IMG/VR virus record: IMGVR_UViG_3300021440_000028
Span: 1 to 52,405 of that record
Source of the DNA: a virus
Length of the DNA stretch: 52,405 nucleotides
Strand: one strand, 5' to 3'
Of the stretch, positions 1-52,405 are shown piece after piece. The translations under genes and the position numbers were made by a program. The notes beneath the pieces are model-generated. The model was not told where the DNA came from, made no database searches, and saw only the letters and a list, made by a program, of their open reading frames with translations. Each line of letters opens with the position of its first letter. Within the stretch, counting starts at the first letter, position 1.

Positions 1-126
1 TCTGAGGCGACGACATGGCACTGATCACCGAAGACGGCACCGCGAAGGCAGACGCCGAGAGCTACTGCAGCGTCGCCGCAGCCGATGCGCACCACGAAGC
101 TCGCGGCATGACCAACTGGGCCTCTC
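1..126. repeat. Terminal direct repeat, copy 1 (circular overlap)
   Basis: Bases 1-126 are identical to 52279-52404; the next base differs (t at 127, a at 52405). A perfect repeat of this size at the two ends is what a circular assembly leaves, so the genome is probably a circle (or circularly permuted) of about 52,278 bp cut here. Confidence 0.9.
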
Positions 127-527
127 TCAGCACGACGGAGAAAGAGCAGGCCCTGCGCCGAGCGACCGACTACATGACGCAGACCTACGGCCCGCTGTGG
201 GCCGGCCTGCGCTCCCTGCCGACGCAGGCGCTGGACTGGCCGCGCAGCGGTTGTCCGCGGCCCGAGATCTTCCAGGGCTTCTGGGCGCCGACCGAGATGC
301 CTCCGGCGCTGATCAAGGGCTGCGCCGAGTTGGCGCTGCGCGCGGCGGCTGGCGAGCTGCTGGGCGACCAGGGCCGCGAGGTGATCGAGCAGACGGTCGG
401 GCCGATCACCACCAAGTACGCGCAGGGCAGTCCCCAGGCGAAGCGCTACGCCGCCGTCGACGCGCTGCTGGCGCCGCTGATGCTGGCGCCGCGCGGCTCG
501 GGCGTGATGCGGATCGTGCGGGCATGA
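15..527 (+). CDS. Head-tail connector protein (DnaT-like fold family)
   Basis: The 170-residue product is predicted to join the neck that connects the portal to the tail. It resembles the phage family labelled 'putative DnaT-like ssDNA-binding', which sits in this place in many siphophages: an N-terminal TEDGTAKADAESYCSV segment, a helical middle with ATDYMTQTYG, and LDWPRSG near residue 75. That label is a fold assignment and is not evidence of replication work. Its stop overlaps the next start (ATGA at 524-527). The circular closure makes it the direct follower of the Ala-rich protein that ends at 52283. Its exact role (adaptor versus stopper) is inferred from gene order. Confidence 0.65.
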   Translation: MALITEDGTAKADAESYCSVAAADAHHEARGMTNWASLSTTEKEQALRRATDYMTQTYGPLWAGLRSLPTQALDWPRSGCPRPEIFQGFWAPTEMPPALIKGCAELALRAAAGELLGDQGREVIEQTVGPITTKYAQGSPQAKRYAAVDALLAPLMLAPRGSGVMRIVRA

Positions 528-955
528 CCGTCATCGCCTGGGATGGCCGTACGCTGGCGGCCGACAAGCGCGCCACCTCTGGCGGCGGCATTGCGCGCAC
601 GGTCACCAAGATCGAGCGGCACGGCGCAGCCCTGATCGCCATGACCGGCTGCTGGGACACGGGCGCCGAGATGCGCGAGTGGTTCAAGGCTGGCGCCGAT
701 CCGGAGAAGTTCCCGGCCAAGGCTCGGGAGGATCGCAGCACGCTGATCGTGATCGACGGCGACGGCATCCGCACCTGGGCAATCGGCCCGCATCCGATGC
801 GAATCGAAGAACCCCGGTGCTGCTGGGGCTCCGGTCGCGACTACGCCGAGGCGGCGATGTACCTGGGCCACGATGCGCGCAAGGCCGTCGAGGTGGCGTG
901 CCACTTTCAGACGGACTGTGGCAACGGCATCGACACGCTGACGCTGGAGGGCTGA
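524..955 (+). CDS. HslV/proteasome-like Ntn hydrolase
   Basis: The 143-residue product aligns by eye with HslV, the bacterial proteasome-like peptidase. After removal of Met1 the chain starts with Thr2, the position of the HslV catalytic threonine. Asp14 (in LAADKRAT) matches HslV Asp17 and Lys29 (in TVTKIERHG) matches Lys33, so the T/D/K set is present. A glycine-rich GSGRDYAEAAM stretch matches the conserved GSGGPYAQAAA of HslV. No unfoldase (HslU) gene lies nearby. It sits between two connector genes and starts inside the previous stop codon, so it is co-expressed with virion assembly genes. Proteolysis of an assembly protein such as the scaffold is inference. Fold confidence is good, function open. 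Confidence 0.75.
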   Translation: MTVIAWDGRTLAADKRATSGGGIARTVTKIERHGAALIAMTGCWDTGAEMREWFKAGADPEKFPAKAREDRSTLIVIDGDGIRTWAIGPHPMRIEEPRCCWGSGRDYAEAAMYLGHDARKAVEVACHFQTDCGNGIDTLTLEG

Positions 956-957
956 CC

Positions 958-1341
958 ATGGCCGTCGACTACACCGCGATCGCCGCCGACACGCTGCAGG
1001 CGCTGGCCGAGGCTGGCGCCGCGGCCACGCTGACCACGCCGGGCGCTGCGACCTATGACCCAGCCACCGGCACGGCCAGCGCGACGCCGACTGACTACAG
1101 CGCCTTCGCGGTGCTGCTGCCGGCCGGCTCCATGAAGGGCGCGGGCCTTGTCTTCGCGCAGGACGTGACGCAGCGCGCGCAGGCCTGGGCGCTGGTGGCG
1201 GCTTCCGGTCTGGCCGCCACGCCAACGCCCGGCTGCATCCTGACCATCGCCGGCACGCGCTACACCGTGATCGGCGCCGATACGCTGCGCCCGAACGGCA
1301 GCACCGCGGTCCTGCACGGCCTGGCTCTGGTGATCGGCTGA
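958..1341 (+). CDS. Small head-tail joining protein, unknown family
   Basis: The 127-residue product starts at an ATG three bases after the Ntn hydrolase stop and ends in TGATG, sharing one base with the next gene. It contains TYDPATGTAS near residue 31 and a C-terminal beta-rich segment (CILTIAGTRYTVIGADTL). That layout is seen in small neck proteins placed before the gp10-like tail completion protein. I assign it to the connector by position and size only. Confidence 0.55.
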   Translation: MAVDYTAIAADTLQALAEAGAAATLTTPGAATYDPATGTASATPTDYSAFAVLLPAGSMKGAGLVFAQDVTQRAQAWALVAASGLAATPTPGCILTIAGTRYTVIGADTLRPNGSTAVLHGLALVIG

Positions 1342-1775
1342 TGGCCCGCGCTCCGTTCGTTGGGCCGCCGCGCCGCGGGTCGTTTGCCCTGCAGATCGGC
1401 GCATGGTCCGACAAGGCGAAGGCCAATGCCGACCAGATCACGCGCAAGCTGGTACTTGAGATCGCCAAGAGCGTGATCCTGAAGTCGCCGGTGGACACCG
1501 GCCGATTCCGCAACAACTGGAACACCAGCTACGGCACGCCGGTGCAGACGATCAGCGACACCGCGGACAAGAGCGGGGCCGGCGCCATCGCCCGCGCCAC
1601 AGCCGTCGCCATGTCGTTCCCGATGGGGCAGACGGTGTGGGTGTGCAACGCGCTTCCCTATGCGCTGCCGCTGGAGTACGGGCACAGCCAGCAAGCGCCC
1701 GCCGGAATGGTCCGGCTCACGCAAGCCGAGTTCCAGGCCAAGGTTGCAGAGATCGCGGCGCAGGTCGCGCGGTAA
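1341..1775 (+). CDS. HK97 gp10-like tail completion protein
   Basis: The 144-residue product carries the family hallmark ILKSPVDTGRFRNNW at about residues 46-60, followed later by NALPYALPLEYGHSQQAPAGMV. Both match the HK97 gp10 / putative neck protein family that completes the tail end docking onto the head. Position and length fit the family. The start overlaps the preceding stop (TGATG), implying coupled translation. Confidence 0.8.
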   Translation: MARAPFVGPPRRGSFALQIGAWSDKAKANADQITRKLVLEIAKSVILKSPVDTGRFRNNWNTSYGTPVQTISDTADKSGAGAIARATAVAMSFPMGQTVWVCNALPYALPLEYGHSQQAPAGMVRLTQAEFQAKVAEIAAQVAR

Positions 1776-1787
1776 GGCGGTGACGCA

Positions 1788-2195
1788 ATGAGCATCCGAA
1801 GCATCCGCGCCGCCCTGGAGGTGGCCCTCAACGCCGTCAGCCCGTCGCTGTCGACCCAGTTCGAGAACGTGCCCTTCACGCCGGTGCAGGGCACGGCCTA
1901 CCAGCGCGTGAACCTGCTGCGCGGCACGTCGGAGAACCCGGCGCTGGGTGCCAGCATGTCGCGCGAGGTCGGCATCCTGCAGGTGACGCTCTGCTACCCG
2001 CTGGGCGCCGGCCCGCAAGCCGCAGAGGACCGCGCCGAACTGCTGCGCTCCACCTTCGCCCGCGGCGCGTCATTCACCGCTGGCGGCGTCACGGTGCACA
2101 TCACCGGCACGACCAGCGTCGGCCCGGCCTACGTCGAAGCCGACCGCTACTGCATCCCCGTCAGCGTGCGGTATCACGCGAACGTCTTCGGCTGA
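1788..2195 (+). CDS. Tail terminator protein (DUF4128-like)
   Basis: The 135-residue product lies between the gp10-like protein and the tail tube, the usual place of the tail terminator that caps the growing tube. Visible features are an N-terminal helix (IRSIRAALEVALNAV), a middle strand set including EVGILQVTLCYPLG, and C-terminal YVEADRYCIPVSVRYHANVFG, typical of DUF4128-type terminators. A purine-rich stretch (aaggcggtga) precedes the ATG. Confidence 0.7.
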   Translation: MSIRSIRAALEVALNAVSPSLSTQFENVPFTPVQGTAYQRVNLLRGTSENPALGASMSREVGILQVTLCYPLGAGPQAAEDRAELLRSTFARGASFTAGGVTVHITGTTSVGPAYVEADRYCIPVSVRYHANVFG

Positions 2196-2222
2196 CCGGC
2201 GCGGGCCGGCAGCAGCTTCCTG

Positions 2223-2241
2223 GCCGCCTTCTGGCGGCTTT
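2223..2241 (+). terminator. Intercistronic hairpin, possible attenuator
   Basis: GCCGCC (2223-2228), loop TTCT and GGCGGC (2233-2238) are followed by TTTCGTGTTT. This simple terminator-like hairpin lies in the 87-nt gap before the tail tube gene. It may lower read-through or stabilise the 3' end of upstream mRNA. The stem is short, so confidence is limited. Confidence 0.35.
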
Positions 2242-2282
2242 CGTGTTTCTGGGCCGCGGCCCATCGTTGAAAGGGCGCCATC

Positions 2283-3503
2283 ATGGCCATCGCTGAACTC
2301 GCCACTCGCAAGATCACTTTCGCCAAGCAGAGCGGCCTCGGCTCGCTGGCGAGCACCAGCGCCGGCCTGGCGCTGAACTACCGGCCGTCGACCACGATGG
2401 GCCTGTCGAAGGAGTCGTTCACCTCCGACAGCATCCGCACCGACCAGCAGCGCGCAAACCCGCGGCACGGTCTGCGCCGCGGCACGGCCAGCATCGACCA
2501 AGAGCTGCAGATGGCCGGCCACAAGGAGCTGATGGCCGCCGCTCTGCGCGGTTCGTGGGCCAGCACCATCACGACCGGCGCCCTGACCACGATCGGCATC
2601 AACAGCAGCACCCGCACCATCAGCCGCGCATCGGGCAGCTTCGTGACCGACGGCTTCTGCGTGGGCGACATCGTGCGTGCCAGCGGCTTCGCGGCCACCG
2701 CCAACAACGGGAGGAACTTCCGCCTGGCCACCGTCTCCGCGCTGTCGATGACCTACCACGCCGACACCTGGCTCACCGGCATCACGACCGAGTCGGCCGG
2801 CGCCAGCGTCACCATCAGCGTCCCCGGCAAGAAGCTGCAGACGCCGGCCAGCAGCCACACGAAGGACTACTTCACGATCGACGACTGGCACTCTGACGTC
2901 AGCAACCAGACGACCATCAAGGACGCGGTGGTCAACACCATGTCGCTGGACATCGCCCCGGGCGCGCACGCGCAGGTCAGCTTCGGCCTGATCGGCACCG
3001 ATGCCACGCCGACCGGCTCGTCGCAGTACTTCACCAGCGGCAGCATCACCGCGGCGCCGACCGGCGCGCTGCTGGCCGGACCGAACGGTCTGCTGCGCTA
3101 CAACGGCGCCGACTCGGCGGTCGTGCAGCAACTGCAGATCAACCTGGACAGCGGCGCCGACGTGCGCGCGGTCATCGGCGCCAACAAGTCGCCCGACGTC
3201 TTCCGCGAGTCGATCACGATCACCGGCAGCCTGCAGGCGCTGTTCGACAACGCGGCGACCGGCCCGCTGGTGACCTTCGACGCCGAGACGGAGGCCGCGC
3301 TCTACGTCTACCTGTTCGCCGACAGCACCGCGAGCAGCGAGTTCATCATCATCAAGCTGCCCAGCGTGAAGATGATGGGCGCCGACAAGTCGGCCGACGG
3401 CCCGGCCATGCAGCTCAGCGGCAACCTGTCCGCCGGCAGGCTGGCCAGCGGCACGGCGCAGGAGACGACCAGCATCGTCATCGTCGACTCGCTGATGGCC
3501 TGA
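2283..3503 (+). CDS. Major tail tube protein
   Basis: The 406-residue product starts MAIAELATRKITFAKQSGLG and contains SDSIRTDQQRANPRHGLRRG near residue 50, a pattern typical of the phage tail tube family in which the N-terminal part describes acceptance of 'old' tail tubes. An Ig-like or domain-insert central region follows. It is placed between terminator and chaperone, exactly where the main tail tube protein belongs. The ATG is preceded by gaaaggg. It is larger than minimal tube proteins (about 200 residues), indicating an extra surface domain. Confidence 0.8.
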   Translation: MAIAELATRKITFAKQSGLGSLASTSAGLALNYRPSTTMGLSKESFTSDSIRTDQQRANPRHGLRRGTASIDQELQMAGHKELMAAALRGSWASTITTGALTTIGINSSTRTISRASGSFVTDGFCVGDIVRASGFAATANNGRNFRLATVSALSMTYHADTWLTGITTESAGASVTISVPGKKLQTPASSHTKDYFTIDDWHSDVSNQTTIKDAVVNTMSLDIAPGAHAQVSFGLIGTDATPTGSSQYFTSGSITAAPTGALLAGPNGLLRYNGADSAVVQQLQINLDSGADVRAVIGANKSPDVFRESITITGSLQALFDNAATGPLVTFDAETEAALYVYLFADSTASSEFIIIKLPSVKMMGADKSADGPAMQLSGNLSAGRLASGTAQETTSIVIVDSLMA

Positions 3504-3508
3504 TCGGC

Positions 3509-3964
3509 ATGGACGACCTGATCAGCTTGGACCTCAACGCGGCGGCCAACGCTGGCGCGTGGATGGAGGTCGTGCACCCGGTCACCGCCATGCCGATCGG
3601 CCTGCGGATCAAGCTGGTGGGAACCGACAGCGACCGCTTCCGCGCCATGATCGAGCAGCAGCAGCGCGAGCGCCTGGAGGCTGTGCGCGCACAGCAGCCG
3701 ATGACGGCCGATCCGGCGGCCCAGCAGCGCGAGCGTGAGCTGCAGACCCTGGCGGCCTGCACCGTGGCCTGGGAAGGCTACGACGCAAAGGTGCAGCCGG
3801 CTGTGCAGGCCGGCGCCGGTGATCCGCACCTGCTCATGGGCGGCGAGAAGCTGTCCTGCACTCCCGAGGCTGTCCGCAAGGTCTACAGCCATCCGGGCAT
3901 GCGGTGGCTGCGCGACCAGGCCGAGAACTTCGTCGGCACACGGGCAAATTTTCTGCGGCCCTGA
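3509..3964 (+). CDS. Tail assembly chaperone G-like (0-frame product)
   Basis: The 151-residue product is the short form of the tail chaperone pair located between tube and tape measure genes. It contains PIGLRIKLVGTDSDRF near residue 28 and an E/Q/R-rich helix after it, as in related chaperones. Near its 3' end is the slippery heptamer A AAT TTT at 3946-3952 in the correct phase, so a fraction of ribosomes should shift -1 and make the longer GT product ending at 4350. Confidence 0.75.
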   Translation: MDDLISLDLNAAANAGAWMEVVHPVTAMPIGLRIKLVGTDSDRFRAMIEQQQRERLEAVRAQQPMTADPAAQQRERELQTLAACTVAWEGYDAKVQPAVQAGAGDPHLLMGGEKLSCTPEAVRKVYSHPGMRWLRDQAENFVGTRANFLRP

Positions 3965-4350
3965 TCGACGGGTTGTGCGCGCACGTCGCCCACTGGGCGC
4001 GCACGCACCTGCCCGACGAGAAGGGCATAACGAAGGCCCGGCAGTGGGCGCTGTTCGCGCAGCGCACCGGCAAGCGGCACCCCGACCTTGATGGACCCGA
4101 GCCGCATCCGGCGGCCCGCTACATCATGGACTGGTGGCGCGAGTTGCACCGGGCGCGCGCTGCTGGCGCTGGCGGCCCTGCGCCGATCGGCTTCGTCGAC
4201 ATCGATGCCTGGGCCCGCCTGACCGGCAGGCGCCCGACGGCCCTGGAGATCGCGGGAATTCGCGCGATGGACGACGCCTTCCTGTCGGCCGTCGGCGATG
4301 AGCTGGCCAAGCGCCGCGAGATCCAGGCCGCGAAGGAGAAGCGCACATGA
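3509..4350 (+). CDS. Tail assembly chaperone GT fusion by -1 frameshift
   Basis: This is the long form of the tail chaperone. The 0-frame is read to TTT at 3950-3952, then a -1 slip re-reads base 3952 and continues in the overlapping frame (KFSAALIDGL...) to the stop at 4348-4350, giving about 280 residues. The extension has WARTHLPDEKGITKARQWALF and RRPTALEIAGIRAMDD. It overlaps the tape measure start by ATGA. In lambda-type tails, G and GT coat the tape measure and recruit tube subunits. The phase and the heptamer are seen; the shift efficiency is not. Confidence 0.75.
3946..4004 (+). promoter_or_regulatory. Programmed -1 frameshift site with downstream stem-loop
   Basis: A AAT TTT (3946-3952) is a canonical X XXY YYZ heptamer in the chaperone reading phase. 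After a 22-nt spacer, GTGCGCGC (3975-3982) can pair with GCGCGCAC (3997-4004), a perfect 8-bp stem that could stimulate the shift. Confidence 0.75.
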
Positions 4351-6785
4351 CGACAGACATCGCAACGCTGGCGCTGGCGGTAGAAACCTCCGGCGTCAAG
4401 CAGGGCGCCAAAGCACTGGACGAACTCACCGACGCTGGCGCGACGGCCGAGAAGTCGGCGCGCAAGTTGTCCGGCGCGTGGCAAGCCCTCATGGCCGACA
4501 CATCGTCCATCAGCGGCGGCATCGGTCAGCTGGTGGCGCTCCAGCAGCAGAGCAACGCCATGCAGGCGCAGATGCTCACCCTTGCCCACGCAACCAAGCA
4601 AGTGGCCGCCGCCGAAACAGAGGCAGCAGTTGTCCGCGAGCGTGTGGTCACCCGGACCAAGACTGCCGCCAAGGAGACGGCCGACCTGGGAGCCGCCACC
4701 AAGCTGACCGCCTTCCAGACGCAGCAGCTCAGCTACCAGCTCAACGACTTCTTCGTGCAGGTCGCCAGCGGTGGCAGCCCGCTGACCGCGCTGGTGCAGC
4801 AGGGCTCGCAGCTCAACGGCACCTTCGGCGGCGTGGGCGGCACGATCAGCGCCATCACCAGCCTGATCACGCCGTTCCGGCTGGCCATCGGTGGCGCGGC
4901 AGGCGTCGTGGCTGCGCTGGGACTGGCCTACAGCCGGGGCAGTGACGAGCAGGATGCGTTCGCCAAGTCGATCATCCTGACGGGCAACGCAGCCGGCGTG
5001 ACAGTTGGCCAGCTCAACGAGATGGCGAAGGCTGTCGCGGGTGGCATCGGCACGCAGGCCAGGGCGGCCGAGGTGCTGGCGCAGATGGCCGGCTCCGGGC
5101 AGATCGCCGGCGCGCACCTTCAGGCCCTCACCGATGCCGCGCTGCGCTTCGAGCGGGCAGGTGGCCAGGCCGTCGAGGACACCGTGAAGCAGTTCGCGGC
5201 GCTGGGCAAGAACCCGGTGCAGGCCGCCGTGCAGCTCAACGAGGCGACCAACTTCCTCACGCGCTCGCTGTACGACCAGATCAAGGCCCTGGACTCGCAG
5301 GGCAAGTCGGCAGAGGCGGCTGCGGTCGCCCAGCAGGCCTACGCCCAGACGATCGCATCGCGTGCGTCCGACCTGGAAGGTCGGCTGGGTCTGCTGGAGC
5401 GCGGGTGGAAATCGGTCGGCGAGGCTGCTGCTTTCGCGTGGGACCGCATGCTCAACATCGGCCGGCCCGGCACGTTGCAGGAGCAATTGGCCGCAGCCGA
5501 GCAGCAGCTCGCCGCCGCCGGATCTCCCAGGGCCGGGTCGAACCCGCTCCAAGGCGATGCCCGACGCCAGGCCATCAAGCAGCGCATCTCCGACTTGCAG
5601 ATGCAGATCTACATGGAAGGAGAGGCCGCCGCCGCGCAGCAGGCATCCGCCGAGGGCGTCAAGAAGTACATCGCCGAGCAGAGCAAGGCGAAGCAGGCCG
5701 GCATCAGCGAGTACCAGCGCGAAGCCGATGCACTGCGCGAGCGCATGGCGCTGGTCGGCATGAACTCCGAAGCCGACAAGGTGGCGACCGAGATCACGCT
5801 CGGCAAGTACGGCAAGCTGACGCCCGGCCAGGCCGCCGAGCTGCAGGCGCTGGCCGCCGAGATCGACCGCCGGCAGAAGGTGGTCGACCTGGAAAAGGAG
5901 CAGGCGAAGGCTAGGCAGGACCAGTCGAAGCTGGCGTCCGATGCGCTGATGAAGTCTTTCGCCGAGACCGACAAGCTGCGCGACAAGAACACCGCGATGC
6001 GCGAGGAGATCGAACTCATCGGGCAGGACGAGAACGCCAAGGCGGCGATTGAGCGCGCCCGAGTCAGCAGCGCGCGGGCCATCCTGGAAGAGCGGCAGGC
6101 CCTGCTGGCGGTCACCGAGGCCAACGAGACCGAGCGGGCCATCCTGCAGCAGCAGATCGACCTGCTGCGCGAGCGCGAGGAACTGATCACCCGCCGGCAG
6201 GACCTGAAGAACTTCTACGAGCCCGCCAAAGACCTGCCGAAGGACGCCGCTAGTCAGACCTACACCGACGTGCGCGACGCGCTGGCCCGCGCCTTCCAGG
6301 ACACGAAGAACCCGGTCAAGGCGTTCGCCGAAGGTCTGGGCAACGCCATCTTCAGCCGCGTGACCAGCCGGCTGGCTGATGCGCTGGCGACGCAGCTTGT
6401 CGGCACCAGCGGCAACGGCGGGCTGTTCGGCTCGCTGCTGAGCGCGGCCGGCAACCTCCTGAGCGGCGGCGTGCCGTCCGGCGGCACCACCGGCGACTTC
6501 GCGCGCTTCGACCGCAGCCTGCCGATGGCCACGGGCACGAACTACGTGCCCTATGACGGGCTGAAGGCGACGCTGCACGAGGGCGAGGCGGTGCTGCCGA
6601 AGCGGTACAACCCGGCGGCCGGTGGCAGCCCGACAGGCGGCTCGCGTGTGGTCCTGAACTACGCGCCGAACGTGCGCATCGACAGCCGCACCGACCAGGC
6701 CCAGGTGCATGCGCTGGTGGCACAGGCGAACGCTGAAGGACAGCGCCAGATGATGGAAGAACTCCACCGGATGGGGGTCGCATGA
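4347..6785 (+). CDS. Tail tape measure protein
   Basis: The 812-residue product begins MTTDIATLALAVETSGVKQG, a usual start for siphophage tape measure proteins. It holds a long, mostly helical body with coiled-coil stretches (about 400-650), a short hydrophobic segment near residues 185-205 (LAIGGAAGVVAALGLAYS), and a C-terminal segment GTNYVPYDGLKATLHEGEAV typical of the protein's end. It sets tail length and is ejected during DNA delivery. No peptidoglycan-cleaving domain is visible. It overlaps both neighbours by 4 nt. Confidence 0.9.
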   Translation: MTTDIATLALAVETSGVKQGAKALDELTDAGATAEKSARKLSGAWQALMADTSSISGGIGQLVALQQQSNAMQAQMLTLAHATKQVAAAETEAAVVRERVVTRTKTAAKETADLGAATKLTAFQTQQLSYQLNDFFVQVASGGSPLTALVQQGSQLNGTFGGVGGTISAITSLITPFRLAIGGAAGVVAALGLAYSRGSDEQDAFAKSIILTGNAAGVTVGQLNEMAKAVAGGIGTQARAAEVLAQMAGSGQIAGAHLQALTDAALRFERAGGQAVEDTVKQFAALGKNPVQAAVQLNEATNFLTRSLYDQIKALDSQGKSAEAAAVAQQAYAQTIASRASDLEGRLGLLERGWKSVGEAAAFAWDRMLNIGRPGTLQEQLAAAEQQLAAAGSPRAGSNPLQGDARRQAIKQRISDLQMQIYMEGEAAAAQQASAEGVKKYIAEQSKAKQAGISEYQREADALRERMALVGMNSEADKVATEITLGKYGKLTPGQAAELQALAAEIDRRQKVVDLEKEQAKARQDQSKLASDALMKSFAETDKLRDKNTAMREEIELIGQDENAKAAIERARVSSARAILEERQALLAVTEANETERAILQQQIDLLREREELITRRQDLKNFYEPAKDLPKDAASQTYTDVRDALARAFQDTKNPVKAFAEGLGNAIFSRVTSRLADALATQLVGTSGNGGLFGSLLSAAGNLLSGGVPSGGTTGDFARFDRSLPMATGTNYVPYDGLKATLHEGEAVLPKRYNPAAGGSPTGGSRVVLNYAPNVRIDSRTDQAQVHALVAQANAEGQRQMMEELHRMGVA

Positions 6786-7939
6786 GCATCATCACGCCAT
6801 CCGACACCGCGCTGGCCTACCTGGCCGAGTTGACCATCGGCCAGCAGCGCTTCGACATCAGCGAGCAGAGCGACAGCACCGGCCACACCGCGACGCGGCT
6901 GGGCGGCCCGCCGCGGTGGACTGCGGCGCTGCGCACGCTGGATGCGCTGGAGCCGGCCGTCGCAGCGCTGTGGAAGGCCATCGCGGTCCAGCTGCGCGGC
7001 CGGGTCAACCACTTGGCGCTCTACGACGTGGCGCAACCGCAGCCCCGCGGCACGGCGCGCGGCTCCATCACGCTGGCGTCGACCGCGGCGGCCGGCGCTG
7101 TGTCGCTGGCCCTGGCTGGCTGCATGCCGTCGAACCAGCTGTTCACCTACCACCAGACGCTGGACAACGCGGCATGGTCGAAGGTCGGCGCGACGATCAC
7201 GGCCAACGGCCTGACCGCTCCGGACGGCTCGGCGACGGGCGACACGCTGGTCGAGGACACCAGCACCGGCGGACACTACATCGCCAGGTCGGTGTCCGTC
7301 GTGTCGGGAAACTTCTACACGCTGAGCGCCTATGTCAAGGCGGGCGTCGGAACTCGCTATGCGCGTCTTTTGCTGCCGGCGTCGTCTTTCGGCGGCAATA
7401 AAGGGATCGTCGTCAACCTGTCGACCGGTGCGATCCTGAGTAACACAGGTGGCGTCGCGGCGGCGTCCACCGATGCCGGCAACGGATGGTGGAGGATTTC
7501 TGCTGGCGCAACGGCGACGGCAACGACCTCCACGTTTCCTCAGATTGGAAGCCAGGCAACCACTTCGTTTGCTGCAAGTCACACCGGAGACGGCGTCAGT
7601 TCCATCGGCATCTGGGGCGTGCAGCTGGAGATCGGCGCGCTGACCGACTACCAGGGCAACGCGACGCTCCTGGCCGGCGACATGCTGCAGGTCAGCACCG
7701 GCGTCGGCTCGCACCTGTGCATGGTCACCGCGAACGCGACAGCCGACGGTTCCGGCGCCATGACGGTCAGCATCGAGCCGCCTCTGCGCAAGCAGTTCAC
7801 CAGCAGCACCGCGGTCGCCTGGGACAAGCCGCTCGGCCACTTCAAGCAGCGGCCCGACGCAGTGAACTGGTCTGGCGTGGCTGGCGGCACCGGCGCGGGC
7901 GGCTTCGCCTTCGACCTGATTGAGGACTGGAGCGCCTGA
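6782..7939 (+). CDS. Distal tail/minor tail protein with inserted carbohydrate-binding-like domain
   Basis: The 385-residue product is the first tail-tip gene after the tape measure. Residues 1-114 and about 292-385 resemble a compact distal tail protein; the join would read ...LAGC / ATLLAGDMLQVSTG. Between them, about residues 116-291 form a beta-rich jelly-roll-like module with W131 (DNAAWSKVG), GWWRISAG and GIWGVQLEIGALTDYQ, hallmarks of phage CBM-like modules. The inserted DNA has AT-richer patches than its flanks, hinting at recent gain. The module probably binds host surface glycans. Confidence 0.75.
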   Translation: MSIITPSDTALAYLAELTIGQQRFDISEQSDSTGHTATRLGGPPRWTAALRTLDALEPAVAALWKAIAVQLRGRVNHLALYDVAQPQPRGTARGSITLASTAAAGAVSLALAGCMPSNQLFTYHQTLDNAAWSKVGATITANGLTAPDGSATGDTLVEDTSTGGHYIARSVSVVSGNFYTLSAYVKAGVGTRYARLLLPASSFGGNKGIVVNLSTGAILSNTGGVAAASTDAGNGWWRISAGATATATTSTFPQIGSQATTSFAASHTGDGVSSIGIWGVQLEIGALTDYQGNATLLAGDMLQVSTGVGSHLCMVTANATADGSGAMTVSIEPPLRKQFTSSTAVAWDKPLGHFKQRPDAVNWSGVAGGTGAGGFAFDLIEDWSA

Positions 7940-8535
7940 TGCTGACGCTGGACAGCAGCGCGCAGGCGCAGATCGAGGCGAACGTCCGCGGCGTGCAGTG
8001 GCTGGTGTCGCTGGACTTCGCCGGCGGACTGGTGCGCTACACGACGAACGCCGTCGATATCGACTCGGGCGGCAACACCTGGTCTGGCTTCGGCTCGCTG
8101 GTCAGCGTGGAAGGCGTGCGCGAGTCGGAAGACGGCTCACCGGGCGACGTGACGCTCGGCCTGGCACTGACCAGCACCGCGATGCTGGCCGCGGCGATTG
8201 GCAACGTCGAGAACTACCGCAACCGGGCTGTTCGCATGTACCTGCAGCTGATCGGCCCCGACTTCCAGCCTGTCGGCGCCGCGGTGGCGCGCTGGGCCGG
8301 CTACATGAGCAAGGTACGCATCCGCCGCAGCACCAGCAAGGACGGCAGCAGCAGCGGGCGCATCGAGATGATCTGCACCCGCGCCGGCGCCAACCGGTCA
8401 CGCGCGGCGACGGGCCTGCGCCACACGCACGCGCAGCACGTGGTCCGTTTCCCTGGTGACAACGGCTTCGAGTACGTGCAGACGCTGATCGACACGCCGG
8501 CCGTCTGGCTGACAAAGCGCTTCCAGCAGAAGTGA
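7939..8535 (+). CDS. Tail tip protein (GTA gp13/DUF2163-like position)
   Basis: The 198-residue product starts at the base where the previous stop ends (TGATG). The N-terminus reads VQWLVSLDFAGGLVRYTTN, then GGNTWSGFGSLVSVEGVRESED, the opening strand pattern of tail hub-associated proteins. The gene order minor tail / this gene / cysteine protease-like / host-specificity protein matches GTA gp12-gp15 and lambda L-K-J type tips, so a role in baseplate assembly is inferred. Confidence 0.7.
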   Translation: MLTLDSSAQAQIEANVRGVQWLVSLDFAGGLVRYTTNAVDIDSGGNTWSGFGSLVSVEGVRESEDGSPGDVTLGLALTSTAMLAAAIGNVENYRNRAVRMYLQLIGPDFQPVGAAVARWAGYMSKVRIRRSTSKDGSSSGRIEMICTRAGANRSRAATGLRHTHAQHVVRFPGDNGFEYVQTLIDTPAVWLTKRFQQK

Positions 8536-8537
8536 AC

Positions 8538-8948
8538 ATGGCGCGCTCTATCGCATCCCGGCTGGCCGAGTACCTAGCCGGCGGCCATCGCTTTGACTGG
8601 TCCGACAGCAACTGCGCGCAGTTCGCCTCCGGCTGGGTCCGTGCGGTCGAAGGCCGGGCAGTCGCTGCGCCGTCGCTGCGCGACTTGGCGCATTCGCGCC
8701 GCGTGCTGGCCAGGCTGGGCGGCACCCTGCGCGCTGCCGTGACCGCCGAGCTGGCGCGCGATCCTGTGCCGCCTTCCATGGCGCGGCCCGGCGACGTGGT
8801 GCTGGTCGAGCGCGACGGCGGCCAGACGTTGGGTCTGTGCGCCGGCCAGACAGCTGCAGTCCTGACAGCGGCCGGCGTCTCCAATCTCCCCATGCAGGCG
8901 GCTTCGGCGGCCTGGCACATCGAGCCCGCAGCATGCGCAACCGCCTGA
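8538..8948 (+). CDS. NlpC/P60-like tail tip protein (DUF6950 family)
   Basis: The roughly 136-residue product has the motif SDSNCAQFASGWV near residue 27, placing a cysteine where NlpC/P60-type enzymes have their nucleophile. It also has MARPGDVVLVERDGGQTLGLC around residue 85 and AWHIEP at the end, matching DUF6950. It is the gp14/K-like member of the tail tip set and may trim or open peptidoglycan during entry. A GTG at 8532, overlapping the previous stop, is an alternative start. I would not count it as the lysis enzyme. Confidence 0.7.
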   Translation: MARSIASRLAEYLAGGHRFDWSDSNCAQFASGWVRAVEGRAVAAPSLRDLAHSRRVLARLGGTLRAAVTAELARDPVPPSMARPGDVVLVERDGGQTLGLCAGQTAAVLTAAGVSNLPMQAASAAWHIEPAACATA

Positions 8949-11824
8949 CCGCCATCGCCACCGCCTGCGCGCTGCTGGCCCTGCCGGCGGCGGTACAGGC
9001 CGACCCCATCTCGCTGATCGCCGCCGGGTCGGCAGCCGGCTTCACGGGCACCGCGGCGCTGGTCGCCGGCGCGATCGCCACCTATGGCGGCTACGTGCTG
9101 CTGGCTGCCAACATCTACGGCGGCATCGACGCCCGCCGGCGCGCCAAGAACGCGCAGCGCGACGCCACCCGCGCGTACAACGCCAGCGTCACCGATCGCA
9201 GCGTGACCGTGCCGCAAGGCACGCCACCCTGGCGCGTCGTCTACGGCGAGTGCATCACCGGCGGCGCCGTGGTGGCGATGTTCACCACGGACAAGACGAC
9301 CGCGGCATCCAGCGGCGGCGGCACCACAACGAAGCCGGACGGCCTGAAGCACCTGGTGATCCTGATGGCCTCGCACGAGGTCGAGGCGCTGGGCGAGTGC
9401 TTCATCGACGGCGTCAGCCTCGGCGCGCTGGACGCCGACGGCTACGCCACGGCCAGCGACTGGACCACGAACAGCGACAAGAAGCTGGTCACCGTCACCA
9501 TCACCGGCGGCTCGCTGACCGTGACCGCGCCGGCGACGTCGATCGTCAGCGCAGTCAGCAGCGGGTCGGATGAGTCGAACGGATCCTGGAGCGTTGACAG
9601 AACCGTCACGATTGGCGGCGGCGGCACCTTGCTGACCGTCACCGATGGGCTGGCCGAGGCCGGCGCCGTGACCGTGGTCTACGAGACCGCGCTCAACCCG
9701 GGCGTCATCCGTGTGCAGAAGCATCTGGGCACCGACAGCCAGACCGTCGACACCTACCTGAACGGCATCAAGCCGACCGAGTGGGACAGCAGCCATCGGC
9801 TGCGCGGCTGCGCCTACCTGGTCGTCACCCTGGATCTGGAGGACTCGCGATTCCAGGGTGGACCGCCGAATCTCACCTGCCGCGTCAAGGGCCGCAAGCT
9901 GTACGACCCGCGCAAGGACAGCACGAACGGCGGCACCGGCGCGCACCGCTACGCCGACCCGACCACCTGGGAATGGAGCGACAACCCAGCCCTGTGCACG
10001 CGCGACTGGATCGTCGGCGAGTACGGCATGGCCAGCGACAACGCCGACGTCGTCGACAGCTTCACCATCGCGGCAGCCAACGCCTGCGACGTGAGCATCA
10101 CGACCGACATCGGCGGCACGACGGCCGCCGATCGCACCTACCGCTGCAACGGCGTTGCCACGACCGAGGAATCGCGCGAGGCAGTGCTCGACAAGCTGGC
10201 CGACAGCATGGCCGGCTTTGCGATCTACGGCGCGCAGTGGCAGATCCTGGCCGGCGCCTGGACGCCGCCGGTGATGGATCTGACCGACGACGACCTAGAC
10301 GGCCAGATCGAGGTGCTGCAGGCCGGCGCGGGAATCGACGAGCTGGTCAATGGCGTGCGCGGAACCTACATCGGCGCCGACAGCGCCAGCCCGACAGACT
10401 TCGAGCCGTACCAGAACGCTACGTTCGTGACCGCCGACGGCGAGCCGCTGTGGCAGGACGTGGCGCTTCCGTTCACGAACAGCAAGCCGCACTGCGCCAA
10501 CATCGCGCGCATCCTTGTCGAGCGCGGCCGGAATAGCCAGGTCATCCAGTACCCGGCCAAGCTGCGCGCGTGGCCGCTACAGGTCGGCGACCGCGTGACC
10601 GTCACCAGCGCCGAATACGGCATCACGACGCCGAAGACCTACCGCGTCACCGACTGGCAGTTCGGCTTGTCCGCGCCGGTCACGCTGGCGCTGCAGGAAG
10701 ACGCGGCTGACGCCTACGACCTGGTCGATGCGGTCGAGGCCGATCCGACGCCCAACACCGACCTGCCGCCGCCGTGGCTGGTCGAGACCATCGCGCTGGC
10801 CGATCCTCAGAGCGGCACCGCGCACCTGGTGCGGGCAACTGACGGCACGATCACAACCCGCGTCTGGGTGTCGTGGTCCGCGCTGACCGGGGCCTACCTG
10901 CAGGACGGCCAGGGCATGGTCGTGATCCGCTGGCGCCGCGTCGGGACAGACGCGGAGTGGCGCGAGGTCGATGCCGACGCGGGCGACTCCGGCGCGTACC
11001 TGGTCGGCGCCCAGGACGGCGACCGGATCGTGGTCGAGGCCTGGGCGGCGAACAGCGCCGGCTTCCGCGGCCAGTCGGACACAAAGACGCACACGGTCAT
11101 CGGCAAGTCGGCGCCGCCGGCGGACGTGGCCGCCTTCACGGCGATTGAGTGGCCGCAAGGCGGCCGGGCGTACTACTGGGACATGCCGGCCGAACCGGAC
11201 CTCGACGGCTTCGTCGCCCGCTACTGCGACGCAACGCTCGACTACCCGTGGGGCCTGATGACGCCGCTGTGGGAGGCCGGCCGGCTGGACCGCAGCCGCC
11301 ACGCGCAGACGCCGGCCGATGGCGAGTGGGTCATCTCCATCAAGGCCCGCGACACCAGCGGTCACGAGAGCGCGAACGACAAGCGCATGACCATCCTGCT
11401 GGACGCTGGCGGCTTCGGCTCGCCCATCGCATCGATCGACGCCGGCGCGCTTGGCTGGCCTGGCACGAAGACCAACTGCGACGTCCTCGGCTACTACCTG
11501 ATCGAGATCGGCGCACTGACCTGGGACACGATCCCGACGACCTGGGACGCCTGGCTCGACTGGGATGGCGCCTCGGCCGGGTCGCTGGTCTATCAGCACA
11601 CGACGATCGACGTCGGCTCCTCGGCGGCCCGCCGCATCCGCGCTGGCCATGTCGCCGACGGCACCACCACCGTCGAGTACCAGAGCAGCACCGATGGCGT
11701 CAGCTACTCGGCATGGGCGGCGATCCCGTCCAGCACGGTCACCTTCCGCTACCTCCGCGTCCGCTGGACCGTGGCCGGCTCACTGCCGACCCTGTACCGC
11801 GCACAGGTCCGCATCTACTCCTGA
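8933..11824 (+). CDS. Tail tip host-specificity protein (J-like central fibre)
   Basis: The 963-residue product is the large tail-tip protein expected at this place. The chosen ATG overlaps the previous gene by 16 nt. Its first 24 residues (MRNRLTAIATACALLALPAA, then VQA) look like a cleavable signal peptide, followed by a second hydrophobic segment near residues 40-62. The phage tail motif VTVPQGTPPWRVVYGECITGG begins near residue 87. The middle carries hub-like domains (CTRDWIVGEYGM, QYPAKLRAWPLQVGDRVTV). FnIII-like repeats follow at about 620-800, and a C-terminal host-recognition region ends near residue 963. Confidence 0.85.
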   Translation: MRNRLTAIATACALLALPAAVQADPISLIAAGSAAGFTGTAALVAGAIATYGGYVLLAANIYGGIDARRRAKNAQRDATRAYNASVTDRSVTVPQGTPPWRVVYGECITGGAVVAMFTTDKTTAASSGGGTTTKPDGLKHLVILMASHEVEALGECFIDGVSLGALDADGYATASDWTTNSDKKLVTVTITGGSLTVTAPATSIVSAVSSGSDESNGSWSVDRTVTIGGGGTLLTVTDGLAEAGAVTVVYETALNPGVIRVQKHLGTDSQTVDTYLNGIKPTEWDSSHRLRGCAYLVVTLDLEDSRFQGGPPNLTCRVKGRKLYDPRKDSTNGGTGAHRYADPTTWEWSDNPALCTRDWIVGEYGMASDNADVVDSFTIAAANACDVSITTDIGGTTAADRTYRCNGVATTEESREAVLDKLADSMAGFAIYGAQWQILAGAWTPPVMDLTDDDLDGQIEVLQAGAGIDELVNGVRGTYIGADSASPTDFEPYQNATFVTADGEPLWQDVALPFTNSKPHCANIARILVERGRNSQVIQYPAKLRAWPLQVGDRVTVTSAEYGITTPKTYRVTDWQFGLSAPVTLALQEDAADAYDLVDAVEADPTPNTDLPPPWLVETIALADPQSGTAHLVRATDGTITTRVWVSWSALTGAYLQDGQGMVVIRWRRVGTDAEWREVDADAGDSGAYLVGAQDGDRIVVEAWAANSAGFRGQSDTKTHTVIGKSAPPADVAAFTAIEWPQGGRAYYWDMPAEPDLDGFVARYCDATLDYPWGLMTPLWEAGRLDRSRHAQTPADGEWVISIKARDTSGHESANDKRMTILLDAGGFGSPIASIDAGALGWPGTKTNCDVLGYYLIEIGALTWDTIPTTWDAWLDWDGASAGSLVYQHTTIDVGSSAARRIRAGHVADGTTTVEYQSSTDGVSYSAWAAIPSSTVTFRYLRVRWTVAGSLPTLYRAQVRIYS

Positions 11825-11832
11825 GAGGCCCC

Positions 11833-12780
11833 ATGGCAGACATCAGCACCGCAAACCTCGACTCCGGCTCCGACAGCCCGCGGCTGGCCCGCGCCCAGCT
11901 GCTGGAGGTCGTGCAGCGCGTCAACGACTACGCCGACGAGTTCAGCGCGCCATTCCTGGCCGCTGGCAACGGGGCGCGGGACCAGAACAACGCCAGTGGC
12001 GACGCGGCGCACTTGTGGGAGGTCACGAACGACAACAGCGCCAACCAGGTGCTGCGGGTCAACAGCTATGGCGTGAGCGCCTTCGGCAACAACATGCACT
12101 GGTGCCGCTACAACGGCAGCGTCGCGTCGCCCAGCGCGATCGGCAGCGGGTCTTACCTGATGTCGATGGGCTTCCGCGGCTGGGACGGCTCGGGCGTGTT
12201 GTCGCAATCCGCTGCCGCCTTCCAGGTGCTGACGACCGAAGCCTGGAACTCTGGCGCGCACGGGCTGAAGTTCAACTTCGAGGTCAGCAAGGCAGGCACG
12301 GCCACGCGGCTGCCGGCCATGCAGATCTACGCCGGCAGCACGGACGGCGTGATCGTGCAGCTGGGCGACGGCACTGCGCTGTTGTCCCGGGTGCTGAACA
12401 ACAGCACCACGGGCGGCCTGCAGTTCCACGGCAGCTCGGACCAGAACGGCTCGCAGTCGATCTGGTACGGCAGCGCCCACGCGACGGTGGCGAACAACGC
12501 GCTGCACCGGGCCGACGTGCACCGATGGGAAAGCGTCGGCGCGACCGAGTACATGCGCCTGGACAGCGGCGGTCGGCTGGGCGTCAACACCGCGTCGCCG
12601 CACGCCTCGGCGCAGCTCGACGTGCAGTCGACCACCCGTGGTGTGCGCATGCCCAACATGACGACGACCCAGAAGAACGCAATCAGCAGCCCCGGTGCCG
12701 GCTTGATGGTCTTCGACACCACCCTGGGCAAGCTGTGCGTCTACACCGGCTCTGCCTGGCAGACCATCACCTCGGTGTGA
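11833..12780 (+). CDS. Tail fibre protein
   Basis: The 315-residue product starts 8 nt after the tip protein. The N-terminal 50 residues (LARAQLLEVVQRVNDYADEF) are a likely attachment helix and a beta-rich body follows. The last 60 residues (LDVQSTTRGVRMPNMTTTQ, then NAISSPGAGLMVFDTTLGKL, YTGSAWQTITS) are the common C-terminal tip of phage tail fibres. It is likely trimeric and receptor-binding. I see no separate chaperone gene. Confidence 0.8.
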   Translation: MADISTANLDSGSDSPRLARAQLLEVVQRVNDYADEFSAPFLAAGNGARDQNNASGDAAHLWEVTNDNSANQVLRVNSYGVSAFGNNMHWCRYNGSVASPSAIGSGSYLMSMGFRGWDGSGVLSQSAAAFQVLTTEAWNSGAHGLKFNFEVSKAGTATRLPAMQIYAGSTDGVIVQLGDGTALLSRVLNNSTTGGLQFHGSSDQNGSQSIWYGSAHATVANNALHRADVHRWESVGATEYMRLDSGGRLGVNTASPHASAQLDVQSTTRGVRMPNMTTTQKNAISSPGAGLMVFDTTLGKLCVYTGSAWQTITSV

Positions 12781-12796
12781 TTGCGAGGTCAGGGCC

Positions 12797-13138
12797 ATGA
12801 ATGATGCGCAGCACAACGCATTCCAGGACTACACCGTCGGCCAGTTTGACCGGGTGGATTCCGAGTTGGCAGCCATGAAGCAGGCGAATGCCGAAGCCAT
12901 CGCCGCGGCGGTCGAGGCTGGGATCATGGCCGCCGCCAGTAACCCGGCGCTCTGGCAGGCTGCAGGCGCCGCCATGCGACAGCAGGCGCAGAGCGCTGCC
13001 GGTGGCTGGCTGCTGGGCGGGCTGTTCAAGGCGCTGAAGCAGGTTGCCTGGATTGCGGTTTTTGTCCTGGCCGCTTACCAGTTTGCAGGTTGGGCCGGCG
13101 TGATGGGTCTCCTGAAAACCCAGGCGGTGCAGCCATGA
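12797..13138 (+). CDS. Small membrane protein, holin-associated
   Basis: The 113-residue product has a soluble helical N-terminal part (residues 1-75, rich in A, E and Q) and one transmembrane segment (VAWIAVFVLAAYQFAGWAGV, about 86-105). It lies directly after the tail fibre and overlaps the next, holin-like gene by 4 nt, the usual lysis position. It could be a holin or an accessory membrane protein; family not recognised. Confidence 0.55.
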   Translation: MNDAQHNAFQDYTVGQFDRVDSELAAMKQANAEAIAAAVEAGIMAAASNPALWQAAGAAMRQQAQSAAGGWLLGGLFKALKQVAWIAVFVLAAYQFAGWAGVMGLLKTQAVQP

Positions 13139-13347
13139 AGCCAGCCGCCTGGTACACCGCGGCTGTCACAGCCGCCATTCTTCCGCTGGTCTACTGGACC
13201 ACCTGGCGCGTGCTGACCGGGCCGTTCAGCGTCGAAGTGCAGAGCATGGTCGTTGGCGCCGTCGTCAGCGGCGGGCTGTCCAGCGTCACAGGGTTTTGGC
13301 TCGGTTCATCGGCCAGCAGCCAGCGCAAGGACGAGCGCGGCGGGTGA
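13135..13347 (+). CDS. Putative class II holin
   Basis: The 70-residue product is predicted to have two transmembrane segments (about 6-25, AAVTAAILPLVYWTTW; and about 38-58, VVGAVVSGGLSSVTGFWLG) and a charged C-terminus SQRKDERGG, the layout of class II holins. Its ATGA overlap with the upstream membrane protein suggests a two-gene unit. A holin should release an endolysin, but no recognisable endolysin follows. Confidence 0.6.
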   Translation: MKPAAWYTAAVTAAILPLVYWTTWRVLTGPFSVEVQSMVVGAVVSGGLSSVTGFWLGSSASSQRKDERGG

Positions 13348-13378
13348 TCTTCAGCCCGGCGCTACAGTCGCGCCGACG

Positions 13379-13594
13379 ATGCTGCCACCCATCCCGCCCG
13401 TCTTCCAGCGCGACCCCCGCAGCCCGGCAGTGCTGCCGCGCGGCTGCGAATCCCTGGTGGCGTTTCGCTCCACCGGCTGGCCCGTGGCCCTCGTCATCCC
13501 GGCCGACTCAGGGCTGATGGATCCGGCCTGTGGCTACTGGCACGGCTTTGCTGCGGCGAACAGCGACGGCCCACCGGATCACGCCGGCGCATAG
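13379..13594 (+). CDS. Hypothetical protein at end of late operon
   Basis: A 71-residue open frame, MLPPIPPVFQRDPRSPAVLP..., follows 31 nt after the holin and ends convergently, overlapping the leftward gene at 13579-13926 by 16 nt. It has one likely beta hairpin (SLVAFRSTGWPVALVIPAD) and no signal peptide. Position suggests a lysis-cassette or late accessory protein, but nothing in it resembles an endolysin or spanin. Gene reality is moderate. Confidence 0.45.
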   Translation: MLPPIPPVFQRDPRSPAVLPRGCESLVAFRSTGWPVALVIPADSGLMDPACGYWHGFAAANSDGPPDHAGA

Positions 13595-13926
13595 CTCGGG
13601 TCGCGCACCACCGCCGACGGCGGATCTGGGTCGTACGGCCGCGGCGGGCCGCCGCTGACAAGCCGGCACCACCACTCCTGGACGTGGCGCTCGCCGTCGG
13701 TCACCTCGACGCCGGCCAGCACCATGCTGCTGCCGGCGATCCGACCGACCGTGACGCGCTCCATGCGCGCCAGCTCGGCGCCGGCTGCGGTCAGGGTGGC
13801 GATCAGGCCGTAGCGGGCGCCGGTGTCGGTGGTGGCCACGTCGCCACGCACAGGCACCTCGCGCAGTACGTCGGCGCGCAGGAGTCGGCGGCCCTCACGG
13901 CGCAGAAGAACAACGTCGAACAGCAT
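13579..13926 (-). CDS. Hypothetical protein downstream of attP
   Basis: The 115-residue product starts MLFDVVLLRREGRRLLRADV and reads as a beta-rich domain (TDTGARYGLIATLTAAGAEL, VTVGRIAGSSMVLAGVEVTD, ERHVQEWWCRLV) followed by a Pro-rich tail. Composition is that of a real soluble protein. It lies beyond the terminator that follows the integrase, so it needs its own promoter; none is obvious. In the prophage, cutting at attP would place it at the far end from the integrase. Confidence 0.55.
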   Translation of the reverse strand: MLFDVVLLRREGRRLLRADVLREVPVRGDVATTDTGARYGLIATLTAAGAELARMERVTVGRIAGSSMVLAGVEVTDGERHVQEWWCRLVSGGPPRPYDPDPPSAVVRDPSYAPA

Positions 13927-13974
13927 GCCGAGAGGGTAGGGCGGAGGTGGATCAGAAACTGTGCCAGGGCTGCT

Positions 13975-13982
13975 GGATATTG
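13975..13982 (+). promoter_or_regulatory. Candidate integrase arm site 1
   Basis: GGATATTG followed by GACAGCGTC. The same sentence (GGATATTG A ACA C CGTC) recurs at 14241 and an inverted core at 14003-14010. Together they flank the tRNA-Asn core, as arm-type integrase sites do. Confidence 0.45.
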
Positions 13983-14002
13983 GACAGCGTCCAACTGGCG
14001 TT

Positions 14003-14010
14003 CAATATCC
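14003..14010 (-). promoter_or_regulatory. Candidate integrase arm site 2 (inverted)
   Basis: CAATATCC on the plus strand (GGATATTG on the minus strand) within ttcaatatccgg. It forms an inverted pair with 13975-13982. A looser inverted match lies at 14181-14191 (ccaatatatcc). Confidence 0.4.
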
Positions 14011-14019
14011 GGCAAGTTA

Positions 14020-14062
14020 GAAAAGAAAAAGGCACCTAGCCTTGTGGGCTAAGTGCCTGTTT
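14020..14062 (-). terminator. Strong intrinsic terminator after the integrase operon
   Basis: AGGCACCTAGCC and GGCTAAGTGCCT form a 12-bp stem with one mismatch and a 5-nt loop. On the minus strand it is followed by a T-rich run (TTTTTCTTTTCT, plus-strand agaaaagaaaaa). It should end leftward transcription coming out of the integrase and attP region. Confidence 0.75.
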
Positions 14063-14077
14063 CATATCGGTTTTCTT

Positions 14078-14122
14078 TGGCTCCCCGACCTGGGCTCGAA
14101 CCAGGGACCTACGGATTAACAG
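14078..14122 (-). other. attP: attP core identical in form to 3' end of tRNA-Asn(GUU)
   Basis: Read on the minus strand, this 45-nt segment has CTGTTAATC (anticodon GUU with its flanks), the T-arm GGTTCGAGCC and a 3' acceptor ending in GCCA. Only the 3' half of a tRNA is present, with no D-arm or 5' acceptor. This is what a phage attachment core that restores the host tRNA upon integration looks like. It lies 134 nt beyond the integrase stop. Confidence 0.8.
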
Positions 14123-14240
14123 GCGGCGGGTGCAATCGGGCTGGACTCCGCGCCAATGCTCAAAATCTGCCGGTGCACCTCCAATATATCCGAGGCCCCG
14201 TTACAAATTTCTACCTGCGGACGCCCTGCTCGAAACTACT

Positions 14241-14248
14241 GGATATTG
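14241..14248 (+). promoter_or_regulatory. Candidate integrase arm site 3
   Basis: GGATATTG followed by AACACCGTC, matching the copy at 13975 at most positions, including the preceding CTxCT. It lies on the other side of the attachment core and directly abuts the integrase 3' end. Confidence 0.45.
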
Positions 14249-14255
14249 AACACCG

Positions 14256-15341
14256 TCAGGCCGTGATTTTCCGGTCGTTCGGCGCTACGGTCTGCGTCCA
14301 CCTGGCCTTGATGTAGATCTCGGTCGTGCTGGCCTTCGAGTGGCCGCACAGCAGCTGGATGCGCTCGATCGGCTCGCCGGCCAGCCACATGTCAGTGGCG
14401 CCCTTGCCCTTCAGGTCGCGAAAGCCGAAGGCGGGCATCTTGGCCAGCGCCTTGTGCTTCTGCCGGGCCTTGCCCTGGGCCCGCTTCAGCATCGCGCTGA
14501 TCCCGCTGTAGCTGTAGGCCTCGCCGGTCAGCGTGTGCACGATTGGTTGATGCAGCACCGGCACGGCACCGATGGCCTGATCCAGCAGCGCGGCCAGGTC
14601 TCCGGTCACCGCAATCTGCACGCCGCGGCCGGTCTTGCGCTGCTGGAACGCCAGCACGCGGCCACCCTCGGGCGACTGCTTCACCACCGCCGCCGTCCAG
14701 CCCAGGATGTCGGACTCGGGGCGCTGCAGGGTGCGATAGGTCAGCTCCATCAACAGCCGCACGGTGGGGGGCGCCTCTTCGTAGACGGCCTGGTACTCAG
14801 CATCGGTCACGTAGCGGGCGCGTGCGGTTTCGCTGTTGCGCTGGATGCCGCTCGCTCGCATGCACGGGTTGATCTTCAGGCCGCCGTGCCGGTTGCGCAG
14901 CATCCAGCTGATGCACGACGACAGCGCCGCGCGCTCGCGGTTGGCGCGGACCGCCCGGCCTTCTTTCGCCCCCTCCTTCAGGTAGGCGTCGATGTGGTGG
15001 GGCTCGATCTGCTGCGGCAGGAAGTGGCCGAAGATCTGGCGCAGCATGCCCGGTTCGTCGGCCGTGCCGAACGCATCCTGGTAGTCCTTCAGGGTGCGCT
15101 CGCTGCGGAGCTTGGCGCGAACCTGCTGCTCGAAGTCCAGCAGGAACTGCTGCATGAACCAGGTCATCGTGCCGTAGGTGCCTGTCGGGTCAGCGTAGTG
15201 CTCGGCTTTGCGCTTCGCCGCGGCCAGGTCCTTGCCCAGGTTCTCCCACTTGCCTGACCGGTGGGCGTAGAAGAACGAGCCGTGGCGCAGGTACACCCGC
15301 TGCGGCAGGCCCAGGCTGTCGTCCTTACGCTTTCTGCCCAC
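14256..15341 (-). CDS. int: Tyrosine-type site-specific integrase
   Basis: The 361-residue product has an N-terminal arm-binding part (residues 1-60), a core-binding SAM-like domain (60-165) and a catalytic domain. Visible active-site positions are Arg207 (YRTLQRPESD), Lys236 (QQRKTGRG), Arg308/Lys311 (FGFRDLKGKGATD), His334 (LLCGHSKAS) and Tyr343 (TTEIYIK). The usual box II HxxR is replaced by RDLK, as in related integrases with RDLR. The gene ends beside attP and starts inside the DUF4224 gene (17-nt overlap), making it the last gene of the long leftward operon. Confidence 0.9.
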   Translation of the reverse strand: MGRKRKDDSLGLPQRVYLRHGSFFYAHRSGKWENLGKDLAAAKRKAEHYADPTGTYGTMTWFMQQFLLDFEQQVRAKLRSERTLKDYQDAFGTADEPGMLRQIFGHFLPQQIEPHHIDAYLKEGAKEGRAVRANRERAALSSCISWMLRNRHGGLKINPCMRASGIQRNSETARARYVTDAEYQAVYEEAPPTVRLLMELTYRTLQRPESDILGWTAAVVKQSPEGGRVLAFQQRKTGRGVQIAVTGDLAALLDQAIGAVPVLHQPIVHTLTGEAYSYSGISAMLKRAQGKARQKHKALAKMPAFGFRDLKGKGATDMWLAGEPIERIQLLCGHSKASTTEIYIKARWTQTVAPNDRKITA

Positions 15342-15618
15342 GCTTCACCCCCCCGCGCCGCATGGCCGACAGGTCAAATACCGGGGCCGGCAGTTTCCCG
15401 TCCGCATCGGCCCCGCTGGCATCGTTCGCCGGCATCATGCGCCCAGCGCCCAGCACGCGCTCCAACTCGCTGCGCATCAGCAGCGGCCGGCCGTTGGGCT
15501 TGCGCTCGACGTGCAGGCCCAGGCGCTTCAGGTAGCGCAGCTGCGCGGCCGGCTGCTCCAGGCCATCGCACAGTGCCTGCAGCTCGGCGTCGGAGAGGAA
15601 GGGAAGGGCGGCGGTCAT
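15325..15618 (-). CDS. DUF4224 protein, integrase partner
   Basis: The 97-residue product has LPFLSDAELQALCDGL near its N-terminus, then QLRYLKRLGLHVERKPNGRP and LLMRSELERVLG, the DUF4224 signature found directly upstream of phage integrases. Its helical plus winged layout suggests DNA binding. A role as excisionase-like accessory factor is an inference from its constant pairing with integrase. It overlaps both neighbours. Confidence 0.75.
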   Translation of the reverse strand: MTAALPFLSDAELQALCDGLEQPAAQLRYLKRLGLHVERKPNGRPLLMRSELERVLGAGRMMPANDASGADADGKLPAPVFDLSAMRRGGVKRGQKA

Positions 15619-16007
15619 GGCTTGGCGTCCTCGGTGTCGGCCGGGCTGTACTCGTGCTGCGCCAGCAGCGCCATCACGGCGGCCGGCAGCGGCGTCGCGG
15701 CAAGCTGCGTCCGCACGCTGGCCCAGCCAGCGCAGATCCGGCCATCCAGCGGCGCGTGGCACAGAAAGGGCTTGCCCTCGGCCGCAGCCTTCAGGAAGTC
15801 GAGCTGCGTCTGCAGGCAACCGTTCGGCACGCTGCCGGGCTGGCACGCGCAGGTCTTGCACATCTCGTCGCGCAGGCCTGGCGCCTTGATGGCATCCAGG
15901 CCCAGGGCGACCAGGCGGGCGCGACCCAGCTCGGCCAGGCGTGCGGCGCTCTTGCCCATGGCGCGGCCCTGCGGGCTGACGCGGCTGTGGTGCTTGTCGC
16001 CGCTCAT
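15615..16007 (-). CDS. Cys-rich phage protein, putative Zn-binding
   Basis: The 130-residue product has a basic N-terminal half (RAMGKSAARLAELGRARLVA) and a Cys/His-rich half with CKTCACQPGSVPNGC, then PFLCHAP and GRICAGW. That CxxC...C...CH...C pattern recurs in small phage early proteins and probably binds Zn. Its start overlaps the upstream stop and its end overlaps the DUF4224 start, so it belongs to the integrase-proximal operon. Function unknown. Confidence 0.7.
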   Translation of the reverse strand: MSGDKHHSRVSPQGRAMGKSAARLAELGRARLVALGLDAIKAPGLRDEMCKTCACQPGSVPNGCLQTQLDFLKAAAEGKPFLCHAPLDGRICAGWASVRTQLAATPLPAAVMALLAQHEYSPADTEDAKP

Positions 16008-16270
16008 TGGATCGGCCTCAGCGTCGCCGGCTTCTTCGGCATGCTGCGCAGCACGAACTGCGCGGTGCCCAGCAGGCGATCGAATGCCGTGTCGGCACCC
16101 TCGGCGTTGGCCATCATCACGCCGGTGACACTGGCCAGCTTCATCAGGTAGTTCCCCATCGCCACGGGGTCAGGGCAGGCCATCCGGCAGGCGGTCAGGT
16201 AGTCGCCGACGGCCTTCTTCGCCAGTTCCTCGGCCTCGGCTGGCGTGGCGGGCTTCTTCGGTTCGGTCAT
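16004..16270 (-). CDS. Hypothetical protein with duplicated C-terminal module
   Basis: The 88-residue product has a soluble N-terminal half (KKPATPAEAEELAKKAVGDY) and a C-terminal half beginning MKLASVTGVMMANAEGADTA at residue 43. The same C-terminal half, 91% identical in DNA over 119 bp, ends the membrane protein at 18672-18980. It may be an oligomerisation or partner-binding module. Starts and stops touch those of its neighbours. Confidence 0.65.
   Translation of the reverse strand: MTEPKKPATPAEAEELAKKAVGDYLTACRMACPDPVAMGNYLMKLASVTGVMMANAEGADTAFDRLLGTAQFVLRSMPKKPATLRPIQ
16026..16144 (-). repeat. 119-bp duplicated gene module, copy A
   Basis: Ungapped match to 18694-18812 with 11 differences by my count (about 91% identity), most in codons that keep the protein similar. 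It encodes the C-terminal part of the 88-residue protein. Confidence 0.85.
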
Positions 16271-16515
16271 CACAGCTCCAGGCTTCCCTGCGCCGGTGCG
16301 CCTTGTGCGGCGCACGTCGGGCAGAGGTGGGTGTCGGGGCCGGTCACCGTGGCGCACTGCGCGCACAGGTGCCGGCTGCAGGTGCCGCTGCGGCGCCTGG
16401 TCGGCGCGTCGCACTGGAACGCCGACGGCTTGCCGCAGGCGCAGCGCGGGCGCGGCGTGCGGCTGCAGATGAAGCCGTTGGCGCCGCCTTGCAGGGTGAA
16501 GGGGGTGCAGGGCAT
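16270..16515 (-). CDS. Small zinc-ribbon protein
   Basis: The 81-residue product holds at least four Cys pairs or singles in Zn-ribbon spacing: CACGKPSAFQCDA, RRSGTCSRHLCAQC and HLCPTC. It resembles small early phage proteins that bind nucleic acid or partner proteins. It starts 2 nt downstream of the next gene upstream in the operon and overlaps its downstream neighbour by one base. Confidence 0.65.
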   Translation of the reverse strand: MPCTPFTLQGGANGFICSRTPRPRCACGKPSAFQCDAPTRRRSGTCSRHLCAQCATVTGPDTHLCPTCAAQGAPAQGSLEL

Positions 16516-16517
16516 GG

Positions 16518-16793
16518 TCAGCCTCCAGACGGCGCGGCGTCGATCGGCACGACCACGGTGCGGTGAGTCTTCGCGCAGTCGGCGCAGATCACGGCCCAGT
16601 CGCCGAGCCGGTCCAGACGCATGCCCCACTTCTCGCACTTCTCGGGCGTGTCGAACTGGTCGGCGCCGGCGTTGCGGTAGGCGGGGCCGTGCGGCCAGCG
16701 CGGATCGCCCGGGCCATGCGCGTGGTTCAGTTTGGCGTCGTAGAAGGCCTTGCCTTCGCAGACGTCGCACAGTCGGTAGTCAGCGTAGGCCAT
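16518..16793 (-). CDS. Conserved small phage protein with CxxC pairs
   Basis: The 91-residue product has CDVCEGKAFYDAKLNHAHGP at residues 9-28 and DWAVICADCAKTHRTVVV near the end. The family pattern (two CxxC pairs, F-YD-NLNY-like motif, GDWAV) is widespread in phages of proteobacteria. Likely Zn-binding; biochemical role unknown. Confidence 0.65.
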   Translation of the reverse strand: MAYADYRLCDVCEGKAFYDAKLNHAHGPGDPRWPHGPAYRNAGADQFDTPEKCEKWGMRLDRLGDWAVICADCAKTHRTVVVPIDAAPSGG

Positions 16794-16795
16794 GG

Positions 16796-17143
16796 TCAGA
16801 ACGGGATCGAGTCGTCGAACTCGCCCAGGTCCAGCACGCGCGGCACCAGCTGCTCGCCGGTGAGCTTGCCGCCCAGCGTCGTGTGGCTGTGCACCGTGAC
16901 CATGCGCGCGGCTGCCACGGCCTGGAAGATCACGAAGACCTTCCCGGCGCCCTTGGTGCTGGCCAGCCGCTGCGCCTCGCGCTCGGCGGTCTCCAGGTCC
17001 GGCTGGAGGATCGCCGGCTGGCGGCCCGCGGGGATGCGCAACGGGCCGGTGGTGCCGAACCGCGGCGGCTCGCCAGTGAACAGCGATGGCCAGGCCTCGA
17101 CGTCGCTGCACTCGACGATCAGGCAGGGGGTCGGGTCAGCCAT
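16796..17143 (-). CDS. Hypothetical early protein
   Basis: A 115-residue soluble protein with LIVECSDVEAWPSLFTGEPP near the start, helical LETAEREAQRLASTKGAGKV and beta-rich VFVIFQAVAAARMVTVHSHT. Its start lies in GTGGCTGA-like context: ATGGCTGA at 17143-17136 carries both this start and the upstream stop. No family recognised. Confidence 0.55.
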   Translation of the reverse strand: MADPTPCLIVECSDVEAWPSLFTGEPPRFGTTGPLRIPAGRQPAILQPDLETAEREAQRLASTKGAGKVFVIFQAVAAARMVTVHSHTTLGGKLTGEQLVPRVLDLGEFDDSIPF

Positions 17144-17702
17144 GGGCCACCTCCAGCCGCTTGAACTCGACCACCCACAGCCACGGATTTGCCTCGACGC
17201 TGCCCGGGCCGTTGATCGCCTCCCACAGGCTGAAGTAGCTCTGCCGCGGGTCGGCTGCGTGGTAGTGCTCGCCGGCGGGTAGGCCCCAGCCGTCGTACGT
17301 CTGCACGATGCCCTCGGCGATTGCATCCGCCTCGCTGATCGCCTGCAGCCGCTCGACGCGCACCCTGGTGATATCCAGGGTGATGCGCGACGCGGCGCGC
17401 GGCATGTGGATGCTCGGCTTCCACGGGCCGCCGTAGTCGGTGCGGCTGTCGCTCTCTCGGTACACCACCACGATGGCGCCGGTGGCGTCCTGCGCGACCT
17501 TCGTGCGGGCCCAGGCTTCGCGCACCCACAGCCGGTCGCCGGGCTGTCCGTAGGGGCAAGCAGCGGTCGGTGGCGCGAACTCTTCACCGCCATCGGCGAG
17601 CCGCCAGCGATCCATCTTCACGGCACGCCGCGTCTGCGTCTTCGTGCCGGCCAGCAGGGCGCGCACCATCGGCGCGCTGAACAGGATGGGGCGGTCAGCC
17701 AC
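17136..17702 (-). CDS. ASCH/PUA-like phage protein
   Basis: The 188-residue product begins (GTG) VADRPILFSAPMVRALLAGT and continues KTQTRRAVK, then YGQPGDRLWVREAW, WKPSIHMPRAASRITLDI and NPWLWVVEFKRLE. This is a widespread phage/prophage family with ASCH/PUA-like features suggesting RNA or nucleotide binding. The GTG start at 17702 is chosen because it overlaps the upstream stop (GTGGCTGA) and fits the family N-terminus; an ATG 36 nt upstream is possible. It pairs with the Gp37/Gp68 gene, as in many phages. Confidence 0.65.
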   Translation of the reverse strand: MADRPILFSAPMVRALLAGTKTQTRRAVKMDRWRLADGGEEFAPPTAACPYGQPGDRLWVREAWARTKVAQDATGAIVVVYRESDSRTDYGGPWKPSIHMPRAASRITLDITRVRVERLQAISEADAIAEGIVQTYDGWGLPAGEHYHAADPRQSYFSLWEAINGPGSVEANPWLWVVEFKRLEVAHG

Positions 17703-18669
17703 GACGCACCTCCGGCCACTCGTCATGCGTGCGGCCATCCAGCAGGCGGCCGGCGGCCTTCTTGCCGACCCGAACGAACTCGGCGCCGTGTGCAGCGGTC
17801 AAGTCGTATCGGCGCTCTTCAAGGTCGATGCCGCTTGCCTCGGTTGCCGTCACGGTGTCGCCGTCGCGGTCAGCCTCGACCCACTCTCCCCACTGCTTGA
17901 ACAGGAACGGCACGCCGGCGTCGGCGCACTGGTCGCGCAGGCTGCGGGCCCAGTCGGGGTGCATCGGCCGGGCCTTCGGGCCGCTCTCGCCGCCGCAGAT
18001 CACCCAGTGCAGGTGCGGCGCCTCGCGGTCGGCGCGGCGCAGCGCGTTGCCGGTGATGATCGGGTCGAATTCGTGGTGGCCATGCCCGCCACCGACCGGG
18101 ACGCTGGTCAGGTTGATCGGCCCCAGCATCGGCTCCACGCTCAGGAAGCGAACCGCCGCCGGTGTGCGCAGCAGCTTCGGCACGTCGCGGTCGGCCTCGG
18201 CCTGGTTGACCACGGTGGCACCCAGCCAGACGTTGGGCAGCGGCCAGCGCAGCACCTCTGGCATCAGCCGCGCCGCCTCGTCAAGCATCCGATCCACGTT
18301 GCCGATGCGCTTCGTCAGCAGCAGCCAGTCGAGATCCGGCGTGGCTTCGATCAGACGCAACAGGTCGACGCGCCAGCTGGTCGGCACCTCGTTGTCGAAG
18401 ACGTCGGCCAGGCTGGCGCAGAACACCCGGCGCCGGCGGCCGTGCTGGGCCTGGAAGGCTGCCGCCTGGCGCTGCCACTGGGCCGGCAGCTTCCAGTTCG
18501 CGTCGCTGGTGCGGCGCCGCTGCTCGCCCGTGCCCCACACCACGCCCAGCGTGCGCGCTGGCGTGCTGCGGGCCGCGTAGCAGTCGTCGCAGGCCGGGCT
18601 GACGCGCGTGCAGCCGATCCAGGGATTGAAGGTGCTGTCGCACCACTCGATAGCGGTCTGGTCAGCCAT
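17695..18669 (-). CDS. Phage Gp37/Gp68 family protein (DUF5131, radical-SAM-like)
   Basis: The 324-residue product begins MADQTAIEWCDSTFNPWIGC, then TRVSPACDDCYAA, the hallmark of the Gp37/Gp68 family; the three cysteines (GC-TRVSPAC-DDC) resemble a metal or cluster-binding set. Further family motifs are VFCASLADVFD, WLLLTKRIGNVDRML, LPNVWLGATVVNQAEADRDV, RFLSVEPMLGPI, WVICGGESGPKARPMHPDWA and FLFKQWGEW. Full length. Enzymatic role in phages is unsettled; nucleic acid modification is one hypothesis. Confidence 0.8.
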   Translation of the reverse strand: MADQTAIEWCDSTFNPWIGCTRVSPACDDCYAARSTPARTLGVVWGTGEQRRRTSDANWKLPAQWQRQAAAFQAQHGRRRRVFCASLADVFDNEVPTSWRVDLLRLIEATPDLDWLLLTKRIGNVDRMLDEAARLMPEVLRWPLPNVWLGATVVNQAEADRDVPKLLRTPAAVRFLSVEPMLGPINLTSVPVGGGHGHHEFDPIITGNALRRADREAPHLHWVICGGESGPKARPMHPDWARSLRDQCADAGVPFLFKQWGEWVEADRDGDTVTATEASGIDLEERRYDLTAAHGAEFVRVGKKAAGRLLDGRTHDEWPEVRRG

Positions 18670-18671
18670 GG

Positions 18672-18980
18672 TCAGTGCACCTTCACCAGCTTGGCCGGCT
18701 GCTTCGGCATGGTCTTCAGCACGAACTGGGCGGTGCCCAGCAGGCGATCAAACGCGATGTCGGCACCCTCGGCGTTGGCCATCATCACGCCGGTGACGCT
18801 GGCCAGCTTCATAATCGCGTACAGGATGATGGTGAACAGCGCATCGATGCCGCCCAAGTAGCCGCCGCTGCCAGGGCCGTCCAGCATGCCCTGCTGGTGG
18901 CAAAGGATGGTCACGCCGATGAACAGCGCCAGACTGAAGCCAATCAGCAGCAGCGCGGGCATGGAAATGGTCAGGGTCAC
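18672..18980 (-). CDS. Membrane protein with duplicated C-terminal module
   Basis: The 102-residue product starts at a GTG overlapping the upstream stop. The first half is membrane-embedded (MPALLLIGFSLALFIGVTIL, about residues 7-26, and a second hydrophobic stretch around 42-57). The C-terminal half (MKLASVTGVMMANAEGADIA to the end) is shared with the soluble protein at 16004-16270. The pair looks like a soluble and a membrane-anchored version of one interaction module. Confidence 0.65.
   Translation of the reverse strand: MTLTISMPALLLIGFSLALFIGVTILCHQQGMLDGPGSGGYLGGIDALFTIILYAIMKLASVTGVMMANAEGADIAFDRLLGTAQFVLKTMPKQPAKLVKVH
18694..18812 (-). repeat. 119-bp duplicated gene module, copy B
   Basis: Partner of 16026-16144, same orientation, no gaps, about 91% identical. 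Here it is fused behind transmembrane segments. Confidence 0.85.
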
Positions 18981-19246
18981 TTGGTCTGTTCCTTGTGTGC
19001 GAGAACGGCGCGGCCTTCATCAGTCAAGTTGAAGCGGTGCCACGGGTACGGTTCGGCGTGGTCTTCCGTCACCAGCCCGAGTCCAAGAAGCTCGGCCAGC
19101 AGCGATTCCAGCCATGCCGTTCCGCGCTCAAACGTGCTGACGCGCGGGTCAGCGGCCAGCACTTGCAGTGCGTTCTGCACGGTGCGCTTGCCCTTCGGCA
19201 ACTCACCCAGCGAACCCGAGAAACTGCACAGAATCACGCGGCTCAC
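18977..19246 (-). CDS. Hypothetical winged-helix-like protein
   Basis: The 89-residue product uses a GTG start that overlaps the upstream stop (GTGA). It has AWLESLLAELLGLGLVTEDH then WHRFNLTDEGRAVLAHKEQ, a helix-turn and a wing-like 'NLTDEGRAVL' found at the end of small winged-helix domains. It may bind DNA, but the domain is incomplete by sequence alone. Confidence 0.5.
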   Translation of the reverse strand: MSRVILCSFSGSLGELPKGKRTVQNALQVLAADPRVSTFERGTAWLESLLAELLGLGLVTEDHAEPYPWHRFNLTDEGRAVLAHKEQTK

Positions 19247-19518
19247 GGCTGCTCCTTGTGTGTGGCGGCATGCGCCGGGGTGCGGCACTCGCACGGCTCG
19301 GATGGGCCGCAGCACCAATTCGGCTGCGGGTCGCCTTGATACCGGGCCACGCGCTCCACGGTGTTGCCACGCTTGATCCAGCGGGCCACGCTGGCGGCTG
19401 TGTCCTTCTTGTTGTCTGCCTCGTCCCATGCGGCTGCAACAACCTTGCCGCACGGGAGGCGGGCAAGGTACATATGCCCGATCAACTTGGGCGGCGCACT
19501 CACCGGACGGTCAGCCAT
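19243..19518 (-). CDS. Hypothetical early protein with C-terminal cysteines
   Basis: The 91-residue product begins MADRPVSAPPKLIGHMYLAR, has SVARWIKRGNTVERVARYQG in the middle and WCCGPSEPCECRTPAHAA near the end, so four cysteines are clustered in the tail. Its ATG sits in ATGGCTGA, which includes the upstream stop. Not recognised. Confidence 0.55.
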   Translation of the reverse strand: MADRPVSAPPKLIGHMYLARLPCGKVVAAAWDEADNKKDTAASVARWIKRGNTVERVARYQGDPQPNWCCGPSEPCECRTPAHAATHKEQP

Positions 19519-19669
19519 TGCGCTTCTCCTTCTGCTCCACAGCGCGCAGCACTATCACCAGCATCAGCAAGAACCACGCGCCGGCTTCGGTGAATCTGTC
19601 AGCGCCAAGGGCGCGCCCAAACATAGGCGATGCCATGATGAAGAGAAAGACCATCAGCGAGTCAGCCAT
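19511..19669 (-). CDS. Small membrane protein
   Basis: The 52-residue product MADSLMVFLFIMASPMFGRA... has two hydrophobic stretches (about 5-16 and 32-43, AWFLLMLVIVLRAV) and a charged end VEQKEKRNG. Both its start and the next gene's start lie in the same 20-nt sentence (gtcagccattgcgcttctcc on the plus strand), repeated at 19510 and 19661. Function unknown. Confidence 0.55.
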   Translation of the reverse strand: MADSLMVFLFIMASPMFGRALGADRFTEAGAWFLLMLVIVLRAVEQKEKRNG

Positions 19670-20540
19670 TGCGCTTCTCCCCATCGGTGCCGGCCTGGAT
19701 GCCGTGGGCGCGCTCGATGGCGCGGGCGAACGCGACGGTAGGACTTGGAAAACCGCCGTGTCCGGTGAGCCAAAGTCGCTCAATCTGCGCATCAGTCAGC
19801 GCCACCCGTGCGGGCGCCCATTCCGTACAGTCCAGCGCGGCAATCCAGCGGTCGTACTTGGCGGCACGTTCTACCTCTTTGCCGAGCGCCAAGAAGGCAC
19901 CCAAGGCGCGCCGCGCCAGTGACAGGTGGCGGTGCATGTAGTCGATCAGGTCGGCGGGCAGCGCCACCCATGCGGGCGCCTCGGTGGCCCCCTGCTGCCG
20001 CTTCCACTCGCACTCGCATGGAATCTCGATTGCGGCCTGCCACGCGCCCCACGCAGAGCACTTCTCGTAGTCGCCGCCACCGGCGCGGATGAACTCGCCA
20101 TGCCGCTTCCACCACGCCTCAAACGCGATGCGGCTGAAGTCGGGGCTATCGGTCGGCTCGGCCTGTGCCGGCTGGGCGGCAGTCAGCCCGGCCACCGATG
20201 CCGTCTGTGCCGTCTCGGGTTCCGTCAGGCCGTTGACCATCAGCGGCTGGGAAGCGGGGGCTGCGGCGAGGGCCCGCAAGAACGCGAAGATCAGCGGATC
20301 GCGGTCGGGGTAGAAGTCTTGCCCGCACTGTGACGACTTGTTGATGATGGAGGCCCACTTGTCCGTCGCCTGCAACTCCCAGCCATCGGGCGCACTACGG
20401 GCGGCAGGGGCGGCCACGGCAGCAGCTATGCGGTCCAGTTGGGCGTGCTGCTGCGCGCGGGTCAGCGGCTCGAAACGGATGCGCGCGATGATGTCGCTGT
20501 AGAGGTCGAACAGCGCGGCGGCGCGCTCGTCGGTGGTCAT
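19662..20540 (-). CDS. Hypothetical early protein with FEAW/AWGAWQA motif
   Basis: The 292-residue product begins MTTDERAAALFDLYSDIIAR, has a helical first third and a variable linker (about 85-135). It then has the motif IAFEAWWKRHGEFIRAGGGD with CSAWGAWQAAIE, common in phage proteins of unknown role, followed by CECEWKRQQG and a helical tail ending ERAHGIQAGTDGEKRNG. It looks modular, the linker joining two conserved parts. The ATGA overlap with the 29-residue ORF upstream supports this start. Confidence 0.6.
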   Translation of the reverse strand: MTTDERAAALFDLYSDIIARIRFEPLTRAQQHAQLDRIAAAVAAPAARSAPDGWELQATDKWASIINKSSQCGQDFYPDRDPLIFAFLRALAAAPASQPLMVNGLTEPETAQTASVAGLTAAQPAQAEPTDSPDFSRIAFEAWWKRHGEFIRAGGGDYEKCSAWGAWQAAIEIPCECEWKRQQGATEAPAWVALPADLIDYMHRHLSLARRALGAFLALGKEVERAAKYDRWIAALDCTEWAPARVALTDAQIERLWLTGHGGFPSPTVAFARAIERAHGIQAGTDGEKRNG

Positions 20541-20626
20541 GCTGCCTCCCTGAGCGCCTGGCGCTCGGTGTAGTTCGCCCGCACCAGCTCGTCGGCCAGT
20601 GGCAGCAGAAACTGCGGCGTCAGCAT
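20537..20626 (-). CDS. Tiny operon protein, 29 residues
   Basis: MLTPQFLLPLADELVRANYT followed by ERQALREAA. The start lies in ATGCTGA containing the upstream stop and the stop lies in ATGA with the downstream start, so it is locked into the operon on both sides. Amphipathic helix; no known family. Confidence 0.45.
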   Translation of the reverse strand: MLTPQFLLPLADELVRANYTERQALREAA

Positions 20627-20946
20627 GCGCGCACCCCAGGCAGCCCGCGCTGCATCGGCGCATCGGCCAGCACCTGCAGACCGCCGAAACCGCCCCAGCA
20701 CTGGCCGTAGGCGTTGAAGCAGTGCCGCACCTCGCCGCGCCCGTCGGCATGGCGTAGCGTCACCAGCACGCCGCTGTCGCACGGGCGGATGTCTTCGACC
20801 AGGTGCTCGGTGCGGATCGTCACGGTCTTGACACCGCGGCCCAGGGTGGCGCGCTCGGTCGTCGGGGCAGGCATCACGCGCTCGAAGCACACGCGCTGGC
20901 CAACCTCGATCCGGCCATAGCGGGGGATGCTGCGGGCGATAGTCAT
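20620..20946 (-). CDS. Hypothetical early protein
   Basis: A 108-residue, beta-rich protein: IPRYGRIEVGQRVCFERVMP, a polar stretch, GVKTVTIRTEHLVEDIRPCD, SGVLVTLRHADGRGEVRHCF and a Gly-rich NAYGQCWGGFGG. Small beta-barrel-like layout; no family named. Start overlaps upstream stop by 4 nt. Confidence 0.55.
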   Translation of the reverse strand: MTIARSIPRYGRIEVGQRVCFERVMPAPTTERATLGRGVKTVTIRTEHLVEDIRPCDSGVLVTLRHADGRGEVRHCFNAYGQCWGGFGGLQVLADAPMQRGLPGVRAC

Positions 20947-21215
20947 GCGTGCCCCGCCCTCTCGTGCTCGGGCGCGGCCTGCTCGAAGGTGCCCAGCACC
21001 GTGCAGCCACCAGCTTCGACCATCGCCGCCATACCGGCGGTCATCAGCGCCTTGAACTGCTCGAACAGCGCGGGCTGCATGTTCAGCAGGCCGGTGCTGA
21101 TGCACCCGATGTGCAGCGCGCCGTCCATGCTGGCGGTCATCGCCACGTAGGCGTTCACCATCTGGCCTTCTTGCCGGATGGCCAGGCGCAGCATCGCTGG
21201 CTGGACGGCGCTCAC
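20943..21215 (-). CDS. Hypothetical early protein
   Basis: A 90-residue protein from a GTG that overlaps the HD gene stop (GTGA). It holds [20 protein letters not shown] and a Met/Ala-rich helical part ([20 protein letters not shown]) ending EHERAGHA. Soluble; no family recognised. Confidence 0.5.
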
Positions 21216-21748
21216 TTGACCACCGCCTTCTGGGTGAGCTCGAAGTAGCGCGCCAGGAACGCCGCTCGCGCCTTCCGGGGAGGAATCGGCACGATCTGCT
21301 CGTCCAGCGGCTTGTGCCCAGCGATGCATTCCCAGGTGTGCCGGTCGCCCGGCATCAGGTCCCGCTTCTCGGTGGCCAGGAGCACCAGGTCGGCCGCCTT
21401 CACGCTGGCCGGGAGCTTGGCCGGCAGACCGAAACGGCCCAACACTGCAGCCTCGACGCGGTCCTCGATTACCTTGTAGTCGGGCAGCAGCTGCTTCAGC
21501 GGCTTCGACACGTCGCCGATGAAGGCCTCGGCCGCGTCGTGCAACAGGCCGGCCAGGGCATCCTCGTGCGGCACCACCAGCGACACCAGCACGCTGTGCT
21601 GCGCCACGCTGTAGAAGGTGTGGCAGTGCCCGGTGAACCGACAGATGTGCGACAGCGCGTGCGCGACGTCTTCGATCGTGAAGTCGCTGGCGTGCGGCTC
21701 CGTGAAGTCGAAGTAGACGCCGCTCGCGGTGAGGATGTCGGGCTTCAT
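21212..21748 (-). CDS. HD-domain phosphohydrolase (YfbR-like)
   Basis: The 178-residue product carries the HD metal-binding set: H51 ([10 protein letters not shown]), H70-D71 ([20 protein letters not shown]) and a distal Asp in [17 protein letters not shown]. This matches YfbR-like 5'-deoxynucleotidases found in phages, which act on dNMPs and may tune nucleotide pools. Domain assignment is firm, substrate inferred. It overlaps the upstream gene by 4 nt. Confidence 0.8.
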
Positions 21749-22569
21749 TCGACCACCGCCCGCGTCCGCTTGCCGCGCCGGCCGCCGGTGGCCTTCTGGA
21801 TCGCCGCCTTCGCGCCGGCCTCGAACTCAGCCGCGTCGCTGCTGGCATCGGTCTCGCCGCCTTCGCTGTCGGTGCCGCCGACTTCCACCGGCCAGGCCTC
21901 GCCCTGCGGCTGCTCGTCGAACGGCGCGTCGTCGCTGCTGCCGGCGCCCGGGCCGGCGCTGTCGTCGTGGGCTGCGACGGCGTCAATTTCTGCCTGCGAC
22001 GCTTCGGCGGCGAACAGGTCGCCCGCATCCGGGTGGTCAGCCTCGAACGCCGCCTTGCTGCCGTCGATGATCGGCGCACCGCTGGCGATCACCGGCGCCG
22101 TCACGGTGATCATCACCTCCTGGCCCAGCTTGCCGAACAGCGCGCCGGCCTCGTCCTCGCTGATGTCGCTGGTGCCGACACGGAACAGCAGCTCGATGCT
22201 GCCGCCTTCCATCGGCACGACGCGCAGCTTGTCGATCTTCGATCCGCCGAGTTGGATGTCGTCGCCGATGCCGTGCTGGAAGGCCACGGTCCAGCCCTCC
22301 AGCTTGCCGGCGCACTTCACTTCCTCGATGCCGCGCGCTCGCAGCAGCGGCGTGCTGGGCTCGACGCCCGGCAACTGCTCCTGATCGGGCACGGCCATGT
22401 AGAGCGCGTTGCGCAGCTTGCCTCCGTCCAGGGCATCCAGCAGTGTGTTCGGGCCGGTGATCGACAGGCCCAGGCTGATCGCGCTGACCGGCTCGTCGCC
22501 GTGGATCTCGGTGCGCGGCGTGACCGTCTTCAGGGTTGCGGCGGTCGGGGTGAGAAGCTGAAATGGCAT
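21745..22569 (-). CDS. Hypothetical recombination-cluster protein with acidic linker
   Basis: The 274-residue product has a globular beta-rich N-terminal domain (about 1-170: [57 protein letters not shown]). A long acidic, flexible linker follows (about 170-250, rich in D, E, S, G), then a basic end [13 protein letters not shown]. An acidic tail beside RecT, exonuclease and NinB genes is reminiscent of ssDNA-binding partner proteins, but I cannot name the family. Confidence 0.6.
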
Positions 22570-22596
22570 GTGCGCCTTTCGTGGTGGTGAAGTGGT

Positions 22597-23466
22597 TCAG
22601 TCGTTGCAGTGGTTCAGTGCCGTCTGAGCGTCGGCAGCCAACTGCTGGTCGGGGATCGAGGCGAACAGCGCGTCGTAGCTCCAGCGGCAGTCGCGGAACA
22701 CGCGCCCATCGCAGAAGTACTCCAGGCCGGACAGCACGTCGTTGGCGATGTCCTTGTCCTCGGTGGTCTCGATCTGAAAGGCTTGCAACGCATCGCGCAC
22801 GCGCCACGGGCCTTCGCTCCAGTCGCCACGGGTCTGCTGCATGGCAATGGCCAAGGCCAGCCGCTGATGCTTGCCGGCCAGCGCGTGCAGCACGTCGCGC
22901 CAGGTCGATTCGATGGGCAACTCGTAGCGCAGCAGCATCGCGGCCAGTTCCATGTCGGCGCGGCGCTTCGCCAGTTCGGCATCGCGCTGGCGCTGGGCTG
23001 CTGCGGCCTTCTGCTCGGACTCGGCGGCAGCCCGTGCCGCGTAGGCCTCGTAGTCCTTCTTCAGCCGCTCATAGGTGCTGGTCGCGTGCTCGAAGTTGTC
23101 GGTGATGCGCACCTCGCGCTGCAGGTCGACCAGATAGCCGGCGTCGTGGCTGATCGTCTTCGGGTAGCGCGAACGGGACTTCAGGTCGCGCTCACTCCAG
23201 CGCTTCGGCATGCCGATGGCGTCCATCACCGCCTTGACGTGGTCCTGCACCGCCTTGTTGTTCTCCAGGGCAGGCAGGTTGCGCTGATGCGCCTCCACGT
23301 CTTTCTGGCGGGCCAGCTCCAGCTGCTGCAGCGCATAGGCGGCCACCCGTGCCGGGTTCTCGCTTCCGCTGTAGCTGTTCATGTATCTCGCGTAACTCTG
23401 CGGGCTGGCCATGCACTTGCCGATGTGACTGCACGGCTCGATGGGCTGGATCTTCAGGTCGGTCAT
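22597..23466 (-). CDS. Hypothetical coiled-coil protein
   Basis: The 289-residue product begins MTDLKIQPIEPCSHIGKCMA, is followed by helical segments and a coiled coil (about 125-175, STYERLKKDYEAYAARAAAE then EQKAAAAQRQRDAELAKRRA). It ends in a compact domain with ETTEDKDIANDVLSGLEYFC. It is in the recombination/replication part of the leftward operon. No family recognised. Confidence 0.55.
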   Translation of the reverse strand: MTDLKIQPIEPCSHIGKCMASPQSYARYMNSYSGSENPARVAAYALQQLELARQKDVEAHQRNLPALENNKAVQDHVKAVMDAIGMPKRWSERDLKSRSRYPKTISHDAGYLVDLQREVRITDNFEHATSTYERLKKDYEAYAARAAAESEQKAAAAQRQRDAELAKRRADMELAAMLLRYELPIESTWRDVLHALAGKHQRLALAIAMQQTRGDWSEGPWRVRDALQAFQIETTEDKDIANDVLSGLEYFCDGRVFRDCRWSYDALFASIPDQQLAADAQTALNHCND

Positions 23467-23561
23467 GGCTGGGTGTAGAAGAGGGCGCCCCTTGCGGGTG
23501 GCTGGGAATGCTTGGTGGCCAGGGAGTAAAGCCAGCTTGTCCAGCGCGCCGTGGAACTTGT

Positions 23562-23864
23562 TCAGTGCCGGCCCAGCTCGCGCTCGGCCTGCAGCAGCGC
23601 GGCGTCGACCTCGGCATCGGTCGGCCGCTTCATCTCGTCGGGGTGCTCCATCAGCTTCACGACGCTGTGCAGTTCGCGTAGCGCGGCCAGCGCGCGGTTC
23701 AGCGCATCGGTCTGCTGCAGCGCCAGGTGCGCGACGGGGCTGGCCTGCCGGTCGCGGATGCGCTGTCGGGCCTGGCTGTAGGTGATCTGGCCAGCGCGCT
23801 GCAGGGCGTCGGCTTCGATGGTCGCGGCCAGGCGGACGGCCTCGTCTTCGGTGGCGGCGGTCAC
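23562..23864 (-). CDS. Hypothetical helical protein
   Basis: A 100-residue, mostly helical protein from a GTG overlapping the upstream stop: RLAATIEADALQRAGQITYS, QARQRIRDRQASPVAHLALQ, LNRALAALRELHSVVKLMEH and a charged end. A 95-nt gap separates it from the next gene; that gap shows no clear signal. Confidence 0.5.
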   Translation of the reverse strand: MTAATEDEAVRLAATIEADALQRAGQITYSQARQRIRDRQASPVAHLALQQTDALNRALAALRELHSVVKLMEHPDEMKRPTDAEVDAALLQAERELGRH

Positions 23865-24115
23865 AGCGGCGCGTCCATCTCGTTGCCGCCCTGCGTGGAT
23901 TCCGTCCGGCGCCGCCGCTCGGCGTCCCACTGCTCCCGCGTCTGCATGCGGTAGCCGTTGCCGACTCGGCCCGGCGGGATCGTCAGCAATGCCACCTGGC
24001 CGAGCATCTCGTCCCACCCCAGGCCGTTGCAGCGACGGCCTTCGCCGTCCACGACATCGAAGCCGCAGGCGTGCTCGTCGCCGGGCTCGGGTATCTCGAT
24101 CGTCAGTGTCTTCAT
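23861..24115 (-). CDS. Hypothetical protein next to NinB
   Basis: An 84-residue protein: MKTLTIEIPEPGDEHACGFD, then CNGLGWDEMLGQVALLTIPP and GNGYRMQTREQWDAERRRRT. The mix of short strand, 'GLGWDEMLGQ' and YRMQTxEQW is a recurring phage early protein pattern. Function unknown. ATGA overlap with ninB. Confidence 0.55.
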   Translation of the reverse strand: MKTLTIEIPEPGDEHACGFDVVDGEGRRCNGLGWDEMLGQVALLTIPPGRVGNGYRMQTREQWDAERRRRTESTQGGNEMDAPL

Positions 24116-24552
24116 GCTTCGTCTCGCTCGTTGAAGACCACGCCCCATTCGCTGGCGGCGTGGCCCTGGATGGCCAGCAGGTAGTCGCTGAACTCGTCGT
24201 CGTCCAGATCGGACGTCGACATGCGCAGCGAGCGCGTGCCGTCCGCGTGATAGGTCCACTTCTCCACCCCGCTGGCGCAGCGCTGGGGCAAGTGCTCACG
24301 CTTCAGGTACTCGTGGAAGGTCTCGGCGCTGAACCACTGGCCACCAATGCACAGCTGGCGGGCGATCTGGTCCAGTACGCCGGCCCACATGAAGGCGTTC
24401 AGCTCGATTCGCCGGCTGGCGCGCTTCTCGGCCACCATCACCCGCAGCGGCGTGCCGCGACTGGCCAGGGGCCCGGCCAGCGGGCGCACTAGGTCGACCA
24501 GCCGGCGCCAGTCGGCCGGGCTGCGCAGGGTGATGGCGGCCAGGACCGGCAT
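24112..24552 (-). CDS. ninB: NinB-like recombination protein
   Basis: The 146-residue product matches the NinB (lambda Orf) family: EKRASRRIELNAFMWAGVLD, IARQLCIGGQWFSAETFHEY, KREHLPQRCASGVEKWTYHA, SLRMSTSDLDDDEFSDYLL. Orf is a recombination mediator binding ssDNA and helping strand exchange by the RecA pathway. Full length. It is the next gene after the YqaJ exonuclease (start/stop abut at 24552), as expected of a recombination cassette. Confidence 0.8.
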   Translation of the reverse strand: MPVLAAITLRSPADWRRLVDLVRPLAGPLASRGTPLRVMVAEKRASRRIELNAFMWAGVLDQIARQLCIGGQWFSAETFHEYLKREHLPQRCASGVEKWTYHADGTRSLRMSTSDLDDDEFSDYLLAIQGHAASEWGVVFNERDEA

Positions 24553-26372
24553 CAGGCCGCCCGCTGCTGCCCGTACAGCTCAGCCATCGCGCTGATGTGC
24601 GACTGCAGCTGCTGGCAGATCACCGGCCACTGGCTCTCGCGGTACAGCACGGCGCGGCCGGCGCTGTCGGCGGCGCGGATGTGCAGCACGTCGGCCAGGA
24701 AGGCGGCGTTGACGGTGAAGCCCAGGCGCTCGCAGATCGTGCCGAGCTTCAACGTGGCGGGCTCGTTGGCGGCCGGCGTCTCCAGCCTGCGCAGCGTCGG
24801 GTGTGCAGCGGCGAAGCGGGCGGCGCCCTGCGCCTCGTTCACCGCCTGAGCGGCCGGCGACAGCTCGCGGCCTTCGGGCGACTGCTGCGCGGCCTGCAGT
24901 TCCTCGGCTGCGATGCGCAGCCGATCCGCCTCGGCCGCCTCGCGCTCGCGCCGGGCCAGCGTCTCCTGCTCGGCACGCAGTCGGGCTTCGGCTTCGGCTG
25001 CTGCGCGCCGCTCGGCCTCGGCGATGCGCCGGGCTTCGGCCGCCTGGCGCGCCGCCTCCTTCGCCGCCTCGGCTTCCCGATGCTGCGCGATGCGCGACCG
25101 CACGACAGCAGCGAAGTCGTCGGCCGCCTTGTGCACCAGCTGATGCAGGTCGGCGAACAGGAAGCCGAAGTCGTCGGCCAGGGCCAGCGATTCGAAGGCA
25201 GCTACGTTCGCCCGGATGCCGCGGGCCTGCGCGTCCGCGTCGATCTTCGCCCGGGCCAGCGTCGTGTCCAGCGCGTCCTGCATGCTGGCGATGGACCGCA
25301 GGCCCTTGATGCAGCCGGCGAAGTCGGCCGCCACCGGCTGCAGGCGCATCGGCGCCAGCTCGGCCTGCAGGGCGGCGATGTGCTTGTCCAGCGCGGCACG
25401 GGCGGCGGTCACGGCCTGCTCGCGGACCTCGTCCTTCCGGCGCTTCACCAGCTTGTCGACGTCCAGGCGCACCGTGCGCGCCTCGGCGGCGATCTCGTCC
25501 AGGGCACGGAACAGCGCGTCGATGTCGGCCGTCTGGCTGAGGGCGTGTTCTTTCGCCGCCTTCAGCCGGGTCTCCACGTCGGCGCACCACTTCACGGCCT
25601 TCTCGGCGTCGGCGAAGTCCTGGTCGGTGCGCAGCTCGCGATTGACCGAACGGATGGCACCCAGCGCGGTCGCCTTGAACTCGGCGAGGTTCGACGCGGT
25701 GACGGCGCCGGTCACCTCGATGCGCAGCGCAGGCAGGCTGTCCGGGGCCTTGCCGGTGGGCGCGGCTGGCGCGGCGGCCGGCGGCACGTAGGCGGCCAGG
25801 TCGGCGGCGAACTGCTGCCAGCCGGCCATGATGTCCAGGCGCAGATCGGCGTCCGGCGTGTACCAGCAGTGGCGCGAGTCAATCAGCGCGCCGTCGTCAG
25901 CCCACTTCGTCGCCATGAACAGCACGCGCTCGGCGCCCGACACCATGCACTGGTGCTCCATCTGCACCCGGTAGTGCAGCGGCAGGTCTGCGCCGGTCAT
26001 GTCGCCGCGCATCAGGTCGGCCAGCTCGGCGTTCAAGGTCTTGTGCTCGAACGCCGTCTCGCCGCCCAAAGTCAGTCCGTCGAAGCTGGCGCTGTACTGG
26101 CCCTCGACTCCGACGCACGGATAAAGGTCGTCCTGAACGATGTCCTCGGCCAGCGGCCGGGCCAGCGCCTCGAAGCGGTGGCCGGCGTCGAAGATGCGCT
26201 GCGTGCTGGCGTCGACCTCGGCGGCCAGGCCGGTGTGCACCTCGCGCAGCAGCTGGGCCCGCGTCTTGTAGGGGCTGCAGCCCATCATGGCCGGCGCGTC
26301 GCTGGCGTTGAAGTGCTGGGCGCGGTGGGCGTGCCAGGCGGCGCTGCCCTGGATCAGTTCGACGGTCTTCAT
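24552..26372 (-). CDS. YqaJ-type exonuclease fused to long coiled coil and C-terminal domain
   Basis: The 606-residue product is much longer than lambda-type exonucleases (about 226). Residues 1-200 are the YqaJ nuclease: GSAAWHAHRAQHFNASDAPA, Glu68 (AGHRFEALARP), SFDG with Asp98, and FEHK with Glu109/Lys111. Residues about 225-400 are helical (MTTs of K/E/A), followed by a long Ala/Glu/Arg coiled coil (about 415-505) and a C-terminal module, LKLGTICERLGFTVNAAFLA, known from other phage recombination or replication proteins. It should degrade one strand at DNA ends for the RecT annealase encoded just upstream. Confidence 0.8.
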   Translation of the reverse strand: MKTVELIQGSAAWHAHRAQHFNASDAPAMMGCSPYKTRAQLLREVHTGLAAEVDASTQRIFDAGHRFEALARPLAEDIVQDDLYPCVGVEGQYSASFDGLTLGGETAFEHKTLNAELADLMRGDMTGADLPLHYRVQMEHQCMVSGAERVLFMATKWADDGALIDSRHCWYTPDADLRLDIMAGWQQFAADLAAYVPPAAAPAAPTGKAPDSLPALRIEVTGAVTASNLAEFKATALGAIRSVNRELRTDQDFADAEKAVKWCADVETRLKAAKEHALSQTADIDALFRALDEIAAEARTVRLDVDKLVKRRKDEVREQAVTAARAALDKHIAALQAELAPMRLQPVAADFAGCIKGLRSIASMQDALDTTLARAKIDADAQARGIRANVAAFESLALADDFGFLFADLHQLVHKAADDFAAVVRSRIAQHREAEAAKEAARQAAEARRIAEAERRAAAEAEARLRAEQETLARREREAAEADRLRIAAEELQAAQQSPEGRELSPAAQAVNEAQGAARFAAAHPTLRRLETPAANEPATLKLGTICERLGFTVNAAFLADVLHIRAADSAGRAVLYRESQWPVICQQLQSHISAMAELYGQQRAA

Positions 26373-27172
26373 TGGGCGCCCCCTTCGGCAGAGTCATAGG
26401 CGGCGGCGAAGTCGTCGGTGTCGGCATCGCCGGTCGTGGCCTGCTCGGCGGCCGGTGCCGGCGCGGCGCCCAGCGACAGCACCTGCGCACGCTGCTGCTC
26501 GGTGAAGCTGGCCTTGCTGCTCAGCATCGCCATCAGGTCCTGCGCGGTCTTGCGGCCCGACTCGATCAGGTCGCGCCACTTCGGCAGGTTCGCGGTGAAC
26601 GCCTCGGGCGGGTAGGGCGGCAGTTCCGACTGCACAACGTCAGCCGCGCCCATGTGCTTGACCTGCGGAGCGGCCGGTGCCGGCGCAGCGGCCGGCGTGT
26701 CCATCGCCTCTTCCGCCACCAGCATCCCGCCGATGGCTGCCGGATAGACGGCGCGCACACCCTCGGCGATGCACCGGGCGCGCAGCATCGCCCGCGGGTA
26801 TTTCTTCCAGTTGTCCTTCCCGGTCAGATCGGCCTTCTTGGCCTGCTCAAAAGTCCAGACCATGCGCAGCGCACCGCCAGCCGGATGGGCGAATGTGGCG
26901 TCGGCCTTCGCGTCGTTCAGCTCGTGCCATTCGACCTTGCCGCCGGCCTGCTGGAAGCGCGCCAGCACGCTGTGCGTCTTGCGGGTGGCCTTGCCCTGGA
27001 TGACGTCGTAGTCCTGCGCGATGGTGGCCGGGTGCTGGCCCTCGGCCTGCGCGACCAGCATCAGGGCCATGGCCTGCACCGGGTTCTTCATGCCGAACAG
27101 ACCGGACCCGGCCATCGCGTCGGCCATGATCTGGATGTCGTGCAGCGGCACGACTGCGAGTTGGTTGCTCAT
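26369..27172 (-). CDS. recT: RecT-family ssDNA annealing protein
   Basis: The 267-residue product has the RecT-family block ADAMAGSGLFGMKNPVQAMA, LMLVAQAEGQHPATIAQDYD, VIQGKATRKTHSVLARFQQA, GGKVEWHELNDAKADATFAH and WKKYPRAMLRARCIAEGVRA. After about residue 160 comes a Pro/Ala-rich linker and a small helical end. It pairs strands made by the adjacent exonuclease (4-nt overlap). The ATG is preceded by aagggaaag on the coding strand; the 144-nt leader before it shows no promoter I trust. Confidence 0.85.
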   Translation of the reverse strand: MSNQLAVVPLHDIQIMADAMAGSGLFGMKNPVQAMALMLVAQAEGQHPATIAQDYDVIQGKATRKTHSVLARFQQAGGKVEWHELNDAKADATFAHPAGGALRMVWTFEQAKKADLTGKDNWKKYPRAMLRARCIAEGVRAVYPAAIGGMLVAEEAMDTPAAAPAPAAPQVKHMGAADVVQSELPPYPPEAFTANLPKWRDLIESGRKTAQDLMAMLSSKASFTEQQRAQVLSLGAAPAPAAEQATTGDADTDDFAAAYDSAEGGAQ

Positions 27173-27316
27173 GCTCTTTCCCTTGGTGGTGGTGAAGGTC
27201 CCGGGCCTCCGGTGCGGCCGGCCTATCGGTGCTGCAGGTGCTCTCTACCGTCGAACTTCCCCAGGGGGATCAGTAGCCCGCACACCTCACGCGCTTGCGC
27301 GCCCGGGGTTGATGGA

Positions 27317-27685
27317 TCAGCCCAGCGGCCAGCCGGTGGGCAGGAAGATGGAGACAACCGCCACAGCGGCGACAACCGCCAGCGGCCAGAGCAGCGAGCG
27401 CAGCAGGCCGGGCAGCTCCTCGAACGTGCGCGACGGCTCGCGGTGCATGCCGCCCTCGACGGCGGCCGACTCGTCCAGCGCGCCCCAGCCGCTGTGCCGC
27501 TGCGCCTGGTCATCGCCCAGCGCGTCGGCGCTGCCGGGGCCGGTGGCGACGGTGTCCTCGAAGTCGGAGCGGCGGCCGAAGCCGCGGACCGCCCGGCGAC
27601 CCTGCTCGTCCAGACCTGCCGGCATCAGCCGCTCGCCGCGCTGGCGCGCAACGTCGTCGCGCAGGATGTGCAGAAGCTGTCCCAT
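27317..27685 (-). CDS. Small C-terminally anchored membrane protein
   Basis: The 122-residue product has a polar N-terminal part (MGQLLHILRDDVARQRGERL...) and one C-terminal transmembrane segment (LLWPLAVVAAVAVVSIFLPT, about 98-117). The start has GAGGAGAT eight bases before ATG. Such tail-anchored early proteins are sometimes host-takeover or exclusion factors; no homologue named. Confidence 0.55.
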   Translation of the reverse strand: MGQLLHILRDDVARQRGERLMPAGLDEQGRRAVRGFGRRSDFEDTVATGPGSADALGDDQAQRHSGWGALDESAAVEGGMHREPSRTFEELPGLLRSLLWPLAVVAAVAVVSIFLPTGWPLG

Positions 27686-27695
27686 GTCGATCTCC

Positions 27696-27782
27696 TCAGA
27701 AGCCGGCGCCAGCCAGGGCGCCAAGAACAAGGCCAATGACGATTGCGGCGAGCCAGTCGGCCCATGTGGTGCGCGAGTCCAT
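27696..27782 (-). CDS. 28-residue membrane peptide
   Basis: MDSRTTWADWLAAIVIGLVL followed by GALAGAGF: a short polar start and a single transmembrane helix. It begins one base after the stop of the upstream gene and its stop provides the GAGGAGAT ribosome site of the next. Size and hydrophobicity are typical of tiny phage membrane peptides. Confidence 0.5.
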   Translation of the reverse strand: MDSRTTWADWLAAIVIGLVLGALAGAGF

Positions 27783-27783
27783 T

Positions 27784-28125
27784 TCAGACACCGTGCATGC
27801 GGGCGCCCATCGCGTCCGTGGTGCTGGCGTAGAACGTGCCGTTGATGATCTGGTGGCCAGTGCGCACGCTGCCGCGGGCGATGTACTCGGGTGCGTCCAG
27901 GGCCTGCGCGTCGTCGTGGACGTAGCCCAGTCGCAACTGCTGCTGCACGCCGCACTCTGGGCCGGTCATGCCGTAGCGCGGCGGTTCCAGCGTGATGCCG
28001 ATGCGCACGGGCCGCGTCTGCTGCTCCACGATCGCGACCCGCTGCTGCAGGTGCCGCTGGATGGTCATGTCGCTGGCGCGCGGCATCACAGCCCGCACCG
28101 CTTCGATCTCGGCGGGGCTGAACAT
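27784..28125 (-). CDS. Hypothetical early protein
   Basis: A 113-residue soluble protein: MFSPAEIEAVRAVMPRASDM, TIQRHLQQRVAIVEQQTRPV, then IGITLEPPRYGMTGPECG and VRTGHQIINGTFYASTTDAM. TGATG overlap with the previous gene. The N-terminal helix-turn-helix-like stretch suggests possible DNA contact, but the family is unknown. Confidence 0.5.
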   Translation of the reverse strand: MFSPAEIEAVRAVMPRASDMTIQRHLQQRVAIVEQQTRPVRIGITLEPPRYGMTGPECGVQQQLRLGYVHDDAQALDAPEYIARGSVRTGHQIINGTFYASTTDAMGARMHGV

Positions 28126-28403
28126 CACAGGCCCGCCCCAAAGCGGCTGCGCTCGCAGTCGTGGCCCAGCTCGGCCACCGTGTCGGCGTCGAAGTACGCG
28201 GCCGGGATCGCCGCGCCGTTGATGCTGATCTGCTCGACCTCGGCGCGCTCGTCGCGGCCGACCATCGTCAGCACGTAGCGCACGATCACCGGCGTCTCGT
28301 GCAGCACCGCGACGCACTCGCCGCCGTCTGCGCCGTGCTGCGGCACGTAGCCCGGCACGCTGTGCGCGGCCAGGGCCTGCGCGGTCAGTTCTGCGTGTGC
28401 CAT
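28125..28403 (-). CDS. First gene of the leftward early operon, hypothetical
   Basis: A 92-residue protein: MAHAELTAQALAAHSVPGYV, ECVAVLHETPVIVRYVLTMV, EVEQISINGAAIPAAYFDAD. It starts about 54 nt downstream of the P-left -10 box with aagggg as ribosome site, so it is the first product made after induction. Function unknown. Confidence 0.55.
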   Translation of the reverse strand: MAHAELTAQALAAHSVPGYVPQHGADGGECVAVLHETPVIVRYVLTMVGRDERAEVEQISINGAAIPAAYFDADTVAELGHDCERSRFGAGL

Positions 28404-28456
28404 CTCAACCCCTTGCCGCCACCCGACCCGGTGGGTCTGTCGGTTGGCGTGGGTGT

Positions 28457-28485
28457 ATTACACCGAATGGTGAACATCGTGTCAA
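28457..28485 (-). promoter_or_regulatory. P-left: early leftward promoter
   Basis: On the minus strand, TTGACA (28485-28480), a 17-bp spacer and TGTAAT (28462-28457) form a near-consensus sigma-70 promoter firing leftward into the recombination/integration operon. Operator OL1 covers the -10 and OL2 the -35. Confidence 0.8.
28458..28474. promoter_or_regulatory. Operator OL1
   Basis: TTACACCGAATGGTGAA, an imperfect dyad with half sites CACC/GGTG. It covers the P-left -10 box. It matches OL2 and the reverse complement of OR1 at most positions and lies 25 bp from OL2. Confidence 0.7.
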
Positions 28486-28499
28486 CACCAAACGGTGAA
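28483..28499. promoter_or_regulatory. Operator OL2
   Basis: CAACACCAAACGGTGAA, identical to the reverse complement of OR1 (30157-30173) in 15 of 17 bases. It overlaps the P-left -35 box, 25 bp from OL1. Confidence 0.7.
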
Positions 28500-28541
28500 G
28501 TTTCTGCGACACTCGCACCGCGCCCCTAGTTCGCGGGCGTG

Positions 28542-28565
28542 AAAAAGCCCGCACGGGGCGGGCTT
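28542..28565 (-). terminator. Intrinsic terminator between immunity region and P-left
   Basis: AAGCCCGC (28545-28552), 5-nt loop, GCGGGCTT (28558-28565), followed on the minus strand by TTTTTC. It would stop leftward transcripts leaking out of the repressor operon before they enter P-left. On the plus strand it lies in the leader of the 115-residue gene. Confidence 0.6.
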
Positions 28566-28593
28566 CAGCGGCCGAGAGGCCAGGAGGTCAGAG

Positions 28594-28941
28594 ATGAACA
28601 GCACCAGCACCGCCGCGCCGGCGGTAACTCTGTGCGCGCGGGTCGGCGCTCATGCGATGGCGCGGGCCTACCGCGCCTGCCACGCGGAGCACGTCAACGC
28701 CGCCGCGCGTCGTCAGGCCATGGTCAGCGCGGCCGTCGGCGCCGTTCGGACGGGGCGGCAATTGCTGCTCGGCGCCAGCCAGGCCTGGGATGCCGCCGCC
28801 GTGCAGACGGCGGCGATGGAACAGGCGATCGACATGGCCCTGCAGGCGCATAGCCCCCACTACGGCCCGCCACCGGACAGCGAACAGGACGTGCTGGCGG
28901 CCTACGCCGCCATCGTCGAAGAGGCAAGCCGCGCCGGCTGA
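28594..28941 (+). CDS. Ala-rich hypothetical protein in immunity region
   Basis: A 115-residue helical protein: VTLCARVGAHAMARAYRACH, ARRQAMVSAAVGAVRTGRQL, SQAWDAAAVQTAAMEQAIDM, then PPPDSEQDVLAAYAAIVEEA. It has an excellent ribosome site (AGGAGGT). It is the only rightward gene between P-left and the repressor operon and converges with the gene at 28958. Its promoter is not obvious; the terminator hairpin sits in its leader. Confidence 0.55.
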   Translation: MNSTSTAAPAVTLCARVGAHAMARAYRACHAEHVNAAARRQAMVSAAVGAVRTGRQLLLGASQAWDAAAVQTAAMEQAIDMALQAHSPHYGPPPDSEQDVLAAYAAIVEEASRAG

Positions 28942-28957
28942 TCGGCGCAGGATGGGA

Positions 28958-29137
28958 TCAGGGCTTCTTGCCCTGCTCCAGCAGCGCGACCTTGGCCTCA
29001 AGGTCGTTCACGCGGCGCATCATCTGCGCCAGCATCGCCTGCAGTCCCTGCTGCGCGCTGAAGTTGGCTGGGTTGGCGATCAGCTTGCGGATGTTGTCCG
29101 CCAAGATGGTCGCCCAGTCGTCGGTTGCCTGCGGCAT
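28958..29137 (-). CDS. Small coiled-coil protein of the repressor operon
   Basis: A 59-residue protein, MPQATDDWATILADNIRKLI ... with C-terminal coiled coil MMRRVNDLEAKVALLEQGKK. AAGGGAGAG precedes the ATG. Orientation and spacing suggest expression with the repressor in lysogens. Confidence 0.55.
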   Translation of the reverse strand: MPQATDDWATILADNIRKLIANPANFSAQQGLQAMLAQMMRRVNDLEAKVALLEQGKKP

Positions 29138-29175
29138 GGTTCTCTCCCTTGTGATGCCCGGATGCGCCGGGCGCG

Positions 29176-29475
29176 CTACCCGATCTGAATGCAGGTGTAG
29201 GAGTCGCCAAAGGTCTTGTTCTTGAGCGTCCCGGAGCCGCCGCGGATGTAGAGCGTCCACCCTTCGCTGTCGGCCTTGGTGATGTCGCCCCTGCGCTCAA
29301 CTGATACAGCCTGCGGACCGCCAATGCGCGACGTCTTCGGATTGGTGACAGTGAGCGCCGATCCGGCCAGCGTTGCCACACGCACGGAAGCCTTGTCGGC
29401 GTCGTTCTGACACTGCATGCGCTGCGCCTGGGCGCCCACGGACGCCACAGCCAGCATCAGCAGAGCGGCGCGCAT
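29176..29475 (-). CDS. Small secreted protein with Cys pair, lysogeny-linked
   Basis: The 99-residue product has a clear signal peptide (MRAALLMLAVASVGAQA, cut after AQA) and a mature part of about 82 residues, with cysteines near both ends (C22 in RMQCQND and C95 in SYTCIQIG) that could form a disulfide in the periplasm. The body is beta-rich (VRVATLAGSALTVTNPKTSR, GWTLYIRGGSGTLKNKTFGD). Its ATG is in contact with the repressor stop, so it is co-transcribed with the repressor in the lysogen. A conversion or exclusion function is inference. Confidence 0.6.
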   Translation of the reverse strand: MRAALLMLAVASVGAQAQRMQCQNDADKASVRVATLAGSALTVTNPKTSRIGGPQAVSVERRGDITKADSEGWTLYIRGGSGTLKNKTFGDSYTCIQIG

Positions 29476-30107
29476 CAGACCTCTCCCGAGTCCCGACCCG
29501 TGACCACGGCCAGCAGCTGCACGCCGTCGCCGCTGTGCAGCGTCATGTATGCCGTGTTGCGCGCCTCGGCCCGCCAGGCGCCGCCCAGGCCCTGCGCGTA
29601 GCGTCTGACGTGCCGGCCTCCGGCCGCGTCCTGCACCAGCACGCCATGCCCGATCACCGGATATGCCTCGGTGCTGAAGTGCAGTACCAAGCCGCGCGGC
29701 GTATCGGGTGCCAGCGCGTCGTCTGGCATGGCGGCGCGGAAGCGTTTGGGCAAGTCGGAGGCGGGCACAGACAAGATGAACTCCCATGGGTGTTTCGGGG
29801 ATTCATCGTCGGGCTCTGGGTGTCTCAGTTCCTGAGCTACTGTATGGGCGCCCACTCCCTCTGATGGGTGCTGTGTGGGCGTCCAGTCCACAAGGTCAAG
29901 GCTGCCTCGCGGAAGGTCTAGACCCTCCTCAATGCGCCGGGCCACCTTCTCCCCGAAGGACCGCGCGCCGGCCAGCATGCCGCTCCAGTAGCTGATGTTG
30001 CTGCCGAGCCTGTCGGCAAGGTGCCGCGCGCGGTCGCGCTCCTCCACGTGGCGCGCTTTCAGCAGCGCCCGGAGGTTGTGCACGCGCACCAGCTTCTCAT
30101 CGGCCAT
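29475..30107 (-). CDS. cI: CI/LexA-like prophage repressor
   Basis: The 210-residue product has an N-terminal helix-turn-helix-type domain (MADEKLVRVHNLRALLKARH, HLADRLGSNISYWSGMLAGA, FGEKVARRIEEGLDLPRGSL), a linker (75-110) and a C-terminal S24-like fold (VLHFSTEAYPVIGHGVLVQD, HVRRYAQGLGGAWRAEARNT, AYMTLHSGDGVQLLAVVTGR). Ser145 lies where the S24 serine is expected, but the usual Lys is not clear (HVRRY). It is transcribed away from the YdaS/Cro-like gene and should bind the four CACC-GGTG operators. Confidence 0.75.
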   Translation of the reverse strand: MADEKLVRVHNLRALLKARHVEERDRARHLADRLGSNISYWSGMLAGARSFGEKVARRIEEGLDLPRGSLDLVDWTPTQHPSEGVGAHTVAQELRHPEPDDESPKHPWEFILSVPASDLPKRFRAAMPDDALAPDTPRGLVLHFSTEAYPVIGHGVLVQDAAGGRHVRRYAQGLGGAWRAEARNTAYMTLHSGDGVQLLAVVTGRDSGEV

Positions 30108-30131
30108 GTCGATCGATTGCACCGCGCCGCA

Positions 30132-30148
30132 TTCACTCAAAGGTGTTG
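30132..30148. promoter_or_regulatory. Operator OR2 (degenerate)
   Basis: TTCACTCAAAGGTGTTG keeps both half sites (TCAC / GGTGT) of OR1 and starts exactly 25 bp before it, the same spacing as OL1-OL2. It lies across and upstream of the P-right -35 box. Confidence 0.5.
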
Positions 30149-30174
30149 CACTTGCGTTCACCGTTTGGTGTAAT
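30146..30174 (+). promoter_or_regulatory. P-right: early rightward promoter
   Basis: TTGCAC (30146-30151), 17-bp spacer, TGTAAT (30169-30174). The same -10 hexamer and spacer as P-left. The ATG of the YdaS/Cro-like gene begins 7 bp after the -10 box, so transcription should start at or next to the start codon. Confidence 0.75.
30157..30173. promoter_or_regulatory. Operator OR1
   Basis: TTCACCGTTTGGTGTAA fills the spacer and -10 of P-right. Its reverse complement nearly equals OL2. Binding would shut the promoter completely. Confidence 0.7.
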
Positions 30175-30180
30175 GCGGGC

Positions 30181-30462
30181 ATGGACCTGAAGACCTTCCT
30201 CAAGAACCTGGCCGATGACAGCGCGCGGGAGGAGTTCGCCCGTGACTGCGACACCAGCACCGGGCACATGCGGAACTGCATCTACGTCCCGGGAAAGCTA
30301 CTCGCGCCGGCTACGTGTGTGCTGGTGGAGAAGAACAGCGCCCGCGCCGTCATGCGCTGGGACCTGCGCCCCGACGACTGGCACCGCATCTGGCCCGAGC
30401 TGGTGGGCCAGCCGGGCGCGCCGACCGTTCCTGCCCCCGACGCGCAGAAGGCGGTGGCGTGA
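30181..30462 (+). CDS. YdaS/Cro-like regulator, leaderless
   Basis: The 93-residue product MDLKTFLKNLADDSAREEFA, RDCDTSTGHMRNCIYVPGKL, PATCVLVEKNSARAVMRWDL, RPDDWHRIWPEL matches the YdaS-like Cro family: a helix-turn-helix with 'T-x-G-H-x-R-N' recognition region and a C-terminal RPDDW motif. It takes the Cro position, opposite the repressor. The start is right at the predicted transcription start, so no ribosome site can exist upstream; internal starts would remove the first helix. Confidence 0.75.
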   Translation: MDLKTFLKNLADDSAREEFARDCDTSTGHMRNCIYVPGKLLAPATCVLVEKNSARAVMRWDLRPDDWHRIWPELVGQPGAPTVPAPDAQKAVA

Positions 30463-30472
30463 ATGGCCTCCG

Positions 30473-30745
30473 TCAGTTCAGCGACTGGCCGGGTTCTGGC
30501 CCTGCAAGTGGATCGCGTTGCCGTTCTTGCAGGTCGAGTGCATACGCCCGCAGTCCATCTGCCATTGCCAGCGCAGCCTCGACTGTCATCACGACAGCCG
30601 GCAAGCGCACAGGCCGCTGCTCTCGATCGATCGGAACCGGAACGGTCCGAAGGTGCAGCGTGAGCATGCGCACGACGCCGCCCGCCGTGTGTGCCTCGTA
30701 CTCGGTCAGGTTGACCGCGTCCAACTGGTGCACGTCGATTTCCAT
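30473..30745 (-). CDS. Hypothetical protein, BssS-like size and layout
   Basis: A 90-residue frame opposite to the operon: MEIDVHQLDAVNLTEYEAHT, VVRMLTLHLRTVPVPIDREQ, VRLPAVVMTVEAALAMADGL, RAYALDLQERQRD. The pattern (short strands with L-L-R-L-H-like row, then a helix) recalls small BssS-like phage proteins. The competing plus-strand frame reads as low-complexity and is less credible. It converges with the YdaS gene; start uncertain, frame open further upstream. Confidence 0.45.
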   Translation of the reverse strand: MEIDVHQLDAVNLTEYEAHTAGGVVRMLTLHLRTVPVPIDREQRPVRLPAVVMTVEAALAMADGLRAYALDLQERQRDPLAGPEPGQSLN

Positions 30746-30837
30746 GGGTTGCCCGCTCGTGGCGGCTGAAGTCCGGGGGGACTCCAGCATGGCACGGGCC
30801 GGGCGCCCGCCCTTCCACCCGACCAAGGAGCGCTGAC

Positions 30838-30957
30838 ATGCGCAAGCACCTGATCACCCTCGCCATCCTGCTGACGACCGCCACTGCCGCCCACGCCGGC
30901 CGCCGAGACGGCTGGATCGGCCGGTTCTTCCTCGACCTGCTGTCGCTGGTGTCGTGA
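30838..30957 (+). CDS. 39-residue secreted peptide
   Basis: MRKHLITLAILLTTATAAHA followed by GRRDGWIGRFFLDLLSLVS: basic start, hydrophobic core and AHA cleavage site, leaving a 19-residue amphipathic peptide. AAGGAG precedes the ATG by 7 nt. Stop overlaps the next ATG by one base. Possibly a toxin-like or membrane-acting peptide; unproven. Confidence 0.5.
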   Translation: MRKHLITLAILLTTATAAHAGRRDGWIGRFFLDLLSLVS

Positions 30958-31061
30958 TGGCCATCGCCTCCGACATCGGCTGCCGCCTGCTCTACGCCGG
31001 CTGCGTGCTCACGCTGACGCTGGCTGCGTGCTTCGCCGTGGCGCGGGTGTGGGGTGTCTGA
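30957..31061 (+). CDS. 34-residue membrane peptide
   Basis: MAIASDIGCRLLYAGCVLTL then TLAACFAVARVWGV: one transmembrane helix. LAAC resembles a lipobox but lacks the basic N-terminus needed, so I read it as a plain membrane anchor. Directly abuts both neighbours (TGATG; next ATG at 31062). Confidence 0.5.
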   Translation: MAIASDIGCRLLYAGCVLTLTLAACFAVARVWGV

Positions 31062-31325
31062 ATGCTGACCGCCACCGCGACCGCCCAGGCTCTGCACCAC
31101 GTACAGGTGGCGCTCTACACGCCGCGCACGGGCCTGCATGCCGCCGCCTTGAGCCGGCGCCGCACGCCTGACGGCTTCAGCGCTGAATTGCACCGCGACC
31201 TCGGCATGTGGCTGCTGCGCGCCGTGTTCGACGAGTGGCACCTGCAGTCGCTGCTGCCGACCGAGGCGCGCCAACGACGACGCGCCGAGCCTGCCGGGCG
31301 CGGCCTGAATCCCGATGCGAACTGA
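31062..31325 (+). CDS. Hypothetical early protein
   Basis: An 87-residue basic protein: MLTATATAQALHHVQVALYT, GFSAELHRDLGMWLLRAVFD, EWHLQSLLPTEARQRRRAEP. It starts on the base after the preceding stop. No family recognised. Confidence 0.5.
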   Translation: MLTATATAQALHHVQVALYTPRTGLHAAALSRRRTPDGFSAELHRDLGMWLLRAVFDEWHLQSLLPTEARQRRRAEPAGRGLNPDAN

Positions 31326-31926
31326 ACTCCGATTGACGGCTGCTCTGGATAGCGAAGAGCGCGGCGCGGTGCCTCAGCGCATTGATGGTGGCGCTGGCAA
31401 CACGATGAGCTGCCAACTCAGCCAAGACGATCTGCGGATGTTGCGGTCTTGCGGCGCGATCAAGGCTTACCAGACGCAGAAACACCATGCGGTTCGCCGC
31501 GGCGTCGACTTCCATTTGACGCTGGAAGAGTGGTGGGCCGTCTGGAGCTTCAGCGGTCACTTTAGTGAGCGGGGCCGTGGGGCATACCGCTACTGCATGA
31601 GTCGGCATGGAGACGTTGGCCCATATGCCGTCGGCAACGTGTTCATTCAGACCAATGCGCAGAACGTCAGCGAGTTCAGAAAGCGGTTCGTCAGCGAAGG
31701 GCGCCAGCGCCTGAGTCGTAGCCGAATTGGCACCGGGCGCGGCTGGGGGTTCTATCCCGAGCGCAGCAGGTCCAAGCCGTACTTGGTGCAGGTGGCTGGA
31801 ACCAAGCCCACATCGCACGCAACGCAAGCCGAGGCCGAGGCCGAGTACCAGCGGCGATCCGCCGCCGTACTCGCCGAGCGGGAAATGGAGCGTGCGGCAG
31901 TGGTGCATGACCAAGCATCACATTGA
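31315..31926 (+). CDS. HNH-like/AP2-like DNA-binding protein, putative selfish endonuclease
   Basis: The 203-residue product has the phage HNH-related core FSERGRGAYRYCMSRHGDVG then PYAVGNVFIQTNAQNVSEF (the 'M-R-G-D-G-Y-x-x-x-N-V-x-I-x-x-x-x-x-N' pattern). A C-terminal AP2-like repeat follows: GRGWGFYPERSRSKPYLVQV, AGTKPTSHATQAEAEAEYQR. The DNA is less GC-rich than neighbours, a sign of recent arrival. A second ATG at 31405 could be the true start. Catalytic capacity uncertain since a full H-N-H triad is not clear. Confidence 0.6.
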   Translation: MRTELRLTAALDSEERGAVPQRIDGGAGNTMSCQLSQDDLRMLRSCGAIKAYQTQKHHAVRRGVDFHLTLEEWWAVWSFSGHFSERGRGAYRYCMSRHGDVGPYAVGNVFIQTNAQNVSEFRKRFVSEGRQRLSRSRIGTGRGWGFYPERSRSKPYLVQVAGTKPTSHATQAEAEAEYQRRSAAVLAEREMERAAVVHDQASH

Positions 31927-32001
31927 CGCGTGATGCGCACAACAGACCACATGAGCGGCTGTCCCTTGTCGGGGGGAAGCCACCAACCACAGGAGAAGTG
32001 C

Positions 32002-32172
32002 ATGTCACGAGGTCAACGACCCAACCTGATCCGAGCAGGCCGGCCAACGAAGCTGTCCAAGGTCCTGGCGCAGTGCAACGCCGACGCCGAGCGCATGCGG
32101 CAGGAAGCCGCGCAGCGGGCGAAGACGGACCAGCCGGCGCCGGTTGTGCTGGGCGAGAAGGTGGCAGCGTGA
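32002..32172 (+). CDS. Small basic protein before helicase-methyltransferase
   Basis: A 56-residue protein MSRGQRPNLIRAGRPTKLSK, VLAQCNADAERMRQEAAQRA. A strong AGGAGAAG ribosome site supports this ATG over upstream ones. The GRPTK motif and helix could bind DNA. It overlaps the GTG of the fusion gene by 4 nt. Confidence 0.55.
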   Translation: MSRGQRPNLIRAGRPTKLSKVLAQCNADAERMRQEAAQRAKTDQPAPVVLGEKVAA

Positions 32173-34673
32173 GCGACTACACCGCTTTCCTGCGCCAGAA
32201 GATCAAGATGGCCAGCTTCAAGGGCTTCCAGGTGGAGCCCGAGGCCTGCCATCCCTGCCTGTTCCCGCACCAGCGCGACATCGTGCGCTGGGCCGTGCTG
32301 GGCGGTAACCGCGCCATCTTCGCCAGCTTCGGCCTGGGCAAGAGCGTGATGCAGTGCGAGTGGTTGCGGCAGATCGGCGCGGCCGTGCCGGGCGATGACC
32401 CTCTGCTGATCGTCTGCCCGTTGGGCGTGCGGCAGGAACTGATCCGCGACGCGGCGATGCTCGGCATCGAGCTGCGGTTCATCCGCACCGAGGCCGAGAT
32501 GGAGCCGGGCCACCGCTTCTACTGCACGAACTACGAGAGCGTGCGCGACGGCAAGCTGAACCCGCAGATCTTCCTGGCCGTCAGCCTGGACGAGGCGAGC
32601 GTGCTGCGCAGCTTCGGCAGCAAGACCTATCAGGAGTTCCTGCCGCTGTTCGAAGGCGTGCGCTTCAAGCTGGTGAACACGGCCACGCCGAGCCCGAACC
32701 GCTTCAAGGAGTTGATCCACTACGCCGGCTTCCTGGGCGTGATGGACACCGGCCAGGCGCTGACCCGGTTCTTCCAACGCGACAGCGAGAAGGCCGGCAA
32801 CCTGACGCTCTACCCGCACAAGGAGCAGGAGTTCTGGCTGTGGGTGAGCAGCTGGGCAGTCTTCGTGCAGCGCCCGAGCGACCTGGGCTACAGCGACGAG
32901 GGCTATGACCTGCCGCCGATCGAGGTCCGGTACCACGAGGTGCCGACCGACTACAGCCAGGCCGGCGCCGACCGCGACGGGCAGGTCCTGATGTTCACCG
33001 ACCCGGCGCTGGGTCTGAGTGCTGCAGCAGCCGAGAAGCGCGACAGCATGCCTGCTCGCGTGGCGAAGGTGGCGGAGATCCTGGCCGCTTCACCGGCTGA
33101 CCACTTCGTGATCTGGCACGACCTGGAAAGTGAGCGGCACGCCCTGCAGGCGGCGATCCCCGAGGCCGTCAGCGTCTGGGGCAGCCAGGACCTGGACGAG
33201 CGCGAGCGCCGCATCGTGGCCTTTGGCGACGGTGAGTTCCGCGTGCTGTCGACCAAGCCGGTGATCGCCGGCAGCGGCTGCAACTTCCAGCGCCACTGCC
33301 ACCGCGAGGTCTTCGCCGGGATCGGCTTCAAGTTCAACGACTTCATCCAGGCCATCCACCGCGTGCAGCGCTTCCAGCAGCCGCACCCGGTGGTGATCGA
33401 CATCGTCTACAGCGAAGCCGAGCGCGAGGTCCTGCGCACGCTGCAGCAGAAGTGGACCCAACACGAGGAGATGGTGCAGAACATGACCGAGATCATCAAG
33501 CAGTACGGCCTGAACCAGTTGGCCATGCAGGAGGTGCTGGCCAGGTCGATCGGCGTGAAGCGTCTGGAGGTCAAGGGCGACCTGTTCGCGGTGGCCAACA
33601 ACGACTGTGTGGAAGAGGCGAAGCTGCAGCCCGAGAACCACGTCGACCTGATCGTCACCAGCATCCCGTTTGCGAACCACTACGAATACAGCCCGAGCTA
33701 CAACGACTTCGGGCACACCGAGGACAACGACCACTTCTGGCAGCAGATGGACCATCTGACGCCCGAGCTGCTGCGCATCCTGAAGCCGGGCCGCATCTAC
33801 GCCTGCCACGTCAAGGACCGGATCCTGTTTGGCAACGTGACCGGCGCCGGCGCACCGACCGTCAGCCCGTTCCACTGCGAGGCCATCATGCACGGCCGCA
33901 AGCACGGCTTAGACTACATGGGCCTGATCACCGTCGTCACTGACGTGGTGCGGGAGAACAACCAGACCTACCGCCTGGGCTGGTCCGAGCAGTGCAAGGA
34001 CGGCACGAAGATGGGCGTCGGGTCGCCCGAGTACATCGTCCTGTTCCGCAAGCCGCAGACCGATCGGTCGAAGGGCTACGCCGACGTGCCGGTGGCCAAG
34101 TCGAAGCAGGCCTACACCCGCGCGCACTGGCAGGTCGACGCGCATGCCTTCTGGCGCAGCAGCGGCAACCGGCAGATCACCGCCGACGAGCTCGCCGGCC
34201 TGGGTCCGGACAAGCTGGCCAGCATCTTCACGCAGTACAGCCTGCAGCACGTCTACGACTACGAGTTCCACGTCCGGATCGGCGAGGAACTGGAGGCCCG
34301 CGGCGCGCTGCCGTCGACCTTCATGAGCCTGGCGCCCGGTAGCCATCACCCGGATGTGTGGCACGACGTGACCCGCATGCTGACGCTGAACAGCGAGCAG
34401 AGCCGGCGCGCGGTCGAGAAGCACGTCTGCCCGCTGCAGTTCGACATCGTGGACCGCCTGATCGAGCGCTACAGCAACGCGGGCGAGCTGGTCTATGACC
34501 CGTTCTGTGGCCTGGGGACCGTGCCCTACCGGGCCATCCTGAAGGGCCGGCGCGGCGGTGGCAGCGAGCTGAACCCGGCCTACTTCCTGGACCAGGTGCA
34601 CTACCTGAAAGCGGCCGAGCGCGAGTTCTCCATGCCGTCGCTGTTCGATGCGCTGGAGGCGGAAGCCGCATGA
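32169..34673 (+). CDS. Helicase-DNA methyltransferase fusion
   Basis: The 834-residue product (GTG start in GTGA with the upstream stop) joins an SNF2/DEAD-like helicase and an amino-methyltransferase. Helicase: PHQRDIVRWA near residue 33, Walker A FGLGKS (54-59), Walker B variant SLDEAS (139-144), TATPSPNRF (motif III), later KPVIAGSGCNFQRHC and FIQAIHRVQRFQQP (motifs V-VI). Methyltransferase: catalytic TSIPF at 497-501 (a variant of TSPPY) and SAM-binding DPFCGLGT at about 777-784. The order (motif IV before I) is the beta class. It probably modifies phage DNA against host restriction, with the motor acting in cis. No nuclease domain is seen. Confidence 0.8.
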   Translation: MSDYTAFLRQKIKMASFKGFQVEPEACHPCLFPHQRDIVRWAVLGGNRAIFASFGLGKSVMQCEWLRQIGAAVPGDDPLLIVCPLGVRQELIRDAAMLGIELRFIRTEAEMEPGHRFYCTNYESVRDGKLNPQIFLAVSLDEASVLRSFGSKTYQEFLPLFEGVRFKLVNTATPSPNRFKELIHYAGFLGVMDTGQALTRFFQRDSEKAGNLTLYPHKEQEFWLWVSSWAVFVQRPSDLGYSDEGYDLPPIEVRYHEVPTDYSQAGADRDGQVLMFTDPALGLSAAAAEKRDSMPARVAKVAEILAASPADHFVIWHDLESERHALQAAIPEAVSVWGSQDLDERERRIVAFGDGEFRVLSTKPVIAGSGCNFQRHCHREVFAGIGFKFNDFIQAIHRVQRFQQPHPVVIDIVYSEAEREVLRTLQQKWTQHEEMVQNMTEIIKQYGLNQLAMQEVLARSIGVKRLEVKGDLFAVANNDCVEEAKLQPENHVDLIVTSIPFANHYEYSPSYNDFGHTEDNDHFWQQMDHLTPELLRILKPGRIYACHVKDRILFGNVTGAGAPTVSPFHCEAIMHGRKHGLDYMGLITVVTDVVRENNQTYRLGWSEQCKDGTKMGVGSPEYIVLFRKPQTDRSKGYADVPVAKSKQAYTRAHWQVDAHAFWRSSGNRQITADELAGLGPDKLASIFTQYSLQHVYDYEFHVRIGEELEARGALPSTFMSLAPGSHHPDVWHDVTRMLTLNSEQSRRAVEKHVCPLQFDIVDRLIERYSNAGELVYDPFCGLGTVPYRAILKGRRGGGSELNPAYFLDQVHYLKAAEREFSMPSLFDALEAEAA

Positions 34674-35443
34674 CCACCGTCACCCGCCCCGCGCTGCTGT
34701 CCGCTATCGCCTACATGCTGCAGGGCGCCGGCCTGACCGAGCAGGAAGTTCAGCAGCTGGCCGGCATGATGGGCGTGAAGCTCGAAGCCGCGCCGATCGT
34801 GCTGCCGCCGAAGGCGCACGACGCCGACAAGCTGCTGCCGCGCGAGCTGGAGGTGCTGCAGCGCATCGACAACGCGGACGGCGCCAGCGTGCCTGAACTC
34901 ATGGCCATCATGGGTCTGAGCATCCAGGCCGTCTCCGGCTATGTGGCGAAGCTGCAGCGCGTGGGCTGCATCGTCCGTGTGAAGGCGCCCGGTGTGCGTG
35001 CTCCGCGCTGCTTCACCGATCCGGCTGCCGCCCAGCGCTGGGTGGACAGCCACCAGCAGCGCGCAGACGCTGAGTTGCAGGCCGTCCGGAAGTCGTTGGA
35101 CGCCAAGCATCAGGCCGAGCGCGAGCGCATCGCAGCCAAGCAGGCCGAGCGAGACCGAAAGGCCGCCGAGAAGGCACAGGCCAAGGCGGCGAAGGATGCA
35201 GCGAAGCCGGCACCGAAGCCGCGTCCGGCGCCCACGCCGGCGCAGAACGTGACGATCCTGAACAAGCCGGCAAGCGTGCGGCTGGAGGGCCCGGCAGTCG
35301 AAACCGTGGCGACACGCCGCACGATCGACAACACCCGACGGCCCGGCAGCCGCGTCGAGGCCGCTGCACCGCTGCCGCCAGATCCGCGCTACCCGAGCTT
35401 CGCCGACGAATGGCGCCGGCTCCGCGGGGAGGCTGCGGCGTGA
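34670..35443 (+). CDS. Winged-helix DNA-binding protein with basic tail
   Basis: The 257-residue product has an N-terminal helical hairpin, then a winged helix (LLPRELEVLQRIDNADGASV, PELMAIMGLSIQAVSGYVAK, LQRVGCIVRVKAPGVRAPRC; about 55-115) and a long charged coiled coil (125-180, K/A/E/R). A Pro-rich linker leads to a short conserved end PRYPSFADEWRRLRGEAA. Located upstream of the replication gene; it may be a replication or regulatory partner. Confidence 0.6.
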   Translation: MTTVTRPALLSAIAYMLQGAGLTEQEVQQLAGMMGVKLEAAPIVLPPKAHDADKLLPRELEVLQRIDNADGASVPELMAIMGLSIQAVSGYVAKLQRVGCIVRVKAPGVRAPRCFTDPAAAQRWVDSHQQRADAELQAVRKSLDAKHQAERERIAAKQAERDRKAAEKAQAKAAKDAAKPAPKPRPAPTPAQNVTILNKPASVRLEGPAVETVATRRTIDNTRRPGSRVEAAAPLPPDPRYPSFADEWRRLRGEAAA

Positions 35444-36375
35444 CCGAGACGAGACCTGCACCGCTGGTGCCCGCTGAGGTCGACCTGCGCGACTTCGCCT
35501 TCATGCCGCTGGACGTTCTGCGGCTTCGCGACTCCGACCTGTCCTGCGTTGAAGACGCCGAAGTGTTCCGGTGCGCCGTGTTGTCCTGGTGCGTGGCGTG
35601 GCACCAGACGCCGGCCGCAAGCCTGCCGGACGACGACACGCTGCTGTCGCGTCTGCTTGGCTTCGGCCGAGACGTGAAGGGCTGGAAGCGCATCCGGGCT
35701 GCCGGTGGACTGAGAGGCTGGATCGAGTGCGACGACGGCCGCCTCTACCACCCAGTGGTGGCGGAGAAGGCCCGCGACGCCTGGCGCGGCAAGCTGGAAC
35801 AGCGCTGGCGCACCGAGGCAGCCAGGGTGAAGAAGCACAACCAACGGCACCGCCTGGACGGCGACAGCGCGGTGGTGATGCCCGAGTTCGACGAATGGAT
35901 GTCACTCGGTTGTCCCTGGGGACAAAGCCTTCCTGTCCCTGGGACACGCGACGAATGTCCCGAGAGACATCCTACCCATGTCCCCCGGGAAACAGCATCC
36001 AAGGGACAGGGAGAGGGACAGGGACAGGGAGAGGGACAGGGAGATTTATTGAATACACCTCCTGACGGAGGTAGCGGCCCGGCGCCGCGCGCCGAACCGC
36101 CGGCCCCGCTGCCAGCTCCGCCTTTCGACGGGACCAATGCCGAAGCGCTCAACGGCAAGGCCGTGGTGCCCATCGCCGTGAACTGGGCGCTCCCCGAGCA
36201 GTGGGGGATCGACGCCGAGGCGTTGGGCTGGCGCCCCGCCGAGGTCGAGCGAGAGGCCGAGAAGTTCCGGCAGTACTGGGCTGCCGGGCGCGGCAAGGGA
36301 ACCCGCCGCAGCGTCAAGGGCTGGCGCCAGTCGTGGAGCGCGTGGCTCGACAAGGCAGCGAGGGATCACCGATGA
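35440..36375 (+). CDS. DUF1376-type replication initiator-like protein
   Basis: The 311-residue product starts at a GTG overlapping the previous stop. Residues 15-145 fit DUF1376: VDLRDFAFMPLDVLRLRDSD, CVLSWCVAWHQTPAASLPDD with LLGFGRDVKGWKRI. A low-complexity bridge (about 160-210, GQGEGQGQGEGQG) coincides with the repeat array in DNA. The end has DnaT/DnaC-partner-like WALPEQWGIDAEALGWRPAE, VKGWRQSWSAWLDKAARD. By analogy with lambda O it should bind iterons inside its own gene and recruit host replisome parts. Confidence 0.7.
   Translation: MTETRPAPLVPAEVDLRDFAFMPLDVLRLRDSDLSCVEDAEVFRCAVLSWCVAWHQTPAASLPDDDTLLSRLLGFGRDVKGWKRIRAAGGLRGWIECDDGRLYHPVVAEKARDAWRGKLEQRWRTEAARVKKHNQRHRLDGDSAVVMPEFDEWMSLGCPWGQSLPVPGTRDECPERHPTHVPRETASKGQGEGQGQGEGQGDLLNTPPDGGSGPAPRAEPPAPLPAPPFDGTNAEALNGKAVVPIAVNWALPEQWGIDAEALGWRPAEVEREAEKFRQYWAAGRGKGTRRSVKGWRQSWSAWLDKAARDHR
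35910..36055 (+). other. ori: Candidate replication origin (iterons plus AT-rich step)
   Basis: Inside the DUF1376 gene, TGTCCC boxes lie at 35911, 35934, 35956 and 35979 (steps of 23, 22, 23 bp), several as small palindromes with GGGACA. A direct array of GGGACAGGGAGA-like units spans 36003-36044. The local AT-rich stretch gatttattgaataca follows at 36042. This iteron plus AT-rich layout inside the initiator gene mirrors lambdoid origins. Confidence 0.6.
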
Positions 36376-36905
36376 GCACCACCTACCGTGCGTCGCGGCG
36401 CGACCAGCGCATCGCCGACGAGTTCCTGGACGGGCATGGTCCGTGCGCCTTCTGCGGCAACTCGGCGCCGAAGGACGAGCTGGCCAACTTCGGCGCGCGC
36501 TGCAGGCCCTGCTACGACGCCTACTGCCGCGGCGATCGGCTGTATCCGCAGCTGTCGCCGCAGCAGCGCCGCGCCATGGCCGACCAGGTGCGCAGCGCGC
36601 TGTCCGGTCGGCTGCGCATCTCGGGCCGCGAGCACATCGCCCAGCTGCAGGCCCGCGCTGATGCCGGCGAGGCGATGAGCCCGGGCCAGCACGGCTTCCT
36701 GCAAGCGGTGCGTCGTGCTGCTGGCCTGCCCGATGAGCCGCGCCAGGCGCTTCCTGCTGAGCCCGCAGTGACCGCTGTCGCCCCGATGCCTGCTGCGGAC
36801 CACCTTCCGCCACTGCCCGAAGAGATCCCGCCCTGGGTCCTGGACGACATCCCGCCGGCCGACGACGTCGAGTTTCCGGCCGCCAACGCATCCGAGCCCG
36901 CATGA
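36372..36905 (+). CDS. Zn-finger replication-module protein
   Basis: The 177-residue product has CAFC at residue 25 and CRPCYDAYCRGD at about 44, a C4 Zn finger, then a helical segment (SPQQRRAMADQVRSALSGRL, EHIAQLQARADAGEAMSPGQ) and an acidic, Pro-rich tail (LPPLPEEIPPWVLDDIPPAD). ATGA overlaps on both sides. Likely a replication accessory factor by position. Confidence 0.55.
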   Translation: MSTTYRASRRDQRIADEFLDGHGPCAFCGNSAPKDELANFGARCRPCYDAYCRGDRLYPQLSPQQRRAMADQVRSALSGRLRISGREHIAQLQARADAGEAMSPGQHGFLQAVRRAAGLPDEPRQALPAEPAVTAVAPMPAADHLPPLPEEIPPWVLDDIPPADDVEFPAANASEPA

Positions 36906-37504
36906 CCAAGCCCACCACCAAGCCCACCGGCGGCGTTCGCACGCTGGCCGACCTGCGCGACCGCTGCACCATCGACGAAGAGACCGGGTGCTGGAACTGG
37001 TGCCTCGCCGTGGCGACCAGCCGCGGAGGCGTGATTCCGATGGTTCACCTCGCTGCCGGCGTGCTGCCGGGCGTGGATCGGCAGTCCACGGTGCCTGCCG
37101 CCCGCGCGGCGTGGCTGCTGTCCGGACGGAAGCTGAAGCGCGGGCACGTGGTCTATCGCCTCGTCTGCGAAGCGAAGCGCTGCATCAACCCGGAGCACTG
37201 CGCCGCCGCTACTCGGCCGGATGCCCTGGCAGCAGTGGCCGCCACTGGCCGCAACCGCGGCAAGCCGCAGCGCCAGGTGAGCACCGCGCTGGCCCGCCGC
37301 TGCATGGCCAAGCCGGTTGATGTGGTGCGCCGCGCCGAGGAGCTGTTCGCAGCCGGCGCGATGCAGAAGGACGTGCGCCTGCAGCTGGGGCTGTCGCAGA
37401 AGACCGCGGCAGCCATCCGCGAGGGGCGCCATATGCACAGCGCCGGGCGCCAGGGTGTGCTGCGCGGTGCGTCGGTCTTTACGCTGGGAGTGCCCGCAAC
37501 GTGA
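36902..37504 (+). CDS. HNH-like endonuclease with C-terminal helix-turn-helix
   Basis: The 200-residue product has an HNH-type core: ETGCWNWCLAVATSRGGVIP, VPAARAAWLLSGRKLKRGHV, VYRLVCEAKRCINPEHCAAA (W-W, C-x-N-P-x-H-C). A C-terminal HTH follows: VVRRAEELFAAGAMQKDVRL, QLGLSQKTAAAIREGRHMHS. Related genes are widespread in phages as homing-type or accessory nucleases. It touches the next gene by ATGA-like overlap. Confidence 0.65.
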   Translation: MTKPTTKPTGGVRTLADLRDRCTIDEETGCWNWCLAVATSRGGVIPMVHLAAGVLPGVDRQSTVPAARAAWLLSGRKLKRGHVVYRLVCEAKRCINPEHCAAATRPDALAAVAATGRNRGKPQRQVSTALARRCMAKPVDVVRRAEELFAAGAMQKDVRLQLGLSQKTAAAIREGRHMHSAGRQGVLRGASVFTLGVPAT

Positions 37505-37959
37505 TCCACCTCGTGCTGCCATACCCGGTGTCCGCCAACCGCTACTGGAAGGCCGTCACCATCCCCGGCCGGACCATGATGGCGCCGTCGAAGGAGGCCA
37601 AGGCCTACAAGGCCGAGGTCTCGAAGATCGCCCGCGCTGCCGGCCTGGCGGCACCGATGGCTTGCCGTGTCGAGATGTGGCTGAGGCTCTACCCGGCCCG
37701 CCCGCAGGACTGGGCTCGGCGCACTCGCCTGGATCCGGCAGGCTGGGATGACGACGTCCGCTGCATCGATCTGGGCAACGCCGAGAAGGTGCTGGGCGAC
37801 GCGCTGCAGGGCATCGTCTACGTCGACGACAAGTGGATCTGGCGCCAGCACAAGGAACGCATGGAGCCGGACGCGAAGGGCGCTCGCGTGGAGTTGGCGA
37901 TCCGCGCGATGGCGCCGCGCCTGGTGCCGCAGGCCGAGCTGCTGGAGCGGGCCGCGTGA
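37501..37959 (+). CDS. rusA: RusA-like Holliday junction resolvase
   Basis: The 152-residue product is full length for RusA: LVLPYPVSANRYWKAVTIPG, PSKEAKAYKAEVSKIARAAG, then the acidic active-site zone WDDDVRCIDLGNAEKVLGDA and LQGIVYVDDKWIWRQHKERM. Asp residues at about 84-90 and 109-110 are the metal ligands. It resolves branched DNA before packaging. Confidence 0.85.
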   Translation: MIHLVLPYPVSANRYWKAVTIPGRTMMAPSKEAKAYKAEVSKIARAAGLAAPMACRVEMWLRLYPARPQDWARRTRLDPAGWDDDVRCIDLGNAEKVLGDALQGIVYVDDKWIWRQHKERMEPDAKGARVELAIRAMAPRLVPQAELLERAA

Positions 37960-38120
37960 TGGTGTACCTGGTCCCGCCAGGCCGCGGCAATCACTCGCCG
38001 CTGGTGCTGGTCTACGACACGAAGCGCCGCGACGAGCTGCCGCTGCCGATCGACCTGAAGCGCGGTGACCGCGTCGCTGTGCTCGGCAGCGTGTGGCGCG
38101 TGCAGAAGGTGGTGCAGTGA
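37959..38120 (+). CDS. Small beta-rich protein
   Basis: A 53-residue protein MVYLVPPGRGNHSPLVLVYD, TKRRDELPLPIDLKRGDRVA, VLGSVWRVQKVVQ. The ATG shares a base with the RusA stop. Shape recalls an SH3-like small barrel; no family named. Confidence 0.5.
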   Translation: MVYLVPPGRGNHSPLVLVYDTKRRDELPLPIDLKRGDRVAVLGSVWRVQKVVQ

Positions 38121-38212
38121 TGGCCCCGGTCTGCCCGCTGTGCCGCGGCCCGCACCCCCTCAGCCGTTGCCCTGGCTGGCTCGGACGGCGCAAGCAGCCG
38201 AAGGCCGGATGA
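38120..38212 (+). CDS. 30-residue Zn-knuckle peptide
   Basis: MAPVCPLCRGPHPLSRCPGW then a basic end LGRRKQPKAG. C-x2-C-x3-H-x4-C is close to a CCHC knuckle. Start and stop overlap neighbours by one to four bases, supporting translation. Confidence 0.5.
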   Translation: MAPVCPLCRGPHPLSRCPGWLGRRKQPKAG

Positions 38213-38487
38213 CAGCCGTTGCATGCCCCGACTGCACTCGCAGCCGCGCAGGCCTGTGGTGCGGGTACATGGCCAGCTGCCCGGACTGCTGCGCCCGGGC
38301 CATCGCCCGCAGCCTCCCCGCATTCCAGGCGCTGCACCCGCGCGGCAGCGGCGAGCGCGACCCGTTGCGCGACGCCATCCAGCGCGCCATGCCAACCACC
38401 GACTACGCCACCGCCCGCCGCATGGTCTGGGCCTGGTGGCAGCACGATCACCCCGAAGCTCTGGCGCACGCGCCTGCCAAACCATGA
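38209..38487 (+). CDS. Small Cys-rich protein
   Basis: The 92-residue product has CPDCTRSRAGLWCGYMASCP then DCCARAIARSL, a Zn-binding set, followed by ERDPLRDAIQRAMPTTDYAT and ARRMVWAWWQHDHPE. Pattern known from phage early proteins preceding late regulators. ATGA overlaps on both sides. Confidence 0.6.
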   Translation: MTAVACPDCTRSRAGLWCGYMASCPDCCARAIARSLPAFQALHPRGSGERDPLRDAIQRAMPTTDYATARRMVWAWWQHDHPEALAHAPAKP

Positions 38488-39143
38488 ACACTGCCAGCAC
38501 CCTTCAGCAAGTTCCGGCAACCTTCGCCGCATCCAAGATCATCGGCAAGCACCGATTCGGTCCAGGCCTTGTTCTTCGCGTTGCTGCTGTCGGGTCTTCG
38601 TGGATCTTCCGGTACACGTCGCCAGTCACCGGGAAACGGCGCGAGATAGGGCTTGGCCCGCTGGCAGCAATGAACGACGAGCAGTTCGCGGCTGAGTTGG
38701 CGCGCCACCGATCCGACGTGCACAAGTTCCACATGGAGATTCGACAGGGGCGTTGTCCGCTGGCCGAGAAGCAGGCCGCTGATGCCAGCAGAAAGGTCGA
38801 GTCAATCCGAAGCCGGGGGCTGACCGTCCGAAGAATGTTGCGCAAGTGGTGCGATGCAAACGAGAGCCGATGGTCGACGAAGTACGCATCGTCAGTGGCG
38901 CGGATGATCGAGAACGATCCGCCAGGGTGGCTGCTGGACATCCCGGCCATCGACTTGACGGCAGAGCACGTCATCGATGCGCTGCGCGAGATGGAGCGGA
39001 ACATCCCCGCCCGCCGGATCGACCTTGCGCGGCAGCGCCTCTCATGGGCCCTGGAGTGGATGATCGACGGCGGCCACCTGTCCGCGAACGCGGCCGGCGT
39101 GCTGCGCATCGTGCGTGGGCGCTTTGCCGAGGTCGACGCATGA
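38484..39143 (+). CDS. Integrase-like protein lacking the catalytic domain
   Basis: The 219-residue product matches the first two domains of P4-type integrases. The N-terminal arm-binding domain has GPGLVLRVAAVGSSWIFRYT, SPVTGKRREIGLGPLAAMND. The core-binding domain has LTVRRMLRKWCDANESRWST, WLLDIPAIDLTAEHVIDALR, LARQRLSWALEWMIDGGHLS. It stops where the R...HxxR...Y catalytic domain should begin. The frame is intact and overlaps both neighbours by ATGA, so this is a kept gene, not decay. It probably binds DNA; whether at attP, host sites or the late promoter just downstream is unknown. Confidence 0.7.
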   Translation: MNTASTLQQVPATFAASKIIGKHRFGPGLVLRVAAVGSSWIFRYTSPVTGKRREIGLGPLAAMNDEQFAAELARHRSDVHKFHMEIRQGRCPLAEKQAADASRKVESIRSRGLTVRRMLRKWCDANESRWSTKYASSVARMIENDPPGWLLDIPAIDLTAEHVIDALREMERNIPARRIDLARQRLSWALEWMIDGGHLSANAAGVLRIVRGRFAEVDA

Positions 39144-39667
39144 ACTTCGCCGACCGCTACGCCCCCGCCACCCGCGCCAGCAACCTCGGCAGCAAGCCGG
39201 ACACGACCAGCAGCCCCAGCGACGTGCTGGGCGCCGCCGGGCTGGCCGCCAAGCGCGTGCCATTGGGCATCGCCCTGATGCGCCTGCTGTCGGGCGACAA
39301 CCACGCGATCCGGCCGATTGTGGAGATGCTGGCCGGCATGGCATGGGACCGAGCCCGCCGCGACGGTGTGAAGCTGCGCCGCACGCAGGCCGAGGACATG
39401 GCGCAGACGGTGCTGGACTGGTGCCGCGATGGTCGCTGCCGGCGCTGCGGCGGCCACGGCTTCAAGCTGATCCCGGGCGCCCCGGCGCTGAGCGAGCATC
39501 CGTGCCCCAGCTGCCAGGGCGGGAAGGTACGGTTTGATCGCCTGTTCGCCATGGAGCGCTTGGGCGTGGCGTGGTGGCTGCGGGAGCAGATCGAGCGAGA
39601 CATGGCGATGGCCGGCCCCGAGGCCATGAAGGCGCTGGCGGAGCGCATGACGCTCCCCGGGGCTTGA
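39140..39667 (+). CDS. Q-like late antiterminator
   Basis: The 175-residue product has a helical first part (RVPLGIALMRLLSGDNHAIR, LAGMAWDRARRDGVKLRRTQ) and a DnaJ-type Zn finger, CRRCGGHGFKLIPGAP ... CPSCQGGKVRFD, seen in one class of phage Q proteins. A helical end follows. It ends just as the late promoter begins and is followed by a leader terminator, the classical Q arrangement. Family call rests on Zn finger plus position. Confidence 0.65.
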   Translation: MNFADRYAPATRASNLGSKPDTTSSPSDVLGAAGLAAKRVPLGIALMRLLSGDNHAIRPIVEMLAGMAWDRARRDGVKLRRTQAEDMAQTVLDWCRDGRCRRCGGHGFKLIPGAPALSEHPCPSCQGGKVRFDRLFAMERLGVAWWLREQIERDMAMAGPEAMKALAERMTLPGA

Positions 39668-39690
39668 CAGGCGCGGGATTTGCATACAAT
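39664..39690 (+). promoter_or_regulatory. Candidate late promoter (P-R')
   Basis: TTGACA (39664-39669) overlaps the end of the Q-like gene; TACAAT (39685-39690) lies 15 bp on, or CATACA gives a near-standard spacing with the shifted -35. It is followed by a long leader, then terminase genes. Confidence 0.55.
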
Positions 39691-40010
39691 CCGGCCCAAG
39701 CCGACAGAGCCGCGATCACTGCGGCACAAGCAAAAGAGGCCCCGCCCACGCTGGCGGAGCCGACCCCGAAAAGCCCGCCACCGTGCGGGCTTCGTCGTTT
39801 CTGGACGGCCGGCGGCCTGGGCCGGCGGCGCGGAGTCACAGACCGCGCCCATGCATTCGCACCGCGCTGCCCGGTGACCAGGTGAGGAAGCAAACAGCAT
39901 GCGCCCAGCGCGGACCACGGCCGGACGGTCGCCCGCGTGAGTCTGATGGGCGCGTTCCGCCGGCGGATGCCGGCACCTTGCCGCGGTGGATGCCGAGGCG
40001 GGAGAAGCGT
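39668..40010. other. Late leader, non-coding
   Basis: This 343-nt stretch holds the late promoter -10, a terminator-like hairpin at 39771-39792 and a GC-rich palindromic patch (ggccggcggcctgggccggc) at about 39809. It is the expected place for a Q-utilisation leader; a packaging (pac/cos) site could also be here or in the small terminase gene. I see no gene. Confidence 0.6.
39771..39792 (+). terminator. Late leader terminator (tR'-like)
   Basis: AAGCCCGC, 6-nt loop, GCGGGCTT, then cgtcgtttc. About 80 nt downstream of the late promoter. It would block late transcription until the Q-like protein acts. Confidence 0.55.
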
Positions 40011-40523
40011 ATGGCCAGAGCGCAAGCCCAGCCGGCGCAGCAGAAGTCCAAGGGCGGACGCCCAACCAAGTTCGACGCCAAGCTGGTGAAGCAGGCCCGC
40101 GAGCTGGCGCTGCTGGGCCTGACCGATGCCGAGATGGCAAAGGTGTTCGACGTCGCGAACTCGACGTTCAAGGAGTGGAAGGCAGCGCATCCGGCGTTCG
40201 CGCGGGCGCTGATCGACGGCAAAACCATCGCCGACGCCCAGGTCGCCGCCAGCCTGCACCACCGCGCCGTCGGCTACAGCCACCCCGAGACGGTCATCAA
40301 CGCCTGGCAGGGGACGATCATCAAGACGCGGGTGATCCGACACTACCCGCCAGATACCCAGGCGGCCCTAAAGTGGCTGCACAACCGGCACCCGAGCCGC
40401 TGGCGTGCCCAGCCCGAGCCGATGGATGACGACGAGGCGCCGCCGCCGGTCAAGGTCGTGATCGAAGTCAAGGACGCCCGCAAGCGCCCCGACGATGCCG
40501 AGCCTGAACCGGCCACAGGCTGA
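40011..40523 (+). CDS. Terminase small subunit
   Basis: The 170-residue product has GGRPTKFDAKLVKQARELAL, LGLTDAEMAKVFDVANSTFK, EWKAAHPAFARALIDGKTIA, then AAALKWLHNRHPSRWRAQPE-like end (QAALKWLHNRHPSRWR). This matches the helix-turn-helix and oligomerisation parts of small terminases. GGGAGAAG precedes the ATG. It overlaps the large subunit by 29 nt. Confidence 0.8.
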   Translation: MARAQAQPAQQKSKGGRPTKFDAKLVKQARELALLGLTDAEMAKVFDVANSTFKEWKAAHPAFARALIDGKTIADAQVAASLHHRAVGYSHPETVINAWQGTIIKTRVIRHYPPDTQAALKWLHNRHPSRWRAQPEPMDDDEAPPPVKVVIEVKDARKRPDDAEPEPATG

Positions 40524-41778
40524 GTTCCTGGCGCTGCCGCAGAAGTACCGGGCCTATGTCGCCGGCTTCGGGGCAGGAAAGACCTTTGCGGGAGCCGCAG
40601 CGCACTGCAGGCACTCGCTGGAGTGGCCGCGGGTCAACGCCGGCTACTTCGCGCCGACCTACCCGCTGATCCGGGACATCTTCTATCCGACGATCGAGGA
40701 GGTCGCGCACGACTGGGGCTTGCGGGTCAAGGCGCACGAGTCGAACAAGGAGGTGCACCTCTTCAGCGGCCGGCAGTACCGCAGCACGATCATCTGTCGC
40801 AGCCTGGAGAAGCCGGCCGACATCGTCGGCTTCAAGATCGGCCACGCCCAGGTCGACGAGCTGGACCTGCTGAAGCCGGACAAGGCGGCGGCGGCCTGGC
40901 GGAAGATCCTCGGTCGGATGCGTTACAAGCGCGACGGCCTGCGCAACGGCATCGACGTGACCACGACGCCCGAGGGCTTCCGGTTCGTCTGGCAGCAGTT
41001 CGTGCGGGATGTCCGCGCGAAGCCCGAGCTGGCCAAGCTCTACGGCATGGTGCAGGCCAGCACCTACGACAACGAGGCAAACCTCCCCGACGACTACATC
41101 GACAGCCTGCGCGCCAGCTACCCGCGCCAGCTGATTCGCGCCTACCTGCGCGGCCTGTTCGTCAACCTGGCCAGTGGCAGCGTCTACGCCGACTTCGACC
41201 GCGAACTGAACGGCTGCACGACGCTGCCGCGCGAGGGTGAAACGCTGCACGTCGGCATGGACTTCAACGTGCTGAAGATGGCCGCGGTGGTCTTCGTCGA
41301 CCGCGACAACGACCCGCACGCCGTCGGCGAGTTCGCCAACGTGCGCGACACGCCGACGATGGTCAGGCTGCTGCGCGAGCGGTACGTGCTGGACAGGAAA
41401 GCGCCGCACAACCTGGTGATCTACCCCGACGCGAGCGGGCAGAACACCAGCAGCAAGAACGCCAGCGAGTCGGACCTGAGCATCCTGCGGCAGGCCGGCT
41501 TCACGGTGAAGGTCAACAGCCACAACCCGAAGGTCAAGGACCGGGTCAACGCCGTCAACGCCCTGATCCTGAACGACAAGGGCCAGCGCCGGCTGAAGGT
41601 CAACGCCCAGGCCTGCCCGCACTTCACCGAGGCGCTGGAACAGCAGGCCTACGACGAGCACGGCGACCCGGACAAGTCGGCGGGCCATGACCACCACAAC
41701 GACGCCGGCGGCTACCGCCTGGTCTACACCTGGCCGGTCAAGAAGCCGGGCGCGGTGATCACCAGCCTGCGCGCCTGA
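40495..41778 (+). CDS. Terminase large subunit
   Basis: The 427-residue product has the ATPase set Walker A GFGAGKT (24-30), Walker B HAQVDELD (117-124), and coupling motif VTTTPEGF near 155. The RNase H-like nuclease set is D256 (HVGMDFNVLKMA), D312 (VIYPDAS) and D399/D403 (GHDHHNDAGG). Full length. It translocates DNA into the prohead and cuts it. With a P22-like capsid, headful packaging is the likely mode. Confidence 0.9.
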   Translation: MPSLNRPQAEFLALPQKYRAYVAGFGAGKTFAGAAAHCRHSLEWPRVNAGYFAPTYPLIRDIFYPTIEEVAHDWGLRVKAHESNKEVHLFSGRQYRSTIICRSLEKPADIVGFKIGHAQVDELDLLKPDKAAAAWRKILGRMRYKRDGLRNGIDVTTTPEGFRFVWQQFVRDVRAKPELAKLYGMVQASTYDNEANLPDDYIDSLRASYPRQLIRAYLRGLFVNLASGSVYADFDRELNGCTTLPREGETLHVGMDFNVLKMAAVVFVDRDNDPHAVGEFANVRDTPTMVRLLRERYVLDRKAPHNLVIYPDASGQNTSSKNASESDLSILRQAGFTVKVNSHNPKVKDRVNAVNALILNDKGQRRLKVNAQACPHFTEALEQQAYDEHGDPDKSAGHDHHNDAGGYRLVYTWPVKKPGAVITSLRA

Positions 41779-41792
41779 GAAAGCACCCCAGC

Positions 41793-43205
41793 ATGGCCCA
41801 AACCGTCGCATCACAGTCGCAGGAAGTCGCCGAGATGTCGGCCGACTGGGAGCTGTGTGAGGACCTGCTGGAAGGCACGCGGGCCATGCGCGCGGCGCGC
41901 GGCAAGTACCTGCCAAAGTGGCCGGCCGAGGAGGCCGACGCCTACGACGCCCGCGTGAAGTCGGCGGTCCTGTTCCCGGCCTACAGCCGCACGGTCTCGA
42001 CGCTGACCGGCAAGCCGTTCGGCAAGCCGCTGGTGCTGAGCGAGGATGCGCCGCCGCAGGTTGTCAAGTGGATGCAGGACGCCGACCGCGAGGGCCGCAA
42101 CCTGCACGCCTTCGCGGCCGACTGCATGCAGACGGCGCTGGGCTTCGGGTTCGGCGGCATCCTGGTTGAGTACCCGGTCGTGAAGCGCGAGCCCGGCTCC
42201 CGGCCGCTGACTCAGGCCGAGGAAGCGGCACAGAAGCTGCGGCCCTATCTGGTGCTGGTCAAGCCCGAGCGCATCCTGGGCTGGCGCACGCAGCGCGTGA
42301 ACGGCCAGACGGTGCTGACGCAGCTTCGGCTGATGGAGGAGATCGAGGAGCCCGACGGCGAGTGGGGCGTGAAGTGCGTCGACCAGGTGCGCGTGCTGAC
42401 GCCCGGAGCCTGGGAGATCTGGCGCAAGCCGGAGGGGAAGGATTGGCAGGACGCGACGCTGTTCGACAGCGGCACCACGTCGCTGGCCTACATCCCGTTC
42501 GTGCCGTTCTACGGACAGCGCGAGGGCTTCATGGAGGCCAAGCCCCCTTTGCTGGAGGTCGCACACCTGAACGTCGCGCACTGGCAGTCGGCCAGCGACC
42601 AGCAGAACATCCTGCACGTTGCCCGGGTGCCGATCCTGTTCGGCAAGATGCTGGGCGATGGCGTGACGCTGAAGGTCGGCGCGCAGTCTGGCGTGATGGC
42701 CACGACGCCCGAGGCCGATCTGAAGTGGGTTGAGCACTCGGGCGCGGCGATCGAGGCCGGCAAGGCAGATCTGGAGGCGCTGGAAGAGCGCATGCGCCAG
42801 GCCGGCGCCGAGCTGCTGGTGATCAAGCCTGGCCAGGTCACAGCAACGCAGACGGGCGTCGAGAACGCCGTCGGCATGTGCGCGCTGCAGCGCATCACGC
42901 TGGACCTGCAGGATGCGCTGAACGCGGCGCTGGCGATCGTCTCGGAGTACGCGAAGCTGCAGCCGGCGGCCACGGTCACGATCTACAGCGACTTCGGCGT
43001 GTCGACGCTGGCCGAGGCCTCCGCCGATCTGCTGCGCAACGCAGCCGATGGCGGCTACATCAGCGCGGTGTCGTTCCGCGAGGAACTGCGTCGCCGCAAC
43101 CAGTACGCGGTCGACGAGGACACCGAACTGGCGCGGCTGGAGGCGCAGGGGCCGAACCTGGGCACGGTGAACAACCCGGCGGGCGGCGGTGGCAACGCTC
43201 AATGA
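41793..43205 (+). CDS. Portal protein (DUF4055-type)
   Basis: The 470-residue product has YLPKWPAEEADAYDARVKSA, YSRTVSTLTGKPFGKPLVLS, then ALGFGFGGILVEYPVV, YLVLVKPERILGWRTQRVNG, and SLAYIPFVPFYGQREGFMEA with KPPLLEVAHLNVAHWQSASD, all marks of the DUF4055 portal family. Placed between terminase and minor head protein. Overlaps the next gene by 17 nt. Confidence 0.85.
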   Translation: MAQTVASQSQEVAEMSADWELCEDLLEGTRAMRAARGKYLPKWPAEEADAYDARVKSAVLFPAYSRTVSTLTGKPFGKPLVLSEDAPPQVVKWMQDADREGRNLHAFAADCMQTALGFGFGGILVEYPVVKREPGSRPLTQAEEAAQKLRPYLVLVKPERILGWRTQRVNGQTVLTQLRLMEEIEEPDGEWGVKCVDQVRVLTPGAWEIWRKPEGKDWQDATLFDSGTTSLAYIPFVPFYGQREGFMEAKPPLLEVAHLNVAHWQSASDQQNILHVARVPILFGKMLGDGVTLKVGAQSGVMATTPEADLKWVEHSGAAIEAGKADLEALEERMRQAGAELLVIKPGQVTATQTGVENAVGMCALQRITLDLQDALNAALAIVSEYAKLQPAATVTIYSDFGVSTLAEASADLLRNAADGGYISAVSFREELRRRNQYAVDEDTELARLEAQGPNLGTVNNPAGGGGNAQ

Positions 43206-44304
43206 CCGGCTGCAGGATGATGTCGTCTCGCACGCCGTCGACCTGCAGCAATTCGGAAATCACCTGGTCGCGAGGATCATCGCGCAGCTCAATCGGACCG
43301 ACGCAGAGCTGATCGGCCGGCTGCAGGCAGCCCTGGATGGGCTGCCGGCGACGGCCACAAGCGTGGAGAGGATCGGCGCGCTGCTGCAGAGCGTGCGGAC
43401 GCTGAACCTGACGGCCTACCAGGCGATCGAGCGCGAGCTGACCGCCGAGCTGCGCGCGCTGGCCGACTACGAGGCCGGGCACCAGCTGGAGCTGTTCCGC
43501 GCCGAGATCCCGCCGCAGATCGTCACCCGCGTGGGCGTGGCGGCGGTCAACGTCGAGCAGGTGTTCGCCGCGGCCATGTCCCGGCCGTTCCAGGGCCGGC
43601 TGCTGCGCGAGTGGGCGGCGGACATCGGCGAGGCCCGGATGGTGCGCATTCGCGACGCGGTGCGGCAGGGCTTCGTGCAGAACGAGAGCATCGGCCAGAT
43701 CGTGCAGCGCATCCGCGGCACGCGGGCCAGGGCCTACAAGGACGGCCTGCTGGAGATCGACCGGCGCGGCGCCGAGGCGGTGGTGCGGACGGCAGTCAGC
43801 CACACGGCCGGCTTCGTGCGCGATCGGTTCATGGAGCAGAACGGCGACCTCGTGAAGGCCGAGGTCTGGACATCGACGCTGGACAGCCGCACCAGCGAGG
43901 GATGCCGGATCCGCGACGGCCTGCAGTACACGCCAGGCGATCACAAGCCGATCGGGCACAAGGTGCCATGGCTCGGCGGGCCGGGCCGGCTGCACTGGTG
44001 CTGTCGCAGCACGGCGGTGCCGGTGGTGAAGTCCTGGCGCGAGCTGGGCGTGCCGATCGATGAGATGCCGCCCGGCGAGCGGGCCAGCATGGATGGCCAG
44101 GTGCCCGCCGACACGACGTTCGCGGCCTGGATCAAGCGGCAGAGCGCCGCGCGGCAGGATCAGGTGCTGGGCGCCACGCGCGGCCGGCTGATGCGTTCCG
44201 GCGGGATGGATCTGCCGGACTTCTACGACAACAAGGGGACGATGCTCACCCTGGACGAGCTGCGCCAGCGCGACGCGGCGGCATTCAGGCGGGCAGGGCT
44301 GTAG
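43189..44304 (+). CDS. Mu F-like minor head protein
   Basis: The 371-residue product (GTG start) has a helical first half and the Mu F/SPP1 gp7 domain in its second half: VVRTAVSHTAGFVRDRFMEQ, LVKAEVWTSTLDSRTSEGCR, then GPGRLHWCCRSTAVPV. These proteins sit inside the head near the portal and may be injected with DNA. Full length. Confidence 0.85.
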   Translation: MATLNDRLQDDVVSHAVDLQQFGNHLVARIIAQLNRTDAELIGRLQAALDGLPATATSVERIGALLQSVRTLNLTAYQAIERELTAELRALADYEAGHQLELFRAEIPPQIVTRVGVAAVNVEQVFAAAMSRPFQGRLLREWAADIGEARMVRIRDAVRQGFVQNESIGQIVQRIRGTRARAYKDGLLEIDRRGAEAVVRTAVSHTAGFVRDRFMEQNGDLVKAEVWTSTLDSRTSEGCRIRDGLQYTPGDHKPIGHKVPWLGGPGRLHWCCRSTAVPVVKSWRELGVPIDEMPPGERASMDGQVPADTTFAAWIKRQSAARQDQVLGATRGRLMRSGGMDLPDFYDNKGTMLTLDELRQRDAAAFRRAGL

Positions 44305-44314
44305 CATCGGCGCC

Positions 44315-44551
44315 GTGCCGCTGCACCTGATCCCCGGAACCCCCGCGCCTGACACGCCAGCCGAGCGGGTGCGCAAGCGCCTGCGCGCGACGAAGCCGGC
44401 CGAGATGCTGCAGTGCCGGCGGTGCGCCGGCCGCGAGGTGCTTGTGAGCATCACCGGCGCGACGATCAAGGGCGGCAAGGTGTCCGGCGGGACGAAGGCA
44501 TGGCTGTGCGCGACGTGTCACCGCAAGGGCGAGAGGGTGGTGCTGGCGTGA
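44315..44551 (+). CDS. Zn-finger phage protein
   Basis: The 78-residue product (GTG start) has CRRCAGREVLVSITGATIKG, GKVSGGTKAWLCATCHRKGE: two CxxC pairs 30 residues apart. Small proteins like this follow the minor head gene in many related phages. Role unknown; possibly HNH remnant-like Zn fold without catalytic residues. Confidence 0.65.
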   Translation: MPLHLIPGTPAPDTPAERVRKRLRATKPAEMLQCRRCAGREVLVSITGATIKGGKVSGGTKAWLCATCHRKGERVVLA

Positions 44552-44685
44552 TCTGCAAGCCCCGCATCAAGCGCGACGGCCGCGGCTGGGCATGTGCAGG
44601 CCTTGGCAAGGAAGGCAACGGCAGGACGCCCCGCGCAGCGTTTCTCGACTGGCTGAACGAGGCCAGCTTCTTCCCGTACATCTGA
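44548..44685 (+). CDS. 45-residue conserved small protein
   Basis: From a GTG overlapping the Zn-finger gene stop (GTGA): VICKPRIKRDGRGWACAGLG, KEGNGRTPRAAFLDWLNEAS, FFPYI. The W-x-C-x-G-x-G...G-x-T-P-x-x-A-F-x-x-W pattern is seen in short phage proteins and seems designed to bind a partner. Too short to classify. Confidence 0.55.
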   Translation: MICKPRIKRDGRGWACAGLGKEGNGRTPRAAFLDWLNEASFFPYI

Positions 44686-44823
44686 AGCCCGCCGGACTGG
44701 CAGCGACGGGCCCAGCGCCAGCCGGCGAGCACCCCCGGCTGTCGAGACTGCCAGACCGGCCAACCAGGGCGCCGCGCTTGCCGGACGCGCACTCTCCAGC
44801 CCGACATCAGACGCACTACTCCG

Positions 44824-44856
44824 AAGGCCCCGCGGCGCAAGTCACGGGGCCTTTCT
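44824..44856 (+). terminator. Intercistronic terminator-like hairpin
   Basis: AAGGCCCCG (44824-44832) pairs with CGGGGCCTT (44845-44853), followed by TCTC. It is in the 281-nt gap before the scaffold gene; a promoter for the capsid block downstream is not evident. Confidence 0.5.
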
Positions 44857-44966
44857 CATGCCCGCGCCGCGGATGCGGCAGGGCATCCAGGCCGGACGGC
44901 CACCAATCGCGGCGGATGCCGCACCCACCCGCTGGCGGACGCCGGCGCAACCTTGACCACACCACT

Positions 44967-45740
44967 ATGCCCTTCAAGTACGACGCCCAAGGCCAGATCG
45001 TCACCGCCGACCACAACGGCATCAAGCTCCCCGTGTTCGTCCACCCGGACGGCAAGGAGGCGCCGTTTGATGCTGACGGCACGATCAACTCGATCAACGC
45101 CCGCGCCGAGCAGTCGCGCCGCGTTGAAGGCGAGAACAAGACGCTCAAGGAGCAACTTGCCGCGTTCGATGGTCTGGACGCCGTGAAGGCCCGCGAAGCC
45201 ATCGAGAAGATGAGCACCGTCGATCTGTCGAAGATGGTGCACGCAGGCGAAGTGGAGAAGGTCAAGGGCGAGATCGCCAAGACCTACGAGGCGAAGCTGG
45301 CCGCCAAGGACCAGGAGATGGCGCAGAAAGACGCGGCCATTTGGAAGCGCACGATGGACGCCGCCTTCAACGGCTCCAAGTTCATCGGCGAGAAGGTCGC
45401 CATCCCCGCGCAGTTCCTGCGCTCCACCTACGCCCAGCACTTCAAGCCGGGCGAGGACGGCGAGCCGGTCGGCTACTTTGCTGACGGTCGACCGATCATG
45501 TCCTCCAGCACGCCGACCAAGTTCGCGTCCTTTGATGAGGCGATGGAATCGATCATCGCCTCAGACCCTCACAAGGCGTCGATCCTGAAGGGCAGCGGCG
45601 CGTCCGGTGGTGGCGCGACCGGCGGTGGCAGCGGCGGTGGCAACGGCAAGACCCAGATCTCGCGCGCAGCCTGGCAGGCCCTGAGCCCGCTGGAGCAGCG
45701 CGCCAAGGCGACCGACCCCAAGGTCGAGATCGTCGACTGA
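44967..45740 (+). CDS. Scaffolding protein
   Basis: The 257-residue product has a short beta-rich start (MPFKYDAQGQIVTADHNGIK, FVHPDGKEAPFDADGTINSI), a central coiled coil (about 45-130, EQSRRVEGENKTLKEQLAAF, EVEKVKGEIAKTYEAKLAAK) and a C-terminal part with Gly-rich linker and basic end (NGKTQISRAAWQALSPLEQR). It sits directly before the P22-like capsid gene. The scaffold assembles the prohead and leaves. No cleavage site is evident. Confidence 0.75.
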   Translation: MPFKYDAQGQIVTADHNGIKLPVFVHPDGKEAPFDADGTINSINARAEQSRRVEGENKTLKEQLAAFDGLDAVKAREAIEKMSTVDLSKMVHAGEVEKVKGEIAKTYEAKLAAKDQEMAQKDAAIWKRTMDAAFNGSKFIGEKVAIPAQFLRSTYAQHFKPGEDGEPVGYFADGRPIMSSSTPTKFASFDEAMESIIASDPHKASILKGSGASGGGATGGGSGGGNGKTQISRAAWQALSPLEQRAKATDPKVEIVD

Positions 45741-45840
45741 GCACGGCGGGAGACCGCCGGCACCCGGCCCCGGATGGGGATCGGTTCAACCAGGCCGCAC
45801 GTCGCGGCCACGTTCCCATCTGACAAAGGAAACCGCCATC

Positions 45841-47141
45841 ATGGCAAACCTCCGCACTTCCCTCCGCACCGCTGCGCTGGCCTTCGTGGCCGCCGTCGCG
45901 GCCTTCAACCCGATCGCCACCATGGCCTCCGCCACCGCGCGGCTGGCCGACTGGCTGCTGCAACCGGTGCCCCAGGGCGGCGTCCTGGCCGCCAACACGC
46001 TGACCGGCATGATCAGCACCATCTACACGGCGCTCGACGTCGTGTCGCGCGAGCTGATCGGCTTCATCCCGTTCGTGTCGCGTGACGCCACCAGCGCCAG
46101 CGGTGCGGTCGGCCAGACCGTGCGCTCGCCGATCGCTCCCGCGATCAGCCTGGAAGACGTCAGCCCGGGCGCGACCCCGGCCGACTCGGGCGACCAGACC
46201 ATCGGCTATGCCGACGTGACGATCACCCGCAGCAAGGCCGCGCCGATCCGCTGGACCGGTGAGGAGCAGCTGTCGGTCAGCCAGTTCGGCCAATACAACG
46301 TGATTTTGGCCGGTCAGTTCCAGCAGGCCTTCCGCGCGCTGGCCAACCTGGTGGAGAGCGACATCGCGCTGGCAGCCAAGGCCGCCGCGTCGCGCGCCTA
46401 CGGCACGGCCGGCACCACGCCGTTCGCCACCGCGGCCGATCTGTCGGACCTGTCGCAGATCAACAAGATCCTGGACGACAACGGCGCCCCCGCGTCGGGC
46501 CGCGCGATGGTGCTGAACTCGGCCTCGCGCGCCGTGCTGGAAGGCAAGCACAGCGAGCTGTTCCGCGTGAACGAGGCGGGTGACGCTGCCGCCATGCTGC
46601 GCGAGCGCCAGATGCGTCGCCTGATGGGCTTCAGCATGGGCTACTCGGCCGGCCTGGTGACGCACACCAAGGGCACGGGCGCCAGCTACCTGGTGAACAA
46701 CGGCAGCGGCATCGCCATCGGCGGCACGACCATCGCGGCCGACACCGGCTCTGGCACCGTCCTGGCCGGCGACGTGGTGACCTTCGCGGCCGACTCGGCC
46801 AACAAGTACGTGGTCGGCACCGCGCTGTCCGGCGGTTCGTTCTCGCTGAACAAGCCGGGCGCCCTGGTGGCTATCCCCGACAACAACGCCATCACCGTGG
46901 GCAACAACTACACGCCCAACATCGCGTTCACGCAGAACGCGATCGTGCTGGCAGCCCGGGTGCCGGCCATGCCGGAAGGCGGCGACTCGGCCGACGACGT
47001 GATGCTGAGACCGATCCAGTCTCGGGCCTGACCTTCCAGGTCGCCATGTACCGCCAGTACCGCCGCGTGAAGATCGAGGTGTCGCTGGCCTGGGGCGTGG
47101 GCACGCCGAAATCGGAACACATCGCCCTGTTGCTGGGCTGA
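45841..47141 (+). CDS. P22-like major capsid protein, reading frame broken near 47008
   Basis: The predicted product is about 433 residues, as for P22 coat (430). The frame from the ATG at 45841 gives 389 good residues ([20 protein letters not shown] ... [10 protein letters not shown]) and then turns to RPIQSRA and a stop at 47029-47031. From 47010 the -1 frame continues the coat C-terminus, [43 protein letters not shown], to 47141. One missing base between 47007 and 47010 (for example AAG read as AG) restores it. No slippery site is present, so it is a sequencing/assembly error or a real mutation. Confidence 0.85.
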
Positions 47142-47162
47142 TCCCCGGCTTCGTCCCCACCT

Positions 47163-47195
47163 GAAGGCCCCGCCGGAGCGATCCGCGGGGCCTTC
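47163..47195 (+). terminator. Hairpin after capsid gene
   Basis: GAAGGCCCCGC (47163-47173) pairs perfectly with GCGGGGCCTTC (47185-47195), an 11-bp stem with a structured loop. It lacks a T run. Likely an mRNA 3' stabiliser or attenuator, giving high capsid dosage. Confidence 0.5.
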
Positions 47196-47215
47196 TCCAT
47201 TCAGGAGCAGCCGAC

Positions 47216-47512
47216 ATGGCAGGAATCAGCAAGGCCGAGCGCGAGGCGCGCGCGGCAGCCGCGGCAGCGGCAGAGCAGGGCGGCGAGCAGCCGCAGGACA
47301 CCGGCGACGCCAGCAACGCCGGCGCCGACGAGGCGGCCGCGCTGCAGGCCAAGGCGATCGCCGAGGCGGAAACTGCAGCCGCGGCAGCGGCCCAGGCCGT
47401 GCAGCTCGTGCCCATGGTGCGCAGCGCCAGCCAGTACCCCGCGCCGCACACCGCCGACGTGCACCCCGACGAGGTCGGCAACTTCGCCGCCGGCGGCTGG
47501 CAGCCCGCCTGA
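47216..47512 (+). CDS. Ala-rich small virion-block protein
   Basis: A 98-residue protein: a highly helical, Ala/Glu-rich first part (MAGISKAEREARAAAAAAAE...), and a conserved end HTADVHPDEVGNFAAGGWQP. AGGAG lies before the ATG. The end is found in capsid-proximal small proteins of related phages; it may be a head decoration or linker. Boxed by hairpins on both sides. Confidence 0.55.
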   Translation: MAGISKAEREARAAAAAAAEQGGEQPQDTGDASNAGADEAAALQAKAIAEAETAAAAAAQAVQLVPMVRSASQYPAPHTADVHPDEVGNFAAGGWQPA

Positions 47513-47535
47513 CCACCTGCAGGACTCAGCCGCCG

Positions 47536-47558
47536 TGCGCCCGCCCCGTGCGGGCGCA
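47536..47558 (+). terminator. Hairpin before lectin-fold gene
   Basis: TGCGCCCGC (47536-47544), 5-nt loop CCCGT, GCGGGCGCA (47550-47558). 9-bp perfect stem, no T run. Confidence 0.4.
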
Positions 47559-47591
47559 TCCGCTTGAGCCCAGCACCACGAGGACAGCACC

Positions 47592-48674
47592 ATGCCCCAG
47601 ACCATCTACGGCGGCCAGACCGGCGCCGAAACACTGCGCGCCGGCAGCGTGCTGACCGTGACGCTGGTCGTCGGCACGGGCGCCACCGTCTTCCGCTCGA
47701 TCGGCGGCGCAGCGTTCACGGGCGAGCCGGCACTGACCGCGACCACGACCTACGGCCCCTACGAGAACGACCAGACGTTCAAGGTCTGCCCGTTTTCCGG
47801 GGCGACCGTCACCATGGATGTCTCCGCCAGCCCTGGCGCGCAGCCGAACGACGCCCAGGCGGCCGCGCTTGCTGCCCTGGTGTCAGGGGCTGGGAGTGCC
47901 GTCGTCACCGGACTGGACACGCTGGCCAGCCGCGTCCAGCTTGCACACTGGCCTTGCGGCGACAGCGCGACCACACTGGGTGATGCAGTGGGCAAGGGGC
48001 CGTCGATCGCAGTGGCCGGCACCACCACCGGCGCGCTCGGAACGGCGGGCTGGTTCACCCATGATGCCGCGGGAAACACGCTGCAACTGAAGGCCATCCC
48101 GTACATCGACGGCCTGATCAACATGACGACGGACGGCGCCATCCTGATCGGATGCGATCTGTTCCTCACAGGCTGGCCCAGCGCGGGCACCGAGTACCTG
48201 TGGGCACTGCACCGGTCTGCCGAAAGCACCACGGGCGGGCTGGCCCTCACCATCAGCAACAGCGCAGCCGGCCGGTTCTCCGTGCAGTACAAACCCAACG
48301 GCGGCAGTCAGAACGAAGTAACCGGGTTCGCCCCCGGCACCTACCTGAACGTGCGCAACTCTCTGCTGGTGGAGGCCATCGTCAACACGGCGCGCGCCGA
48401 ACTCACCACGCACTTCTTCCACAACGGCCGCCTGGAGCGGTCCAACGTGTGGCCGCTGGCCACGCCCCCAGCCGCTGATGCGGCCTGCGGCCTCAATTTC
48501 TCCGGCTACGGTGCCACGCCCACTGCCAAGGTGGGCAGCGGCGGCAGCACCGGCGCCCGCGTGCAGAACCTGCTGGTGGGTCGCCACAACGGCAAAGACC
48601 GCAACCTGGCCGGCCGGCTCGCCCGCGACATGTACGCCAATGCCGCGCTGCCTTCCTGGCTCACCCGCATCTGA
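47592..48674 (+). CDS. Virion protein with lectin-like (LamG/concanavalin-like) domain
   Basis: The 360-residue product starts with a small beta domain (MPQTIYGGQTGAETLRAGSV, VTLVVGTGATVFRSIGGAAF; 1-80), then a linker, then a jelly-roll domain (about 110-345): VQLAHWPCGDSATTLGDAVG, LTGWPSAGTEYLWALHRSAE, GGLALTISNSAAGRFSVQYK, LLVEAIVNTARAELTTHFFH, NGRLERSNVW, RVQNLLVGRHN. This is the two-sheet lectin pattern. It sits right after the capsid block and before the phosphatase, so likely a head or tail surface adhesin. Confidence 0.6.
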   Translation: MPQTIYGGQTGAETLRAGSVLTVTLVVGTGATVFRSIGGAAFTGEPALTATTTYGPYENDQTFKVCPFSGATVTMDVSASPGAQPNDAQAAALAALVSGAGSAVVTGLDTLASRVQLAHWPCGDSATTLGDAVGKGPSIAVAGTTTGALGTAGWFTHDAAGNTLQLKAIPYIDGLINMTTDGAILIGCDLFLTGWPSAGTEYLWALHRSAESTTGGLALTISNSAAGRFSVQYKPNGGSQNEVTGFAPGTYLNVRNSLLVEAIVNTARAELTTHFFHNGRLERSNVWPLATPPAADAACGLNFSGYGATPTAKVGSGGSTGARVQNLLVGRHNGKDRNLAGRLARDMYANAALPSWLTRI

Positions 48675-48683
48675 GGATCAATC

Positions 48684-50069
48684 ATGGCAATCAGCTTCTG
48701 GTGGCTCGGCCACGCAACCACTGCCACCGCCCGCGTACTGGTGCGTGGCACCACCAACGGCGCAGTGACTGTCAGCGGCAGTTTTGGCAGCGTGTCGGCC
48801 ACGCTGGACACCACAGTCAATGACGGCGTGGTGGTGCTCAACGTCAACGGCCTGGCGCCCAACACCAGCTACCCCATCACCATCACCGACGCCTCGGGCG
48901 CATCCGAAGTGGGCGCGCTCAAGACCATGCCCAGCATCGGCGGCAAGGTGGCCTTCATCTCCTGCGACGAGCGGGTGCGCTCGCTGACGGACCTCGCGCA
49001 GAACATCATTGCGGCCGGCGCGAATGCGGTGTGCCACGAGGGCGACTACGTGTATGTCGCGGCCAACCTCACCAACTACAACGGCGAGACCAGCCCGGCC
49101 ATCAACACTGCCAGCACCCCGGCCAATTACGCCAACCACTGGCGCCAGTGCAAGCGCAAAGCCGACAAGCGGTTGCTTGAAACGATGGTCCCGCACTACT
49201 ACATGTTCGACGACCACGAGTTCGGCGGCGACAACTGGGACCATTCGGTCAAGCTGGCGCAGACCACGCTCAACGTCGCCAGCGGCAGCACCGACACGGG
49301 CGGCCTCGGGCTCAACGGCAGCGCGGAGGTGGATGCCTCGTGGTGGGCCGCACGTCAGGCTGCTGCCTACTACATGGCTGGCAACCCGGCGTCCGAATAC
49401 ACGGCTGACAAGCCGCAGGGTGCCCAGGCTGGCACTGCAGCCAGCCAGTACCCGGCTGCTGGATACCGTTTCATGGTGGGAGACATCGAGGTGTTTCACC
49501 CCGATCTGTTCACCTCGCGGTCATTCCTGGCCGCCACGGACAACGCCAGCAAGACCATGCTGGGCGCGGCGCAGAAAGCCTGGCTGAAGGCGGCCCTGCT
49601 TGCCTCCACCGCCACCTTCAAGGTGATCGCCAGCGGCAAGACCACGTACAAGGCCACTGCCGGCGGCACCGGCGATGACTGGACGGTCTATAGCACCGAG
49701 CGCGACGAACTGATCGACTACATCAATGCCCAGGGCATCAAGGGCGTGGTGTGGATGTGTGGTGATGCACACGGAGCCTTCGTCAGCTACGACCCGGCCA
49801 AGGGCCACATTGCGGTCTGTGCCAACCCGGCCGGCGTCGATCACATCGTGCAGGCCACTGGCTACCAGCCGTTCACGGTGTGGAAGGAAAGCGCGTACAC
49901 ACCCAACGCCACCACCGACCCGCGCAAGGCTGGCCTGTTCGGTCTTTGCGAAGTGGTCACCGCGGCCAGCGGCTTGAAGACCCTGCTGGTGCGCCTCATC
50001 GACCAGTACGGCGTCGAGCTGTGGCGCGGTCAGGTCGACCAGGGCACCAACGTGCTGCGCACGGCCTGA
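48684..50069 (+). CDS. PhoD-like metallophosphatase in virion gene block
   Basis: The 461-residue product has an N-terminal FnIII-like part (about 5-82, ATTATARVLVRG, LNVNGLAPNTSYPITITDAS) as in PhoD. A metallophosphatase domain follows with the PhoD motif set: SCDER (C94, D95), CHEGDYVYVA (117-126), MFDDHEFGGDNWD (174-186) and WMCGDAHGAFVSY (D361, H363). All metal ligands appear kept. No signal peptide. PhoD enzymes hydrolyse phosphodiesters/monoesters. In this position it may be carried on the particle and act on host surface polymers, or supply phosphate. Confidence 0.8.
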   Translation: MAISFWWLGHATTATARVLVRGTTNGAVTVSGSFGSVSATLDTTVNDGVVVLNVNGLAPNTSYPITITDASGASEVGALKTMPSIGGKVAFISCDERVRSLTDLAQNIIAAGANAVCHEGDYVYVAANLTNYNGETSPAINTASTPANYANHWRQCKRKADKRLLETMVPHYYMFDDHEFGGDNWDHSVKLAQTTLNVASGSTDTGGLGLNGSAEVDASWWAARQAAAYYMAGNPASEYTADKPQGAQAGTAASQYPAAGYRFMVGDIEVFHPDLFTSRSFLAATDNASKTMLGAAQKAWLKAALLASTATFKVIASGKTTYKATAGGTGDDWTVYSTERDELIDYINAQGIKGVVWMCGDAHGAFVSYDPAKGHIAVCANPAGVDHIVQATGYQPFTVWKESAYTPNATTDPRKAGLFGLCEVVTAASGLKTLLVRLIDQYGVELWRGQVDQGTNVLRTA

Positions 50070-50183
50070 TCAGCCATGTCCGTCCAACCACTGATCCGCC
50101 CGAGCGCCAGACCGCACGATGCAAATGGCCAGGATGCCGCCGCAGCTCCACAGCGCAACGGCGGCCAGCAGGGCAATGCACAT
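50070..50183 (-). CDS. 37-residue membrane peptide, antisense to late operon
   Basis: MCIALLAAVALWSCGGILAI followed by CIVRSGARADQWLDGHG: one transmembrane helix and a short charged tail. GGGAG precedes the ATG at a good distance on the minus strand. It fills the 223-nt gap between two late genes and its stop abuts the PhoD-like gene's stop. The plus-strand frame here (50076-50243) looks low-complexity. It needs its own promoter, which I cannot point to. Confidence 0.45.
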   Translation of the reverse strand: MCIALLAAVALWSCGGILAICIVRSGARADQWLDGHG

Positions 50184-50292
50184 GTCGGTCTCCCAGGGTC
50201 AGACGCCGCAGCATGGGCACGCCCCATGTCAGCTGTGTGACGTGACCGCAGCCTGATCCCATCCCCTGCCGGTGCACCACTGAAAGCACGCC

Positions 50293-50700
50293 ATGACCGT
50301 CCAGAACTCCACCGCCGTGCGCAACGCCCAGGGCGACGCATGGGAGACCGCCATCGGCACCAGCGCGAAGCTGCGCATCTACACCGGCGCCCAGCCGGCG
50401 AACTGCGCAGCGTCGCGCACCGGCACGCTGCTGGTCGAGTACAGCCTGGCCAGCGACTGGTGCGCGGCTGCCAGCTCGGGCGCGAAGGTGTTCAACAGCC
50501 TGCCGCTCAGCACCACGGCAGCGGGCACCGGCACGGCCGGCCACTACGCCATCATGGACAGCGCCGGCACGACCTGCCACGAGCAGGGCAGCGTGACGGC
50601 CACGGGCGGCGGTGGCGACCTGACGATCGACAACACCTCGATCGCCAGCGGGCAGACGGTCAGTGTCACCGGCTTCACCAAGACCTGGCCGGGGGCCTGA
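50293..50700 (+). CDS. Conserved virion-block protein
   Basis: The 135-residue product: MTVQNSTAVRNAQGDAWETA, IGTSAKLRIYTGAQPANCAA, YSLASDWCAAASSGAKVFNS, ... GQTVSVTGFTKTWPG. The 'STAVRNA-x-x-D-x-x-E-T-A-I-G-T-S' start is a widespread phage protein found in structural clusters, and its beta-rich fold suits a decoration or tail accessory role. Function not established. Confidence 0.6.
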   Translation: MTVQNSTAVRNAQGDAWETAIGTSAKLRIYTGAQPANCAASRTGTLLVEYSLASDWCAAASSGAKVFNSLPLSTTAAGTGTAGHYAIMDSAGTTCHEQGSVTATGGGGDLTIDNTSIASGQTVSVTGFTKTWPGA

Positions 50701-50702
50701 GC

Positions 50703-51560
50703 ATGATCATCCTGTCGTCCACCAGCGACAAGCTGCGAGTCGTCACCGACAGCACGGCCAACACCGATGTACACGCCAGCTGGGCTGACTTGACCGTCGG
50801 CACGGGCGCGACGACCGCGGACCGCAAGAACACGGCGATCGGCAGCGCGACGACCACCGATGTCGTCAGCTCGCCATCGTCCGGCGTCGTGCGCACGGTC
50901 AAGACCCTCCACATCCGCAACAAGCACGCGACGCTGGCACAGACGGTGACTGTCCAGCACACCGACGGCACGACTGCTGTCGAGCAGATCCAGATCAACC
51001 TGCCCGCCGGCTACGTGCTGCACTACGACGAAGGTGCGGGCTTCGAGGTTCAGGACGCCTACGGGCGAGGCCTCGCCAACTGGAGCGCCAACGGCAGCGG
51101 AGCTGCGGTAAACGCCCTGAATATGGTGGTGCTGACATCGGACGTCACGAACGCCAACGCGGTCGCCAACACCATGCAGGACATCACCGGGCTGGCGTTC
51201 AGCGTCACAGCCGGTGAGACCTATTACTTCCGCTTCATCATCGACTTCACGGCGGCAGCTCTGACCACCGGCTCGCGCTTCAGCATCTCGGGCCCGGGTG
51301 CACCAACGCGGCTGGCTTATCGCACTGTCGTTCCGTCTGCTGGCACCTCAGAGACACTGACGGTCGGCATTACCGCCTATGACTTGCCGGCCGCTGCCGT
51401 AGCGGCAACCCCCGCGTTGGCCGGCAACGTGGCCCAGGTCGAGGGGTTCATCACGCCGAGTGCATCCGGCAGCGTGATCGCGCGCTTTGCCTCCGAAGTC
51501 GCGGCCAGTGCCATCGTGGCCAAGGCTGGCAGCTTGTGCACGTGGGTGCGGGTGCTGTAA
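50703..51560 (+). CDS. Virion-block beta-rich protein
   Basis: The 285-residue product: MIILSSTSDKLRVVTDSTAN, TDVHASWADL, then RKNTAIGSATTTDVVSSPSS, VRTVKTLHIRNKHATLAQTV, and a later jelly-roll-like part VTNANAVANTMQDITGLAFS, ETYYFRFIIDFTAAALTTGS. It looks like a two-domain fibre or spike accessory. Located between two structural genes with 2-nt and 0-nt gaps. Confidence 0.6.
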   Translation: MIILSSTSDKLRVVTDSTANTDVHASWADLTVGTGATTADRKNTAIGSATTTDVVSSPSSGVVRTVKTLHIRNKHATLAQTVTVQHTDGTTAVEQIQINLPAGYVLHYDEGAGFEVQDAYGRGLANWSANGSGAAVNALNMVVLTSDVTNANAVANTMQDITGLAFSVTAGETYYFRFIIDFTAAALTTGSRFSISGPGAPTRLAYRTVVPSAGTSETLTVGITAYDLPAAAVAATPALAGNVAQVEGFITPSASGSVIARFASEVAASAIVAKAGSLCTWVRVL

Positions 51561-52283
51561 GTGGCCCGCGGCCTGTTCGCTTCTGAGGCGGTCGCGCAGG
51601 GGTGGTTTGCGCCCGAGGCGCTAGCGCTCGGGTGGTTTGACGAAGCGCTGATCGACGCCGGCAGCACTGCTGGAGCATCCGCAAGCGCTGCGCAGTTGCT
51701 CGCCGCTCCCGCGCAGGCGGCAACAGCTGCGGTGACGGCGCAGGCGCAGTCCTCGCAAGCACTCGCGGCACCATCGCAATCCGCAGCCGCTGGCGTCACA
51801 GCCACAGCAGCAGCATCCCAGACCCTGCCGGCGGCATCACAGTCGGCTGCGGCCGGTGTGAACGTCGCCGCCGCGGCTTCGCAGTCGGTGGCGGCTGTTG
51901 CGCAGGTGGCCGCCGCTTCGGTGGCGCCGGCCAGCGATCGGAACGCGCAGGCCGCGCAGAACCTGGCGGCGCCGGTGCAGTCAGCAACGGCGGCAGTCGT
52001 TATCGCTGCCGGCTCCATCGTCGTGATGGACCCGGCGATCAACGCGGCTGTCGCAGCGGTCCTGGTGGCCGCTTCGGCATCGCAGGCCCTGCAGGCTGTG
52101 ACGCAGTCGGCGACGGCTGCCGGCCCGAACACCGACGAGACCTACCCGCTGGCCGGCGACATCCAGGCCTACCCAGTCGGCGCCGCGCAGGCCTATCCGC
52201 TCAGCGCCGCGGCCGACTACCCGCTGGCTGGCCAAGCTCAGGCGCTGCCTCTGGCCGGCATCCGCCAGACCTACCCGATCTGA
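51561..52283 (+). CDS. Ala-rich repeat virion protein
   Basis: The 240-residue product (GTG start directly after the previous stop) has three parts. The start has FASEAVAQGWFAPEALALGW then FDEALID (two F-x-x-EA-x-A-x-GWF repeats). The middle (about 40-180) is an Ala/Ser/Gln/Val-rich repeat (AASQ, SAAAGV units). The end has five or six YPL-x-G-x-x-QA repeats (ETYPLAGDIQAYPVGAAQAY...TYPI). Repetitive, probably fibrous; could be a head or neck whisker. Next gene is the connector at position 15. Confidence 0.6.
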   Translation: MARGLFASEAVAQGWFAPEALALGWFDEALIDAGSTAGASASAAQLLAAPAQAATAAVTAQAQSSQALAAPSQSAAAGVTATAAASQTLPAASQSAAAGVNVAAAASQSVAAVAQVAAASVAPASDRNAQAAQNLAAPVQSATAAVVIAAGSIVVMDPAINAAVAAVLVAASASQALQAVTQSATAAGPNTDETYPLAGDIQAYPVGAAQAYPLSAAADYPLAGQAQALPLAGIRQTYPI

Positions 52284-52404
52284 GGCGACGACATGGCACT
52301 GATCACCGAAGACGGCACCGCGAAGGCAGACGCCGAGAGCTACTGCAGCGTCGCCGCAGCCGATGCGCACCACGAAGCTCGCGGCATGACCAACTGGGCC
52401 TCTC
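52279..52404. repeat. Terminal direct repeat, copy 2
   Basis: Exact copy of bases 1-126; the final base (52405, a) departs from base 127 (t). It marks circular closure of the assembly. Confidence 0.9.
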
Positions 52405-52405
52405 A
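52293..52405 (+). CDS. Partial copy of head-tail connector gene
   Basis: The first 37 codons of the gene at 15-527, repeated because the circle was opened within it. Not a second gene. Confidence 0.9.
   Translation, partial: MALITEDGTAKADAESYCSVAAADAHHEARGMTNWAS

Follow-up and report, generated by a model that had tools for sequence, protein, structure and literature searches.

Proteasome-like proteins of tailed phages and their hosts have been described by Fuchs, Alva and Lupas as the PPH family, whose members measure ~140 residues, possess the catalytic set, lack both helix H2 and a propeptide, and radiate from BPH, the central group I cluster (PMC8665760). Another proteasome homolog, connectase, ligates instead of degrading (PMC8665760). 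Judged by the published description of PPH, the product encoded at 524–955 of the window, the whole stretch of 52,405 nt analysed here and an IMG/VR virus contig, is a member of this already known family. Its core is a proteasome-like beta-sheet with the Thr/Ser, Asp, Lys and oxyanion Gly residues, its length is 143 residues against the published ~140, with relatives mostly of 141–147, and Thr2 directly follows Met1, leaving no propeptide. In the model H2 is absent and the other flanking helices are present; the protein comes from a phage contig and its relatives occur in Burkholderiales, several beside phage genes. No difference from PPH appeared in the features tested, and statistics on placement among neck genes are absent from the main text of PMC8665760. 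A literature search for any PPH found no activity, substrate or expression data and no virion proteomics of PPH carriers. What this locus adds is an active site under strong constraint, the optional nature of the gene among neck operons that otherwise match, and its occurrence in phages already equipped with a maturation protease, a combination that shifts the search for a substrate from obligatory head maturation to an accessory role.

The gene occupies 524–955 on the plus strand with an ATG start, and the ORF check returned these coordinates and this frame exactly. Its codon-usage score (+48.9) is that of a coding sequence, and dN/dS values of 0.05–0.25 over 12 pairs of relatives indicate purifying selection on the family. 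Immediately upstream stands the gene of the head-tail adaptor Ad1 (15–527, plus strand; phrog_477 E 2e-47, PF20557 E 4e-44), whose TGA is overlapped by the ATG of the PPH gene in an ATGA stop/start arrangement (524–527, plus strand). The gene of the head closure protein Hc1 (958–1341, plus strand; phrog_161 E 1e-14) starts 2 bp past the PPH stop and is followed by those of the tail completion or Neck1 protein (1341–1775, plus strand; phrog_169 E 7e-50), the tail terminator (1788–2195, plus strand; PF13554 E 2e-29) and the tail tube. Translation of the Ad1 and PPH genes may be coupled through the ATGA. A bare ATGA was discarded as evidence of coupling, since any Met-Thr start (ATG ACN) yields it anyway; what does inform is a preceding reading frame that terminates at this point, and in 45 of 72 relatives the TGA of the ATGA closes such an ORF.

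A direct terminal repeat of 126 bp (1–126, again at 52279–52404) suggests that the genome is probably complete and circularly closed, and the integrase gene at 14256–15341 marks the phage as temperate. Through this repeat the head module at the far end continues into the neck genes. That other half of the module, preceded by a Q-like gene (position 39140), contains TerS (40011), TerL (40495) and portal (41793), and extends over a MuF-type head morphogenesis protein (43189–44304, plus strand; phrog_241 E 9e-149), a scaffold protein candidate (44592–45740, plus strand, with a possible start at 44967; phrog_206 head scaffolding E 2e-23, DUF6651, gene call) and a P22-coat-like major head protein (45841–47031, plus strand; phrog_283 E 4e-77). 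Between the latter and Ad1, a PhoD-like phosphatase gene (48684–50069; PF09423 E 1e-25) stands inside the head module. Elsewhere in the window, 32169–34673 encodes a protein of 834 aa that carries an N6/N4 DNA methylase domain at its C-terminus and whose N-terminal half has no family match. Relatives of the PPH protein in bacterial genomes belong mostly to Burkholderiales, several of them accompanied by head and neck genes of phages, the nearest being that of Variovorax ginsengisoli (75% identity).

Sequence comparison and structural modelling agree that the product is a proteasome/HslV-fold Ntn hydrolase with an intact catalytic set. Over its full length it matches PHROG 1040, the 'peptidase HslV family' (E 4e-30), whose annotated members occur in Jedunavirus, Yokohamavirus and Bixiavirus phages and whose profile, at 277 positions, is broader than PPH and matches cellular genomes too. 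A profile of 64 relatives searched against the PDB retrieved HslV (E 1.8e-4), then BPH and the proteasome. The AlphaFold (AF2) model (pLDDT 97, pTM 0.90) has helices at 44–55, 105–113 and 118–128, with H2 reduced to a short turn at 65–69. Its top Foldseek match was BPH (5ovt, E 3.5e-9), which differs in being a cellular protein of ~185 residues with a heptameric double ring and a long pore loop. The best structural match was obtained with VIA-align, which aligned the model to E. coli HslV (4g4e) with Z 18.4 and 2.2 A over 139 residues and superposed Thr2 on the mature Thr1. In addition to this position, the fold and the catalytic set, the protein shares the GSG.YA.AA motif with HslV (ClpQ), but identity is only ~22%, the phage protein is 30 residues shorter, and it has neither H2 nor an HslU partner gene. 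The curated NCBIfam cut-off for HslV was not reached by it, and two of the 64 relatives match weakly. Searches of Pfam, NCBIfam and PADLOC gave no match to the 143-aa protein, and the blanks in the last two indicate that catalogues of defence proteins do not include it.

Across the 64 aligned relatives Asp14, Lys29 and Gly42 never vary, and all 109 relatives carry Thr or Ser as residue 2 (103 T and 6 S by scripted count, one S being a mis-trimmed sequence, L141, whose start reads MTVV). As MTVIAWDG served as the search seed for part of the sample, conservation of Thr2 is biased in that part; a query without residues 1–19 (covering loci of at least 52% identity only) and a plain tblastn were run as controls, and both agree on Thr/Ser at residue 2. 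The preliminary description had proposed a minimal 143-residue protein of proteasome fold with Thr2, Asp14 and Lys29 in the HslV catalytic positions, embedded by an ATGA overlap in a neck operon, and on all these points it is borne out: comparison of the predicted structure with HslV yielded an Ntn fold, relatives keep the threonine or a serine, and the gene sits between Ad1 and Hc1.

Placement among neck genes is common but optional, being neither universal nor bound to a lineage. It was found for 24 of the 109 relatives, which is a lower bound because the sequence profiles used for scoring were derived from this window and miss some distant neck genes, and 57 loci fell under other or unclassified contexts. 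On the PPH tree, built from a short alignment (146 columns) and with many open forks, neck placement changes 18 times, of which at least 10 changes are forced by well-supported branches (about 10 as a minimum), and neck placement as the mark of one lineage was rejected on these counts. Elsewhere the immediate neighbours of PPH are phrog_14539/14605 genes, TerS, TerL, portal, scaffold, MuF, holin or DNA polymerase genes. One PPH gene (L056) lies between portal and MuF and overlaps both. In cultured phages, with annotations taken as deposited, PPH adjoins holins and the endolysin in Escherichia phage Ivi, lies immediately 3' of TerL in Caulobacter phage BL47, and occupies the strand opposite to the structural/tail genes in Klebsiella phage IME346 and Edwardsiella phage PEi21. 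Among eight loci selected by Ad1, PPH precedes Hc1 in two and is absent from six, two of which, L108 and L109, look like one phage; in L110–L112 Ad1 stands directly beside Hc1 with no gene between. Neck assembly, therefore, does not need PPH.

An optional gene of shifting location is best accommodated by an accessory peptidase acting in trans, and we consider it probable that the 524–955 product is a catalytically competent Ntn enzyme of PPH type, activated by methionine aminopeptidase. Since methionine aminopeptidase tolerates a Thr as second residue, the nucleophile could be freed at translation without autoprocessing: the host enzyme would remove Met1 and expose Thr2 in a protein devoid of propeptide. 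As conservation and fold suggest, Thr2 would then attack peptide bonds with the assistance of Lys29 and Asp14, the amide of Gly42 contributing to the oxyanion hole, and the target would be a phage or host protein supplied in trans. The gene would be carried at varying genome sites, among which the late head/packaging module is frequent but not exclusive, and its translation would be coupled to that of whichever gene stands upstream. In the phage of the window, the late-operon position, running from the Q-like gene and TerS through TerL onward and joined to PPH through the terminal repeat, suggests that the protein is probably a late product of the infection; such timing does not hold for PPH in general, given the opposite-strand genes of IME346 and PEi21. 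Subunits of the proteasome and of HslV must assemble into rings to be active, and for PPH a standard HslU-capped HslV ring appears less likely, H2 being absent from the model.

Several of these data could also be read as signs of a dedicated morphogenetic protease, which would take over the work of a prohead protease, with the scaffold, Ad1, Hc1 or a further connector protein as its substrate. The tight overlapping position between Ad1 and Hc1 and the neck location of 24 among the 109 relatives, with many others in the head/packaging module, are in keeping with this reading, as is the lack of any S78, ClpP-type or S49 protease in the 52,405-nt contig; likewise, the portions inspected of Escherichia phage Ivi, BUCT626 and DSL-LC04 carry no annotated maturation protease. 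The PPH product itself has an Ntn fold, and is not a prohead protease of S78, S49 or ClpP type. However, phages with Ad1 and Hc1 mostly do without PPH, whose position shifts repeatedly, and in IME346 and PEi21 the gene stands side by side with an annotated head maturation protease. A family-wide substitution for the prohead protease was rejected on the evidence of these two phages, which carry both genes, and such a swap fails as a rule. P22-type scaffolds, moreover, are recycled uncleaved. We thus regard a dedicated morphogenetic protease as unlikely, and substitution for the prohead protease in carriers of P22-type coats as a possibility. For the neck-located subset, it is rather improbable that PPH acts on one specific protein of the neck or scaffold, by cleavage or ligation, while the head is being completed; if it did, virion morphogenesis would have its first example of a proteasome-type enzyme. 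The preliminary description had raised a peptidase acting on scaffold or connector, which would be new, a view that is not supported here, since PPH has been published with 143 residues as a normal size and the neck slot is optional and one of several. The P22-type head on which it drew is tentative, the major head protein matching PF11651 at E 7e-5, below the cut-off.

Docking with the host AAA+ unfoldase HslU, or mixing into HslV rings, by which the phage would redirect or inhibit host proteolysis, is a distinctly improbable alternative to the accessory peptidase. HslV is the closest solved fold and the PPH profile finds the E. coli protein, and the phage encodes no AAA_2 unfoldase domain of its own. 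However, only a short turn is left of H2, as published for PPH (PMC8665760), and the conserved active site speaks against a pure inhibitor. With helix H2 missing and no AAA+ unfoldase encoded, pairing with host HslU or HslV is not favoured. Less probable again is a connectase-like ligase or transpeptidase that joins two phage or host proteins: connectase and PPH are alike in lacking H2, but the PPH model, unlike connectase, has H1, and it shows no counterpart of the two helices that connectase inserts between S3 and S4 as a cover over its active site. That the protein is a non-catalytic structural or minor virion component retaining only the fold, as its place among virion genes might suggest, is very improbable, because selection on the fold alone does not predict Thr/Ser2 without exception together with D14, K29 and G42 invariant in 64 relatives. 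The accessory, trans-acting peptidase is the reading that we retain.

Proteasome-like proteins of phages and plasmids extend beyond the loci discussed so far. The viral structure library contains further examples in phages CcrColossus ('Ntn hydrolase') and CcrBL9 ('proteasome subunit beta'). A PPH relative of 177 aa with an N-terminal Thr (L105; NZ_CP090091.1, 285987–286520), matched in 18 Rhizobium plasmids, is encoded on a Rhizobium symbiosis plasmid within the nif/nod cluster, with nifA-nifB-nifT on one side and nodI/nodABC on the other; its annotation as 'peptidase S14' looks wrong. On a phage-like Chromobacterium plasmid with an N4-gp56-type capsid (L106, 7001–7837), a PPH domain is joined to a C-terminal extension in a protein of 278 aa.

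Follow-up and report, generated by a model that had tools for sequence, protein, structure and literature searches.

The window analysed here (the whole 52,405-nucleotide stretch of viral DNA, IMG/VR record IMGVR_UViG_3300021440_000028) harbours an intact gene, 38484-39143 on the plus strand, whose 219-aa product carries the two N-terminal DNA-binding domains of a P4-type integrase without the catalytic domain. As judged from the sequence of this single example, the product is probably a repurposed DNA-binding protein that acts as a regulator or a blocker. The chances appear about even that it is a non-catalytic, integrase-derived DNA-binding protein whose gene a temperate tailed phage carries as an accessory in its late-regulator slot.

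Domain architecture of the gene product

38484..39143, plus strand: two-domain, catalytic-domain-less integrase-like gene, 219 aa plus stop (sequence, Pfam, PHROG, AlphaFold2 and PDB matches)
38535..38780, plus strand: arm-type DNA-binding domain, residues 18-99 (Pfam PF13356, Arm-DNA-bind_3, E 1.2e-7)
38835..39104, plus strand: core-binding domain, residues 118-207 (Pfam PF22022, Phage_int_M, E 1.6e-7)

The sequence-only reading had described an intact gene with arm-binding and core-binding domains and without a catalytic domain; Pfam, tblastn and the open reading frame agree on this point, and the observation is confirmed as real. When judged against the curated Pfam cut-offs, both domains exceed them (32.2 bits for Arm-DNA-bind_3 and 31.9 bits for Phage_int_M, against a cut-off of 27), and their succession is the N-terminal architecture of P4-type integrases according to both Pfam and the fold matches. 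The C-terminal catalytic domain with the R-K-H-R-H/W-Y residues, which defines a functional tyrosine recombinase, is missing: Pfam gives no PF00589 match in the protein, the open reading frame stops at the boundary between the core-binding and catalytic domains, and a tblastn search of the entire window with the catalytic halves of five related integrases recovered no catalytic relic (all E > 0.5).

The AlphaFold2 model of the protein is ordered and consists of two domains (mean pLDDT 82), an N-terminal beta-sheet plus helix being followed by a helical bundle, with the relative placement of the two uncertain (pTM 0.56). The top PDB matches of this model are lambda Int and the core-binding fragment of IntS, with the HAI7 arm domain ranking lower. 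The protein is basic (pI 10.3; 10.6 for the arm half), and its sole PHROG match is phrog_3423 (157 positions, function unassigned; E 4.2e-7 over residues 26-143), a profile that in practice corresponds to the N-terminal half of P4-type integrases. A scan of the product against defence families gave no match.

The GC content by codon position (0.64/0.50/0.77) is protein-like. Since the DNA is GC-rich and the other frames across the gene contain just 1-7 stops, the open frame is weak evidence when taken alone. Third-position GC is 0.77 here vs 0.85-0.95 in most neighbours; as the replication gene also has a value of 0.78, composition gives at most a mild hint of foreign origin.

Operon context and the empty site in related phages

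38209..38487, plus strand: upstream gene, 92 aa, cysteine-rich, no assigned function; abuts the Q-like gene in contigs L002 and L270
38484..38487, plus strand: ATGA overlap with the upstream open reading frame (sequence)
39140..39143, plus strand: ATGA overlap with the downstream open reading frame (sequence)
39140..39667, plus strand: probable Q-like antiterminator, 175 aa, CxxC...CxxC motif; allele divergent from those of L002 and L270
38460..39840: approximate mosaic block relative to L270, comprising the extra gene, the divergent Q-like gene and the stretch that directly follows it (identity profile, blastn)

The earlier claim that two ATGA overlaps lock the gene in the operon holds for the overlaps themselves, but not for the locking. 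The closest viral contigs, L002 (whose terminase is 89% identical to that of the window at the amino acid level) and L270, possess both neighbours and lack the two-domain gene; in both, the stop of the 92-aa gene overlaps the Q-like start directly through the same kind of ATGA overlap (CATGAAGATC). These empty sites rule out a conserved late-operon gene, and 38484-39143 is an accessory gene. A natural empty site in two relatives also provides a ready-made comparison.

Likewise, the placement before a late regulator is borne out as far as the gene lies directly upstream of a probable Q-like gene, but the label of regulator is weaker, the match of open reading frame 39140-39667 to phrog_127 (Q-like antiterminator) being E 8e-4. 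Matches to phrog_127 recur in four of eight family members of this downstream gene (weak but repeated, best E 3e-4), and two CxxC pairs are invariant across the family; from its sequence, the gene is a probable Q-like antiterminator. It is followed on the 3' side by a small-terminase-like open reading frame and then a clear large terminase, while RusA, an HNH-like endonuclease and replication genes lie on the 5' side of the two-domain gene. The start of 38484-39143 has no clear ribosome-binding site. GAGG(T) at 39128-39132, within the last codons of the extra gene, would suit the Q-like gene as a ribosome-binding site. The Q-like family as a whole (window 39140-39667, L002, L270, L062, L012, L026, L033, L044 and L063) has a DnaJ-type CxxC...CxxC zinc motif, is poorly annotated, matches phrog_127 weakly and lies shortly 5' of the terminase genes. 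The upstream 92-aa gene found no match in 390 genomes of one family.

Compared with L270, the window has about 90% identity over the upstream gene by blastn; in the identity profile, values are 50-79% across the Q-like gene and a little past it, and they are mostly 86-100% once about 39.84 kb is reached. As identity falls and then recovers in this manner, the gene lies within a mosaic block together with the divergent Q-like allele. The heptamer CATGAAC occurs at both junctions of the extra gene (window 38483-38489 and 39139-39145), and a short repeat at the ATGA overlap could conceivably have allowed either gain or exact loss: the gene may have been gained in the lineage of the window, or lost between the CATGAA repeats in L002 and L270, the only two relatives that bear on this point.

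Relatives, divergence and origin by truncation

A search for the same two-domain length in other phages, which the sequence-only reading had suggested, found none: the gene is absent from L002 and L270, and no orthologue or close relative was found in the viral_contigs, genome_contigs, phages and plasmids collections, in which the records nearest to the window may be absent and in which the genome searches sampled a single family, a single class and a single order. Pattern scans with the 219-aa protein gave no relative in viral_contigs or genome_contigs, and a sensitive four-seed profile, which picks up most P4-type integrases with E values of 1e-20 to 1e-60, detected no arm-domain open reading frame in loci gathered on the terminase or the replication protein. 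The best matches come from Burkholderiales and are integrases of full length (29-32% identity across about 190-200 residues, E 1e-12 to 1e-16); sequence relatives in general are only about 25-35% identical and none is at the same locus. Homology covers residues 21-207 or so, which is nearly the entire two-domain length.

Among the 112 open reading frames collected with arm-binding and core-binding domains, 105 run at least 140 aa past the core-binding domain and thus have a C-terminus of catalytic length. The remaining seven comprise three cut by contig ends and four short integrases in bacterial genomes; two of these four retain the catalytic half next to them in a different frame, and the other two form short branches among full-length integrases in the tree. 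No second stable two-domain form is present among the 112.

Several candidate short forms were rejected. The status of phrog_3423 as an established short family is unsupported, since its profile mostly matches full-length integrases and its strongest matches in bacterial genomes are mostly in open frames of 390-500 aa. Four phage genes picked for vague or missing annotation (Stenotrophomonas phage S1 gp28, Acinetobacter phi5038-11551, Pseudomonas vB_Pae_BR228a and Pasteurella Pmp14) turned out to have open frames of full length, and Helicobacter prophage BK070131, in which a short N-terminal fragment precedes a distinct integrase fragment, represents a broken integrase. Among the open-access papers searched, none on truncated or catalytic-less phage integrases was found.

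Across 70 aligned N-terminal halves, no end branch is as long as that of the 219-aa protein (2.28 changes per column; the median is 0.36). The protein has an uncertain position near the base of the tree, and it scores lowest of the 70 homologues against a profile built without it (98 bits, median 231). It retains the 16 columns that are invariant across 15 viral integrases and has lost some otherwise conserved residues, e.g. the Asp in the D..GL.L motif. Relatives that run on into a catalytic domain, regarded earlier as the sign of a recent truncation, do exist (the 105 above), but recent truncation of a sampled integrase is not indicated, because identity is only 25-35%, none of the relatives is at the locus, no relic is left and the branch is the longest. 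A stop mutation with the catalytic half downstream was rejected as well, as no such relic remains and the gene that follows is homologous to the Q-like gene of the relatives. The divergence may predate loss of the catalytic domain, arising in a still full integrase.

The phage's own integrase and att region

The integrase of the phage itself (14256-15341, minus strand) matches phrog_1 (E 1e-28) and contains PF00589. As claimed earlier, the two-domain protein differs from it: the two belong to different classes, and direct comparison gives 22.7 bits (E 0.008) over 58 residues only. On the basis of Pfam, PHROG and this comparison, derivation of 38484-39143 from the own integrase was rejected. 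The probable attP of this integrase lies at window 13970-14260. By eye, about 14080-14123 reads, on the opposite strand, as the 3' half of a tRNA-Asn(GTT); two 19-bp repeats, CTGGATATTGRACANCGTC, at 13973 and 14239 flank this tRNA-like stretch (when up to 3 mismatches are allowed, chance would give 0.01), and near 14000 there is a partial inverted copy. Beyond the att region 13973-14257, which is 24 kb from the two-domain gene, no arm repeat of the own integrase occurs, and no repeats near 38484-39143 are convincing as arm sites.

Proposed role and rival explanations

P4-type integrases (IntS, Sf6 Int and P4 Int, as well as those of the Burkholderiales loci L288-L292) have two N-terminal DNA-binding domains in the same order as the 219-aa protein; unlike it, they possess the catalytic domain, whereas the gene described here does not adjoin an att site and none of the other sequences among the 70 is as divergent as its product. 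Both IntS and P4 Int bind beside their own promoters and thereby repress them (PMC2951348). MrpR, the master repressor of SPbeta, is a recombinase-fold protein that has lost recombination and now serves as a repressor (PMC10516654). The likeness to MrpR is drawn from its published description: both are phage DNA-binding proteins of tyrosine-recombinase origin without recombinase function, and Pfam and tblastn agree that the 219-aa protein is recombinase-derived and devoid of the domain needed to catalyse recombination. MrpR, as described (PMC10516654), keeps a dead catalytic-domain fold and consists of core-binding and catalytic domains only, whereas the 219-aa protein lacks the degenerate catalytic fold altogether and has an arm domain. 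By analogy with the autorepression of IntS and P4 Int (PMC2951348) and with MrpR (PMC10516654), the most likely function of the accessory DNA-binding protein would be that of a repressor or regulator. Translation would occur by coupling, given that the upstream stop overlaps the start and that no clear ribosome-binding site precedes it; the N-terminal domain would bind arm-type repeats and the second domain core-type half-sites, and the bound protein may repress or modulate a promoter at its sites. A phage promoter could be the target; the int/att region of another element is a less likely one. Tentatively, and as a possibility that we would not put higher, a phage lineage may have made the two DNA-binding domains of a P4-type integrase into an independent accessory protein, either a regulator or one that blocks rival integrases, which was swapped in with the late antiterminator allele.

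It is possible, though rather doubtful, that the gene is instead a fossil fragment, i.e. the 5' part of a divergent integrase gene, captured by chance, open and translated but functionless, that has been retained since it is recent in the phage and the neighbouring genes still work. Such an origin would agree with the lack of orthologues in the four collections, the absence of the gene from the two nearest relatives, third-position GC somewhat below that of most neighbours, the lowest profile score with its lost conserved residues, and the frequency of broken integrases in bacterial genomes and prophages. Against it, the frame is intact over 219 codons and ends at a domain boundary, both domains are still recognised and predicted to fold, and the joins are exact ATGA overlaps at both ends, which random capture is not expected to yield. 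The longest branch in combination with an intact frame further argues for long maintenance as a coding gene.

An anti-competitor decoy, which would occupy arm and core sites or form dead mixed complexes with P4-type integrases and so block the integration or excision of satellites and rival prophages, is unlikely. Its domains do belong to the P4-type class, and self-interference is not expected because the own integrase is of a different class; the accessory distribution also suits a moron or competition gene. However, there is no known target and no defence-family match, the timing beside a late regulator is not obviously right for a block of integration, and as identity to any sampled integrase is only 25-35%, it is doubtful that sites would be shared or mixed complexes formed. 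Least probable is a helper in the integration or excision of the phage itself (Xis-like or arm-binding). Arm-binding domains are established architectural parts of intasomes (PMC2951348), but the own integrase is of a different class without clear similarity, and its arm repeats are confined to 13973-14257, 24 kb from the late operon that holds the gene.

If the repurposed DNA-binding protein is functional, it would represent a second route from recombinase to regulator, in which the whole catalytic domain is lost, unlike the active-site decay of MrpR, and it would place an integrase-type DNA reader directly in a late-regulator cassette; alternatively, it would be a phage weapon against competing integrative elements.

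Additional observation in the window

The protein encoded at window 31923-34673 is 916 aa long and contains an N6/N4 DNA methylase domain. At the DNA level, its gene is about 68-70% identical to genes that bear the annotation helicase/methylase in phages of Arthrobacter and Pseudomonas, which is an unusually wide host spread.

Follow-up and report, generated by a model that had tools for sequence, protein, structure and literature searches.

A PhoD-family phosphodiesterase gene with a conserved partner in the virion gene block of a siphophage: a probable particle-borne surface hydrolase

RESULTS

The window, i.e., the whole stretch of 52,405 nucleotides analyzed here (virus record IMGVR_UViG_3300021440_000028), is a circular ~52.3-kb siphophage: the last 127 nt of the record (52279 to 52405) are identical to positions 1 to 127 except at the very last base, which indicates a circular assembly of that size. 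An integrase-like protein (38223 to 39143; Arm-DNA-bind_3 and Phage_int_M) encoded beside recombination genes suggests that the phage is probably temperate. Upstream of these genes lie a protein of 916 aa that contains an N6_N4 DNA methylase domain (31923 to 34673) and a MarR-like regulator (34670 to 35443).

The morphogenesis genes are codirectional up to position 47031, in the order terminase small subunit, terminase large subunit (40495 to 41778, plus strand, as for all other window genes in this paragraph; PF03237, 1e-29; phrog_2), portal (41793 to 43205; phrog_145, 2.7e-122), MuF-like head morphogenesis protein (43189 to 44304; phrog_241, 8.5e-149), head scaffolding protein (44592 to 45740; phrog_206, 1.6e-23), and P22-like major capsid protein (45841 to 47031; phrog_283, 3.9e-77; 67 related viral loci). 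A small postcapsid gene follows (47216 to 47512; phrog_1514, 5.7e-8; blastp match to L004, 1e-3), and small open reading frames (ORFs) stand at this position in many relatives, with weak homology. Next comes a 4.7-kb insert comprising a gene of no recognizable family, hereafter the partner gene (47592 to 48674, encoding P0002), the PhoD gene (48684 to 50069), a virion structural protein (50293 to 50700; phrog_3758, 9.4e-27, head and packaging), a protein that looks fiber-like and beta-rich by composition only (50703 to 51560; no PHROG match at 0.01), and an alanine-rich repetitive protein, a possible spacer or fiber without a significant family match (51561 to 52283). In translation, this last gene, the one adjoining the adaptor, displays repeats of AA-Q type and, at the C terminus, a Q-x-YPL repeat. 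Beyond the insert are the head-tail adaptor Ad1 (15 to 527; phrog_477, 2.3e-47), whose start is repeated at 52293 to 52405 (PF20557) and which is cut at the right end but complete at the left because the record ends overlap, then head closure Hc1 (679 to 1341; phrog_161, 5.8e-14), the tail tube protein (2283 to 3503; PF18906, 6.6e-20), and the tape measure protein (4347 to 6785; PF06791, 9.4e-59). From the capsid gene to the record end, no terminator-like site was found on the PhoD strand. The PhoD gene thus lies inside the virion structural block between capsid and connector genes, as an earlier sequence-only reading of this DNA had stated, its immediate neighbors being the partner gene, which that reading had missed, and the virion structural protein gene.

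The PhoD gene is an ORF of 461 aa with an ATG start, and its translation agrees with that given earlier. Residues 91 to 369 match the Pfam PhoD family (PF09423; 90.8 bits against a cutoff of 27; E = 1.2e-25), and phmmer relates the protein to Bacillus subtilis PhoD (2YEQ) at 1.7e-11. A chance ORF was ruled out by this homology and the conserved context, and a decayed gene by the open frame and the retained metal residues. The sequence-only reading had claimed that all PhoD metal motifs are present. The four that it quoted are indeed there, as ISC(94)DER, HEGD(121)YVY(124)V, D(176)D(177)HEFGGD(183)N(184), and GD(361)AH(363). Ligand mutations in B. subtilis PhoD have been made at C180, D207, D265, D266, N271, N272, and D436 (PMC4223295); the Cys and the four Asp residues have direct counterparts in the window protein, C94, D121, D176, D177, and D361. 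In place of the Asn-Asn pair it has D183-N184, preceded by two inserted residues, so that the claim is nearly, but not literally, true of the canonical set. Judging from spacing, Y124 and H363 probably occupy the expected Tyr and His positions. Altogether, the window PhoD and its three closest relatives retain the Cys, Asp, Tyr, Asp-Asp, Asp/Asn, and Asp-His residues.

Over its first ~85 residues, the protein looks similar to the Fn3-like domain found ahead of the catalytic region of PhoD and purple acid phosphatases, and the L070 relative (45% identical) matches Pur_ac_phosph_N weakly in this region (0.0013). Since the protein starts directly with this Fn3/PhoD_N-like domain and inspection of the sequence revealed no hydrophobic core near the start, we agree with the earlier reading that the window PhoD N terminus carries no signal peptide, as expected if the protein exits the cell on the particle. 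An AlphaFold model of the window PhoD predicted from one sequence was too poor to use (pLDDT, 35).

None of the 67 loci with a related capsid encodes a PhoD detectable by phmmer or motif. In most of these loci, at most a few hundred bases separate the capsid gene from the small gene and Ad1 that follow it, with no large insert, indicating that the window bears an insert of ~4.7 kb (47592 to 52283) at this slot. The closest relatives by packaging genes, L049 and L050 (terminase, 65%; portal, 53%; MuF, 56%), have in the slot a protein of 665 aa in which a GDSL/SGNH esterase domain is recognized at 0.0002, below the Pfam curated cutoff (11468 to 13465 in L050, between capsid and adaptor). L048 carries a Gp77-like fiber-tail adaptor (6.3e-6) and two fiber-like proteins, and several other relatives have unrelated ORFs or nothing there. 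The esterase in L049 and L050 and the fibers in L048 indicate that the slot accepts surface-interaction genes. By eye, similar Cys-rich proteins of ~285 aa encoded directly after the capsid gene in L007 (8558 to 9412) and L010 (11280 to 12146) look homing endonuclease-like, and a 231-aa ORF in the slot of L009 (11226 to 11918) looks methyltransferase-like. Related capsids also occur in phages of Gram-negative hosts (HK639 and Klebsiella and Caulobacter phages).

Viral scans with the window PhoD (P0001), with P0006, or with the partner P0002 as single sequences retrieved no relatives. An alignment seeded with the sole phage-record match, MW202489, and then scanned against viral contigs retrieved PhoD relatives in L070/L071 (45% identity) and L072 (35% over the core), bringing the close module-bearing phages to four with the window and MW202489. 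A plasmid search was negative, and a genome search yielded one weak Glycomyces match; at that sensitivity, the clade thus showed neither a bacterial nor a prophage copy.

In all four phages, the gene directly upstream of PhoD is homologous, as assessed by BLAST within this small set: P0002 matches the L070 protein P0008 (6.6e-32) and the L072 protein P0010 (8.7e-8), and the MW202489 protein P0005 matches P0010 (3.9e-50) and P0008 (1.8e-5), being linked to P0002 transitively. The PhoD proteins form two subgroups, the window with L070 and L072 with MW202489 (41%), and the partner family divides into the same two. The two genes are separated by 9, -1, 3, and 3 nt, and all four pairs sit within virion gene blocks, although those blocks differ in their packaging and head genes: the pair occupies the capsid-adaptor slot of the window, adjoins a P22-like head closure gene, Hc3, in L072, and comes after a T7-type head-tail connector in L070/L071 (PF12236, 1.8e-175 in L070) and between terminase and portal in MW202489. 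Such tight homologous pairs in four differing phages have the appearance of an exchangeable two-gene module, of which we found no earlier description in the literature searched on PhoD with virion or tail fiber. Directly upstream of the L072 pair, a GH5 cellulase-like protein (7524 to 8615; 2e-8) is another surface-enzyme candidate.

The partner P0002 has no Pfam match at an E value of 10, so that no recognized family could be assigned, and the partner profile had no match among PDB sequences. An AlphaFold model of the L070 homologue, built from a three-sequence alignment, was of low confidence (pLDDT, 40; pTM, 0.42). This model best resembles concanavalin-like sandwiches (Z up to 7.6, a value that can also stem from a common fold arrangement), including agrin/neurexin LamG/LNS domains, pentraxins, CBM40-type modules, and other lectin-like binding domains; Foldseek returned no match to it at E ≤ 0.001. 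We treat a lectin-like fold of the partner, a putative concanavalin/LamG-like sandwich, as a lead. In P0002 and P0010, the first ~80 residues make up a domain of their own, which bears a GPY motif and is a putative particle anchor. Among 6,010 ORFs, the best outside match of a profile built from these two sequences was a short protein of L053 (E = 0.0025; the next match being at 0.25) encoded between capsid and Ad1, which itself matches the N terminus of the L050 esterase protein (1.1e-16). This thin chain suggests that the P0002, L053, and L050 slot proteins may share a particle-anchoring domain. Single-sequence searches detected no homology between the P0002 anchor and the L050 protein, a three-sequence profile including both was discounted as circular, leaving the L053 match as the one that counts, and phage records held nothing convincing for the anchor family.

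A search with a cyanophage PhoD gathered 63 phage records, in which both virion-block and nonvirion contexts exist. Alleb gp39 is located between a capsid/collagen-like fiber region and the head-to-tail stopper, Phinky gp36 and Rowlf gp26 immediately precede the head-to-tail adaptor, and P1312 ORF22, which includes a CBM_4_9-like domain, follows the tape measure and a tail protein. On the other side, Jay2Jay gp121 (Streptomyces phage) lies among tRNA genes and A3Wally gp238 (Microbacterium phage) beside a 5'-nucleotidase and a dNMP kinase. The earlier statement that phosphate-scavenging genes normally sit among early or auxiliary genes therefore holds for the Jay2Jay and A3Wally types, but siting in the virion block recurs in several unrelated phages. 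The DDH metal motif reads SDT, SDN, or DNH in Alleb, Jay2Jay, and Phinky, so that some members of the wider family may have lost their catalytic activity or acquired a different one. The distant phage PhoD-like proteins in which an altered DDH motif (SDT, SDN, DNH) goes with a large N-terminal extension are those of L076 (10726 to 12678), L079 (12633 to 14585), and L084 (6137 to 8197), and they possibly have a different chemistry or no activity.

The PhoDs of YongM, Elbi, and Dfl-JY23 adjoin a capsid-fiber gene or its positional equivalent, in short clusters with DNA metabolism genes on the flanks. By liquid chromatography-tandem mass spectrometry of YongM, alkaline phosphatase D (5775..7658) ranked 7th of 32 proteins (score, 1132; coverage, 35%), the neighboring capsid fiber protein ranked 10th (coverage, 61%), and the cluster genes 4580..5233, 7738..8361, and 8358..9086 were detected too, while DNA polymerase and thymidylate kinase scored 19 (PMC8875764). 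The sample was amplified, concentrated phage, its purification not being detailed, and the authors classed the phosphatase under DNA anabolism (PMC8875764). The YongM protein is a distant relative of the window PhoD with a different architecture.

DISCUSSION

The window module is best read as a surface hydrolase borne by the virion, drawn from an unusual enzyme family and accompanied by a conserved partner. We propose that the PhoD protein is, with fair probability, a particle-borne surface phosphodiesterase acting with a binding partner, as the catalytic half of an exchangeable two-gene virion module. In this model, the partner would probably attach to the head or neck by its N-terminal domain and bind a host surface glycan by its sandwich domain, and the PhoD protein would assemble with it on the particle, making secretion unneeded. 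On host contact, the PhoD-type metal site (presumably Fe3+ and Ca2+) would cleave phosphodiesters or phosphomonoesters within a surface polymer, e.g., a glycerol phosphate-containing capsule, an O-antigen, or a teichoic acid-like chain, thus clearing the way to a secondary receptor. The particle-borne enzyme suggested by the sequence-only reading is supported by the gene context, the pairing in four phages, the slot contents of relatives, and the YongM mass spectrometry; its presence on the window particle, its assembly with the partner, its enzymatic activity, and its substrate are inferred. The Jay2Jay-type and A3Wally-type PhoDs outside virion blocks and the P1312 PhoD, for which no mass spectrometry coverage of particles was reported (PMC4569894), run counter to this reading, as do the distance of the YongM protein, the low confidence of the partner model, the weak link between the anchor and other slot proteins, and the small number of module members, four in the searches above.

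These same counterexamples, with A3Wally's gene beside nucleotide metabolism genes, fit a late-expressed auxiliary phosphatase or moron, placed in the late operon by chance and freeing phosphate from nucleotides or debris in the cell or lysate, off the particle, as might be expected of a family of phosphate-scavenging enzymes. We regard such a moron as rather unlikely given that four different phages conserve the gene, at virion-block positions, in close linkage to a partner that belongs to no recognizable enzyme family, that the slot in relatives holds fibers and an esterase, and that the YongM PhoD was detected in phage preparations. Moreover, characterized PhoDs act extracytoplasmically on teichoic acid or phospholipid, with Fe3+ and Ca2+ (PMC4223295), whereas the window protein has no export signal and would reach that compartment if particle-borne or freed by lysis.

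The protein could also be a PhoD-derived structural or adhesive head or neck component whose enzymatic activity is reduced or irrelevant, a reading that draws on the altered metal motifs of the more distant Alleb, Jay2Jay, and Phinky proteins; we consider it improbable for the window, because selection would not be expected to keep the metal residues that this PhoD and its three closest relatives have all kept. As for the target, the envelope phosphopolymer put forward earlier is plausible, teichoic acid being the presumed substrate of B. subtilis PhoD, but the lipid A-linked phosphates named alongside it found no specific support. An action on lipid A phosphates or other outer membrane phosphate groups at the adsorption site would suit the Gram-negative hosts of phages with related capsids, yet neither sequence nor context points to it and the characterized substrates of the family are teichoic acid and phospholipids (PMC4223295), and we hold it to be the most improbable of these explanations.

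PhoD genes of phages are usually taken for metabolic genes that serve phosphate scavenging. A broader proposal, which we advance tentatively and hold to be somewhat less probable than its converse, is that the PhoD-type enzymes of several unrelated phage lineages could form an unrecognized class of metal-dependent head or neck phosphodiesterase depolymerases, carried on an exchangeable binding partner (a separate gene or a fused domain) and targeting surface polymers with phosphate linkages. Should they indeed be surface enzymes borne on the particle, many annotations as auxiliary metabolic genes would have to be revised, and phages would have a new depolymerase class with phosphate-bond specificity.

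Compared with B. subtilis PhoD (2YEQ), whose metal site holds Fe3+ plus Ca2+ (PMC4223295), the window protein shares catalytic-domain homology, metal-site motifs, and an Fn3-like N-terminal domain, but it lacks a Tat/Sec signal, has Asp-Asn with two inserted residues in place of Asn-Asn at the second Ca site, and has its gene in a virion operon, next to that of a partner. The missing signal also sets it apart from exported PhoD enzymes in general, the signal peptide being typical of characterized members while lying outside the family model. With the proteins of YongM (Nostoc), Elbi (Anabaena), and Dfl-JY23 (Dolichospermum), it has in common the PhoD catalytic domain; their genes stand beside a capsid-fiber gene or its positional equivalent, and the YongM protein was detected in phage preparations. 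They differ by an identity of ~25%, a different phage type, and a fused C-terminal region of ~250 aa in place of a separate upstream partner. The Microbacterium phage proteins of Alleb, Phinky, and Rowlf, annotated as phosphoesterase or purple acid phosphatase, have a similar head-to-tail gene position but an extra N-terminal region of ~230 to 280 aa and a partly altered DDH motif. The ORF22 phosphodiesterase of Thermobifida phage P1312 combines a PhoD domain with a carbohydrate-binding CBM_4_9 domain, in a fused 1,096-aa protein whose SC cysteine is unconserved in the alignment, and teichoic acid hydrolysis was proposed by its authors as one of its functions (PMC4569894). Finally, virion-associated SGNH/GDSL esterases (an SGNH protein fills the same slot in L049 and L050) and glycerophosphodiesterase-domain tail proteins resemble the proposed role of the window PhoD as particle-borne hydrolases of polymer decorations or teichoic acid, whereas the catalytic fold and metal dependence of PhoD are unrelated to theirs.
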